Below are positions 1 to 64,000 of a stretch of DNA of 64,000 bases, in pieces. The notes under the pieces are model-generated. The model worked only from the letters and a program-made list of their open reading frames with translations. It was not told where the DNA came from and did not search any database. The number at the start of each line of letters is the position of its first letter. Positions within the stretch are counted from its first letter, which is position 1. A program made the position numbers and the translations under genes. The DNA is taken from positions 25,999,322-26,063,321 of the forward strand of contig NC_134516.1 of assembly GCF_027942865.1 (NCBI RefSeq). The letters are read 5' to 3'. This DNA comes from Odontesthes bonariensis. Taxonomy: Eukaryota; Chordata; Actinopteri; Atheriniformes; Atherinopsidae.

Positions 1-1245
1 CCTTCTCCAGTCTTACAGCATAACTCGCCGCGACACTTACCATGTAATACGCGAAACTACCCCAACTTTTGCTCTTTGCTCATGGCGGTTGTGTATGTAT
101 ACATGTCAGCGGACAAGCTTCACCCTTATTCCAGGGATTTATTATGTTTGTCTTACAGCCTTGTATGATTGGGAATAAGAATATGCTGAGAAATGGACAA
201 AACAAAGTGTTCCTGACATAAAATAACAGAGTTGCACTGATTTTTCTTATTCATGTTGTTCCTTCATTTAGCTAATACCACTACTGCTTTGATTACCCAC
301 TGAAGCCTCTTCCTGTCTGCCTCAGTGCAGGTCCCAGCGGGCTCTCAATACAAGGTGCTCAGCAGTTTGGTGTCTAGATTGTTCAATCTGGACAATGTGG
401 TGGTCCTCCTCACTGTTGGGCCCATGTCAGGATTGCTGGAGATTACAGTAAAATACACCCTGACATAGCCTACAGTTAAGAGTGAACATGTCAGACCCTG
501 TAATGTGACCTTGCATTTTGCTCCTTTGAGGCCAAAATGTTGCAGCTGTGCGGACAAAGTGGAGTAACATTTTAATGGTTTGAATGTGTTAAAACAAAAC
601 AACTCATGTCTCTGTGGCATGTGTTTAACTAATAGAACTAGCACTAGAACCCAAACGCACAACTCAGGAACCAAAGGAGTACCCAGTAAACAAAATAGTA
701 CAAACAACTACAAACACTTTATTCAAAACACATTCTTAACAGAACTATATAACACGCACACACACTGATAGCAATTCAAACATTCCCTTTCATAACTATA
801 ACTAACTTAACTAACTAACTAACAGAATAACCACAAAAAGAAACCATTAACAATTATGAACCAAAAAAGAAAATATTTTCAGTTAACTAATCACGTCATC
901 ATGTGAATTGGCTGTTGCAGAATCAAACGTCTTCAGGCTGCTCTGATTGGCTGTCGCAGGATCAAAGGTCTTCAGGCTGCTCTGATTGGCTGTCGCAGGA
1001 TCAAACATCTTCCGACTGCTCTGATTGGCTGTCGCAGAATCTAACGTCTTAAGGCTGCTCTGATTGGCTGTCGCAGGATCAAACATCTTCCGACTGCTCT
1101 GATTGGCTGTCGCAGGATCAAAGGTCTTCAGGCTGCTATGATTGGCTGTCGCAGGATCAAAGGTCTTCAGGCTGCTCTGATTGGCTGTCGCAGGATCAAA
1201 GGTCTTCAGGCTGCTCGGTCTGTGTATCATCCGATCATTCAACTA
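1..1245 (+). repeat. Partial copy of the ~2-kb tandem repeat unit
   Basis: This is the right part of the unit found in arrays at 34,636-38,620 and 50,252-56,465. It is closest to the last unit of the second array (55,335-56,465), which like this copy runs out of its minisatellite into 'ggtctgtgtatcatccg' rather than the usual 'ggtccgggtacc'. The unit carries a minus-strand open frame (345-707) present in every copy. It also has a short stretch (about 280-345, minus) that in some copies reads EADRKRLQWVIKA, resembling the C-terminal end of fish LINE reverse transcriptases. No host gene is evident. Confidence 0.8.
901..1216 (-). repeat. 39-bp minisatellite, about 8 units
   Basis: Tandem 39-bp units built around 'ctgattggctgtcgcagga' and 'cttcaggctg'. 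Each unit contains ATTGG, a CCAAT box on the minus strand, so the array is a ladder of CCAAT motifs at 39-bp spacing. Because 39 is 13 codons, two frames stay open: NQSSLKTFDPATA-type repeats on minus, and a DWLSQD-type frame on plus. That openness is expected from the period and is not evidence of a protein. Unit variants (aaggtcttcagg, aacatcttccga, aacgtcttaagg) are interspersed. Confidence 0.92.
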
Positions 1246-2331
1246 TTCCATTGAATCTGGCAAACAAAAAACTAAATAACGACTCCATATTTTGTTTTCC
1301 CGTTTTTCTGTATGACCAAAAAAAGGGAATTGGTGTTTGTTCTCCCTTTTTCCAACACAAAACAGAACATTTAATAAACAGGGAAACTAAAACGAAATAA
1401 TAAATCTAATTTACGTTCTTGGGTTATTGGTTTCCCGGTCATCCGCTCCACTCAGTGCAATCTGGCTGGCTGGTGCAATGAAGTGTCAGCTCATCAATCA
1501 TAACTCGCTTGAATACAAAACTGATTTTCCCGGGGGTTTTGTTTCTGCAAAATTCATATATGTAGGCATGATACGAGACACATGATTCAGCGTATTTTAA
1601 TATTCATAGTAGGCTTAACAGTAATATAATATCCTGGTAGCATATGTGATGTAAAATAGGTTATTTTGCAAAAGACATACGATATATAAAATATAATACA
1701 TACGATAACGTGGAGGTGCGTCGCTTACTTAAAAAAATCCGGGTTACTGTCATTTTGAATTTTAGCCGAATGAATAAATAGGCAGCAGGTCTGTGGGCTG
1801 TCTGTGGTAGTAGCACGAGGATGACGTCAGTAACACCCACTTTATGACAAAACATCTAAATTACAACTTCCTACTTCTTCCTCATATCTTTGTCTTTGGG
1901 AAACCTTCAAAATATAAACGTGAGATTCGACAAAGTCAACACAAAAACATTTTAAAAAGGAGGTCAAGCTTATTTTCTTCCTTCTTCTGCCTTCACATTT
2001 CTTAAGAGGGTTAGGGTGAACAAACTGTTGATAATAAACCAAAGCTGCTGAAAGTGTTAGTAAGCTTGTTTGCAAACTATTCTACAGTCAGATGTTGTGT
2101 TGTCTGTATTTTTAAGTAAGTGGGGTGGGTGTGAGACATGAGAGGTATCTTACTCTTGTTAGGATAAAAGAATTACATGTGAACAATACAGCCTGTGTCA
2201 GCTGTAAAATTTGCTGGTCAATGTTATACCACCAATATTTGCATTATTTCTACAATAGCATTCTTGTGTCAGTTGTAATCTAAGCCTGTGTTATGGATTT
2301 TATGATTTATAAAGTCTCCGTTGGCCTAATA
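1246..2331. other. Non-coding flank shared with 56,466-57,579
   Basis: AT-rich sequence nearly identical to its copy B counterpart. The short open frames on either strand show no recognisable motif and no splice structure I can defend. I see no gene here. Confidence 0.6.
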
Positions 2332-3314
2332 CAGGGCCGGACTGGCATCTGAAAAGGGCCCGGGCACTTTTTGATCACTGAGGGCCCAGCGCGCATATAT
2401 GTATATTTATATATATACACACACTTCTGTCTAATTATCATTAATCCTCCATTTAATCCTTGTAAGGTGTTCATGTTTTTGTTACATAGAAGATATTCTG
2501 GCTCAGTGGACCTGGGACTAAAGGAGGGGAAAAAAGCTGCTGTGCACCCTCATGTTCCCTTCATCCTGCTTGTGAAGTTCTGAGTATCTTTGTTTTTGAG
2601 GATAAGAGATAGAGAGAGGAGGATAACTAACTTTATTTTCCAGATGATGAGCCGTGGCCAGTGAATCTCATTGTGAAAAAAGTATTCATACCATTTTCCT
2701 TCAGCAAAACCTGAAAATGGGTCCCACAGACCCAAGCCAGGGATAAGCAAAGCAATATTTCACCAACACACACAACACTGTATAGAGAAGGAGCACCAGC
2801 ACCACACACTTGAGACTGATCAAAAGAGCCTAAGATAGTGCTTATGTCTGTGTAGTTTTTTCTCGGACACATCATTTTTTTCACTACAGCAAAACCAAAA
2901 AATTATACCAAATGGGTATTTTTGTGACTGATTTGATGAAGTCAGGATGACAACTTGGTCTCGGTTTCAAACTTTCAGGCAATGGGAAACGAAACGCTGA
3001 AGCGCCCAATAGCTACACTGCATTGGCTAGCGGGTGTGTTGAGATGAATTCTAACCTCAATCTCTCCCTGCTGGGTCACGTCTCCTATCTCCGTCTCCTC
3101 CTCCTCTGGTTCCCCAGCTGGAACCATCTCCTCCGCCTCCTCCTGTTTATTCTCCACCACCTGTGCGCTCGTTGATGATGTACCGGCGGCGGCCCCACTG
3201 CTGCCCACACCTGAGGTCGAGCAGCCAGGTTCCGCATCTCCCACGGCCCCACTAACCGAACCTGAGCTCGAGCTTGTGCTTTTAAAAAACATAGCGGTGA
3301 TTTTAGCGCATTAC
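2332..3314 (-). mobile_element. hAT-like DNA transposon fragment (copy A only)
   Basis: The insertion begins with 'cagggccggactggc', a terminus typical of fish hAT elements, immediately after 'ggcctaata'. Its right part holds a minus-strand open frame (2,975-3,292, 105 residues, low complexity, rich in Ser, Gly and Glu). This resembles the disordered N-terminus that precedes the zinc finger in hAT transposases; the domain itself is absent. No matching inverted terminus is seen at the right edge, so the element is truncated. The corresponding point in copy B (57,580-57,596) holds only a 17-bp palindromic stretch. The superfamily rests on one terminus only. Confidence 0.5.
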
Positions 3315-3414
3315 TATAACCATAGCTTAGCTTAATGTTTGCTGGCTACGATTTCGCTGGCGGACATAAGTACAGTACAATAATATTTTATTCACAAAAT
3401 ACAACCAATAATAA

Positions 3415-3782
3415 TGTTGAATCTTACTTGTGAAAAGTAATCCCCCGACCCTGTTCGCAATCGTCTGCCGATTTGCACAGGAATACGCCGCACAGTGCTC
3501 TGGCATGTTGAATACTTTATGGGTGTCTATGGGTAGGATGGCCGCTCCAAGAATGCAAGCAGTCTCCGGACACTGCTCTCAGACAACCATTTCTTGCCAT
3601 TTCTGTGAGATATCATGATGTGTCTCTCCATTCATGAACATATCATTGATTATATGGATGTATGGCTGGAGTGAGGCCATTATAACGTGCTCTGGACCAT
3701 ACCGTGGAACTCTCTGTAGCAACACTTTAGTGGATTCTCTGCTCATCTCTTTGTAATTCTGGCCCACTGAGTTGGAGCTCAT
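3415..3782 (-). pseudogene. THAP-domain exon remnant with helix-turn-helix-like segment, copy A
   Basis: Reading minus from 3,506, the peptide starts MPEHCAAYSCANRQT, matching the beginning of the C2CH zinc-binding THAP domain. A further stretch encodes the GITFHK-like core only after a frame change near 3,440. A GTAAG donor-like site follows directly, where THAP genes often have an intron. Upstream on the minus strand (about 3,585-3,782) is 'INDMFMNGETHHDISQKW', the start of a helix-turn-helix-like region that is more complete in copy B. Copy A lost the second half of that region and the upstream start. THAP domains occur in host regulators and in P-element-like transposases; origin cannot be told here. 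Confidence 0.5.
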
Positions 3783-4134
3783 ATATATTGCATTCTGATG
3801 GACACTTGTTGCTTGCTTATATGACCCTGAATGGTTCTTTGGTGTTTGTGTGATTTGTAAATATTAAAGTGTGTATAAAAACTGTTTTGCAGGACTTGCA
3901 GTATTTAGTGTGTAATAGGCCCTGATCTACATTTCATGGGTTCCTCCAACTCCAGTTTCTGACCGATTGTTTTGCATTAAAGGGGAAGTTTTTTTTTTCT
4001 TTAAACCTGGACCTTATTTCTGGCATAGAATACGTTCATCTACTCATCGATAACAGTTTGGTGAAAGTCGGCATCCTTCGGAAGAGTATTAGATATCCAT
4101 ATAAAGGGAGAGAACGGGCCATAGACAATACAAT

Positions 4135-4690
4135 CAATCAATCAATCAATCAATCAAACTTTATTTATATAGCCCTTTACAATAGCCAACTGGTACTCAA
4201 AGTACTTTACAACAGGATAAAAACAACAATACATAAAACAAAACATAAAACACCATTCAGAAATGGTAAAAGTGCTAAAAGTGCTGCAGGGCATTAAAAG
4301 CCTTCCACAAGTGCAATAAAATGGATTGAATAAACTTTGTGTAAAATTAAGATAATTAAAAAAGAGCAGATAGAATGGATGCATCGTGGCCCTAATCAGA
4401 GTTGGAACGCCAGTCTAAAAAGGTGGGTCTTAAGCTTCGATTTAAAAAAGGCCGAGATCAGTGATGGTGCGGATGCCAGGGGGCAGTTTGTTCCACAGTC
4501 TATGGCAAAGGAACGATCACCCCACTGTTTAGATCTCGACCTTGGGACCTCTAAAAGAAGCCTCTTTATGTCACTATGGTCACGCCATCTGCGCTTCGGA
4601 GAGGCACAGTCGCGCTATCTACACTTTAAAATCGAATCAGAGACGGACAAAGTTCCTACTGGCTCCTGAAGCCGGTGTAGCGGAAGTGGT
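4135..4690 (-). mobile_element. L2-like LINE 3' fragment with (AATC)n tail, copy A
   Basis: A run of 'aatcaatc' repeats is followed by 'aaactttatttatatagccc', the conserved 3' tail seen on many teleost L2-type and related LINEs. It lies in antisense orientation here. Downstream text such as 'aaaggtgggtcttaagc' and 'gggggcagtttgttccacag' is typical of the long 3' untranslated part of these elements. No reverse transcriptase remains. The plus-strand open frames across it are shadows. Copy B lies at about 58,918-59,460. Confidence 0.55.
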
Positions 4691-6035
4691 TCTGGAGGCA
4701 GCAGCGACACTTGTAATGTTCACAGCTTCTGTTTGACACCTCAGAGTTTATAAAACTCACACAACACTATCAGAATACATCGTCACCATAGGAACCTTTA
4801 TAAGTTCAGGCTTTCTAAAGTAACGGGACACACACACATCAGTCCAATCCAGATGTTTTTCTCATCTTTTCATAGTTTCCTGTTTTGCCTTCATAACTCA
4901 GATGGAATCAGTCAGTGAAAAACACAGCAGGCTGTGAGAGAAAGTAAAGGTGTTCACCAGACCAACCAAGGCTGAACCTGAGGGATGTATCACTGAAATT
5001 ACTGAGTACATCATCAGACAGGAGAAGAAGAAGCCCATTTTCACTTATATCAGCATCAGACAGCAGACCTGGAGGTGCTTTTCTTTCTACAGCTGGCCTT
5101 CACTCCTCTGTGTCTTCTCTCCAACCATCTTTGTCCCAACCATTGCATCTGTGGTGTTCAGCACATCTGCAGCATCAGGCCCGCTGGCTCCGTTCTGCTC
5201 GTCTTCTGCAGACGGAGCTTTTTCATGGCAGGAAACCATCCAGTGAGTCAGGATTCTGCAGGAACCACTGGAAGACTTTCACTTCCTCCTTTAGTTGAAC
5301 GCTTCTCATTAACTGACATCATGCAGTTCCTCTATTCGCCACCAGAGGGAGACACATCTCCATCAATGCAGAGTCCCGCTCAGTATTACTGACAGTACTT
5401 CACAGCCACTGAGAGGACACATTTAAATCAGTAACATACAAAGAAATGATTTCTATATTTGAGCCAGGCTTCCACCTCCATATAAGACACACACTGTGTC
5501 CTCATACAACAAGCAGCTCTCCTGTCTGAGCTTCACATCTTTACAGTTAGCATCAGCACACACAGCATGTTGATGAAGATTCTCACTCATCCAGGTCATG
5601 GTAATCCTAAGAGCTCACATCCTCTGGCCTAAAAGGCCTCTAGCAAAGAGCCAGATAAGACCAGAGCCACCCACTCTCCAGATAAAGTGCCTTATGAGCT
5701 GCTGAAGTTCTTCAGGTAAATAAGTTTATATTAGTTTCTCTTTTGGTCAGAGGCTCTGGTGCTCTGGAGTTACACCAAGTGTTTCTGAATGTTAGCTGCA
5801 ACACCTTTAAAACCTGTTTTATCTCCATGCAAACAACAGCTAATCCTAACTGTCCTGTAGTTCGTAATGTGTCAGATCTCCATTTATTCCATCTCTTTTA
5901 CTGCAGTTTTAAAACTTCATTACATTTGTTTTGTTGTTGAACCACCAAACCAGCTCAGAAGACACAGTATTTAATGGCTATCAGGTTGAGTGGAGGATGT
6001 AAATGAACAAGTGGTTCACTTCAAGGCAAGTAAGA
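4691..6035. other. Duplicated non-coding interval (copy A)
   Basis: Nearly identical to 59,461-60,809. Several plus-strand frames of 60-105 codons overlap one another and carry no recognisable domain, so I do not call a gene. The interval ends at the BEL/Pao target site. Confidence 0.5.
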
Positions 6036-6040
6036 ACATT
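6036..6040 (+). repeat. BEL/Pao target-site duplication, left (ACATT)
   Basis: ACATT directly precedes the LTR start TGTAGAAT. The same five bases follow the other LTR at 12,432-12,436. Copy B has a single ACATT at 60,810-60,814 between the same flanks. Confidence 0.93.
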
Positions 6041-6394
6041 TGTAGAATATATTTTGGATGCTGGCGTACACAGTCTGGCCTTAGTCTTCTGCTAGAAAAA
6101 CTGCAGCTACTCCAGAGGTTTCTTTAAATCTTATTTATTGATCCACACAGATCGGAACAGGACACACCATTTGTGTTAGTTGTGGTTTCATTGTACTCAC
6201 GCACAACCGACACTTATAACAGGAATGACGGGTCCGGCCCGGTTCGGTTTACACCGTTATGAATGTGCTCAGCGACCAACAGGTAACACTGCTGCAGTCA
6301 GGCTATATTGTTCACGTGTAAATCCAGGACTAATCGGGTCCTTCCGGATGTGATGGTGACGTCACACGCACGGCAGAGCAGGGAAGTTTGCACA
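6041..6394 (-). repeat. BEL/Pao 3' LTR
   Basis: 354 bp; on the element's strand it begins TGTGCAAACTTCCC and ends ATATTCTACA. It contains a perfect CRE palindrome TGACGTCA at 6,357-6,364, an E-box CACGTG at 6,313-6,318 and, on minus, an AATAAA signal at 6,134-6,139. No difference from the 5' LTR was seen on reading. Confidence 0.93.
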
Positions 6395-6410
6395 GCCGCC
6401 CCCGAATTCA
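6395..6410 (-). other. Putative polypurine tract
   Basis: On the minus strand the bases just before the 3' LTR read 'gaattcgggggcggc', a G-rich tract in the place where plus-strand DNA priming occurs in LTR elements. It is interrupted by pyrimidines, so the assignment rests mainly on position. Confidence 0.5.
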
Positions 6411-6462
6411 CTTGGTGAATTTGTAGTTCCACAAAGGTCTCTGCTGTGCTATATGATCAGTC

Positions 6463-9400
6463 TCAGTCCTCTGGCATGCCTGGCAGGGGGATGAGTTTAG
6501 CCACTGGTCGTGTGTATGTAGATCCTTTTATGTTTACCTCAGCTGCGCGTATCCGACCGTCGTCACTGGGGATCACTTTGGTGACTCGTCCAACCGGCCA
6601 CAGTGCTCTGGGCAGCTGTGGGTCGATGATCATGACCACCTGATCTGGTGTGAGGTCCACAGTAGATCTATGCCACTTCCGACGATGTTGAAGGTTGGGG
6701 AGATAGTTCTTGGTGAACTGGAGCCAGAAGTGATCTGCCAGCACCTGGCTGTGTTTCCAGCGGCGACGTCCAAGCAGGTCACTGTTGTGGTACACAACTT
6801 GTGGTAATGATGAATCCCGCCGCCCCATGAGCAGGAGATTTGGCGTTATGGGGTCGGGATCTGCAACGTCTGATGTAGCATAGCACAGGGGCTTAGAGTT
6901 AAGAATCCCCTCAACTTCTATAAGCACTGTCATGAGGACTTCCTCTGAGAGCACTTGGTCTTTCAGTACAACTTGCAGAGAAGTTTTAACAGATTTGATT
7001 TCTCTCTCCCAAGCACCGCCGAAATGTGGTGCCAGTGGCGGATTGAATCTGAAATGAATGCTCTGCTCAGCAAGTTGGTTCTGTAATGCTGGCTCAAGTG
7101 AGGCGAAGGCTTCTTGCAGTTCTCTGTCGCCTCCCCGGAAATTGGTGCCTCTGTCACAAAGAATTTCGAACGGCTTCCCTCTTCTTGCAACAAAGCGTCG
7201 TAAGGCGAGTAAAAAGGAGTCAGTGTCCATGCTGCACAGAAGGTCCAGGTGCACACACCGAGTGGTGAGGCATTTAAAGATAATTCCCCACCTTTTCTCG
7301 TGTCTGCAGCCTATTTTAATGGTGTACGGGCCAAAACAATCTACTCCAGTAGACCAGTATGGCGGTTGGTTGATGCGCAACCGTGCAGCTGGCAGGTCAG
7401 CCATCGGAGGAATGACAGGCTTGCTGCGCCATTTGCGGCACTCTGTGCAGCCATGCTGATGTTTCTTCACAGCTTGACGTCCTCGTACGATCCAGTATGT
7501 CCTTCTTATCTCTGCGAATACACGGTCAGGGCCTGCATGCAGCAACCGGTCGTCATAGTCCTTAATCAGCAACTTTGTGACGTGGTGATTTGGTGACAGA
7601 ATGATAGGATGAATGGTGTCCTCTTCTAGCTTCTCTGCCTTTCAAAGTCGCCCTCCAACCCTTATCAGCTCCACATCTCGGTCGTAAACAGGGGATAGAG
7701 ACAGCAAGCGGCTATTGGAGCTGAGAGGTTTACCTGCTTGCAGGGCTGTGAACTCTTCCGGGAAACTCTCCTGTTGTGCTCTCTTTAAAATGGCAACTTC
7801 TGTGTTAACTCTGTCGGCTGCAGTCATGGGAAGAGCAGCCGCCCCGTGCTGGGCCTGGAATGTGGAGTCTACCATTTCGGACCATGATTTCACCTGCGTT
7901 ACGTCTGGGACAGGAGGACTGTTTACAGTGATGTTACCACAAAAAGTGATGTCACGGGTTTCTTCAGCTGGAGTAGATGTGGAACTTACAGCAGGATTAA
8001 CTGGCCACTCGGCTGGAGGCTGGTGGAGGAAAGCTGGACCACATGTCCATCGATTGGGCTTTGCTAGATCTGCCAGAAATTTCCCCCGGGTGATATCATC
8101 AGCGGGATTCTCTGCTGATGGAACATATCTCCAGTTGTCTACTCCGACCAGCTCCTGAATCTCTGCAATGCGGGTCCCCACAAACACCTTGTACTGCTGA
8201 GATTCAGCCTGGATCCAGTGCAGGACAGTCGTGGAATCTGTCCACAGTGTTGTTTTCTTTACTGGCAGAGTCAGCTCTGTGTGCAGGACCTTGGCTAGTT
8301 GTGCACCTGACAGAGCCGCACACAGCTCCAGGCGGGGTATAGAAAGTTGTTTCTTCGGCGCAACACGAGATTTTGCCATCACAAATGTCACCTGCACCTT
8401 TTCTTCACTGTCTTCAATTCTCATGTATGCTACAGCACCGTAGGCTTTCTCGGAGGCATCGCAGTAGATGTGTAGTTCGACTGGTGTGTCAGCAGGAACA
8501 TTGGTGGTGTAACAGCGTGGCAGTGTGATGTGTTGCAGCTGTGGGAGCTCGCACTCCCACGCTTGCCATATGGGGAGGAGACTATCCACTATGGGCTCAT
8601 CCCATCCTCTCTCCTTCCTCCACAGGGCTTGAACCAGGACTTTGGCACGAGTTGTATATGGTATGATGTAGCCCAGAGGGTCGTATTGGCTGGCTAAGAC
8701 CCGATATACATATCTCATGGTCGGTTCAGTCACTGGGATGGTTCGGTGTTTGTAGCCGAGTGTGTCAGGTCTGCAGCGCCACAGGAGGCCAAGTGTTGAC
8801 TCCTGGGGGTCAGTCTTATTTGCAGTCAGCCACAGCTCACATGCTGCTGATTTGGCTTCGGGAGGCAGATGGGCGATTACCTCAGGAATGTTGCTGGACC
8901 ACTGTCTCATATCGAAGCCTCCACTGGCAAGGAGATCTCTCATCTTGTCAATGAGCTGTCTGGCTTGATCCTGAGACTGAATAGACTGAAGACAATTATC
9001 CACATAAAATGATTGCAGCACAGACTGGACCACTTCTTCATTGCCCTCACTGTGTTCTTGCACATGATGCTGCAAAGCATAGGTGGCGCAGCAGGGGCTG
9101 CAGGTAGTCCCAAATGGCAAAACACGCCACTCGTAGACATCAGGGCTGCGTTCTCTTTCACCATCACGCCACAGGAAGCGGAGGAGTGGCTGGTCTTCAG
9201 GGAGGAGCCTGACTTGGTGAAACATGCCACGAATATCTCCGCTGATGGCCACAGCATGTTCTCTGAACCTCAGTAGCACACCGAGCAGTGGTGCACTCAA
9301 GGTAGGGCCAGGAAGCAGGTTGCTGTTGAGGCAGGCTTGTTGATAGTTGAAGGAGCAGTTAAAGACAACTCTGGCTTTACCGTTATGATAAACAAGATGG

Positions 9401-10098
9401 TGAGGGAGGAACCAAGATTCCTTTGAACTGCTCACCTCGTCAGTGTTGATCCTGACAGCATATCCAGCTCTCTCCAGCTTGTGTATCTCTTCATTGTACA
9501 CTGCAGCTTGTTCAGGGTTGGAAGTAAGGCGTCGCTCTGTTGCTCTGAGGAGAGCCATCGCAGCTGTGGGTGGAGCATGGAGTGTGGGTGCATTTGGTTT
9601 ATGCAACAATGGAGTAGCATAGCGGGACACACCGTTGACTGTGACTCTGATAGTCTTCTGCTCCAGTTGTTCCATAGCTGCTTTATCTTCACTAGAGCGG
9701 GTCACTTCCTTGCTGTTTCTGAACGGCAATGTGTCAAGCTTCCAGAGCCTTTCAACATGTTGGTGTAGCTCTTCTGAAGGAGAGAGGAATGTAGAATGAA
9801 GACAGCTGTTCTCACCTGATGACTGATGTAGGAAGGTGGCAGGTCCCTGCACAGCCCATCCCAGAGCCGTGCACACAGCTACAGGTCCACCGATTGGGCC
9901 AGACCGCACTGGGAATACTGGTGTTATCAGGTGAGGGTTGTCGGAACCGATGAGTAGCATAGGCTTGACTTTAATGTAGGAGTGCAATGGAATGTCTCTC
10001 AGGTGCTGGTAGTTTTGTTTCAGGCTGTCCGCTGCACATGATTGTTCAGCTAGATTCAGGTCTGCTGCTGTGAAAGCATGTTGAATGTCATGTTTCAT
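6463..10098 (-). pseudogene. pol: BEL/Pao pol (RT, RNase H, integrase) with an internal stop
   Basis: A single minus-strand frame broken only by TGA at 7,642-7,644. The upstream part (818 codons) opens with the tail of the aspartic-protease region. It continues with reverse transcriptase (catalytic Asp near 288 in SGDIRGMF; the YVDN box at 365-368, a variant of the family's YVDD) and RNase H (D547 in YCDAS, E591, D621 in WTDSTT, Asp near 667). The downstream part (369 codons from its first Met) has the integrase CTEC zinc pair near 42-45, then D78, D140 and E189 of the DDE core. The catalytic Asp-Gly region of the protease is absent. The ATG at 10,098 overlaps the gag stop by four bases (ATGA). 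As it stands the element could not make its own protease or an unbroken RT-integrase. Confidence 0.93.
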
Positions 10099-12041
10099 GT
10101 CATGCAGGGGGAGGTACTCACGGTCAGAACAGTCTCTGTTTGAGCTACATCATGGAGCACAGTGAGGTGTTGTTCTCCACAAGTTGAACAGGGCTTCTTC
10201 AACGTGCAGTTGTCAGATGGATGTCCTCTCCCACACCTCCAGCATCTTTTCTTCTCCTTTATCCAGCCAGCCTTTGCATTGTTGGTGAGCTTGGCAAAGT
10301 CGCTACAGGCGTTGAGGTAGTGTTCTTGGTTACTACAGTAAGGGCAATAGGGCTTAAACCTGTCACGCTTGGATGACTGTAGTGGGGTGCTGGATGCAGG
10401 AGCTGGATTATGTTGCTGTGCCCCCTGGTGGTTGCCGAGTAGAATAGTTGCAGATTTCACTCTTGGCTGCTTCACAGTTCTGCGCTCGCGACTGTCAGCA
10501 TGTGTGGGTTCTGGGGGACATGCACTTATCCGACGGGATACCTGCAGCGTCTGGACTTTCCTCTCGAGCCAGTCTGCCAGATCTGGAAGGGCATATGTCC
10601 TGTCACTGCCACTCTGGATGATTCCCCTGTTGAAGCAGTAATCTGCGAAGGCATCTCTGAAGTTGGGAGGCAGCTTAGTGAGTAGTGTGTCAACATTAGA
10701 ACCACACATCAGTTCTGAAGAGGAGGGACCTTGCATTGTGCTTAACATGCCCACTAGCGTTCCAACTGATGCTGCAAAATCTTCAATACCTTGATAGTCT
10801 CCGGCCTTGACAGGTGGAGCGTTCAGGATGGCATTGAGTTCTCCCTGCACAAGCTGTCTAGGCTGACCATATCTTTGCATGAGAGCTTGCATGGCAGTAG
10901 TGTATGGCGTTGCACTGTGGATGAACCGCTTGGCTATTTGGAGTGCAGCAGGGAATCTGAGGTGGTCAAGAAGGACTTGGTACTTGTAGTCTTCACTTAA
11001 GTGTCTGTGGGGCCCAAGAACACTGTCCAGGCCCTTTTTAAGCATCAGGAAGTCACTTTCCTTCCCGGAGGCAAAAACGGTCAGTTTGGGCTTGGGGATG
11101 CCATATGATGAGGCAATAACCATCTCTAAAACACCTGGTGTATTAGTGTTGTCTGGTGGCTGTACAGGTGGAAGAGGCTGCTGAGGATAATAGTGTTGGA
11201 CAGGAGGAGCAGGATAATATGCAGGCGGATAGGGGTATTGCTGAGGAGGAGGCTGCCAATACTTGGGTGCACTGTTGGCTGGTCGTGATGGGGCATGTGC
11301 AGTCTGAATCGGTGGGGCATGAACTGCAGAGACTGCAGGTGGCACCATCGAGGTAGTTGGATGTGCTGATGAGATGGAGGCTACAGAGTCCACACGTCCC
11401 ATCTGTGAAAGGGGAGCCGATCGTATATATTCACCTTCTGATGCTTGGTCCACATCAGCCTGCAGTGCAGAAGAAGCTTGGTTCACAGCCTCCGCAGGTG
11501 TAGCAGAGTGTGCAGCGTGCGTTGATGGAGCTGCAGCCCTGTCCTGATCCTGAGAGAGCACCATCGGAGCTGGGATTTTTGATGAAGATGGATAATGGAT
11601 CCCGGTGGTACCGGGACACATCTTCTCAAGATGGGGAAGGCTACTGTACTGAGACATATCGGCAGCATAAGGGTGTGAGCGATATGTGGGGTGAGTGTAA
11701 CCAGCCTGAGGGTGAGGAGTCAGTCGTACATTGTTCATTTCAGCCTCTAACTCTCTCATTTGGTGTCTCACGTTTTGCCAGCGTGCCTCTAGCCGCTCAA
11801 GTCTGTCATCAGGGCTCTCATAGGACGGATATGTGGACACTGGATATGGAGGGAATCCTCCAATGTTGGGTGGTGCTGCATATGTTGTCATAGGCGACAC
11901 TGTCCTTGTCACGGTGTGATGAGGGGGTTGAAACGGGTAGCCAAGCTCATAGTCCTCCAGATGTCCGGGAATGCGTCGCATCCTGCTGGGACGGGGACTA
12001 GGTGGCTGCTGCTCGTCGTAATATCCTCTGCTTGTAGCCAT
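10095..12041 (-). CDS. gag: BEL/Pao gag
   Basis: An uninterrupted Gag of about 648 residues from the Met at 12,041 (MATSRGYYDEQ). An in-frame Met six codons upstream (12,059) lies inside the primer-binding site and is less likely. The N-terminal third is Pro-, Tyr- and Gln-rich with a short coiled-coil-like segment (LEARWQNVRHQMRELEAEM). A capsid-like middle region follows. Near the C-terminus are three zinc-binding modules: CX2CX4HX4C, CX2CX3HX4C and CX2CX3HX4H, the usual BEL arrangement. The frame ends shortly after the last module, at the point where the protease region should begin, consistent with an internal deletion at about 10,100. Role: particle assembly and RNA packaging. Confidence 0.88.
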   Translation of the reverse strand: MATSRGYYDEQQPPSPRPSRMRRIPGHLEDYELGYPFQPPHHTVTRTVSPMTTYAAPPNIGGFPPYPVSTYPSYESPDDRLERLEARWQNVRHQMRELEAEMNNVRLTPHPQAGYTHPTYRSHPYAADMSQYSSLPHLEKMCPGTTGIHYPSSSKIPAPMVLSQDQDRAAAPSTHAAHSATPAEAVNQASSALQADVDQASEGEYIRSAPLSQMGRVDSVASISSAHPTTSMVPPAVSAVHAPPIQTAHAPSRPANSAPKYWQPPPQQYPYPPAYYPAPPVQHYYPQQPLPPVQPPDNTNTPGVLEMVIASSYGIPKPKLTVFASGKESDFLMLKKGLDSVLGPHRHLSEDYKYQVLLDHLRFPAALQIAKRFIHSATPYTTAMQALMQRYGQPRQLVQGELNAILNAPPVKAGDYQGIEDFAASVGTLVGMLSTMQGPSSSELMCGSNVDTLLTKLPPNFRDAFADYCFNRGIIQSGSDRTYALPDLADWLERKVQTLQVSRRISACPPEPTHADSRERRTVKQPRVKSATILLGNHQGAQQHNPAPASSTPLQSSKRDRFKPYCPYCSNQEHYLNACSDFAKLTNNAKAGWIKEKKRCWRCGRGHPSDNCTLKKPCSTCGEQHLTVLHDVAQTETVLTVSTSPCMT

Positions 12042-12057
12042 AGCGCAGCTTGTGTAC

Positions 12058-12075
12058 ATCCGGCTCGAAGGACCA
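12058..12075 (-). other. Primer-binding site, tRNA-Tyr type
   Basis: The plus strand reads 'atccggctcgaaggacca', which is the 3' end of eukaryotic tRNA-Tyr including CCA. The minus-strand DNA is therefore complementary to that tRNA, two bases inside the 5' LTR. This fixes the element's orientation independently of the open frames. Confidence 0.85.
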
Positions 12076-12077
12076 CT

Positions 12078-12431
12078 TGTAGAATATATTTTGGATGCTG
12101 GCGTACACAGTCTGGCCTTAGTCTTCTGCTAGAAAAACTGCAGCTACTCCAGAGGTTTCTTTAAATCTTATTTATTGATCCACACAGATCGGAACAGGAC
12201 ACACCATTTGTGTTAGTTGTGGTTTCATTGTACTCACGCACAACCGACACTTATAACAGGAATGACGGGTCCGGCCCGGTTCGGTTTACACCGTTATGAA
12301 TGTGCTCAGCGACCAACAGGTAACACTGCTGCAGTCAGGCTATATTGTTCACGTGTAAATCCAGGACTAATCGGGTCCTTCCGGATGTGATGGTGACGTC
12401 ACACGCACGGCAGAGCAGGGAAGTTTGCACA
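12078..12431 (-). repeat. BEL/Pao 5' LTR
   Basis: 354 bp, apparently identical to the 3' LTR (6,041-6,394), followed by the ACATT duplication at 12,432-12,436. It holds the same CRE palindrome (12,394-12,401), which would lie in the promoter part of the U3-like region on the element's strand. Confidence 0.93.
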
Positions 12432-12436
12432 ACATT

Positions 12437-13480
12437 CATCTTGAAAATCAACAGATATCAGCTCGCTGCACTTTTGCCTGAAAGGATAACAAATCCAAGC
12501 CTGCAATTGTTATTAAGTTTTAAACAAGAGGCACAAGACTGAAGCGTTGGAACAGACAATTATAGCAGATAATAAAACACTTGTGATCTGTGGTGATTTC
12601 AACACTGACCTCTTAAAGGTACATACTCCTAAACAAACTTGTGATTTCTTGGCTGTGTTATACGGTAGAGGCTTGTATTCACTGATCACAAAGCCGAGCA
12701 GAGGAGCCACAGATAGTGCAACATTAACTGACAACATTTTTACACATTCCTTGGACACTGGTATAAATAGTGGTTTGGTAATAAGTGATGTAAGTGATCA
12801 TTTAGCTGTATTTGCAACATTTAATGATCAGCTACAGAGGAAGAAAACAGAAAAGCGTAGATATGAAAGGGTAAGGACTGTTAAAGCAATTAATGCTTCA
12901 GAAATGAGCTTTAAAACAAGAGTGGAATGAGTTTCATACAGATGAAGTAAACACTGCAGACAATTCATTCAACTGTTATTTATCTCTCTATGATAAACAC
13001 TGTCCAACAGGTTTATGTTCACATAAGCATAGTTATGCTGAGAAACCTCGGATAACAAAGGCATTAAAAAATGCATGTGAGAAGAAAAATAAACTTTATG
13101 GAGACTTCATCAAAACTAGAACAGAGGTTGCTGAAAAACGCTGAGATGTACAAAAACAGGCTGACCAACATGTTGAGGCAAGCAAAGAAGCAACATTATG
13201 ATAAAATGTTACAAATAAATCAAAATAATATGAAGCGCACATGGAACATCCTAAATAATGTAATGGTGAATAAGCCTTGATCACCAGATCAACCTAAGTG
13301 TTTCATAAAGGACAATAAGGTGTTTGGCAATCTGACTGAAGCGGCTGATGAATTTAACTCTTTTTTTTTTGTGAATGTGGACCGAGCTCAGCAAAGGAAA
13401 TTACAAATAAACATGGAGATACAGGAAGTGGCTGGAAAGGAGAAAGTAAGGTGATGCCGTCAATGTTTCTTGGTGGACTA
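12437..13480 (+). pseudogene. Non-LTR retrotransposon endonuclease and linker fragment, copy A
   Basis: From 12,540 the frame reads a C-terminal piece of an APE-type LINE endonuclease: the GDFNTDL motif, then DNIFTHSLD and the terminal SDH catalytic motif (ISDVSDHLAVF). From about 13,071, after stops, comes the basic linker that lies between endonuclease and reverse transcriptase (KKQHYDKMLQIN, TWNILNNVM). The frame continues to about 13,470 with FVNVDRAQ, which copy B lacks. The first half of the endonuclease and the whole reverse transcriptase are missing, and several stops interrupt it. It is close to jockey/CR1/L2-type LINEs; I cannot name the clade. Confidence 0.75.
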
Positions 13481-13486
13481 AGTGAA

Positions 13487-13824
13487 ATGGCGTAAATCTG
13501 GTGTCTTTTCAGCCCGTGCATGTGTTTAAAATGCTTGTTGCAGTGGATGCAGTGATAGGGCCGATCGTCTGTGTGGCACTGTGTGTGTCTGTTCAGTGTT
13601 CTGACACAATCAAATGCTTTAGAGCAAACGGGGCACACTTTGAGGGCTTTCTTTGCCACGTTTTGAACAGGTGCAGATGGGCTCTCCTCAGACGTCCCAG
13701 GAGGTGTTTCTAAATGAGCTTCCTTTGTGTCGCTGTCACAGTTCTGAGCGTCAGCGCCTGCCAGAATCTGCTCCAGCCTCTTGCTCTGCAGTGTGTCCTT
13801 AAAACATCTGAGGAAACTGGACAA
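13487..13824 (-). pseudogene. C2H2 zinc-finger protein remnant, copy A
   Basis: A minus-strand frame from MSSFLRCFKDTL (13,824) with an acidic and Ser-rich stretch, then one complete finger (CPVCSKAFDCVRTLNRHTQCH) and the start of a second (CIHCNKHFKHMHGLKRH). A few residues later the sequence leaves the family and runs into the LINE remnant. Copy B keeps at least two further finger-like modules, so copy A is a 3'-truncated fragment. The ends of both copies suggest a dead multi-finger gene or retrocopy. The specific parent gene is not recognised. Confidence 0.65.
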
Positions 13825-14072
13825 GTGGAGGACAAAAGAAGAAGTGTCAGACCTAAAAAACTATCTACAGAAGATGAACAATATCTGAAAGTGATGTCCT
13901 TAAGAAAGAGGAAAAAATCCAGCAAAGACCTGACACAGGAGCTGAGAGATGCATCTGGACCTTCAGCTGATCCATCGGCTGTTGGCCCGAGCCTCATCAG
14001 AGATGGGCTCCATGGAAGGGTGGCTGTCAGGAAGCCGTTCTTAAGGAAGGGAAACAGTAAGCATTGTTTCTA
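13810..14072 (+). pseudogene. Tc1-like transposase N-terminal HTH fragment, copy A
   Basis: The plus frame reads RRSVRPKKLSTEDEQYL, RKRKKSSKDLTQELRDASG and GLHGRVAVRKPFLRKGN. These are the second helix-turn-helix and linker of fish Tc1 transposases. The DDE catalytic domain is absent. It begins within about 15 bp of the zinc-finger start on the other strand. Copy B (62,329-62,510) has lost the last 80 bp. Confidence 0.8.
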
Positions 14073-14594
14073 AGTGCTTGTTAAAATGATCATTTTAGAT
14101 AGTAATTAAGTGTTTTTAGACGATGTGAAAACCGTTTGCTGTGACTTTCAAATCTGCTTCAAAACCTGGACGTGTTTCTTCAGATAAACTCCTGACCAGC
14201 GGTGAAAAAGCAGTGAAAATGTCTGGCCTGTATAAACTTTATGATGTCAAACAAGATCTGAGATGACATCGATTGTGATGTCACTACAGTGATGACATCA
14301 CAGCTTTGTGAAGGCTTCTGCTCTGTCTCTTCTGGTCTGTGGTTCCAACCACAGATTCTGGATGGAAGTGAAGTCCGGATTCCAGAATGTTGATTTGTGT
14401 TCTCTGTTAATCTCTGGACGACTTCAGCTGATTACTTCCTGTCACTGTCACGTTGGAAGGTCCACTTCTGCCAGTTTTTCAGCATACTCATAGCAAATCT
14501 GAGAATACAAGCTGGAAGAGTATCTCTTTCCGCTTGCAACAAAATTTACCTCATTCTTTGGCTTCCGGAACACTCGCAAATTAGCATGGCTTCA

Positions 14595-14667
14595 GTTTCC
14601 GTAGTGTAGCGGTTATCACGTTTGCCTCACATGCGAAAGGTCCTCAGTTCGAAACTGGGCGGAAACA
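14595..14667 (+). tRNA. tRNA-Val (CAC)
   Basis: 73 nt with a full cloverleaf. Acceptor GTTTCCG pairs with CGGAAAC; the anticodon stem TTTGC/GCGAA (one G-T) carries loop CTCACAT, so the anticodon is CAC. The T-arm has the TTCGAAA loop, and the discriminator is A. Internal A and B boxes are intact, so it may be functional. Confidence 0.93.
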
Positions 14668-14888
14668 TTACTTGTTCCTCCTTTATTTATTTCATCCTTG
14701 TGTGAAGATGTATGACTGCACGTTAATGATAGCAACATCAACATATTCATAATTATGGATAGGAGGGGAGCCTCATCTGCTATTCTTGACATGTAAAGTC
14801 AATTTTTGCAGGTTTTCAAAAGATTTTCTCTTGCTATGGTGTGAAACGGACTTTGGCGAATCCCTAGCTGCTGAGCGAAAATGGCAGC

Positions 14889-14955
14889 CTTCCGTCAAGG
14901 AATCGAACCCTGTTCCTCCGCTTGACAGGCTGATTCTAACCTTTGACCATTGAAG
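14889..14955 (-). pseudogene. Degenerate tRNA-Asp-like sequence
   Basis: The minus strand contains 'cagcctgtcaagcgg' and 'gggttcgattcc', corresponding to the anticodon arm (GTC) and T-arm of tRNA-Asp. The acceptor 5' strand no longer pairs well with the 3' strand and the D-arm is eroded. I read it as a dead copy within the tRNA cluster. Confidence 0.55.
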
Positions 14956-15106
14956 AAGATACAGAATGTGTTGACTGACTGTCGTGCCAATTCTGAGAAT
15001 ACAAGCTGTAAGAGTATCACTGAAAAATTGACAAAAAAACACGTTGCTAAAACCATTTCATTGTCAAGCATTTGCATGACTGAGAGCGTAAATTGACTGT
15101 GGAAGG

Positions 15107-15178
15107 GGTTCCATGGTGTAAAGGTCAGCACTCTGGACTCTGAATCCAGTGATCCGAGTTCAAATCTCGGTGGAACCT
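15107..15178 (+). tRNA. tRNA-Gln (CTG)
   Basis: 72 nt. Acceptor GGTTCCA pairs with TGGAACC, and the anticodon stem TCTGG flanks loop ACTCTGAAT with anticodon CTG. The T-arm CCGAGTTCAAATCTCGG is perfect. It is very close to the vertebrate tRNA-Gln(CTG) consensus. The downstream flank 'ttcaggtgtgtgctgtc' recurs behind the chimera at 15,515. Confidence 0.93.
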
Positions 15179-15514
15179 TCAGGTGTGTGCTGTCATGGTT
15201 GCGTTCTGGAAAGAAGATGAGTTGAGTAGGCTAGTCAGTCGTGAAAGGACACCAGAGTGCTCAATTCCAGCTGAGAGGATCTGTGCTATGTGACATCACA
15301 CCTCTGTGTTGCCAGTTGAATCTTTTTTGGTTTCCTCTTGCATGTTCATTTACGATGCTTCTATTTATCCATACTCTCCCAGAGGAGTGTGTTACAATCC
15401 CACTTCTGACTCAATTTGTTGCGACTCCACAATCTCTTTCCGCTAGCAACAAAATTTGGGAAAACTTACCTCATTCTTTGGCTTCCGGAACACTAGTGAA
15501 TAGGTATGGCTTCA

Positions 15515-15558
15515 GTTTCCGTAGTGTAGTGGTTATCACGTTCGCCTCAGTGGAACCT
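15515..15558 (+). pseudogene. Chimeric tRNA: Val 5' half joined to Gln 3' end
   Basis: 15,515-15,549 is the 5' half of tRNA-Val (acceptor strand, D-arm, anticodon 5' stem, loop up to CTCA). It runs directly into GTGGAACCT, the 3' acceptor end of tRNA-Gln, and then into about 60 bp that match the sequence behind the real tRNA-Gln at 15,179. The upstream flank matches that of the Val gene at 14,595. So a deletion between a Val and a Gln gene in a duplicated Val-Gln unit produced it. It has no T-arm and cannot fold as a tRNA. Confidence 0.85.
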
Positions 15559-16470
15559 TCAGGTGTGTGCTGTCATGGTTGTGTTCTGGAGAGAAGATGA
15601 GTTGAGTAAAGTACCTCTATAACTGATGTTTTATGTAAAACAGAGCACATGGTCAATTAGCTTTTTAAAAATCTTTATTTTAAAGAAAACGATCAAAACA
15701 AGAGTTTTTCTGGAAGAGATTTAAATAAGTTCTGAATATGCATTGAAGAGAGGTTACATTTGAGTCTATTTTCTTTGTACAAAACTTAAAGCAAAAACCT
15801 GAAGTCTGCACACTGAGGAAAACTGGTTTTGAGGATAATTATGAAATTTCCTCCTAATAACCAACTTGGGTCGGTGTCCCCAGTGGAACATTTTATGTGT
15901 AGTCTACAGGTTTCATGTTTTCAGCTGGAGATGGATGCTTTTTGTTCTGTATGTTACATATTTTTATCTTGATCAGGACATTCAGAACGCTTGCATGCAC
16001 AGGTAAGTCCAGCTTCAGTTCCAGGTGTACTCGTCCATTTAACTGGACCACCATGTTGTCCCAGCGTACATGCACGGGATAGACTGTGTAGGAAACCTTC
16101 ATGGCATTCTGCTGCCTCTAACTTTCTCTGTGGGACATCACGCTGCATGGAAGTGCAGCTGAAATCGCTGCCAACATGTTGTCTTTAAGTCACCTGAAGG
16201 GGGATTTTCTCACATGAGGCTGCGGTTACAAAATCAGGATTTTATTAGAGCAGAGCGACAGTCTGGACATGCTTTAAGTGACCACGAGTTGACACGTAGT
16301 CTTAATGGGCTGATTTTCAGTTTAGCCGTCTGACAGAAGAAACAGAAAAATATGTGGATGAGAGCAGCTTTATTGGGAATTTGGCTGGAAATATACACTC
16401 ATTCTTTCCTGTTTTTACTAAAAGATGCAGAAATATTAAACTCTGTAACATGTGTTTAGTGCACCAACCC
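15559..16470. other. Non-coding interval
   Basis: AT-rich. A minus-strand frame at 15,893-16,102 (KVSYTVYPVHVRWDNMVVQL) has protein-like character, but I recognise no family and see no splice context, so no gene is called. Confidence 0.4.
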
Positions 16471-16478
16471 ATGCCAAC

Positions 16479-16680
16479 TCAGTTAGCATACATACAGTTA
16501 TAGGAATAGTTTACTGAATGTCCCATCCTGTAGACAGCCTCAGTGTTGCATTTCCAGTCCAGTCTGCTGTCCAGGTGAACCCTCAGGTATCTGTAATCCT
16601 CAACCACCTCTTCACCGAGGATGGAGACAGTGTTCAGCTGACTGCTGCTCCTCCTAAAATCCACAATCATCTCTTTTGTT
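16479..16680 (-). pseudogene. LINE reverse-transcriptase C-terminal fragment
   Basis: The minus strand encodes MIVDFRRSSS, then VSILGEEVVEDYRYL, then HLDSRLDWKCNTEAVY. This is the post-catalytic part of Rex1/L2-like LINE reverse transcriptases (the VDFRR, YKYLG and NTE-type motifs). No catalytic FADD region is present and no frame continues upstream. A similar fragment lies at 63,550-63,815 on plus. Confidence 0.65.
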
Positions 16681-17118
16681 TGTATTCAGATGAGGCGATA
16701 GTTTATTTTCCTATAGATGTGATAGTTTCATGTAGATGTGCTGAGGTGTGACAGGGAAGCTGTTGGTACATGGAGGATGTGAGGTCTGTAGCAGGAGGCA
16801 GCAGCATGCTGAGTTTGTCTGAACTCTTCCATCTGTCTGATCCCACATTATCCCAAAGCCTGTGAGCTTTTCCATTCCTGACCACACATCCCTCACACTG
16901 TTCTGCTGCAGATAGTTTCCCACCGACTTGCTCTCTTCCTTTTTTCTTCACACTCCTCCTTAACTCCCTGTTTCCCTCCATGAAGGCCTTCTTCTTTATG
17001 CTCAGTGGCTGCAACACAAGTTCACATCAACCAGGCGTTTGTTCAGAAAACAGCGTCACAGCTTTGGACTCAGGAAGTGTTTCAGATGTCAGCTGTCACT
17101 CAGACACACTCTCATAGG

Positions 17119-17191
17119 GCCTGGATAGCTCAGTTGGTAGAGCATCAGACTTTTAATCTGAGGGTCCAGGGTTCAAGTCCCTGTTCAGGTG
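17119..17191 (+). tRNA. tRNA-Lys (TTT)
   Basis: 73 nt. Acceptor GCCTGGA pairs with TTCAGGT (with G-T pairs), the D-arm is standard (TAGCTCAGTTGGTAGAGC), the anticodon arm is CAGACTTTTAATCTG with anticodon TTT, and the T-arm CAGGGTTCAAGTCCCTG is perfect. Two acceptor substitutions relative to the common vertebrate tRNA-Lys keep pairing through G-T, so it may be functional or lightly eroded. Confidence 0.9.
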
Positions 17192-17810
17192 TAGAAATGT
17201 AATCTCCCACTTAACCTGTACTTCCCTCTATGCCTGCACTCTGTTTCTACACTGTCACCTCTGACAGAGCCTGGCTGATGCTTTTCCTTCTATGTAGCTT
17301 ATTGTTAGCTTTGCTGTTAGCTGCATCGTTATATCCTCATTTGTAACTTATATAAACTATAGAATAATTCTATAGAAACTATAGAAATCACCTTAAATAC
17401 ACCAGCTGCAGAGTGTTGATCACATTCACTGAAACTACAACAGGTTAAGAGCATTTATCATGAATAGCTCTGCTTTATATCAGGGCTTCTTTTCACTTAG
17501 ATTTCACTATTTGGACAATCTGTAATGAATGGAACAGAACACAAGACATTACAAAGATAAATCAACACTGGTGAAGTTTAAACAACAAGGGCATTGTTTG
17601 CTTCATTTAAGTGGATATAAAACAAAGCACTTCATCAGAAAAATCAGTGGCAGAAATATATTTTGTAAAGGCCTCAAGAGACACAGATGTTGGAGGAAGT
17701 TGCGTAAACTGTGATGATGTCACAAGTTCAGTCGCAGTGGTGCTTCCAGCTTCTCTGGAGTTTGGTGTGTTCCACATAAGGAGCAGTACTCTTTAGTATT
17801 CATTCAACTA
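17192..17810. other. Non-coding interval before the 8.2-kb tandem units
   Basis: No gene or recognisable element is seen. Homology with the second unit starts abruptly at 17,811 ('cttacaagcaggctttt'). Confidence 0.4.
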
Positions 17811-18018
17811 CTTACAAGCAGGCTTTTCAAACAATGCTTCTGTCGCAGAATTTTTATTTGCCTACACCAAGTACATTTGGGCGATTGAATCTATCATGAA
17901 GAATTTTGAGTGTGACTTCAGGCTAATGTGAAAGAGCTGTCTTTCTTTCAGTTTGCATCCACCTTTGCCACATCCAGCTGTTAATCATTTCCTCCACAGA
18001 GGACAAAGGAAAGACAAC

Positions 18019-18057
18019 TGGAGAATGCGGGCGTCGATCCCGCTACCTCTCACTTGC
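18019..18057 (-). pseudogene. tRNA-Ala 3' half (split gene, unit 1)
   Basis: On minus: the 3' anticodon stem GTGAG, variable bases AGGTA, perfect T-arm GCGGG-ATCGACG-CCCGC, and acceptor ATTCTCC with discriminator A. It pairs with the 5' half at 25,169-25,206 (GGGGAAT). The two halves together are one tRNA-Ala with 7.1 kb of transposase-gene DNA between them. Confidence 0.85.
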
Positions 18058-18089
18058 TCAATTTCGCCAAAGTAAGCCCAAAGTAAGCC

Positions 18090-18295
18090 CACATTAGCCA
18101 ATCACGTCTCAGTTGAGCTTACTTTTGACCAATCACGTTTCCCCCTTTGGGCTTACTTTCGGCTTACATTTGACCAATCAGCGTTCCTCCCTCCCATTTC
18201 TTACTTTTGACCAATCACTGTTCGTCCTTCCTCTCCGGCATACTTTGCCGCATTCTGTAGTCCGGCAGTTCTCAACTTTCCATCTATCTCTAAGG
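18090..18295 (+). promoter_or_regulatory. CCAAT-rich promoter and first (non-coding) exon, unit 1
   Basis: Four direct CCAAT boxes in the context CCAATCA (18,098, 18,129, 18,174 and 18,211) alternate with 'aagtaagccc'-type repeats. No TATA box is evident. A short exon appears to end at AAG|GTAAGT (donor at 18,295). The same layout is preserved in unit 2. Multiple NF-Y-type sites are typical of TATA-less vertebrate promoters. Function is inferred. Confidence 0.55.
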
Positions 18296-18476
18296 TAAGT
18301 CGTGTTTTATTCTGTTATTGACCGTAAACTTGTAAGCTTTTCTAGGGTAAATAAATAGCAAAGGGTGTCGCTAAACGTAGTATAAAATGCAAAATATAAA
18401 AAGTTAAAAATATCGCCTGATATGCGAGTGTGTGAATGATGAGCGAAGCCGCGCTGTTTTATGATAGCTGGAAAAC

Positions 18477-18571
18477 GGATGAATGGATGGATGGATGAAT
18501 GGATGGATGATGGATGAATGGATAGATGGATGGATGAATGGATAGATGGATAGATGGATGGATAGATGGAG
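18477..18571 (+). repeat. (GATG)n/(GATA)n microsatellite, unit 1
   Basis: Imperfect 'gatggatgaatg' repeats in the first intron of the transposase-like gene. The equivalent at 26,694-26,775 is shorter. Confidence 0.85.
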
Positions 18572-19135
18572 TAGTGCCAGGAGACAGTTCTGTTTTTAAA
18601 AATGTAGCTCGGTAGGTCAACAAACTAATAGAAGTCTAACGTAGCTGTCATGCTACCATACAACGCGAATAAGTGTTAGCATTACAGTTACAGAGTACAG
18701 TTAATAAACATCACAGCAATTATCCTAGGCCTGCCGCTGCATGTATTAAAACCAATATGGACAGATATACTGTATGTATGTATTGAAAGTTAGCCTAATG
18801 ACATTTTACATTGCTCTGATGGGTTGGCGTGACGTCAATGTGGCGTTAATCCACGGATCTGATTAGCTGATTTTAGTTCTGATAGAAAGGAAAATAAATA
18901 ACCTTAATAAATTCAGCCTGGGAAAGAAGCTCTGGCTGCACCCCCTGCTGTTTGTCACACCTCTGTGTTACAGCAGGTGCGAGGGTGTGGAATAGGGGCG
19001 TGGCATGTATGGGAAAACTAACACTTTCCCTCAGCTCTGTGTGCAGCTGCTCTGTGTTTGTTTGTTTAATGAGTGAGGGGGGCAGCCTCTGTTACAGATG
19101 AATTTACACATTTTTTCAAAATTTTCATTCACAGA

Positions 19136-22100
19136 ATGTATGCCTATCCAGCTTTTCGCTGCCAGTCAGCCAGTTCAACCAGACTGCTCATGGTGCCGTC
19201 GGAGGAGGCAAAGAGCTTTGGCAGTGTCAGGTCTGGAAGAGCTAAACCCAAAGAGGAGGTGCTGGCAGAGGCCAGCAGCTTTGTCACTGGCCATGGTGGA
19301 GACCAAACTGATGACTTTTTAGTACTGGCTCACTGCCAGCTTCAGTTTGGTATGTACCAAGGCCAGAGATTTAGATGGCTCCTGGAGAACAGTCTTGGCT
19401 ATGCAATATATTTATTGCATAGTATTTCTAATGAAAGAGCACAAGAAACCCCTCTTTCCCAAAACAAACAGCTGCTCCTGCAGTACACTTCCCAAGTCAG
19501 AGAGATGACAGAGGAGCTGGAGAAGTTTAGGAAGAAGCAGGGTATGCAGGCAAGAGCACGGGAAACTGGAGACTCGGGCTGTTTGATGGTGGAGTTTGGA
19601 GATTTCAAGGGCCGCTCCATGAAGGAGGTTTATGAGGACCAGAGCAGGGAGGCCTAGACCCTCATTAAGTACCTGCTGAGAGCAGATGCCCGGCCCAACA
19701 CCAACATGGCCGTGTTCAAGGCATATGTCTTAAAGAGACAGACACCTGCCTCCACTTTCTCTGCACCACCGGCAGCCTCCACTTCCCCTGCACCACCTGC
19801 AGCCTCCACCTCCCCTGCACCACCTGCAGCCTCCACCTCCCCTGCACCACCGGCAGCCTCCACCTCCCCTGCACCACCGGCAGCCTCCACTTCCCCTGCA
19901 CCACCGGCAGCCTCCACTTCCCCTGTACCACCGGCAGCCTCCACCTCCCCTGCACCTCCACCTGCAGCCTCCACCTCCTCTGCACCTCCACCTGCAGCCT
20001 CCACCTTCTCTGCACCTCCACCGGCAGCCTCCACTTCCCCTGCACCACCTGCAGCCTCCACTTCCCCTGCACCTCCACCTGCAGCCTCCACCTCCCCTGC
20101 ACCTCCACCTGCAGCCTCCACCTCCTCTGCACCTCCACCTGCAGCCTCCACCTTCTCTGCACCTCCACCGGCAGCCTCCACTTCCCCTGCACCACCTGCA
20201 GCCTCCACTTCCCCTGCACCTCCACCTGCAGCCTCCACTTCCCCTGCACCTCCACCTGCAGCCTCCACCTCCTCTGGAATCCAAACTGGCCCATGGAAAA
20301 CTGCGACTGTGAAAGCGCTGCTGGCACGGAGCAAACATTTGTCTCCCTCACAGCTGGCAAAAAAGCTGACATCACCAGCCAAACCCTGTGAGTAGCAGTT
20401 TGAATTTTCCCTCCATCAGTTCTACTTGTGTAGCTTTACCATTTTACAGACTTGTAAAACGCAGAGCCTCCACCTTTTTGCAGCTCCAGCACCACAGTGC
20501 CCCTTACCACCACCTTCAAAACCCCTGACGGAACACTTGGCCCAACGGCAGCTTTTCCCCTCTGGTAAGTACGCACCATCCTGTGTACATTTGTCTCTGT
20601 GCGTTGTTAGCAGCAGGCCTGATGGTTTAAACATTTGTTCTCCAGGCACTTCTGAGGTTGATGATGAGGAACTGGTATCTGCTGCAGAGCAATGTGAAGC
20701 ACAGCTAAATACAGGTGTGGCATATGACACATATTGTGAGAAGGTTTAGTGACAACACTAAAAAGTATTATTTTGTGGAAAACTTCTGTGTTTTAATATA
20801 TTTTTCTTCACAATACAGAATTATATCAACCGGGATGCATTCTTTGAGTGCACTTCTTCCAAACCTTAAGGATGTACAAAGGTGTCTGGTTATTGTTTTG
20901 TGATTTTGCTTCCCCCAGCTCACTTCCACTTAACTCTGCGCACCCATGTGCTCTAATACAATCACCTGAATTTTAATGGCATTTTTTGCAGTTACACTGC
21001 ATGCTCCTCTCATTCACGCTTCAGCTCCTCTGAGCCCACAGACGGTGGCCATTCCTTGTTCTAACCATTAGAATCGATTAGTAATCGTAGTCTCTTTACT
21101 GTGTCTGTGTGCATGTTTCATATCTGTGGGCATCATTAATACTACTGAATTCATTTTGCATCATTTTTCTTGCTCTATTCCATTTAATTGTTACTTTTTT
21201 TAACATCATTTCTTGTATTCACAGCTTCATATTTCTTGCATCAGAAAGTGTACACTGGGTTCTTTGCTTCTTAAAACTAATCCTTCAGTTTCTGTCTGTA
21301 GTATTTCTGCACTGCGCCTGTTTGTGAGCTGCATTTATGGCATCTTACTATCAAACGCAACGGTTAATCTAATATTGTTTTGCTGCCTGCTTGCCTCGTT
21401 TCTCCTTCATCAGCTCTTAAGGACAAGCACTGGACGCGATGGCAGCTGGCCTGATGAAGCGGTACAGTGTGGCAGGAGAGGCGCCACCCAGAATTATGTA
21501 CGTGGACAGAGACTGCTGCAGTCAGCATGGCCCTTGTCGGGTGAAGGCCATGTTTTCAGAGTGGGATGGGCTTCAGGTGCGCCTTGATATCTGGCATTTC
21601 ATGCGGCGGTTTGCTGCAGGCGTCACAACTGAGGCCCATCTCATGTACAGCATCTTCATGGCACGCCTGTCCACGTGCATTTTTGAGTGGGATCCGGAAG
21701 ATGTTGTTGCTCTGCGCCTTGCCAAGGAGGGTGAGCTGGCAGCAAAGAGGATCGGCCACATCTCGGAGGAGGCGCTGACCACTCGTATTACCCGGAGGGA
21801 GTTGGCGCTGCACTGCAGGAGGAGGACCAGAGGGGTGGAGGAGACCACCAGACTGATTGGCTCACTGATCAGTCTGTTTGACAGTGTAAGTGGGAAGGAC
21901 ACTCTGGGCGTTCCTCTGCTGGACCATGAACGGATCCAGCAGATATGGCAGGAGCAGAGGAAACATGTGGGCTGCATCCAAGACCCAGAGGACTTCCCAC
22001 TTTACATCAGGACAGGCACCCTGAAGAAAGGCGGTGTGGAGCTGTGCTGCTACAGGTGTGCCCGTGGCTCCACCTCCCTGGAGTCCTTCCACCTCCACCT

Positions 22101-24294
22101 GAACAGATTTATTCCAGGTATTGCCTACATATGGGTTACTACCTATTTTGTCTCAATGTGTGGTTGTAAAGACAATTATTTTTTAACATAATTCTATGAC
22201 ATGTTACAGATCCTTCACAGCATATGTATGTCATATGTAGTGAATATCTTGTACAAATGTGACAAACGCTTCTTTGTTTATTTCCCTTCAGGAACCAGTG
22301 CCAGTGATGCGCATTTCCAGGCGTATCTCCTTGAAGGGGTGATGCGCTGGAATGATGACCGGCTGGAGGACGCCGTCAAAGGAGCACCTGCTTTCCGCGC
22401 TTACGGCAGCGCTCTGAGAGAGGCAGTGGACCAGCTCAGCCAAAGGGTGCTCGGGAGATGCTGGGATGAGCGTTATCGCACGCCTGGAGCATACACAGGC
22501 AAGAAATAATGCCCCATTCAACATGAAAAAGAACAGCGTGATTAATGTGACCTTTAATAACACTATTTATTAATCAGTTAAACCTTTAATGTATTAAAGG
22601 CAGCGGGAAGAGAAAGTGTAGCTGCTGTCCAGGAGAAGACAAACTGTTAGATAGATGTAAGGTGAAATATTAATTACTTTCTGTTTTATGTGTTGTTTCT
22701 GTAGGTGAGTTGCTGGGAATGGAGTACTTGTACAGCCAGACCGGCAACACACTGACTCCTGTGCTCCAGAGCCCAGAGGAGGAGGACAGGCTGGTGGAGG
22801 CAGTCAGCGATGAGGACGTACGGGATGAGGGGTTTGAAGAGGAGACCTTCAACGACATCACCGTTCCTGAGCTCCACGAGGATGACCTCTCCCGTGATCT
22901 GGAGAACAGGCCCTCATCGCTGATGACGAGTCCTCAGGCCTCACCACCTCAGGCCCCTCCATCACCTGCTGACCTGCCGTCCACGTCACATGACGGAGGA
23001 CAACATGCTGTCGCTGGCCCTTCAGCGCTTCCTGACACTTCTCAGGTAAGACACATTACTGGCTATTTCAATCTAATGACATTTTATTTCATATATATTA
23101 CTATTAATCAATTCATTTATTAGGGAGCAGTCTTCGGACCAGATGGGATCGCTGGGTGGGACAAGGTCCAGGATCTGGCGGGTTACCTGGTGGGTCTCCG
23201 TGAGGCTTCTTACCTCACTGAGCTGCAGGTGACCCAGGTCATCCAGCTGTGGACAGCTCTCCCTGAAGGCGACAAAGAGCGGGTCAACTACCAGCCTCGT
23301 CATCAGCCCAGACTGACAAGTGGCCGTTTTAAGGCTCCTAAGCGGTCTGGAGTCACGCCGGGTGTGGAGAGTGTCAAGCGCTGCTTGATTGGACATCCTG
23401 GGGGGCCAGCACAGTGGCCCAGCACCAACCGCTTGGTGGAGGCAATGTGCGCACGGCTGTGCACTTTGCACAAGACCACCACCAAGAAGGCTGGAGTTTC
23501 CACCCCCAGATGGACCAAGATACTCAGCGACTACCACCACATCCGGGACCTAGTGCTCAACAGTCCGCGGGTTCTGGCTGAGACCATGATCCAGCTCTTT
23601 GAGCTAAATCAGAGGACACTCATTCAATGGTAGGTCAGGCACATTATTCACCTCAAATTGACTGAAGAGCTCTCTAATGAATACATATCTAACAAAACTG
23701 GTCTTCTCTCAGGTTTCAACGGCGACAGAAGAGCCAGGAGAAGAGTGTCCTTTCTCAGGGAATGACTGCAACCAACCCGATTCCTCTGGCACCCGACCAG
23801 CTTCCACCACCCAAGGAGAAGCTGGGGCTCCTTCCCTCCACATCTGGCCCCAGGCATGAGTTTGTCCTCCCTCCAAATCTGGAAGGACTCCTGTTCTGCG
23901 GCCAGGCCGACGGCCAACTGCTGCCACCAGGGTGCAATCGATTTTACCCACCTCCACGGCACCAGACACTGCACAGCCCGTGCAGTTCATAATGCTGACA
24001 GCGCCTGGTGCTTCTGCACACAGTGCAGGCCCAGCTCCTCCCATTCTGCCCCCTGCTGCTCCTGTGTCCCGGTTCACAGAGAGGAACAGGCGCCGGCGGG
24101 CTCTCCAGGAGGAGAGTGGAGTCCAGAAAAGGAAGTATGTCAGAGGAGTCGGCTACAACACCTGCAGCCAGTGTGGGCACCCCAAAACAAAAGAGTTCGG
24201 GCACAGTCGTCACGGCAATAAGACATTTTGCTCTCGTGCCTCGAACGGCAAAACTCTGGAAGAGTGGCTGGCAGAACAGAGGCCAGCAAAATAA
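19136..24294 (+). pseudogene. Dada-like DDE transposase gene, copy 1 (broken)
   Basis: Multi-exon gene. Exon 2 starts at an acceptor and MYAYPAFR (19,136). It encodes two modules like the C-terminal domain of ExoX-type proteins (FGMYQGQRFRWLLEN; FGDFKGRSMKEVYED) and an AASTSPAPP repeat. Small exons follow, then the DDE region: second Asp in YVDRDC (21,505), LDIWHFMRR, and Glu in TSLESFH (22,081). Later exons are 22,292-22,498, 22,705-23,045, 23,124-23,629 and 23,713-24,294. The last carries a cysteine/histidine zinc-binding module (CSQCGHPKTKEFGHS ... FCSRA). Damage: TAG at 19,655 (CAG in copy 2), a deletion near 21,420 removing the DUF6729-like region and first catalytic Asp, and a frame change near 23,932-23,990. 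The protein family is a multicopy aquatic-animal family that I recall as DUF6729-containing. Confidence 0.75.
19745..20275 (+). repeat. 27/30-bp coding minisatellite, copy 1 (about 19 units)
   Basis: In-frame repeats encoding AASTSPAPP (27 bp) or AASTSPAPPP (30 bp), with two repeated blocks of higher order. It lies in the exon-2 frame of the transposase-like gene. The long minus-strand frames through it are shadows. Copy 2 has about 25 units. Confidence 0.92.
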
Positions 24295-24466
24295 ATCTGT
24301 TTCTCTTGTAAATATTGTATATTGTGTGCTATAGTATGTATATATTTTTTCTGTACAGTTTTTTTTACTTAGTGTACAGTTTTTTTTACTCGTGTGTATA
24401 GTTTCACTTCAAAGTGTGCCTTTTAACCGTGAGTCTGAAGGAGATTTCATTATCTTGTATAATGGC

Positions 24467-24472
24467 AATAAA
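24467..24472 (+). terminator. Polyadenylation signal AATAAA of the transposase-like gene
   Basis: AATAAA about 175 bp past the stop codon at 24,292. Another AATAAA overlaps the stop region itself. Copy 2 has lost this part. Confidence 0.5.
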
Positions 24473-25168
24473 GACTCTTTATTCTTCTTGATTCTTAAAT
24501 ATTTGTTTATTTTACATTTTGTTCATCTACATTAGATCTGATTGTGCCAAAATTTAAGACTCAGCCTGTACATCATCAAAAAAGCTCCATATTACTCCAT
24601 ATACCAGCTCCCACAGTCTTTGAAGACACTTTATTGTTATCATTATTATACAGAAACAGAAATAAACATGACAAGTCATTAGGGGGGCATTTGATATTAA
24701 ATCCAAAGCAATGCTCTTCATAATAAACACAAAATTATAAGTATGAATCAATACAATGACGTGACACTGCTATGGCATCAGGCACACTTATTATCATTAT
24801 GGCTATTGTTATTGTTATTATAATAACAATAAACAGATAAGCATTATTGGTCATTGGGGGCATTTAACCCTAAAGCTAAAGCCATGTTCTTAGTAATACA
24901 CAAAATAAGTATTAATTAATACAATGATCAGAAATCGCGATCGGATTTCTGATCGCGAGGGCGCATCACAGCTCTGTCCTGCACATATCTGGTTCGAATC
25001 TAGCTCGCGGCAGGTAAGTCCATTGACATAAGATTCAAAATCTTCCATAATGCACAGAGATATCGCCTGGATATAGCTGCATGGAAAACTGTCTCTGATA
25101 TTTCCTTAATCTGTATTTTCTGCGTCTTTTCACTTGCGTTGACGGGCTCAAAGATCGGCTCCCTTCCT
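24473..25168. other. Non-coding sequence between transposase gene and tRNA-Ala 5' half
   Basis: AT-rich sequence with TTATTG-type simple repeats (24,790-24,835) and a near-palindrome 'agaaatcgcgatcggattt' at about 24,929-24,953. A B-box-like 'ggttcgaatct' near 24,993 does not fold into a tRNA. If the insertion model is right, this is the right end of the element. No clear inverted terminus matching the left side (after 18,057 or 26,249) was found. Confidence 0.45.
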
Positions 25169-25206
25169 ATGCGAAGCGAGCGCTCTACCATTTGAGCTAA
25201 TTCCCC
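25169..25206 (-). pseudogene. tRNA-Ala 5' half (split gene, unit 1)
   Basis: Minus strand from 25,206: acceptor GGGGAAT, TA, D-arm GCTCAAATGGTAGAGC, G, 5' anticodon stem CTCGC, and loop bases TTCGCAT (anticodon CGC). Homology to tRNA stops in the loop. The matching 3' half lies at 18,019-18,057. Confidence 0.85.
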
Positions 25207-25513
25207 TTCGATTGATGTATTATTAGCGCTTCCAAATTAACGAACCATTTCTGACCAAACGATCCAGTCCTTGATACATCAAAAGGAATAGATCTCACAA
25301 CTGAAGCTTGTTGGTTTTTCTCAGAGTGGTTGAATGTGTCAAGTAGAGTCTTGCGTTCGATCAGTGAGACATGGAAAATCCGTAGTGTTTCATGGTTTGG
25401 CAGATTCTTTTTTCTTTCCGATTTTAAACAAAGTTGAATTTGCACATTAGTTGGTTTGTCTTTATAAGATGATCATTAAGGCCTCTCACCAGAAGAGCAC
25501 CTAAAAGATTTCT

Positions 25514-25580
25514 GAGGAGTGCGGACATCAATCCCGCCACATTTTGCCTGGAAAGCAAGCCCTTTATAATTTGATATAGT
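25514..25580 (-). pseudogene. Degenerate tRNA-Ala-like relic
   Basis: The minus strand shows a T-arm-like GCGGG-ATTGATG-TCCGC followed by ACTCCTC, and an anticodon-arm-like CTTGC-TTTCCAG-GCAAA, but no credible D-arm or acceptor 5' strand. It looks like an old tRNA-Ala copy with a mutated loop. Confidence 0.4.
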
Positions 25581-25874
25581 TTGTCTTCCATATTTGGGTA
25601 CATACTGAAGAGATTGTAATAACCCCAACCCTAAATTTGACTTATCCTAAGTGCAATTGCTTTTGTTTCGCCCAATTTTAAATCAAGCAACCTCAAACAT
25701 CCCTACATGGTACCACATTTAGATAATAATGATTCTATTTTTGTGAAAGGAGGATAAATTCATATCCTCTGCACGCAAGACCATTGTATCTAATGAGGCT
25801 CCAATTTTGAGATCAAAATTATACCAGCTGTAGTTTAAGACGGAATTTTTCATGGTCAAACTTACAAGAGAGAG

Positions 25875-25956
25875 GACGAGGTGGCCGAGCGGTTAAGGCG
25901 ATGGACTGCTAATCCATTGTGCTTTGCACGCATGGGTTCGAATCCCATTCTCGTTG
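25875..25956 (+). tRNA. tRNA-Ser (GCT)
   Basis: 82 nt type II tRNA. Acceptor GACGAGG pairs with TCTCGTT (two G-T pairs), the D-arm is TGGCCGAGCGGTTAAGGCGA, and the anticodon stem TGGA flanks loop CTGCTAA with anticodon GCT. It has the long variable arm (TGTGCTTTGCACG) and a perfect T-arm TGGGTTCGAATCCCA. Probably functional. Its 5' half recurs at 34,555. Confidence 0.93.
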
Positions 25957-26209
25957 GCTTTGCATGTCAATTTCTGTTCGTTAAAATTTCTCATTCCAAT
26001 TCTTACAAGCAGGCTTTTCAAACAATGCTTCTGTCGCAACATTTTTATTTGCCTACACGAAGTTCATTTGGGCGATTGAATCTATCATGAAGAATTTTGA
26101 GTGTGACTTCAGGCTAATGTGAAAGAGCTGTCTTACTTTCAGTTTGCATCCACCTTTGCCACATTCAGCTGTTAATCATTTCCTCCACAGAGGACAAAGT
26201 AAAGACAAC

Positions 26210-26249
26210 TGGAGAATGTGGGCGTCGATCCCGCTACCTCTCACTTGCG
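26210..26249 (-). pseudogene. tRNA-Ala 3' half (unit 2)
   Basis: Same sequence as 18,019-18,057, with one T-stem change (CCCAC for CCCGC) and a fuller junction, 'cacttgcg' then 'cttactgtgttccg'. Unit 1 lost those junction bases. The matching 5' half has been deleted from unit 2. Confidence 0.82.
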
Positions 26250-26304
26250 CTTACTGTGTTCCGTCAATTTCGCCAAAGTAAGCCCAAAGTAAGCCCAAAG
26301 TAAG

Positions 26305-26511
26305 CCCACATTAGCCAATCACGTCTCAGTTGAGCTTACTTTTGACCAATCACGTTTCCCCCTTTGGGCTTACTTTGGGCTTACATTTGACCAATCAGCG
26401 TTCCTCCCTCCCATTTCTTACTTTTGACCAATCACTGTTCGTCCTTCCTCTCCGGCGTACTTTGCCGCATTCTGCAGTCCGGCAGTTCTCAACTTTCCAT
26501 CTATCTCTAAG
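26305..26511 (+). promoter_or_regulatory. CCAAT-rich promoter and first exon, unit 2
   Basis: Four CCAATCA motifs with one extra 'aagtaagccc' repeat relative to unit 1. The exon ends at AAG|GTAAGT (donor at 26,512). Confidence 0.55.
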
Positions 26512-26693
26512 GTAAGTCGTGTTTTATTCTGTTATTGACCGTAAACTTGTAAGCTTTTCTAGGGTAAATAAATAGCAAAGGGTGTCGCTAAACGTAGTAT
26601 AAAATGCAAAATATAAAAAGTTAAAAATATCGCCTGATATGCGAGTGTGTGAATGATGAGCGAAGCCGCGCTGTTTTATGATAGCTGGAAAAC

Positions 26694-26775
26694 GGATGAA
26701 TGGATGGATGGATGGATGAATGGATGGAAGGATGATGGATGAATGGATAGATGGATGGATGGATGGATAGATGGA
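26694..26775 (+). repeat. (GATG)n microsatellite, unit 2
   Basis: Shorter and rearranged version of the intron-1 repeat at 18,477-18,571. Confidence 0.85.
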
Positions 26776-27340
26776 GTAGTGCCAGGAGACAGTTCTGTTT
26801 TTAAAAATGTAGCTCGGTAGGTCAACAAACTAATAGAAGTCTAACGTAGCTGTCATGCTACCATACAACGCGAATAAGTGTTAGCATTACAGTTACAGAG
26901 TACAGTTAATAAACATCACAGCAATTATCCTAGGCCTGCCGCTGCATGTCTTAAAACCAATATGGACAGATATACTGTATGTATGTATTGAAAGTTAGCC
27001 TAATGACATTTTACATTGTTTTGATGGGTTGGCGTGACGTCAATGTGGCGTTAATCCACGGATCTCATTTGCTGAATTTAGTTCTGATAGAAAGGAAAAT
27101 AAATAACCTTAATAAATTCAGCCTGGGAAAGAAGCTCTGGCTGCACCCCCTGCTATTTGTCACACCTCTGTGTTACAGCAGGTGCGAGGGTGTGGAATAG
27201 GGGCGTGGCATGTATGGGAAAGCTAACACTTTCCCTCAGCTCTGTGTGAAGCTGCTCTGTGTTTGTTTGTTTAATGAGTGAGGGGGGCAGCCTCTGTTAC
27301 AGATGAATTTACACATTTTTTCAAAATTTTCATTCACAGA

Positions 27341-30300
27341 ATGTATGCGTATCCAGCTTTTCGCCGCCAGTCAGCCAGTTCAACCAGACTGCTCATGGTG
27401 CCGTCGGAGGAGGCAAAGAGCTTTGGCAGTGTCAGGTCTGGAAGAGCTAAACCCAAAGAGGAGGTGCTGGCAGAGGCCAGCAGCTTTGTCACTGGCCATG
27501 GTGGAGACCAAACTGATGACTTTTTAGTACTGGCTCACTGCCAGCTTCAGTTTGGTATGTACCAAGGCCAGAGATTTAGATGGCTCCTGGAGAACAGTCT
27601 TGGCTATGCAATATATTTATTGCATAGTATTTCTAATGAAAGAGCACAAGAAACCCCTCTTTCCCAAAATAAGCAGCTGTTCCTGCAGTACACTTCCCAA
27701 GTCAGAGAGATGACAGAGGAGCTGGAGAAGTATAGGAAGAAGCAGGGTATGCAGGCAAGAGCACGGGAAACTGGAGACTCGGGCTGTTTGATGGTGGAGT
27801 TTGGAGATTTCAAGGGCCGCTCCATGAAGGAGGTTTATGAGGACCAGAGCAGGGAGGCCCAGGCCCTCATTAAGTACCTGCTGAGAGCAGATGCCCGGCC
27901 CAACACCAACATGGCCTTGTTCAAGGCATATGTCTGAAGAGACAGACACCTGCCTCCACTTCCTCTGCACCACCGGCAGCCTCCACTTGCCCTGCACCAC
28001 CGGCAGCCTCCACTTCCCCTGCACCACCTGCAGCCTCCACTTCCCCTGCACCACCGGCAGCCTCCACCTCCCCTGCACCACCGGCAGCCTCCACTTCCCC
28101 TGCACCACCTGCAGCCTCCACTTCCCCTGCACCACCTGCAGCCTCCACCTCCCCTGCACCTCCACCTGCAGCCTCCACTTCCCCTGCACCACCTGCAGCC
28201 TCCACCTCCCCTGCACCACCGGCAGCCTCCACTTCCCCTGCACCACCGGCAGCCTCCACTTCCCCTGCACCACCTGCAGCCTCCACCTCCCCTGCACCTC
28301 CACCTGCAGCCTCCACTTCCCCTGCACCACCTGCAGCCTCCACCTCCCCTGCACCACCGGCAGCCTCCACTTCCCCTGCACCACCGGCAGCCTCCACTTC
28401 CCCTGCACCACCGGCAGCCTCCACTTCCCCTGCACCACCGGCAGCCTCCACCTCCCCTGCACCACCGGCAGCCTCCACTTCCCCTGCACCACCTGCAGCC
28501 TCCACTTCCCCTGCACCACCTGCAGCCTCCACTTCCCCTGCACCACCTGCAGCCTCCATTTCCCCTGCACCACCTGCAGCCTCCACCTCCTCTGCACCTC
28601 CACCTGCAGCCTCCACCTCCTCTGGAATCCAAACTGGCCCATGGAAAACTGCCACTGTGAAAGCGCTGCTGGCACGGAGCAAACATTTGTCTCCCTCACA
28701 GCTGGCAAAAAAGCTGACATCACCAGCCAAACCTTGTGAGTAGCAGTTTGAATTTTCCCTCCATCAGTTCTACTTGTGTAGCTTTACCATTTTACAGACT
28801 AGTAAAACGCAGAGCCTCCACCTTTTTGCAGCTCCAGCACCACAGTGCCCCTTACCACCACCTTCAAAAGCCCTGACCGAACACTTGGCCCAACGGCAGC
28901 TTTTCCCCTCTGGTAAGTACGCACCATCCTGTGTACATTTGTCTCTGTGCGTTGTTAGCAGCAGGCCTGATGGTTTAAACATTTGTTCTCCAGGCACTTC
29001 TGAGGTTGATGATGAGGAACTGGTATCTGCTGCAGAGCAATGTGAAGCACAGCTAAATACAGGTGTGAAATATGACACACATATTGGGAGAATGTTTAGT
29101 GACAACACTAAAAAGTATTATTTTGTGGAAAACTTCTGTGTTTTAATATATTTTTCTTCACAATACAGAATTATATCAACCGGGATGCATTCTTTGAGTG
29201 CACTTCTTCCAAACCTTAAGGATGTACAAAGGTGTCTGTGTATTGTTTTGTGATTTTGCTTCCCTCAGCTCACTTCCACTTAACTCTGCGCACCCATGTG
29301 CTCTAATACAATCACCTGAAATTTAATGCCATTTTTCGCAGTTACACTGCATGCTCCTCTCATTCACGCTTCAGCTCCTCTGAGCCCACAGACGGTGGCC
29401 ATTCGTTGTTCTAACCATTAGAATCGATTAGTAATCGTAGTCTCTTTACTGTGTCTGTGTGCATGTTTCATATCTGTGGGCATCATTAATACTACTGAAT
29501 TCATTTTGCATCATTTGTCTTGCTCTATTCCATTTAATTGTTACTTTTTTTAACATCATTTCTTGTATTCACAGCTTCATATTTCTTGCATCAGAAAGTG
29601 TACACTGGGTTCTTTGCTTCTTAAAACTAATCCTTCAGTTTCTTTCTGTAGTATTTCTGCACTGCGCCTGTTTGTGAGCTGCATTTATGGCATCTTACTA
29701 TCAAACGCAACGGTTAATCTAATATTGTTTTGCTGCCTGCTTGCCTCGTTTCTCCTTCATCAGCTCTTGCAGCCACTGTGCATCTGGAGGCCGGTGCCGA
29801 TCCTCCACCAGCAGCGATACCGGGTCTGGTTCTTCATCAGCCACCGGCTGAGCTTCCCAGTCACTGGAAGAGTCAGCTTCCACCTTTCCAGCAGGAGTGG
29901 ATTCGGCGCACCTTGTTCAAGACCAACCCACGAACCGGTAAGCCGGAGCTGGTGGCTCCGCTGAAGCTTTGGTGGCATCCTCCTCAGCCCCCCCTCATCC
30001 ACAGCCAGCCTCCCGCCTCACCCGACCAGTTCTTCTGTCGGCCAGTCTTCCTGTGGATGCCCCAGAAGATGTGGCTGTTTCCTCTCATCTGTGTCCGTCC
30101 AGCCTGTGGCAAGCGCAGACTAACAGCAGCAGGGCTGTACCAAACGGTGCGCAAGGTGTTGGACATTGACGGGTGGTATGACCTTGCCACTGAGTACCTG
30201 GAGTGCAAAGGCTGCTCTAAAAAGTATCCTGCTTGGTCCGAGGACATCTTAGGCCAGCTGGATATGGGCCACCGCAGCCAGTTTCCAGCTTTGCTTACAT

Positions 30301-32888
30301 ACAGGTCATTCATAATGAATGTTAACCATTATGAGGTGCTTGCATTTGAGTTGTTATTGACATTACACTCTTTCCTTCCCTTAGATACTCATGTGACATC
30401 CGGGTGCTGAGGATGATGAGGGAGAGGACGATGGGCAACAGTGTGACTCAGCTGTACAAAAAGCTGCTGGAACAGCACAGCGAAACATGGATGCAGCGTG
30501 TCCTGCAGTACCTCACAGCTTGTGAACCATTCACAAGGTCCTCTGTAGTGTGCCCCCGTGCATTCGCTGAGCCTCCCCTCTTACCTGCGCTTCCCAAGCC
30601 CAAGTGGCTGTTAGCCGTGTATGCCAGGGATGTTCTTGGGCGACTTCATGAGGTCAAAGCCAAAATCACCAGCATCTTTGGCTCTGTCCTCAAGATGGAC
30701 TCCACGAAAAAGGTATCACAGCTCTGTTTATAAGCAGAATTCTGAGTGTATACATAATGAATACAGATTTGAACTCTTTTTTTTTTTTCTAATCTTTATC
30801 TTTTCTGCATAGGTCACCAAGAAACTTGCTGGTGCTGCTGCAGGTACAGCTGCCTGGTGCACGAATGTGGGCAACGAGCACGGTCAGGTTCTTGTCTCGG
30901 TCCTGACAGCCGGCGAGGGACAAGCACTGGACGCGATGGCAGCTGGCCTGATGAAGCGGTACAGTGTGGCAGGAGAGGCGCCACCCAGAATGATGTACGT
31001 GGACAGAGACTGCTGCAGTCAGCATGGCCCTTGTCGGGTGAAGGCCATGTTTTCAGAGTGGGATGGGCTTCAGGTGCGCCTTGATATCTGGCATTTCATG
31101 CGGCGGTTTGCTGCAGGCGTCACAACTGAGGCCCATCTCATGTACAGCATCTTCATGGCACGCCTGTCCAAGCACATTTTTGAGTGGGATCCGGAAGATG
31201 TTGCTGCTCTGCGCCGTGCCAAGGAGGGTGAGCTGGCAGCAAAGAGGATCGGCCACATCTCGGAGGAGGCGCTGACCACTCGTATTACCCGGAGGGAGTT
31301 GGCGCTGCACTGCAGGAGGAGGACCAGAGGGGTGGAGGAGACCACCAGACTGATTGGCTCACTGATCAGTCTGTTTGACAGTGTAAGTGGGAAGGACACT
31401 CTGGGCGTTCCTCTGCTGGACCATGAACGGATCCAGCAGATATGGCAGGAGCAGAGGAAACATGTGGGCTGCATCCAAGACCCAGAGGACTTCCCACTTT
31501 ACATCAGGACAGGCACCCTGAAGAAAGGCGGTGTGGAGCTGTGCTGCTACAGGTGTGCCCGTGGCTCCACCTCCCTGGAGTCCTTCCACCTCCACCTGAA
31601 CAGATTTATTCCAGGTATTGCCTACATATGGGTTACTACCTATTTTGTCTCAATGTGTGGTTGTAAAGACAATTATTTTTTAACATAATTCTATGACATG
31701 TTACAGATCCTTCACAGCATATGTATGTCATATGTAGTGAATATCTTGTACGAATGTGACAAACGCTTCTTTGTTTATTTCCCTTCAGGAACCAGTGCCA
31801 GTGATGCGCATTTCCAGGCGTATCTCCTGGAAGGGCTGATGCGCTGGAATGATGACCGGATGGAGGACGCCGTCAAAGGAGCACCTGCTTTCCGCGCTTA
31901 CGGCAGCGCTCTGAGAGAGGCAGTGGACCAGCTCAGCCAAAGGGTGCTCGGGAGATGCTGGGATGAGCGTTATCGCACGCCTGGAGCATACACAGGCAAG
32001 AAATAATGCCCCATTCAACATGAAAAAGAACAGCGTGATTAATGTGACCTTTAATAACACTATTTATTAATCAGTTAAACCTTTAATGTATTAAAGGCAG
32101 CGGGAAGAGAAAGTGTAGCTGCTGTCCAGGAGAAGACAAACTGTTAGATAGATGTAAGGTGAAATATTAATTACTTTCTGTTTTATGTGTTGTTTCTGTA
32201 GGTGAGTTGCTGGGAATGGAGTACTTGTACAGCCAGACCGGCAACACACTGACTCCTGTGCTCCAGAGCCCAGAGGAGGAGGACAGGCTGGTGGAGGCAG
32301 TCAGCGATGAGGACGTACGGGATGAGGGGTTTGAAGAGGAGACCTTCAACGACATCACCGTTCCTGAGCTCCACGAGGATGACCTCTCCCGTGATCTGGA
32401 GAACAGGCCCTCATCGCTGATGACGAGTCCTCAGGCCTCACCACCTCAGGCCCCTCCATCACCTGCTGACCTGCCGTCCACGTCACATGACGGAGGACAA
32501 CATGCTGTCGCTGGCCCTTCAGCGCTTCCTGACACTTCTCAGGTAAGACACATTACTGGCTATTTCAATCTAATGACATTTTATTTCATATATATTACTA
32601 TTAATCAATTCATTTATTAGGGAGCAGTCTTCGGACCAGATGGGATCGCTGGGTGGGACAAGGTCCAGGATCTGGCGGGTTACCTGGTGGGTCTCCGTGA
32701 GGCTTCTTACCTCACTGAGCTGCAGGTGACCCAGGTCATCCAGCTGTGGACAGCTCTCCCTGAAGGAGACAAAGAGCGGGTCAACTACCAGCCTCGTCAT
32801 CAGCCCAGACTGACAAGTGGCCGTTTTAAGGCTCCTAAGCGGTCTGGAGTCACGCCGGGCGTGGAGAGTGTCAAGCGCTGCTTGATTT
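27341..32888 (+). pseudogene. Dada-like DDE transposase gene, copy 2 (3'-truncated)
   Basis: The copy with the fullest catalytic region. Exons readable from splice sites: 27,340-28,736 (MYAYPAFR start; one-base frame loss near 27,933), 28,832-28,912, 28,994-29,062, one from 29,342, 29,764-30,303, 30,385-30,712, 30,813-31,614, 31,789-31,995, 32,202-32,542, and 32,621 onward, cut at 32,888. The 29,764 exon holds the DUF6729-like region (WIRRTLFKTN, CVRPACGKRRLT, LECKGCSKKYPAW). Candidate DDE residues: Asp in KMDSTKK (30,698), Asp in YVDRDC (31,002), Glu in TSLESFH (31,578), with LDIWHFMRR between. The C-terminal zinc module is gone. The D, D, H-containing and E motifs resemble those shared by MuDR, hAT, P, Kolobok and Dada enzymes. 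The Dada assignment rests mostly on the tRNA insertion site. Confidence 0.75.
27952..28625 (+). repeat. 27/30-bp minisatellite, copy 2 (about 25 units)
   Basis: Same AASTSPAPP-type array as copy 1 but longer, with mostly 27-bp units and only four 30-bp ones. A missing base just before the array (27,933) puts it out of frame with exon 2 in this copy. Confidence 0.92.
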
Positions 32889-33112
32889 GGGTATATACTG
32901 AAGAGATTGTAATAACCCAAACCCTAAATTTGACTTATCCTAAGTGCAATTGCTTTTGTTTCACCCAATTTTAAATCAAACAACCTCAAACATCCCTACA
33001 TGGTACCACATTTAGATAATAATGTTTCTATTTTTGTGAAAGGAGGATGAATTCATACCCTCTGCACGCAAGCCCATTGTATCTAATGAGGCTCCAATTT
33101 TGAGATCAAAAT

Positions 33113-33206
33113 CAGTGTTTCCCATACATTGAGGAAACTATGGCGGCCCGCCATAGTTTCCATTTGGCCGCCATAGTTTGGCCGCCAATCGTTTGAAACA
33201 CAGCGA

Positions 33207-33237
<31 letters not shown>

Positions 33238-34494
33238 TTTTTGAAACACAGCGATTTCCTCGAAAACCAACCAATATGACTATACAACAGGTGAATTAGT
33301 AATTAAACATGTCCTAAAGTGTGCAATGTCAGAGTTTCGAAGTTTAGTGGCAAAAAAGATTTATGTATTATTAGTCGCTGTCGGGGCGATTGACACACGT
33401 TATAGATCAGTGGGTGCGCATGCATAAAGATCAGCTGTAATCATCGTGATTTCGTTGACAAACATATTTTTTTGACCTATTTATATTCTGAGAAATAATG
33501 TGAAATTTGAGCAATGACGAATACACTAGTATGTTGTCCGGTATGTTGCTTAAAAAAAGAGTAAGCTCAATAGTTTCTGTTTAAAATAAGGTGTTTCATC
33601 CGTCCCGCATGTGTGGTTCAACCATCCCGACCAGGCGGAGCGGGGTGAAGTTGGTTTTATATTCGACATTCGCCTATTTTCCGGCTTTGTAATTGTAATA
33701 GCGTCACGAAAACCTCACCAATTAGCCTCAGGATGGTATTAATATTTACAGAAAACTAAGACTAACATACCACAGGCTTTATCAACTCACCAAAGTAAGC
33801 CTGAAAGATCAGAGTAACCGCGCCGAATATACTCTAAGTGAACTACGGCAGCCGGAGCGCTTAGGGACCGTCGCAAAAGTGCAACGCCTTTTTTTGTTCT
33901 CACTGGATATTCAACCAATGAACACCAAACCACTTCGGATGGGTTTGTGAACTCACTATAAAGCTTTCACAGTCTTTTAGTTTCCAGAAAAATCATTTTA
34001 GGTAGAACATTTACTCAGTGTGCATAGTTAATTCCATTTTAGACTTTTATTTTGTAATAGCTCTCTTGTTTTTAAAGATATCAACACCAAAACACTTCTG
34101 ATGTGTTCCTGAACTCATTGTGTACTTCCCACACCCTTTGTTATCAAGGAAAACCTTTTCAAGTTTCTCAAAAAGGCATAATTCCTCACTGTATATGATC
34201 CATTCATATTTTTCATGAAGTTTAGTTTTAACCTGTAAATATTTTCTATTACAATTGTTATCATTGGGTTTTAATGACAAGATGAGGTTTCCTCATAAGC
34301 CCAAAAGGGTTTCTGACATCTCCAGCACACATTCCTTTTTTTTAATTTGGTGTGTTTTATTGTGTATTTTTTTTTTTATTTGAATGAATGTGTGCAAATC
34401 AATCAAATAAAATAAAATCTGCAGTCGCACAAATGTACGCCGCACAAATTCACGCCGCGTGGATTATAGTCATAGTTTCCAAAAATTCTGTGGG
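33113..34494. mobile_element. 1.38-kb insertion with imperfect inverted ends
   Basis: It interrupts sequence that is continuous in unit 1 (25,810-25,825, 'gatcaaaattatacc'). It starts 'cagtgtttccca' and ends 'ttctgtggg'; 'ggaaactatgg' near the left end reappears inverted near the right end. AAAAT lies on both sides (33,108-33,112 and 34,495-34,499) and once in the empty site, suggesting a 5-bp duplication. Near the left end is 'atggcggcccgccat', a palindrome. No coding frame is seen. The left terminus resembles hAT elements, but those make 8-bp duplications, so the superfamily is open. Confidence 0.65.
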
Positions 34495-34554
34495 AAAATT
34501 ATACCAGCTGTAGTTTAAGATGGAAATTTTTATGGTCAAACTTATAAGAGAGAG

Positions 34555-34589
34555 GACGAGGTGGCCAAGCGGTTAAGGCGATGGACTGC
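34555..34589 (+). pseudogene. tRNA-Ser 5' half, cut in the anticodon
   Basis: Identical to the first 35 nt of the tRNA-Ser at 25,875 except one D-loop change (CAAGC for CGAGC). It stops at 'gactgc', inside the GCT anticodon, and runs into 'ataatttataaatatata', which leads into the 2-kb array. Confidence 0.9.
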
Positions 34590-35562
34590 ATAATTTATAA
34601 ATATATAAATTATGATAGGCTACAAAAAAGTGATCACAGCCAGCCAGAGGACTTTAGGTAACACTTCACAATACTGACTGTGTATTAGAGTGTACATTCC
34701 GTTCACTTATTTCCTACTTTGCCCGGACTTCCAGTGTAGCCTAACTCCTGGCCAATTCCCACCTTCTCCAGTCTTACAGCATAACTCGCCACGACACTTA
34801 CCATGTAATACGCGAAACTACCCCAACTTTTTGCTCATGGCGGTTGTGTATGTATACATGTCAGCGGACAAGCTTCACCCTTATTCCAGGGATTTATTAT
34901 GTTTGTCTTACAGCCTTGTATGATTGGGAATAAGAATATGTTGAGAAATGGACAAAACAAAGTGTCCCTGACATAAAATAACAGAGTTGCACTGATTTTT
35001 CTTATTCATGTTGTTCCTTCATTTAGCTAATACTACTACTGCTTTGATTACCCACTGAAGCCTCTTCCTGTCTGCCTCAGTGCAGGTCCCAGCGGGCTCT
35101 CAATACAAGGTGCTCAGCAGTTTGGTGTCTAGATTGTTCAATCTGGACAATGTGTTGGTCCTCCTCACTGTTGGGCCCATGTCAGGATTGCTGGAGATTA
35201 CAGTAAAATACACCCTGACATAGCCTACAGTTAAGAGTGAACATCTCAGACCCTGTAATGTGACCTTGCATTTTTCTATTTTGGAGCCAAAATGTTGCAG
35301 GTGTGCGGACAAAGTGGAGTACCATTTTAATGGTTTGAATGTGTTAAAACAAAACAACTCATGTCTGTGTGGCATGTGTTTAACTAATAGAACTAGCACT
35401 TGAACCCAAACGCACAACTCAGGAACCAAAGGAGTACCCAGTAAACAAAATAGTACAAACTACAAAAAACACTTTATACAAAACACATTCTCAACAGAAC
35501 TATATAACACGCACACACACTGGTAGTAATTCAAACATTCCCTTTCATAACTATAACTAACT

Positions 35563-35606
<44 letters not shown>

Positions 35607-35689
35607 AGAATAACCACAAAAAGAAACCATTAACAATTATGAACCAAAAAAGAAAATATGTTCAGCTAACTAATCACGTCATCATGTGA

Positions 35690-36010
35690 TTGGCTGTTGC
35701 AGAATCAAACGTCTTCAGGCTGCTCTGATTGGCTGTCGTAGGATCGAACGTCTTCAGGCTTCTCTGATTGGCTGTCGCAGGATCAAAGGTCTTCAGGCTG
35801 CTCTGATTGGCTGTCGCAGGATCAAACATCTTCAGGCTACTCTGATTGGCTGTCGCAGGATCTAACGTCATCAGGCTGCTCTGATTGGCTGTCACAGGAT
35901 CAAAGGTCTTCAGGCTGATCTGATTGGCTGTCGCAGGATCAAAGGTCTTCAGGCTACTCTGATTGGCTGTCGCAGGATCAAAGGTCTTCAGGCTGCTCTG
36001 ATTGGCTGTC
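35690..36010 (-). repeat. 39-bp CCAAT minisatellite (about 8 units)
   Basis: Same 39-bp unit as at 901. The neighbouring CTAA run (35,557-35,607) is expanded here relative to other units. Confidence 0.92.
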
Positions 36011-37724
36011 GGGTTCGGGTACCAAAGTATAATTCGTTTTTCTGTCAAAACGAAAAAATGAAAAAACGCGAATAGCTGTCCTTTTTCCATTTTTCGTTTT
36101 AAACCAAAAACGGATTTTTCTGTCTTCCTAAAAAAAACGAAAAACCAAAATCAAATAACGGAAAAAATTCGTTTTTTGGAAATGACTTTTTTCATTTTTC
36201 GTTTTTTACATTCGAACATGACGGCGGGCAGACCGGAAGTGGAGGTAACGCCAAAATAAAAGTAGCGTGCTAATTTAATATCAAACATATTTTCCGCTTT
36301 TTATACACCCATTGTAGGTAGTAGACTGCATTTATTTTAGTTAAGTGAAACTACAACAGCTGTTTTTTTGGGAGAACGTCATAGGCTATATAAATTATGA
36401 TAGGCTACAAAAAAGTGATCACAGCCAAATATGACAAAAGATTAGGCTAGCCTTTCATTTCTGACAGCTGAACATTGCACATCTACTAACCTTAAAACTA
36501 AATAAATGAGAGCAACAACCGTCTTTTTTTTTCTTCTTAAAAGATGTTTTATATTTTTTTCATATAATTTGCTGATGGCAATTATAGAATGTGAGTGCTT
36601 GTGTTATATTGAAAGCGAGGTTGGGTGTGTCAATGAATATAGACAACACTGAAGGTTTTTTTTAGGTGCTGTACAAGCAAATCATAGCATCTCTGTACAA
36701 TGACAGAGGACTTTAGGTAACACTTCACAATACTGACTGTGTATTAGAGTGTACATTACGTTCACTTATTTCCTACTTTGCCCGGATTTCCAGTGTAGCC
36801 TAACTCCTGGCCAATTCCCACCTTCTCCAGTCTTACAGCATAACTCGCCGCGACACTTACCATGTAATACGCAAAACTACCCCATCTTTTTGTTCATGGC
36901 GGTTGTGTATGTATACATGTCAGCGGACAAGCTTCACCCTTATTCCAGGGATTTATTATGTTTGTCTTACAGCCTTGTATGATTGAGAATAAGAATATGT
37001 TGAGAAATGGACAAAACAAAGTGTCCCTGACATAAAATAACAGAGTTGCACTGATTTTTCTTATTCATGTTGTTCCTTCGTTTAGCTAATACTACTACTG
37101 CTTTGATTACCCACTGAAGCCTCTTCCTGTCTGCCTCAGTGCAGGTCCCAGCGGGCTCTCAATACAAGGTCTTCAGCAGTTTGGTGTCTAGATTGTTCAA
37201 TCTGGACAATGTGGTGGTCCTCCTCACTGTTGGGCCCATGTCAGGATTGCTGGAGATTACAGTAAAATACACCCTGACATGGCCTACAGTTAAGAGTGAA
37301 CATGTCAGACCCTGTAATGTGACCTTGCATTTTGCTCCTTTGAAGCCAAAATGTTGCAGGTGTGCGGACAAAGTGGAGTACCATTTTAGTGGTTTGAATG
37401 TGTTAAAACAAAACAACTCATGTCTGTGTGGCATGTGTTTAACTAATAGAACTAGCACTTGAACCCAAATGCACAACTCAGGAACCAAAGGAGTACCCAG
37501 TAAACAAAATAGTACAAACAAGAACAAACACTTTTTTCAAAACACATTCTCAACAGAACTATATAACACGCACACACACTGGTAGCAATTCAAACATTCC
37601 CTTTCATAACTATAACTAACTTAACTAACTAACTAACAGAATAACCACAAAAAGAAACCATTAACAATTATGAACCAAAAAAGAAAATATTTTCAGTTAA
37701 CTAATCACGTCATCATGTGATTGA

Positions 37725-38121
37725 CTGTTGCAGAATCAAACGTCTTCAGGCTGCTCTGATTGGCTGTTGCAGGATCGAACGTCTTCAGGCTTCTCTGATT
37801 GGCTGTCGCAGAATCAAATGTCTTCAGGCTGCTCTGATTGGCTGTCGCAGGATCAAAGGTCTTCAGGCTGCTCGTATTGGCTGTCGCAGGATCTAACGTC
37901 TTCAGGCTGTTCTGATTGGCTGTTGCATGATCGAACGTCTTCAGGCTTCTCTGATTGGCTGTCGCAGGATTAAAGGTCTTCAGGCTGCTCTGATTGGCTG
38001 TCGCAGGATCTAACGTCTTCAGGCTGTTCTGATTGGCTGTCGCACGATCAAAGGTCTTCAGGCTGCTCTGATTGGCTGTCGCAGGATCAAAAGTCTTCAG
38101 GCTGCTCTGATTGGCTGTCGG
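37725..38121 (-). repeat. 39-bp CCAAT minisatellite (about 10 units)
   Basis: Longest copy of the array. It contains an internal higher-order duplication: the variants 'aacgtcttcaggctgttctg' and 'gatcgaacgtcttcaggct' each occur twice. Confidence 0.92.
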
Positions 38122-38640
38122 GTCCGGGTACCAAAGTATAATCCGTTTTTCTGTCAAAACGAAAAAAACGGAAATAGCTGTCCTTTTTCCATTTTTCGTT
38201 TTAAACCAAAAACGGATTTTTCTGTCTTCCTAAAAAAAACCAAAAACCCAAATCAAATAACGGACAAAATTTGTTTTTTGGAAATTACTTTTTTCATTTT
38301 TTGTTTCTTATATTCGAACATGACGGCGGGCAGACCGGAAGCGGAAGTAACGCCAAAAATAAAAGTAGCGTGCTAATTTAATATCAAACATATTTTCCGC
38401 TTTTTATACACCCATTGGAGGTAGTAGACTGCATTTATTTTAGTTAAGTGGAACTGCAACAGCTGGTTGTTTGGGAGAACGTCATAGGCTATATAAATTA
38501 TGATAGGCTACAAAAAAGTGATCACAGCCAAATATGACAAAAGATTAGGCTAACCTTTCATTTCTGACAGCTGAACATTGCACATCTACTAACCTTATAA
38601 CAAAATAAACGAGAGCAACAAATTTGTCCTCTAATTTTTC

Positions 38641-38844
38641 CAGTCTGGGACATTGGACAAAGAGGTGGTAGACTGTCTCTGACCGAGGGCAGAACGGACA
38701 GGAGACATCCAATGGAGGATCGTACATGGGGCCATAGCTACAAACAGGTATCTGGTGCACCTCGATCCTGGCACAGGGGATGGCTGTCCGTTCTGCCCTC
38801 GGTCAGAGACAGTCTACCACCTCTTTGTCCAATGTCCCAGACTG
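38641..38844. repeat. 61-bp perfect inverted repeat within a LINE fragment
   Basis: 38,641-38,701 is the exact reverse complement of 38,784-38,844, with an 82-bp spacer. The right arm is the native LINE sequence. The left arm has no counterpart in the related copy at 49,020, so it is an inverted extra piece. Confidence 0.93.
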
Positions 38845-38970
38845 GAGGCGCTGTTCAGACAGCTGCAGAGGTGGTTTCAGGGGTTAAGTGAGGGTTTCTC
38901 CTCCAGCCTGTTCATCTTTGGGCCACATTATTGTGCAAGGAGGAAGGCTGTACTTCAGTTGATTAAAGGG
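38702..38970 (+). pseudogene. LINE ORF2 C-terminal zinc-knuckle fragment, copy 1
   Basis: The frame reads HLDPGTGDGCPFCPRSETVYH and FVQCPRLEALFRQL. This CXXC...H...C module lies at the C-terminus of many LINE reverse transcriptases. The catalytic domain is missing. It continues to about 38,965, where an unrelated dispersed repeat begins. A second copy lies at 48,900-49,320. Confidence 0.7.
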
Positions 38971-39330
38971 ATAATCCGGAGTAAAATGCACTTTAGATCC
39001 ATTTACGGGATGTTGGGAGTACATATGTTGAGTTGACATCAAAATCATGTCATTCGGATGTGTTCTGAGAATTTCGATTTGACCGTTTTTAGCCAAAAGT
39101 CGTTAGCCTGGAAGTGAGAGAGGCATATCATGTCACCGCTACAAAACACTATTTTTATACCTCTTCTACAGCTCCAAACAACATAACACTTACGTGGTAG
39201 TGAGTAGAGGGTCCCTAAAGCCAAACCGAAGTGTCCCGAGGTCTTCATGTGGTCGGATATAGAGTCCAGAATGAATTTAATCAAGCCAGTACCTTTCCGG
39301 AAATGTTGCTGCTGCAGCTGCTGCTGAAGA
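38965..39330 (+). repeat. Dispersed repeat joined to the LINE fragment
   Basis: It begins 'gggataatccggagtaaaat' and includes 'tgttgagttgacatcaaaat' and 'ttagccaaaagtcgttagcc'. It is duplicated at 49,305-49,471 and 50,194-50,251, where a MITE splits it. Non-coding; probably a non-autonomous element, class not determined. Confidence 0.6.
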
Positions 39331-39424
39331 CCGTGGTGAAGTTGGTTTGATATTGGATATTGGACATATATTCAAAATAAGGAAATAAGGTGTCTTTTTT
39401 TTCAAACCTGCTTTTAAACATGTA

Positions 39425-39487
39425 TAGCACTTTGTGCTACATGTTAATGTATGAAAAGTGCTTTATAAATAAAGTTTGATTTGATTT
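39425..39487 (+). mobile_element. LINE/SINE 3' tail
   Basis: 'gtgctttataaataaagttt' followed by 'gatttgattttt' is the common 3' end of teleost L2-related elements. Confidence 0.5.
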
Positions 39488-40160
39488 TTACCAGAGGCCC
39501 TACGGGTGGGGCGAGAAGCCTGTCTGCGTCTGCGTCTTCTAGAATAGAAAAATACTTTATCCATCCCCCAATGGGGGAAATTTAAATGAGTCAAGTAGCT
39601 CAAAAAGAAATGAATAATATTTACAATGATTGTATATCAAAATATTATATATAATACTAGATTCTCCGAAATGTTTGGTATGCATCATGAGGTTACTACT
39701 CATATTCAAACTACCCAAGATGCAACGTAACGTCGCTGATCGGCCTCACTTAGCATGTAGCAGTAGCATCAACAGATCCCTGATCAGGGTTTTGTGAGTC
39801 CGGGACTGCAGAGCTGTAGCTTCAGCTTCAGACATTCAGGCAGGTTTACTCTGCAAAGATTCCCTTTCTTTCCTTCAGCTGCTTTGATGTTTTAAATCAT
39901 CAGGCTTTTTCTCTTAACGATTCCCTGTTATATTTTGGTGGGATAGCAGCACACCCACTATGCGCTTGGTCATCACAAAGAGTGACGCCACACTTGTGCT
40001 GACAGAGGAAGTGTGCTTATGGAAGATGAGCCAGATGCAGACAGATGTTTTCTACCTGTGGACACGTAATCAGAACCAGAATTTATTGCCAAGTAGGTTT
40101 GCACTTACAAGGAATCTGACTTGGTGTCGTTGGTGCAGACAATATAGATATATATACAGA

Positions 40161-40162
<2 letters not shown>
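39488..40162. other. Interval without a recognised gene
   Basis: Mixed non-coding sequence. 'ggatctgttgatgctactgc' near 40,300 is the inverse of a stretch near 39,755, indicating older inverted copies. No coding evidence. Confidence 0.4.

Positions 40163-40236
<74 letters not shown>
40163..40236 (+). repeat. (ATCT)n microsatellite
   Basis: About 18 uninterrupted ATCT units. Confidence 0.97.
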
Positions 40237-40237
<1 letters not shown>

Positions 40238-40504
40238 GATCTATATAAAAAGTTGGACCTCCCAAAACCTGCTCTCCAGTCATCGACCCACACAAACCCC
40301 TGATCAAGGATCTGTTGATGCTACTGCTACATGCTAAGTCATGGACAGAAACTGCGACATTTTTCAGTAAAACTGACCAACATGAATAACGGATTCATTC
40401 TCTGGAAAATCAATAACGGAGTGAAATAATGTTTTCAGTTCCACAATTGTGTGATGACAACAGCACAGAAATGTTATGACATCACAAAAGCAATATTCAC
40501 AAGA

Positions 40505-40806
40505 TGGAATGTCATAGATGACATCACAGCGATGTCATCAGTGACATCACCGTGATGTTATCATAGATGACATCACCGTGATGTTATCATAGATGACATC
40601 ACCGTGATGTTATCATAGATGACATCACCGTGATGTTATCATAGATGACATCACAGCGATGTTATCATAGATGACATCACCGTGATGTTATCATAGATGA
40701 CATCACCGTGATGTTATCATAGATGACATCACAGCGATGTCATCAGTGACATCACCGTGATGTTATCATAGATGACATCACCGCGATGTTATCATAGATG
40801 ACATCA
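40505..40806 (+). repeat. 26-bp palindromic minisatellite with TGACATCA core
   Basis: About 11 copies of 'tagatgacatcaccgtgatg' plus 'ttatca'. Each unit is itself a near-palindrome (gacatcac/gtgatgt) and carries TGACATCA, one base from the CRE consensus. Related but non-tandem 'gatgacatca' blocks occur at 14,255-14,305 and 62,695-62,745. Confidence 0.92.
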
Positions 40807-40854
40807 CAAAATGATATCTCCAGAGTTTATAAATAGAACCCCCTCCTCAAGATG

Positions 40855-41070
40855 TATACTAGCTTGCCTGCTTGCTTGCCCGCTTGTTCGCCCGCTTAGT
40901 TGTAGCTTGCTCGCACGCTTGCTCGCCCGCTTGCTCGCCCGCTTGCTCGCCCGCATGGTCGCCCGCTTGAGCTCGCCCGCTTGGTTGCCCGCTTGCTTGC
41001 CCGCTTGTTCGCCTGCTTGAGCTTGCACGCTTTGCCGCTTGTTCGCCCGCTTGCTCGCTCGCTCGCTCAC
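40855..41070 (+). repeat. 12-bp minisatellite (cgcttgctcgcc)
   Basis: Irregular 12-bp units of 'ttgctcgcccgc' type. The minus frame reads repeated ASKR and is a by-product of the period. Confidence 0.85.
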
Positions 41071-41144
41071 TACTTGTTAGTAATTTGTCCTAACAAGTAG
41101 ACGTTACGTGATCGAGATTCATGCTGCACAATCTTTCCAACAGT

Positions 41145-41148
41145 CATG
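41145..41148 (+). repeat. Target-site duplication CATG (left) of the gag-only element
   Basis: CATG precedes TGTAGCG. The same four bases follow ...GCCACA at 48,050-48,053. Confidence 0.75.
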
Positions 41149-41221
41149 TGTAGCGTTACCGGGTATTTATATACCTATTAAATATAAGGATTTATGAGAT
41201 GTTCTTACAGTCTCAAATAAA
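41149..41221 (+). repeat. Left terminal repeat of the gag-only element
   Basis: 46 bp identical to the hairpin arm at 47,935-47,980, then 'tgagatgttcttacagtctc', which matches the inverted form of the right-end loop. It thus pairs as an inverted repeat with 47,977-48,049. Confidence 0.88.
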
Positions 41222-44200
41222 CCTTACCTCGAATTCAGGGCACCACCTACCTAGGTTTTGACTTAATTTAAGTCACAGTCAGGTAGGAAAACTGTTTGAA
41301 ATCTTACGATCCAGGTGTTAAATTAATCTTTCGATTAATATTCAATTAATATTCAGTCTCATATCTCGCTACTTTCGTGAAGTTCTCGTTTGGTTGGACA
41401 GACATTACGTAAAGAAAGCATACGACACAATCTGTGATTATAACATATATATATAGATATATGAGCTGTTTATTACAATGATATGATCTTAGACATGAAC
41501 CTTTAAACAAACAGGAGATGCATGGAATATGGGTGATTATATAAAACACTTAGTGAATATAAAATAAAATATGGGAATGGAGAGATACTGGATGTATTCA
41601 AATAGTTTGGGTTGGCTGACTATTTGAATCTAAATACTGACATTTCGAATTAATTTATCATTCTGTGAAAGCCTCGAGATATCCATCAAACCCACTTTAA
41701 GGTGAAAACGGGTCGGTCTTACTGTGCTGAAGTTCTGTTCAGTCGGTTCGGACCATGGTAGCGGCCACGCGGGTCCGAGGGGATTTCTCTTCCGCTCTCT
41801 GGGCCTTCCTGGCTGTGGTGGCTGACTTTAGCGGACTTCTCAGTTGCTTCTTTCACCGGGAAACCGAAACGATGGTGCCGAGGACTGGGGTTAGATGGTC
41901 GAATCTTCTTAGTGTCAGTGGGTCCGTTGCTTCTCTGATGAAGTGAACTTAAGTTCACAGAAGATTAATAAAAGGTTGCTTGGAGTTGGCTTCTTGGTAG
42001 GAAAAGGTGATGATGGCGTGAAACAGCGGAGATTAGGACGTGCGACATAGAAGGACGTGGATGGCGAGGGACGAGCAAAAACACGTAAAACGTGCATCTT
42101 CAGAGTATTTCAATCTGTTTCTTTGTTCGGGTCTTTCTTTCTCGTCTCCGGGGTCTCACTGGGTTCTGGAGGGTCTCCTCCGGTCGTCCGCTGCATCGTT
42201 ATCCACACGTCCTTCCGTTCTCTCCTGAGATTATGGAAAACTCCCAAACTCCGGCGAGCTCTTCTCTTCTGCTTAAACCATCTCTAAAAGTCTCTGAGCA
42301 GCTGTTCTCTGCTCAAATCTCCTTCTGAAACTCTGGGTTGGAACCCTTCTGGAACAAGAGGCAAGAAGCAAGAGAGCAGACGCCTGAAGCGAGCCAGCAA
42401 ACGAGAGAACTAGAGAGAGCACTCGAGAGCCAGAGAGCGTGTTTTCCGCGGGTTCCGGGTTTTGACTCTTGGAGGCGGGGCTTACACTACTCTTTCAGCC
42501 AATGACATGCTTGAACTGTGTGCATGTCTGTGTAAGGTGATCTGTGCTAAAGGGGATTTCTGGATGAGACAAAGAAAACTCTTATTTCTCCATTACTCCC
42601 ATCTCATAGAACATTTGTCTCGGTGATTCTGAAAACACCACATCTTGTTAAGATATGCAGATTAAAGATATAACATAGACTTGTAATATAAAGACATCAA
42701 AATAACACACATGATAAAGACAATTATGACTTTCAAAATTCAGATGAATATCCATGAAATCGTGACATATGAATAGTGAGCCACACAATGTTCATCTTCT
42801 GTGTTAACAATGGGGACACTAAACAAATACCAAATAGATACCGAAGGGACATCGTTAGAAGTTACTAGTTGCATATATTGTCCATTTTACTGAGTCCTCT
42901 GGGATTTAAATGTTCAACTAATCAACACTGCAGACCACTAGGGGGCAATGTGGTTCCATCAGGCAGGTTGGGCATTTTCCACCAAGATCAGTTCTTTGTC
43001 AATATTTAAGCCAGAATCGTACAAATTGTCTCTATATGCGTCTTGTGATCAAGCTGGAAACCTGAAAGAAATTGTACACGGTTATCAAACACATTTAATA
43101 TAGTTTTAAGATTCGACTAAAAGTGAGCCTTAGTGAAGTCTTCTCAGTTTGTATGTAGCCATCTGGTCGGTTTGCTGGTGAAAAGGGGTGTTAAAGTGTC
43201 AACTTTCGAGTTATGGTCTAGATAAGATAGTAAGTGTCCCACTTTTCCAAGAGTGAGTTCTTTTTCACTCCCAAAAAGCTTTTAAGAGGGCAGGAAGTGA
43301 ACGTAAATTAGGCAGTTTCTGTCTCTTTTTCCTTTGTGGAAAGAAAATGAAGATCTGGTTTATATCCACATACGTAAACATCCCCCACAGGAATGTTGGT
43401 TTTGTCAAAGTTTGAAAAACTCTTAATCCACACGGCACTGTGACTGCTACATTCCCCCATTCGAATCGGATCTGAACTCGTGGCTGATCCGAATCGCAGG
43501 TGAAGAAGTCCAGTGTGTCCGAGTCTGGTGGTTGCTAGGACTCTCAAGAGGGTTATGGTGGGTGTCTCGAGACAGCCTAATACAATTCTGACACAACAAT
43601 GGCTATAAACGTAATTTGGTTAAGCTTACTTAACCTACGTAGTAAATGTCTAATAGCTAAAGATAATGTTCATAAGTAAAGGTTTCTAAGCCTATATAAT
43701 TTCAAATGGAAAATCCTAGTAAAAGCATGCAGATTTCTTTTGAAAAAAAAAATCAATGTTAGGGGAGAATTTTGCTCATGTTAGAGTCATGATCTAGGAT
43801 GTGGTATTTCTTAATAGTTAGGAAATGAGCACGTTTACTATCTGAGTGTGAGCATATTCGCAGGACTTATACGATCAGTAATGTGTAACATATTTGTCGC
43901 GGCGGCGGTCCTGGACAGGGCTTCACTGTACAGTAGCAACGAGTGATATTCTAACTAAAAGGATCCATGGTGAAAGCTGTTGTCAGTGTTTCACTGCTAA
44001 TTTGGCTTTTAATTCAGTTATAGACCAGTTTCCCCCATTTGTAGATGTCACATGGGTGAAATAAGGTAAGTTGAGTGTGTCACCAGATGATGATAGACTT
44101 GAAAATTGAAGTTTTGAACACTGAGGTGTCCTGGATTCAATCTTGAGGCATCATGATACTACGGAGTAGTTTTATCGTGATTGGGTAAGTGATATTTTGA

Positions 44201-44463
44201 GGGTAAGCTTCTTTGCTTCCTTTAAGAGTTAGCTATGGTTAAAGGTTTGGTATTCGGGGTTACTAGAATGTTTGTTGGAGTGTATGGTCCTACCTCCAGG
44301 AACAGGCTAGCATTTCTAAGTCTCTGTTAGCACGGTTGGGTTCTGAACTTTTTATTTTCTTTTAGTAGCAGACTTTTCAGGCTATCAATATCGTCTTGAC
44401 TGATGGCACTTATTTCACTAGACCATTGCTGAGATTTGATGTGGTCCTTGTCGATGACTCTGC
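41222..44463. other. Non-coding left part of the gag-only element
   Basis: 3.2 kb without a long conserved frame, where pol would lie in a complete element. A purine-rich 'gcaagaagcaagagagcag' tract occurs near 42,360 and a GC-rich 'ttggaggcggggct' at about 42,469. I see no reverse-transcriptase motif on either strand. Confidence 0.55.
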
Positions 44464-46294
44464 TCATCTCAGTTGTGACCATGCAGTGTGTGATGGTTTA
44501 TAGCGAGACCGAAGTCTATAATTGCAGTTGCGGTTTCGAGCGGATTGCTGGTCATGTCGATTTTGAAAAGACATGTCTTGTTGCGGGTTTGAATGAACAC
44601 TGTGGTTTTCACTGTGGCAGTGAGTTGGTTCATGGCTGGGCCATGAGGATTTGGAATAGTTGTGTTTGGAGCCTTTCTTAGGCCGTTGAGAATGTGGCCA
44701 GTGGGGGACCTCTGCTGGAGGTCTGCCACTTTGTCCCACTTCTAACTCTGGGGACCAAGAACCAGGGTTCTGGGTCTGTGTGGTGATGGGTTCTGGCTGT
44801 TTAGCTTGTCTATGTTTTTGGAAACCTAGACTGGCCCATTCACGTAGCTGCTGAATGGTAGCAGTGTGAGGGTTAGCTATAACTCCTAAGTGATAGCTGG
44901 TAGTTGGATGGAGGTTTTGAAGGAAAAGAGTTTTGAAACTCATGTCTTCTTCCATTCCTACCTTGTTGCTGAAACCAAAATAAGCTTTGAGGAGGCGGTA
45001 ATAATACTGCTGAGGCAGCTCATTCCGTCCTTGTTTAACCATCATGGCAGCGGTTAAGCCAGATGGGGTCAGCTCGTCTGAAAACTCGCGTTCGAGTGTT
45101 TGGCAGAGGAGTGTATAGTCGTTCCGGATGTAATCGGGTTGACGTTCAATGAATCTACTGACTTCGCGGCTAGATGTAACCTTAATCAAGTAGAATTTGT
45201 TGTTAACTGATGCGTTTGGAAACCTTCGCAGGAAGAAATCAATGTCGTCCAAATATGCTCGGGTGTCATGTGGCGTCCCAAGAGTCGGTTCGAATCTGGG
45301 CACATGGCGAGCAATTTTGTCAAGCTCTTCGTCAGAAGGAGCTTGTGGAACTTGGGGTCCTAGAGTAGGAAATGATTGATCCGGTTTACCTGGATCATAA
45401 ACGATCTTTTCAGATCTGAAAGAATTTGTTGTCGTTGAAGACGGGGGTGAAACAATTGAGCTCTTGTAGGCTGTTTTCAAATTCAGGAAAAGGGTTCCCT
45501 CTGTCTTCCTGGGGGAAGCCATGTGTTTCCTGTTCATGTCCCGTCTCCAAAGACTGACGTAGGTCTATCTCAACACCTTCTGGTTTATCTGATAGGTGTT
45601 CCTGCTGTGGATGAGCGGCGTTTTGCTCATCCTTAGCTTTGCTTAGCTGTTCTGTCAACAGCTGCATTTGTTCCTGCTCAACATTAAGATGCTTGTCATC
45701 AGTTGGCACTTTGACTGTTAAATCCTGCATTTTCTGCAGAACCACGTGTAGAGATTGCTGGGACTGTTTTTGTGCTTGGTCCACCTTCTTCAGTTGGACT
45801 TGGGTTGAAATCAACTCTTGTTGGCAGTTTTGAAGTAGCTGTTCAAGCTTTTTGTTGTTTTCATTGAGTTGAATAATTTGTTGGTTTGAGTTCTCAACCT
45901 GTGTTGTTAACTCTGTTACTTGGGCATTAGCTTGGCTGGATGCCCTCTCAGTGGCTTTAAGTTGGTGTTGGAGGAATTTGGTTTCCTCCTGAAACTGTGG
46001 CTTTTTCTGTGACCGAGTTTTAAGTTTGTCAGCGGCTTGTTCCATCACTTGGTGTGCATGTTTAACGAACACCACAGCTAGACTACTTAACATTTTGGTC
46101 AAAGATTCTTCTTTGGGCTTTTTAGCTTTTGTCTCAGCCGATGGCTTTAAACTGATTTGCTCTGTTTCAGGTGTTTTAATGCATCTTTTCTTTAAGGCAT
46201 AACCCAGTATCAACTTTTTTGTTAAGTCCATCATCTTGTTTTTCACTTGTCTCAGAAAGGGTTCTTTCTGAAAATAAGTTTGAGTTTGGAACAA
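44464..46294 (-). pseudogene. gag: gag-like protein in two overlapping frames
   Basis: The first frame (46,294-45,410, 294 codons) has a basic start (KNKMMDLTKKLILGYALKKR) and a long coiled coil of Gln- and Leu-rich heptads (about residues 90-230). The second frame (45,537-44,464, 357 codons) overlaps the first by 128 bp in a different frame. It has a capsid-like core (YLDDIDFFLRRFPN, YTLLCQTLEREFSDEL, NELPQQYYYRLLKAYFG, LFLQNLHPTT) typical of retroelement Gag, then a His-, Ser- and Gln-rich tail with no CCHC knuckle. Either a mutation or a programmed shift joins them. Role if made: particle formation. Confidence 0.65.
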
Positions 46295-47934
46295 GGGAAA
46301 ATAGTTGGGTTAATGTGAAGGTAGTTGGGAATAAGGATTGTTCTCCTGAAATTAATTTCTTCCTTTTGAATTTGTTTACTTGAGAAACAAATAAGGAAGG
46401 ATGTTAAAATAAACACGACTGTGTTATTTTACTCAAAACTGGAAGAAATGCATTTAATTTAGAAGCTTATCATTAACCGTTATGGTAAAAAGAGGGAAAA
46501 CATTAATGCTAACACAAAAGGGAACATACAAGCTCTGGGCTGTTGTTTTCTTTAAGCCTTAGTGTCTTATAATCAGTTCCTGTTAAGGTAATCTGATTTG
46601 GTGAAAGACACACATTTGAGATAAATTAGCTTCAATTAATGTTTCCAAATAACAAAGTTGGTATTGTTTATGTCAAACAATTGATTCAAATGCATTAAAG
46701 AATTTTCAAATAAAGCTGGTATTCGTTAGTACCAAGCAAAATGATCAGCTTTCTTTGTGATCCTATTTACTGCTGTGATCCGAAGCGGCTCACGTCACAA
46801 GCTTCAAGTGGGGGGGTTTGAGAGAAGGGAGGAAGGAGTGACGTCACTGGTGACGATTTCTAGCACCGCCCACCAATAGTCCTTCAAGGATTCAGTGAAT
46901 TCGCCTCATTTCCCCTGGGGAATGAGAGGGTTAACGTCTCTCACAGACAGTGCACAAGCGATGTTGTAGTTTGCTCACAAACTTTTAAACACAGCTTTGC
47001 AACATTCACAATGCTTGAGACACGGCGTTCTCAGTTCAGAATGCTTCTAAAAGTCACCAACTTTGATAATAACAACGAATAGAGTCACCAACTCAATTTT
47101 TCTGCAGCAAAATTGGTCTGTCCACTACTGCCGTATATTATTTTAGTTAGGGCTTGTAAGCATTTTAAAAATAAACACACCCTCAGTTTTTTCTTTCAAC
47201 TGGGTTCAACAGACACGGCGTTCCGGTCGTTTATTTAATAATACAAAAACAATTGACTGTTTAAGTCATTCATGCGATCACGTTTTGTGACCGTGTGTAT
47301 TTTATTTATTTATTTTATTCGGAGCGACGGCTCTGACTCATTCAGTTAAGCTCAGCAGCTTTAACTTTCAAAAGGTAATCTGTATTACTTTATTTTAGGC
47401 GCCACAACGCTCCGTTAAACAACGTTTAAACTCGCTCCCCCACTTCATGGGGTTTCAATATAGCACCTTGATGCTTTTTTTATGTCCGGCTGCAAGATTA
47501 CAGCGGATCAAAACTCCTGTGTTTGAGGAGGCTCTGAGTTGACTAAATTCGCCGGGACTCGCGGCTGAATTTGTGATACTCATAAAAATCAAATCAACCG
47601 TGTTGGAAACTCGCAACTACGGCCAGGCCTTTAAATTCAGCGTTCTTGCGCTGTGCATGCAATCTTTATTCTGGGAGGAAACAGCGACAGCGGGACAGCT
47701 GGCTGCTCTTCTGCGGTGTGCAATTAATATTGCGCACCCACGGATTTGGAGAGTTATCATGCGTCCACGATTACTCTGATAAAGTGCTTTTAGTCATTCT
47801 AAGTTTATAAAGACAGACACAGCCACTGCTTGCATTGCTCACACACAGATAATGAACCAGCCAATATCATGTTTATGCTTTCCTTCACGTAAGTCAGTCT
47901 ACCGTAAAACGCCTCGCACGGCGCACCAAAAATA
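46295..47934. other. 5' leader region of the gag-only element
   Basis: Non-coding on the element's strand between the right terminal block and gag. It includes 'tgaggcgaattcactgaatc' (minus, near 46,900) and several AATAAA-like runs. No gene is seen; the plus frame at 47,573-47,779 has no recognisable content. Confidence 0.5.
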
Positions 47935-48049
47935 TGTAGCGTTACCGGGTATTTATATACCTATTAAATATAAGGATTTATTTGAGACTGTAAGAACATC
48001 TCATAAATCCTTATATTTAATAGGTATATAAATACCCGGTAACGCCACA
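47935..48049. repeat. 115-bp terminal hairpin of the gag-only element
   Basis: Arms 47,935-47,980 and 48,004-48,049 (46 nt each, one mismatch near the tip: tgtAgcg versus tgtGgcg) flank a 23-nt loop 'tttgagactgtaagaacat' + 'ctca'. Both outer ends read TGT/ACA, so the block itself looks like a very short LTR with a palindromic body. Confidence 0.93.
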
Positions 48050-48053
48050 CATG

Positions 48054-48640
48054 GTATCTCTTTTGTTAGTAACAGTTAGTAAGATGGCGCCAGTGTGTGA
48101 GGCGCTCTGTCAGCCGTTCCGACTTTTGTGTGTTTTTATACTGTTTGTACTATGTGTTGCACATCATGTTGACTGCCTGACGGTGTATAGTCGCCAAACG
48201 TTGCTTGAACTGAGAATTTCCGCCAAAGATTGGCGCAATTCAGATCGCGATGGCCATCAAAATCTGCCTCCTTTCCATTCCATTAAAAAGCAGGCAGCAT
48301 AAAGTTAAACCAGAGCCCTGGTTGAATGAAACAACTCGCAATGCGAGACAGGTGTGTCGCAGAGCTGAGCGCAAGTGGAATAAGGATAAACTGGAAGTGT
48401 CTCTGCCAATATTGGGTGACTGTTGGCGTCGATATCAGTCCTCTGTGAAAGAGGCCAAAAGAAAATATTTCTCTGATCTTATTGCTTCAAATTCCCACAA
48501 ACCTCTTGTGTTTTTTAAAGTTTTAAATTCTGAGTTTTTTGAGTGTTTTATTTGACATTTTGTACTGGATGTTCGTTGATACTACTCCGCCACCGCTAAG
48601 AAAATAGTGCGAGCGTGAACGACCTCCCAAATAAAACACG
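48054..48640 (+). pseudogene. Internally deleted L2/CR1-like LINE
   Basis: The start MAPVCEALCQPFRLL ... LTVYSRQTLLELR is the beginning of an L2-type ORF2 before the endonuclease. Near 48,285, at 'tccattccatt', the frame shifts directly to the post-endonuclease linker (PWLNETTRNARQVCRRAERKW ... YFSDLIASNSHKP ... FFKVLN). The endonuclease between them has been removed and reverse transcriptase is absent. It abuts the CATG duplication of the gag-only element, so that element inserted at or next to this LINE's 5' end. Confidence 0.7.
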
Positions 48641-49320
48641 ACAGAAGCAACTTTTCGCAACGAAATTTGATTTGGATTACCAGTGCACACCAGTAACCAC
48701 TCCGGTGAGTTGATTATTTTGAAAACGGACGTTTATGGCAAACAGTCAAGACAGCCCCTCAGGCATCGCCAACATTACAGGCACGACTACAGGAGAAGAC
48801 AAACTCAGAAATGGACATGAAGAAACCATTGAAGGACCGAAAGAATCCTTCTGCTGAAGGACTGGCAGATACTTCTGACCAAAAGGATCCTTTTCTCTCT
48901 ATCTCCTCAGCATTAAAGTTGGGAACCTGCGCACCCTGGTAGGTTTAAAGGCATCAAAGTGGACGGAGTTTTTTGGCATGGGACCTTCCCCTGAAGGCTG
49001 TTGGCGGTCCCTGTACAAACCTCCTGTCGACAAACGGACAGGAGACATCCAGTGGAGGATCGTACATGGGGCCATAGCTACAAACAGGTATCTGGTGCAC
49101 CTCGATCCTGGCACAGGGGATGGCTGTCCGTTCTGCCCTCGGTCAGAGACAGTCTAGCACCTCTTTGTCCAATGTCCCAGACTGGAGGCGCTGTTCAGAC
49201 AGCTGCAGAGGTGGTTTCAGGGGTTAAGTGAGGGTTTCTCCTCCAGCCTGTTCATCTTTGGGCCACATTATTGTGCAAGGAGGAAGGCTGTACTTCAGTT
49301 GATTAAAGGGATAATCCGGA
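48641..49320 (+). pseudogene. LINE fragment, copy 2 (ORF start region and C-terminal zinc knuckle)
   Basis: From about 49,000 it matches 38,702-38,970, but without the inverted arm. TAG replaces TAC in the SETVYH motif (about 49,157), so it is dead. 48,640-48,990 is additional upstream sequence with a protein-like reading (LKVGNLRTLVGLKASKWTEFF) in part. Confidence 0.6.
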
Positions 49321-49471
49321 GTAAAATGCACTTTAGATCCATTTACGGGATGTTGGGAGTACATATGTTGAGTTGACATCAAAATCATGTAATTTGGATG
49401 TGTTCTGAGAATTTCGATTTGACCGTTTTTAGCCAAAAGTCGTTAGCCTGGAAGTGAGAGAGGCATATCAT

Positions 49472-50193
49472 AGCCGCTTTCGGACTGTAGGAACCTTTGG
49501 CAGTTCTAATAACCTTTTAATCCGCGGGGCCGTTTTCTCCCGTGTTCGGACATACAGGAACTCGGGGCTTTCTCCCTTAGTTCCTATAACTATTTAGCTC
49601 CTTCTCCGAGGTCGGGTCTTTTCATAGTTCTATAGAACTAATCTAAGGGAGGTGTTTGGTGGTTGGTAGCTACGCCCCATGTAATTCTATCACGACTGAA
49701 ATGTCTCCTCATATGACACAGACACAACCAGCGGGTGTTTAATAAGTTAACTTACACTGGTCTCATTTGTCTGCAGCGCTCTGCTCTCCTTTCTTCCTTC
49801 ATGAAATAAAAAAGTATCTCCTGAGTCCTGACTCTCTCTGTGAGCTCTTCCAGCCTCGATATTAGACGCCTGATGTGATTGTCCATGATTAATATCACCA
49901 TCATGCAGACCATGAACACGGTGGCCTCCCCGCTCTCCATATTAGCTTCTTGGTGGTGTTTTTTCTACTCTCCTTACTTTTACCGTTTTGTTTTGTGTTT
50001 GAATGTAGCGCTAACGGCTAACACGTCACTGAAGCAGACGGCTGCGTGCGGCGCATCAGTCCCTATCAGGTCCCGACTTATGTGCGAATGCAGACTGAAA
50101 CAGTTCCGCTGGGGAAGGATAGTTATCAGAACGAAATTCGAGGAGGGTAGTTCTGATAACTACTTTCTTAGAACTGTCTGTCCGAAAGCGGCT
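49472..50193. mobile_element. 722-bp MITE with 14-bp TIRs and CAT target duplication
   Basis: The ends are AGCCGCTTTCGGAC and its exact reverse complement GTCCGAAAGCGGCT. CAT flanks both sides (49,469-49,471; 50,194-50,196). The paralogous site at about 39,130 has 'gcatatcatgtcaccgc' uninterrupted, so the boundaries are exact. A minus frame at 49,752-49,940 (EELTERVRTQ ... KEERRAERCRQMR) could be a relic of the parent's coding region. The three-base duplication fits PIF/Harbinger-like or CACTA-like elements; no transposase is present to decide. Confidence 0.88.
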
Positions 50194-50251
50194 CATGTCA
50201 CCGCTACAAAACGCTATTTTTATACCTCTTCTACAGCTCCAAACAACATAA

Positions 50252-50508
50252 CAGGCTGCTCTGATTGGCTGTCGCAGGATCAAACATCTTCAGGCTGCTC
50301 TGATTGGCTGTCGCAGGATTAAAGGTCTTCAGGCTGCTCTGATTGGCTGTCGCAGGATCAAAGGTCTTCAGGCTGATCTGATTGGCTGTCACAGGATCAA
50401 AGGTCTTCAGGCTGATCTGATTGGCTGTCGCAGGATCAAAGGTCTTCAGGCTACTCTGATTGGCTGTCGCAGGATCAATGTTCTTCAGGCTGCTCTGATT
50501 GGCTGTCG
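50252..50508 (-). repeat. 39-bp CCAAT minisatellite (6-7 units, 5'-truncated)
   Basis: Joined abruptly to the dispersed repeat ('aacaacataaca' then 'ggctgctctgattgg'). Confidence 0.92.
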
Positions 50509-52214
50509 GGTCCGGGTACCAAAGTATAATCCGTTTTTCTGTCAAAACGAAAAAATGAAAAAACGGAAATAGCTGTCCTTTTTCCTTTTTTCGTTTTAAA
50601 CCAAAAACGGATTTTTCTGTCTTCCTAAAAAAACGAAAAACCAAAACCAAATAACGGACAAAATTTGTTTTTTGGAAATTACTTTTTTCATTTTTCGTTT
50701 CTTACATTCGAACATGACGGCGGGCAGACCGGAAGTGGAAGTAACGCCAAAATAAAAGTAGCGTGCTAATTTAATATCAAACATATTTTCCGCTTTTTAT
50801 ACACCCATTGTAGGTAGTAGACTGCATTTATTTTAGTTAAGTGGAACTACAACAGCTGGTTGTTTGGGAGAACATAATAGGCTATATAAATTATGATAGG
50901 CTACAAAAAAGTGATCACAGCCAAATATGACAAAAGATTAGGCTAGCCTTTCATTTCTGACAGCTGAACATTGCACATCTACTAACCTTAAAGCTAAATA
51001 AACGAGAGCAACAACCGTCTTTTTTTTTCTTCTTAAAAGATGTTTTATGTTATTTTCATATAATTTGCTGATGGCAATTATAGAATGTGAGTGCTTGTGT
51101 TATATTGAAAGCGAGGCTGGGTGTGTCTATGAATATAGACAACAGTGAGGTTTTTTTTTTAGATGCTGTACAAGCAAATCATAGCGTCTCTGTACAATGA
51201 CAGAGGCCTTTAGGTAACACTTCACAATACTGACTGTGTATTAGAGTGTACATTCCGTTCACTTATTTCCTACTTTGCCGGGACTTCCAGTGTAGCCTAA
51301 CTCCTGGCCAATTCCCACCTTCTCCAGTCTTACAGCATAACTCGCCGCGACACTTACCATGTAATACGCGAAACTACCCCAACTTTTTGCTCATGGCGGT
51401 TGTGTATGTATACATGTCAGCGGACAAGCTTAACCCTTATTCCAGGCATTTATTATGTTTGTCTTACAGCCTTGTATGATTGGGAATAAGAATATGTTGA
51501 GAAATGAACAAAACAAAGTGTCCCTGACATAAAATAACAGAGTTCCACTGATTTTTCTTATTCATGTTGTTCCTTCATTTAACTAATACTACTACTGCTT
51601 TGATTACCCACTGAAGCCTCTTCCTGTCTGCCTCTGTGAAAGTCCCAGTGGGCTCTCAATACAAGGTCTTCATCAGTTTGGTGTCTAGATTGTTCAATCT
51701 GGACAATGTGGTGGTCCTCCTCACTGTTGGGCCCATGTCAGGATTGCTGGAGATTACAGTAAAATACACCCTGACATAGCCTACAGTTAAGAGTGAACAT
51801 GTCAGACCCTGTAATGTGACCTTGCATTTTGCTCCTTTGAAACGAAAATGTTGCAGGTGTGCGGACAAAGTGGAGTACCATTTTAATGGTTTGAATGTGT
51901 TAAAACAAAACAACTCATGTCTGTGTGGCATGTGTTTAACTAATAGAACTAGCACTTGAACCCAAACGCACAACTCAGGAACCAAAGGAGTACCCAGTAA
52001 ACAAAATAGTACAAACTACAAAAAACACTTTATACAAAACACATTCTCAACAGAACTATATAACACGCACACACACTGGTAGCAATTCAAACATTCCCTT
52101 TCATAACTATAATTAACTTAACTAACCAACTAACAGAATAACCACAAAAAGAAACCATTAACAATTATGAACCAAAAAAGAAAATATTTTCAGTTAACTA
52201 ATCACGTCATCGTG

Positions 52215-52500
52215 TGATTGGCTGTTGCAGAATCAAACGTCTTCAGGCTGCTCTGATTGGCTGTCGCAGGATCAAACATCTTCAGGCTGCTCTGATTGGC
52301 TGTCGCAGGATTAAAGGTCTTCAGGCTGCTCTGATTGGCTGTCGCAGGATCAAAGGTCTTCAGGCTGCTCTGATTGGCTGTCGCAGGATCTAACGTCTTC
52401 AGGCTGCTCTGATTGGCTGTCGCAGGATCAAAGGTCTTCAGGCTGCCCTTATTGGCTGTCGCGGGATCAAAGGTCTTCAGGCTACTCTGATTGGCTGTCG
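52215..52500 (-). repeat. 39-bp CCAAT minisatellite (7 units)
   Basis: Same units. One has ATTGG preceded by 'cctt' instead of 'ctga' (shared with the array at 54,205), linking these two units by descent. Confidence 0.92.
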
Positions 52501-54204
52501 GGTCCGGGTACCAAAGTATAATCCGTTTTTCTGTCAAAACGAAAAAATGAAAAAACGGAAATAGCTGTCCTTTTTCCATTTTTCGTTTTAAACCAAAAAC
52601 GGATTTTTCTGTCTTCCTAAAAAAACGAAAAACCCAAATCAAATAACGGACAAAATCTGTTTTTTGGAAATTACTTTTTTCATTTTTCGTTTCTTACATT
52701 CGAACATGACGGCGGGCAGACCGGAAGCGGAAGTAACGCCAAAATAAAAGTAGCGTGCTAATTTAATATCAAACATATTTTCTGCTTTTTATACACCCAT
52801 TGTAGGTAGTAGATTGCATTTATTTTAGTTAAGTGAAACTACAACAGCTGGTTGTTTGGGAGAACGTCATAGGCTATATAAATTATGATAGGCTACAAAA
52901 AAGTGATCACAGCCAAATATGACAAAAGATTAGGCTAGCCTTTCATTTCTGACAGCTGAACATTGCACATCTACTAACCTTATAACAAAATAAACGAGAG
53001 CAACAACCGTCTTTTTTTTTCTTCTTAAAAGATGTTTTATATTATTTTCATATAATTTGCTGATGGCAATTATAGAATGTGAGTGCTTGTGTTATATTGA
53101 AAGCGAGGCTGGGTGTGTCTATGAATATAGACAACACTGAGGGTTTTTTTTAGGTGCTGTACAAGCAAATCATAGCGTCTCTGTACAATGACAGAGGACT
53201 TTAGGTAACACTTCACAATACTGACTGTGTATTAGAGTGTACATTCCGTTCACTTATTTCCTACTTTGCCCAAACTTCCAGTGTAGCCTAACTCCTGGCC
53301 AATTCCCACCTTCACCAGTCTTACAGCATAACTCGCCGCGACACTTACCATGTAATACGCAAAACTACCCCAACTTTTGCTCTTTGCTCATGGCGGTTGT
53401 GTATGTATACATGTCAGCGGACAAGCTTCACCCTTATTCCAGGCATTTATTATGTTTGTCTTACAGCCTTGTATGATTCGGAATACTAATATGAAAAAAC
53501 AAAGTGTCCCTGACATAAAATAACAGAGTTCCACTGATTTTTCTTATTCACGTTGTTCCTTCATTTAGCTAATACTACTACTGCTTTGATTACCCACTGA
53601 AGCCTCTTCCTGTCTGCCTCAGTGCAGGTCCCAGCGGGCTCTCAATACAAGGTCTTCAGCAGTTTGGTGTGTAGATTGTTCAATCTGGACAATGTGGTGG
53701 TCCTCCTCAGTGTTGGGCCCATGTTAGGATTGCTGGAGATTACAGTAAAATACACCCTGACATAGCCTACAGTTAAGAGTGAACATGTCAGACCCTGTAA
53801 TGTGACCTTGCATTTTGCTCCTTTGAGGCCAAAATGTTGCAGGTGTGCGGACAAAGTGGAGTACCATTTTAATGGTTTGAATGTGTTAAAACAAAACAAC
53901 TCATGTCTGTGTGGCATGTGTTTAACTAATAGAACTAGCACTTGAACCCAAACGCACAACTCAGGAACCAAAGGAATACCCAGTAAAAAAAATAGTACAA
54001 ACAACAAAAAACACTTTTTTCAAAACACATTCTGAAAAGAACTATATAACACGCACACACACTGGTAGCAATTCAAACATTCCCTTTCATAACTATAATT
54101 AACTTAACTAACTAACTAACAGAATAACCACAAAAAGAAACCATTAACAATTATGAACCAAAAAAGAAAATATTTTCAGTTAACTAATCACGTCATCGTG
54201 TGAT

Positions 54205-54525
54205 TGCCTGTTGCAGAATAAAACATCTTCAGGCTGCTCTGATTGGCTGTCGCAGGATCAAACATCTTCAGGCTGCTCTGATTGGCTGTCGCAGGATCAA
54301 AGGTCTTCAGGCTGCTCTGATTGGCTGTCGCAGGATCAAAGGTCTTCAGGCTGCTCTGATTGGCTGTCGCAGGATCTAACGTCTTCAGGCTGCTCTGATT
54401 GGCTGTCGCAGGATCTAACGTCTTCAGGCTGCTCTGATTGGCTGTCGCAGGATCAAAGGTCTTCAGGCTGCCCTTATTGGCTGTCGCGGGATCAAAGGTC
54501 TTCAGGCTACTCTGATTGGCTGTCG
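54205..54525 (-). repeat. 39-bp CCAAT minisatellite (8 units)
   Basis: One unit more than at 52,215, through duplication of the 'tctaacgtcttcagg' variant. Confidence 0.92.
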
Positions 54526-56244
54526 GGTCCGGGTACCAAAGTATAATTCGTTTTTCTGTCAAAACGAATAAATGAAAAAACGGAAATAGCTGTCTTTTTT
54601 CCATTTTTCGTTTTAAACCAAAAACGGATTTTTCTGTCTTCCTAAAAAAACGAAAAACCCAAATCAAATAACGGACAAAATCTGTTTTTTGGAAATTACT
54701 TTTTTCATTTTTCGTTTCTTACATTCGAACATGACGGCGGGCAGACCGGAAGTGGAAGTAACGCCAAAATAAAAGTAGCGTGCTAATTTAATATCAAACA
54801 TATTTTCCGCTTTTTATACACCCATTGTAGGTAGTAGACTGCATTTATTTTAGTTAAGTGAAACTATAACAGCTGGTTGTTTGGGAGAACGTCATAGGCT
54901 ATATAAATTATGATAGGCTACAAAAAAGTGATCACAGCCAAATATGATAAAAGATTAGGCTAGCCTTTCATTTCTGACAGCTGAACATTGCACATCTACT
55001 AACCTTAAAACTAAATAAACGAGAGCAACAACCGTCTTTTTTTTTCTTCTTAAAAGATGTTTTATATTATTTTCATATAATTTGCTGATGGCAATTATAG
55101 AATGTGAGTGCTTGTGTTATATTGAAAGCGAGGCTGGGTGTGTCTATGAATATAGACAACAGTGAGGTTTTTTTTTTAGGTGCTGTACAAGCAAATCATA
55201 GCGTCTCTGTACAATGACAGAGGACTTTAGGTAACACTTCACAATACTGACTGTGTATTAGAGTGTACATTCCGTTCACTTATTTCCTACTTTGCCCGGA
55301 CTTCCAGTGTAGCCTAACTCCTGGCCAATTCCCACCTTCTCCAGTCGTACAGCATAACTCGCCGCGACACTTACCATGTAATACGCGGAACTACCCCAAC
55401 TTTTGCTCTTTGCTCATGGCGGATGTGTATGTATACATGTCAGCGGACAAGCTTCACCCTTATTCCAGGCATTTATTATGTTTGTCTTACAGCCTTGTAT
55501 GATTGGGAATAAGAATATGTTGAGAAATGGACAAAACAAAGTGTCCCTGACATAAAATAACAGAGTTCCACTGATTTTTCTTATTCATGTTGTTCCTTCA
55601 TTTAACTAATACTACTACTGCTTTGATTACCCACTGAAGCCTCTTCCTGTCTGCCTCAGTGAAAGTCCCAGCGGGCTCTCCATACAAGGTCTTCAGCAGT
55701 TTGGTGTGTAGATTGTTCAATCTGGACAATGTGGTGGTCCTCCTCAGTGTTGGGCCCATGTCAGGATTGCTGGAGATTACAGTAATATACACCCTGACAT
55801 AGCCTACAGTTAAGAGTGAACATGTCAGACCCTGTAATGTGACCTTGCATTTTGCTCCTTTGGAGCCAAAATGTTGCAGGTGTGCGGACAAAGTGGAGTA
55901 CCATTTTAATGGTTTGAATGTGTTAAAACAAAACAACTCATGTCTGTGTGGCATGCGTTTAACTAATAGAACTAGCACTTGAACCCAAACGCACAACTCA
56001 GGAACCAAAGGAGTACCCAGTAAACAAAATAGTACAAACTACAAAAAACACTTTATTCAAAACACATTCTGAACAGAACTATATAACACGCACACACACT
56101 GGTAGCAATTCAAACATTCCCTTTCATAACTATAACTAACTTAACTAACTAACTAACAGAATGACCACAAAAAGAAACCATTAACAATTATGAACCAAAA
56201 AAGAAAATATTTTCAGTTAACTAATCACGTCATCATGTGACTGC

Positions 56245-56463
56245 AAAATCAAACGTCTTCAGGCTGCTCTGATTGGCTGTCGCAGGATCAGACATCTTCC
56301 GACTGCTTTTATTGGCTGTCGCAGAATCAAACGTCTTCAGGCTGCTCTGATTGGCTGTCGCAGGATCAAACATCTTCCGACTGCTCTGATTGGCTGTCGC
56401 AGGATCAAAGGTCTTCAGGCTGCTCTGATTGGCTGTTGCAGGATCAAAGGTCTTCAGGCTGCT
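56245..56463 (-). repeat. 39-bp CCAAT minisatellite (about 6 units), copy B
   Basis: Counterpart of 901-1,216 with two fewer units. Confidence 0.92.
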
Positions 56464-56465
56464 CG

Positions 56466-57579
56466 GTCTGTGTATCATCCGATCATTCAACTATTCCATT
56501 GAATCTGGCAAACGAAAAACTAAATAACGACTCCATATTTTGTTTTCCCGTTTTTCTGTATGACCAAAAAAAGGGAATTGGTGTTTGTTCTCCCTTTTCC
56601 CAACACAAAACAGAACATTTAATAAACAGGGAAACTAAAACGAAATAATAAATCTAATTTACGTTCTTGGGTTATTGGTTTCCCGGTCATCCGCTCCACT
56701 CAGTGCAATCTGGCTGGCTGGTGCAATGAAGTGTCAGCTCATCAATCATAACTCGCTTGAATACAAAACTGATTTTCACGGGGGTTTTGTTTCTGCAAAA
56801 TTCATATATGTAGGCATGATACGAGACACATGATTCAGCGTATTTTAATATTCATAGTAGGCTTAACAGTAATATAATATCCTGGTAACATATGTGATGT
56901 AAAATAGGTTAATTTGCAAAAGACATACGATATATAAAATATAATACATACGATAACGTGGAGGTGCGTCGCTTACTTAAAAAAATCCGGGTTACTGTCA
57001 TTTTGAATTTTAGCCGAATGAATAAATAGGCAGCAGGTCTGTGGGCTGTCTGTGGTAGTAGCACGAGGATGACGTCAGTAACACCCACTTTACGACATAA
57101 AATCTAAATTACAACTTCCTACTTCTTCCTCATATCTTTGTCTTTGGGAAACCTTCAAAATATAAACGTGAGATTCGACAAAGTCAACACAAAAACATTT
57201 TAAAAAGGAGGTCAAGCTTATTTTCTTCCTTCTTCTGCCTTCACATTTCTTGAGAGGGTTAGGGTCAACAAACTGTTGATAATAAACCAAAGCTGCTGAA
57301 AGTGTTAGTAAGCTTGTTTGCAAACTATTCTACAGTCAGATGTTGTGTTGTCTGTATTTTTAAGTAAGTGGGGTGGGTGTGAGACATGAGAGGTATCTTA
57401 CTCTTGTTAGGATAAAAGAATTACATGTGAACAATTCAGCCTGTGTCAGCTGTAAAATTTGCTGGTCAATGTCATACCACCAATATTTGCATTATTTCTA
57501 CAATAGCATTCTTGTGTCAGTTGTAATCTAAGCCTGTGTTATGGAATTTATGATTTATAAAGTCTCCGTTGGCCTAATA
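56466..57579. other. Non-coding flank, copy B
   Basis: Near-identical to 1,246-2,331. No gene is seen. Confidence 0.6.
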
Positions 57580-57596
57580 GCCGGGTGAACACCGGC
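57580..57596. other. 17-bp palindromic stretch at the hAT-like insertion point
   Basis: GCCGGGTGAACACCGGC (5-bp arms GCCGG/CCGGC) lies between 'ggcctaata' and 'tataacc', exactly where copy A has its hAT-like fragment. Confidence 0.7.
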
Positions 57597-57699
57597 TATA
57601 ACCATAGCTTAGCTTAATGTTTGCTGGCTACGATTTCGCTGGCGGACATAAGTACAGTACAATAATATTTTATTCACAAAATACAACCAATAATAATGT

Positions 57700-58070
57700 T
57701 GAATCTTACTTGTGAAAAGTAATCCCCCGACCCTGTTCGCAATCGTCTGCCGATTTGCACAGGAATACGCCGCACAGTGCTCTGGCATGTTGAATACTTT
57801 ATGGGTGTCTATGGGTAGGATGGCCGCTCCAAGAATGCTGTTTTTTGCAAGCAGTCTCCGGACACTGCTCTTAGAGCATCCCCGCTGCACACCCATTTCT
57901 AGCCATTTCTGTGAGATATCATGATGTGTCTCTCCATTCATGAACATATCATTGATTATATGGATGTATGGCTGGAGTGAGGCCATTATAACGTGCTGTG
58001 GACCATACCGTGGAACTTTCTGTAGCTTCCACTTTTGGTGCGAGGACCGGTCTGTTTCATCTTTCCCCAT
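57700..58070 (-). pseudogene. THAP-like exon with upstream helix-turn-helix segment, copy B
   Basis: A minus frame from Met 58,070 reads INDMFMNGETHHDISQKW, then GVQRGCSKSSVRRLLAKN. The style is that of N-terminal helix-turn-helix regions of transposon-derived integrases. It then continues in frame to MPEHCAAYSCANRQT, the start of a THAP domain (57,788 downward). The THAP core is out of frame near 57,720, as in copy A. Whether the two parts belonged to one protein or are merely adjacent remnants is not clear. No complete gene is present. Confidence 0.5.
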
Positions 58071-58500
58071 GGTAACTGTCGCTGAGGATCATGGGAACGC
58101 TAATACAGCCTTCATGCACGTATGCGCAGAATGTGCGCACGCAACCAGAGAATGTCTAAGACACCGCGGGAAATGGGGAAACCAATAACTCAACAAGGCA
58201 GGAGCGCCTGGTCTTGTTGGCCAAGTTCTTGCCCCAAAAGTGTATTTTATTTCCTAAACATGATGCTTTTCTAACTTTAACCCAGTACTTTTAATGTTTT
58301 ACACCTTTCGACCAAGTAGTTCTGGAAAAAAGATCAAAATAAGGAGAAAATGAATGAAGGAAACAACAGGTAAACTTGAACAGCAGTTCAAAGTCTGGTC
58401 TTAACATTTACCACATTTCACTGACATGCTTGTTCTGACCTGGTTATAGCTCCCCATCTTCCGTGGGTGTTCTGATGTGGAGTGAAGTCCTGGAATGTGC
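58071..58500. other. Copy B-only segment
   Basis: About 430-470 bp absent from copy A, whose sequence joins 'ctctgtag' to 'caacacttta' at 3,714-3,724. Non-coding. It includes 'aatgtgcgcacgcaacc'. Probably deleted from copy A. Confidence 0.6.
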
Positions 58501-58917
58501 AACACTTTAGTGGATTCTCTGCTCATCTCTTTGTAATTCTGGCCCACTGAGTTGGAGCTCATATATATTGCATTCTGATGGACACTTGTTGCTTGCTTAT
58601 ATGACCCTGAATGGTTCTTTGGTGTTTGTGTGATTTGTAAATATTAAAGTGTGTATAAAAACTGTTTTGCAGGACTTGCAGTATTTAGTGTGTAATAGGC
58701 CCTGTTCTACATTTCATGGGTTCCTCCAACTCCAGTTTCTGACTGATTGTTTTGCATTAAAGGGGAAGTTTTTTTTTTTTCTTTAAACCTGGACCTTATT
58801 TCTGGCATTGAATACGTTCATCTACTCACCGATAACAGTTTGGTGAAAGTCGGCATCCTTCGGAAGAGTATTAGATATCCATATAACGGGAGAGAACGGG
58901 GCATAGACAATACAATA

Positions 58918-59460
58918 CAATCAATCAATCAAACTTTATTTATATAGCCCTTTACAATAGCCAACTGGTACTCAAAGTGCTTTACAACAGGATAAAAACA
59001 ACAATACATAAAACAAAACATAAAACACGATTCAGAAATGGTAAAAGTGCTAAAAGTGCTGCAGGGCATTAAAAGCCTTCCACAAGTGCAATAAAATGGA
59101 TTGAATAATCTTTGTGTAAAATTACTATAATTAAAAAAGAGCGGATAGAATGGATGCATTGTGGCCCTAATCAGAGTTCGAACGCCAGTCTAAAAAGGTG
59201 GGTCTTAAGCTTCGATTTAAAAAAGGCCGAGATCAGTGATGGTGCGGATGCCAGGGGGCAGTTTGTTCCACAGTCTATGGCAAAGGAACGATCACCCCAC
59301 TGTTTAGATCTCGACCTTGGGACCTCTAAAAGAAGCCTCTTTATGTCACTATGGTCACGCCATCTGCGCTTCGGAGAGGCACAGTCTCGCTATCTACACT
59401 TTAAAATCGAATCAGAGACGGACAAAGTTCCTACTGGCTCCTGAAGCCGGTGTAGCGGAA
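58918..59460 (-). mobile_element. L2-like LINE 3' fragment, copy B
   Basis: Counterpart of 4,135-4,690, with a shorter (AATC)n tail. Confidence 0.55.
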
Positions 59461-60809
59461 GTGGTTCTGGAGGCAGCAGCGACACTTGTAATGTTCACAG
59501 CTTCTGTTTGACACCTCAGAGTTTATAAAACTCATACAACACTATCAGAACACATGGTCACCATAGGAACCTTTATAAGTTCAGGCTTTCTAAAGTAACG
59601 GGACACACACACATCAGTCCAATCCAGATGTTTTTCTCATCTTTTCATAGTTTCCTGTTTTGCCTTCATAACTCAGATGGAATCAGTCAGTGAAAAACAC
59701 AGCAGGCTGTGAGAGAAAGTAAAGGTGTTCACCAGACCAACCCCGACTGAACCTGAGGGATGTATCACTGAAATTACTGAGCACATCATCAGACAGGAGA
59801 AGAAGAAGCCCATTTTCACTGATATCAGCATCAGACAGCAGATCTGGAGGTGCTTTTCTCTCTACAGCTGGCCTTCACTCCTCTGTGTCTTCTCTCCAAC
59901 CATCTTTGTCCCAACCATTGCATCTGTGGTGTTCAGCACATCTGCAGCATCAGGCCCGCTGGCTCCGTTCTGCTCGTCTTCTGCAGACGGAGCTTTTTCA
60001 TGGCAGGAAACCATCCAGAGAGTCAGGATTCTGCAGGAACCACTGGAAGACTTTCACTTCCTCCTTTAGTTGAACGCTTCATCAAACTGACATCATGCAG
60101 TTCCTCTATTCGCCACCAGAGGGAGACACATCTCCATCAATGCAGAGTCCCGCTCAGTATTACTGACAGTACTTCACAGCCACTGAGAGGACACATTTAA
60201 ATCAGTAACATACAAAGAAATGATTTCTATATTTGAGCCAGGCTTCCACCTCCATATAAGACACACACTGTGTCCTCATACAACAAGCAGCTCTCCTGTC
60301 TGAGCTTCACATCTTTACAGTTAGCATCAGCACACACAGCATGTTGATGAAGATTCTCACTCATCCAGGTCATGGTAATCCTAAGAGCTCACATCCTCTG
60401 GCCTAAAAGGCCTCTAGCAAAGAGCCAGATAAGACCAGAGCCACCCACTCTCCAGATAAAGGGCCTTATGAGCTGCTGAAGTTCTTCAGGTAAATAAGTT
60501 TATATTAGTTTCTCTTTTGGTCAGAGGCTCTGGTGCTCTGGAGTTACACCAAGTGTTTCTGAATGTTAGCTGCAACACCTTTAAAACCTGTTTTATCTTC
60601 ATGCAAACAACAGCTAATCTTAACTGTCCTGTAGTTCGTAATGTGTCAGATCTCCATTTATTCCATCTCTTTCGCTGCAGTTTTAAAACTTCATTACATT
60701 TGTTTTGTTGTTGAACCACCAAACCAGCTCAGAAGACACAGTATTTAATGGCTATCAGGTTGAGTGGAGGATGTAAATGAACAAGTGGTTCACTTCAAGG
60801 CAAGTAAGG
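59461..60809. other. Duplicated non-coding interval, copy B
   Basis: Counterpart of 4,691-6,035. No gene is called. Confidence 0.5.
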
Positions 60810-60814
60810 ACATT
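60810..60814 (+). other. Empty BEL/Pao target site
   Basis: 'caagtaagg-ACATT-catcttg' is the uninterrupted form of the site that flanks 6,041-12,431. Confidence 0.93.
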
Positions 60815-61735
60815 CATCTTGAAAATCAACAGATATCAGCTTGCTGCACTTTTGCATGAAAGGATAACAAATCCAAGCCTGCAATTGTTATTAAGTTTTA
60901 AACAAGAGGCACAAGCCTGAAGCGTTGAAACAGACAATTATAGCAGATAATAAAACACTTGTGATCTGTGGTGAGTTCAACATGGACCTCTTAAAGGTAC
61001 ATACTCCTAAACAAACTTGTGATTTCTTGGCTGCGTTATACGGTAGAGACTTGTATCCACTGATCACAAAGCCGAGCAGAGGAGCCACAGATAGTGCAAC
61101 ATTAACTGACAACATTTTTACACATTCCTTGGACACTGGTATAAATAGTGGTTTGGTAATAAGTGATGTGAGTGATCATTTAGCTGTATTTGCAACATTT
61201 AATGATCAGCTACAGAGGAAGAAAACAGAAAAGCGTAGATATGAAAGGGTAAGGACTGTTAAAGCAATTAATGCTTCAGAAATGAGCTTTAAAACAAGAG
61301 TGGAATGAGTTTCATACAGATGAAGTAAATACTGCAGACAATTCATTCTTCAACTGTTATTTATCTCTCTATGATAAACACGGTCCAACAGTTTTATGTT
61401 GACATAAGCATAGTTATGCTGAGAAACCTCGGATAACAAAGGGATTAAAAAATGCATGTGAGAAGAAAAATAAACTTTATGGAGACTTCATCAAAACTAG
61501 AACAGAGGTTGCTGAAAAACGCTGAGATGTACAAAAACAGGCTGAGCAACATGTTGAGGCAAGCAAAGAAGCAACATTATGATAAAATGTTACAAATAAA
61601 TCAAAATAATATGAAGCGCACATGGAACATCCTAAATAATGTAATGGTGAATAAGCCTTATCACCAGATCAACCTAAGTGTTTCATAAAGGACAATAAGG
61701 TGTTTGGCAATCTGACTGAAGCGGCTGATGAATGT
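60815..61735 (+). pseudogene. LINE endonuclease and linker fragment, copy B
   Basis: Counterpart of 12,437-13,340, with the same motifs (GEFNMDL in place of GDFNTDL, so the Asp of the GDFN motif is replaced by Glu; SDH intact). It ends at 'gaatgtaactcag', shorter than copy A. Confidence 0.75.
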
Positions 61736-62343
61736 AACTCAGTACAGCGGCTCGTGAATCCTCTGGTGCACGTTGAGCATCGTCATGCTCTTGAATTCCT
61801 TCCCGCAGTCGTCACATTTCATGAGGTCCCTCATTTCCACGAGGTTCTCCTGGTGCTCCTTCAGGGCGGACGCGTACTGGAAGTGTTTGCGGCAGTTTGA
61901 GCACCACACGGGTATCTTCAGCGACGACCCCTGTTGGTGGTCGGTGCCGCTCACTTCTGCTCTTGACTCTTTTCTCCAAAAGAAACGGGAGCTCTTCTTC
62001 TGGCAAATGGCGTAAATCTGGTGTCTTTTCAGCCGTGCATGTGTTTAAAATGCTTGTTGCAGTGGATGCAGTGATAGGGCCGATCGTCCGTGTGGCACTG
62101 TGTGTGTCTGTTCAGTGTTCTGACACAATCAAATGCTTTAGAGCTAACGGGGCACACTTTGAGGGCTTTCTTTGCCACGTTTTGAACAGGTGCAGATGGG
62201 CTCTCCTCAGACGTCCCAGGAGGTGTTTCTAAATGAGCTTCCTTTGTGTCGCTGTCACAGTTCTGAGCGTCAGCGCCTGCCAGAATCTGCTCCAGCCTCT
62301 TGCTCTGCAGTGTGTCCTTAAAACATCTGAGGAAACTGGACAA
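61736..62343 (-). pseudogene. C2H2 zinc-finger remnant, copy B (longer)
   Basis: Beyond the copy A part it keeps CSNCRKHFQYASALKEH and a complete CDDCGKEFKSMTMLNVHQRIH finger, ending HEPLY near 61,739. Damage: one base is missing near 62,033 ('cagccgtg' against 'cagcccgtg' in copy A), shifting the frame between fingers, and the second zinc cysteine of the first finger is Ser (CPVSSKAF). It is clearly non-functional. Confidence 0.7.
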
Positions 62344-62510
62344 GTGGAGGACAAAAGAAGAAGTGTCAGACCTAAAAAACTATCTACAGAAGATGAACAA
62401 TATCTGAAAGTTATGTCCTTAAGAAAGAGGAAAAAATCCAGCAAAGACCTGACACAGGAGCTGAGAGATGCATCTGGACCTTCAGCTGATCCATCGGCTG
62501 TTGTTTCCAA
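62329..62510 (+). pseudogene. Tc1-like transposase HTH fragment, copy B
   Basis: Counterpart of 13,810-14,072, cut after DASGPSADPSAV. The next 80 bp of copy A are missing. Confidence 0.78.
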
Positions 62511-62921
62511 GTGCTTGTTAAAATGATTATTTAAGATAGTAATTAAGTGTTTTTAGGCGATGTGAAAACCGTTTGCTGTGACTTTCAAATCTGCTTCAGA
62601 AACTGGACGTGTTTCTTCAGATAAACTCCTGACCAGCTGTGAAAAAGCAGTGAAAATGTCTGGCCTGTATAAACTTTGTGATGTCATACAAGATCAGAGA
62701 TGACATGGATTGTGATGTCACTACAGTGATGACATCACAGCTTTGTGAAGGCTTCTGTTCTGTCTCTTCTGGTCTGTGATTCCAACCACAGATTCTGGAT
62801 GGAAGTGAAGTCCGGATTCCAGAATGTTGATTTGTGTTCTCTGTTAATCTCTGGACGACTTCAGCTGATTACTTCCTGTCACTGTCACGTTGGAAGGTCC
62901 ACTTCTTCCAGTTTTTCAGCA

Positions 62922-63549
62922 GCCAGTATCATGTTTTCCACCAGCAGTGTTTCCCAAGACAGAATAATGTCAGTTTGTTTAAAATGTTGCCAAAATAAAC
63001 TATTACAATTACAACAAATGTCATCTCAGGGCACTTCAGTAATAAAGTCCAATTCAGGCCGATTAGAGTTCAATTCATTGTAATTATAATCCAGTTCATT
63101 AAATTCAGAATGAATCCAATTCATTCATACAGAGCAATTCAAAAACTATTTCCTCGCTAAGGAAACCAACAGATGGCACCGAACGTGCACTATTTCTAAT
63201 TAGATAGAACTTTTTAATAGTTCTAAGATCATATCTTTCTGGTTTTATTTGCATTTTACAAAGAGTCCCGAGTAATTATGAAAGTGGGGTTTTAATTTGA
63301 AGAAAAATCCTCAAAATAAAGTGATTTTTAGGAGTATGCAGGGATTCATTTCCATCTAATGAACAGGTCAGTTATATTAAACAGTGGGCCGTGTGAGCAG
63401 CAATCAGGGGAGTAAGGAGTTCACAGATCATAGACAGAGGCAACCGTCCAACTATTCAAAGCTTTTAAAATGAGTAATAAAATCTGACAGGTAACCAGGG
63501 AAGGAAGGACAAGAGGCAGGGAGGTGGGCAGCCACTTTGTGGCCTGGTG
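62922..63549. other. Non-duplicated repeat-rich sequence
   Basis: AATTCA-rich non-coding sequence (for example 'ccaattcattcatacagagc') of the kind common in fish repeats. No gene is seen. Confidence 0.4.
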
Positions 63550-63815
63550 TGGGAATAATCACCTCAGCTGCTGATTTTAGGAGGAGCACCACTAAGCCAA
63601 ACAGCGTCTCCATCCCAGGAGAAGAGGTGGCTGAGGAACACCTGGGAGTTTACCTGTTGCATATCTCTTATAAGTCTGTGGTGCAGAGTGCATCTTTCTT
63701 CAGCACCATCTGCTGTGGCAGCAGCATCAGAGCCAGCGACTCAAAGAAACTGAGCAAACTGCTAAAGAAGGCTGGCTCTGACCTGGGGACGGCTTTGGAG
63801 CTGTGTTTGATGAGC
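63550..63815 (+). pseudogene. LINE reverse-transcriptase C-terminal fragment
   Basis: The plus frame reads ADFRRSTTKPNSVSIPGEEV, then LGVYL, SASFFSTICCGSS and LSKLLKKAGSDLG. It is the thumb-region part of Rex1/L2-like reverse transcriptases with an internal deletion where the DNKL...NTE motifs should be. It is related to 16,479-16,680. Confidence 0.6.
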
Positions 63816-64000
63816 ACTCACTTCTTTTTTTTTTTTTTCCTTGTCCTGTCCAGCATTATGGCAGCAGAATTTTAATCTGAATACCGTTTATGCCAAACAC
63901 ATTTGCTATGCAAAGGGAAGCTTTATGAATGTAAAGCTCCCCTTGATGCCCATCAACTCCTTATTTTTATTTATTTATTTTTGTTACAATACTTAACATG
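63816..64000. other. Window end, non-coding
   Basis: T-rich tracts and 'cttatttttatttatttatt' simple sequence. Nothing else is seen. Confidence 0.4.

Follow-up and report, generated by a model that had tools for sequence, protein, structure and literature searches.

A stretch of 64,000 nucleotides from Odontesthes bonariensis (the window) contains a transposase-like gene lying between the two halves of a tRNA-Ala gene. What is this gene, and how did it come to be placed within a tRNA? A Dada-type or similar tRNA-targeting element had been proposed in the first-pass annotation. We find very strong grounds to regard the window as containing two decayed copies of Dada-tA, a DDE DNA transposon that inserts in the anticodon loop of tRNA-Ala with its gene opposite to the tRNA. 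The element is of an already known kind, and had been rightly recognised. Copy 1 lies at 18058-25168 on the plus strand, with both ends present apart from a small left deletion, an internal deletion and an early stop. Copy 2 lies at 26251-32884 on the same strand, with its catalytic exons in an open frame and its 3′ end deleted into the flank.

Both tRNA-Ala halves beside copy 1 are found on the minus strand where they had been placed. The 3′ half (nucleotides 39-72) is at 18020-18053 on the left, and completes the 5′ half (nucleotides 1-38) at 25169-25206 on the right. Neither half is called as a gene in place by ARAGORN or Rfam. When the flanks were joined without the insert, ARAGORN, run blind to the halves, read a full 73-nt tRNA-Ala(CGC). 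The acceptor stem is paired in the joined molecule, as the complementarity noted earlier had indicated, and the two halves of copy 1 belong to one tRNA gene and not to two. Each half matches the joined tRNA at 100% by construction, and this is uninformative because the query was assembled from these same halves. The second copy of the gene in the window also has a tRNA-Ala half at its edge, a 3′ half on its left (26211-26244, minus strand), which over 39 nt (26249-26211) matches the tRNA reconstructed from the halves of copy 1 at 94.9%. As a control, segments of the window were joined at random 3000 times; three of these joins gave a tRNA, and each of the three included a segment carrying 72 nt of an intact tRNA-Ser or tRNA-Gln gene. 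At the curated threshold Rfam finds four intact tRNAs in the window and no family besides tRNA; below threshold, between 13000 and 36000, there are three weak plastid-UTR matches on the strand opposite to the tRNA genes. Copy 1 interrupts a single tRNA-Ala(CGC) gene at its nucleotides 33-38.

The sequence CGCA, which had been seen as shared between the halves, is the core of a 6-bp target site. This site reads ATGCGA at the right end of copy 1 (25169-25174) and TTGCGC at the left end of copy 2 (26245-26250). The latter is the published Dada-tA replacement of ATGCTA. Alignment of the left junctions shows that TTGC (18054-18057) is what remains of the left site of copy 1, followed by a loss of ~15 bp relative to copy 2. 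The left site of copy 1 and the right site of copy 2 are lost as partners, and the two sites that survive are alike at four of six bases. No clean duplication is visible at either copy because these two sites differ and their partners are gone. On the Dada strand, ATGCGA is simply the plain tRNA-Ala(CGC) sequence, as found in tRNA-Ala with that anticodon; the same letters would also arise by a single base change, or if ATGCTA had been replaced in part. The earlier failure to find a convincing terminal inverted repeat (TIR) is borne out: when ~300 bp of the left end (as in copy 2) were compared with ~300 bp of the right end (as in copy 1), the two had no inverted word of 8-12 bases in common.

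The multi-exon gene with D, D, E-type motifs is real, and is best seen in copy 2. A first long open reading frame ends at 27937. Downstream, five exons on the plus strand have AG acceptors and GT donors (with one GC) and an open frame. They lie at 29764-30304 (the start of DUF6729 and an N-terminal Cx4Cx32Cx2C zinc finger, with the acceptor at the left border placed by eye), 30385-30712 (the first catalytic D, in KMDSTK), 30813-31614 (the second D in YVDRDC, DxxH in LDIWH and E in SLESFH), 31789-31995 (with the GC donor) and 32202-32542. Residues 34-264 of the joined protein match the DUF6729 domain (PF20499) with E 2.5e-91; the term DUF6729 was not found in the literature searched. D1 and D2 are separated by 68 residues, and D2 and E by 192. 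The D of MDSTK, both D residues of YVDRDC, the D and H of LDIWH and the E of SLESFH are each kept in at least 90% of 51 aligned relatives.

In copy 1 an internal deletion near 21418-21421 has removed ~1.15 kb including the exon with the first catalytic D, and MDSTK is absent from all three forward frames. The first long open reading frame ends at a stop at 19655-19657. Further on are a 3′ coding exon in open frame with AG/GT borders (23124-23629, plus strand) and a last coding stretch (23713-24295, plus strand), within which the open frame shifts and which ends in a C-terminal CCHC zinc finger, Cx2Cx9Hx8C, with the published Dada spacing. Lacking the first catalytic D with the deleted ~1.15 kb, and having an early stop, copy 1 is dead. 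By this reading neither copy would be able to make a whole transposase. The Dada gene also contains a minisatellite of 27-30 bp encoding PPAASTS-like repeats (19700-20290 and 27930-28625), the length of which differs between the copies.

The two copies lie within tandem duplicates, at 17.8-25.9 kb and 26.0-34.6 kb, each of which takes in the flanks and a tRNA-Ser; in the second unit the tRNA-Ser is broken, and the stretch 33113-34494 has no match in the first. The copies could have arisen by separate insertions, or by a single insertion followed by tandem duplication of the whole unit with Dada in it, after which gene conversion made the elements more alike than their flanks. This choice bears on the number of insertions and not on the identity of the element as Dada-tA. 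The units are arranged head to tail at a distance of ~8.2 kb, and their flanks are homologous on either side, as duplication of an occupied unit would leave them. The flanks, however, differ at 27 of 573 positions (4.7%) and the element at 58 of 4704 (1.2%; Fisher P = 1.3e-7), in segments picked by eye whose sites would not be independent under conversion. The count excludes 18058-18075, the repeat-rich region at ~19700-20290 and copy 1 beyond 23385, which has no partner in copy 2. Because the element diverges less than the flanks, it looks younger than the duplication of the unit, or else has been converted. Divergence is uneven along the element, with values of 1.7%, 1.6% and 0.6% for its three parts, as patchy conversion would give. 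Yet each of these parts shows less divergence than the flanks taken together (P ≤ 0.0004 each). If the stretch entering the broken tRNA-Ser is omitted, the flanks differ at 21 of 481 positions (4.4%; P = 6.0e-6 against the element), and each part is still less diverged (P ≤ 0.0021 each). The same is true of the noncoding parts of the element (31 of 2300, 1.3%; P = 5.7e-6 against the flanks), and it holds for the 5′ noncoding part by itself (20 of 1032; P = 0.003). We give a single insertion with later conversion a substantial but minority probability. From the pattern of divergence we infer that the tRNA-Ala/tRNA-Ser unit had probably been duplicated first and was then hit twice, and that a single insertion was not copied along with it. 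An element younger than the duplication implies two insertions at the same base, and the second copy may have landed at that spot independently.

The identity of the element is assigned from published descriptions of Dada rather than from named Dada protein sequences. The Dada superfamily is described as having a DDE transposase with DxxH, N-terminal CCCC and C-terminal CCHC zinc fingers, no TIRs, a target site duplication of 6-7 bp and multicopy small RNA targets (PMC3706591, PMC8869645). Dada-tA is described as inserting in tRNA-Ala, often replacing ATGCTA by TTGCGC and sometimes on one side only (PMC3706591, PMC8869645); the families include Dada-tA_DR and Dada-tA_OL and others described in fish since then (Kojima and Jurka 2013, Kojima 2022; PMC3706591, PMC8869645). 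Our element shares with Dada in general its introns, the DDE with DxxH, both zinc fingers, the lack of a TIR and insertion inside a small RNA gene, here tRNA-Ala(CGC). With Dada-tA it shares the site in the anticodon loop of tRNA-Ala, the gene opposite to the tRNA, and TTGCGC on one side. It differs in that the target anticodon is CGC, whereas it is AGC in the published zebrafish cases, and in that both copies here are broken. Dada-U6_DR has the same D1-D2 spacing of 68, the same spacing of the C-terminal zinc finger, a multi-exon gene and no TIR, but it targets U6 snRNA genes, its D2-E spacing is 176 and its N-terminal finger is Cx4Cx34Cx2C. In Dada-tA the transposase would recognise a few bases of the tRNA-Ala anticodon loop and insert there with its gene opposite to the tRNA. 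The zinc fingers and the catalytic core probably select this target by its DNA sequence.

The C/DxxH motif is common to the Dada, MuDR, Kolobok, hAT and P groups (PMC3706591, PMC8869645, PMC7780238), and a different tRNA-targeting DDE element of one of these types, or a captured host gene, might merely resemble Dada. The zinc-finger spacings, the absent TIR, the exact tRNA-Ala site and TTGCGC as published for Dada-tA argue against another DDE element, and both copies are broken, unlike a host gene; we consider either origin very improbable. That chance rearrangement placed two tRNA-Ala halves at the edges of an unrelated repeat is scarcely credible, for although the tRNA cluster holds other broken tRNA genes (15515-15549 and 34555-34589), the halves fit together exactly into a single tRNA, and the left junction is the same in copy 2, where it lies beside TTGCGC.

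A protein search with the transposase scored 7982 candidates and gave 520 matches at E 0.001 or better. Among the 120 of these that were listed, 116 carry a species name; reading the names by eye, 108 are fish and eight are lancelet, acorn worm, echinoderms or molluscs. Comparing the region 29766-31995 anew, 26 relatives have at least 70% identity and the next has 64.6% (best 60 of the 120 listed); none of the matches listed exceeds 91%. In a midpoint-rooted tree of the query with 34 of the 120 listed relatives, the query falls within a group of 23 rows (100/99). Its 22 other members are fish proteins, including those of carp, Carassius, loach, medaka, cod, sea bream and shad, and among the matches listed none is named Dada-tA. 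The nearest row is that of Leuresthes, 91% identical over 427 columns and joined at 91/92, not a starred branch. Some well-supported, starred joins place medaka with cypriniforms (98/94) and shad with cods (96/87). These disagree with the kinship of the fishes; the rows at odds with it are P0004, P0009, P0019 and P0024. The mismatch could be due to horizontal transfer or to old paralogues. Whole-sequence comparison of a 556-residue part with the PDB gave nothing at E 1, and the fold was therefore searched instead. The transposase of ISCth4, of the bacterial IS256 family, has ~10% sequence identity to that found here, and differs in being bacterial and having TIRs. No hAT, P or MuDR structure is among the fold matches listed, which excludes nothing.

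Other features of the window involve broken tRNA genes and repeats. At 15515-15549 a second tRNA-Val is represented by its 5′ half, which breaks off at the anticodon and is fused to a tRNA-Gln 3′ tail and flank; the arrangement suggests a deletion between units of the cluster. At 34555-34589 a tRNA-Ser 5′ half, cut in the anticodon region, precedes an AT-rich palindrome, with tandem repeats beyond; a search of the window at E 0.05 gave no 3′ half for it. All three broken 5′ halves found, of tRNA-Ala, tRNA-Val and tRNA-Ser, end near the anticodon loop, and this shared break point may be chance. A tandem array of ~2-kb units with an internal 39-bp minisatellite lies at 1-2331, 34645-38621 and 50240-57579, and a large duplicated block is present in pieces at 1-14484 and 55335-62921. 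Only one copy of this block contains a retrotransposon, with 361-bp ends that are 99.4% identical (6034-6394 and 12071-12431). It looks to be of the BEL/Pao type, and among the 120 matches listed in a protein search with its open reading frame none exceeds 74%, those named being mostly from fish, with some from molluscs and a sea star.

The finding confirms an element of a sort that is unusual but already described: a DNA transposon that always settles at one address within tRNA genes. The neighbouring units, whose elements seem to postdate the duplication, may illustrate how one base can be hit repeatedly in nature. Finally, given the one-sided replacement of the site and an IS256-like fold, the way in which Dada takes its former target sequence with it can be tested by a search for circles.
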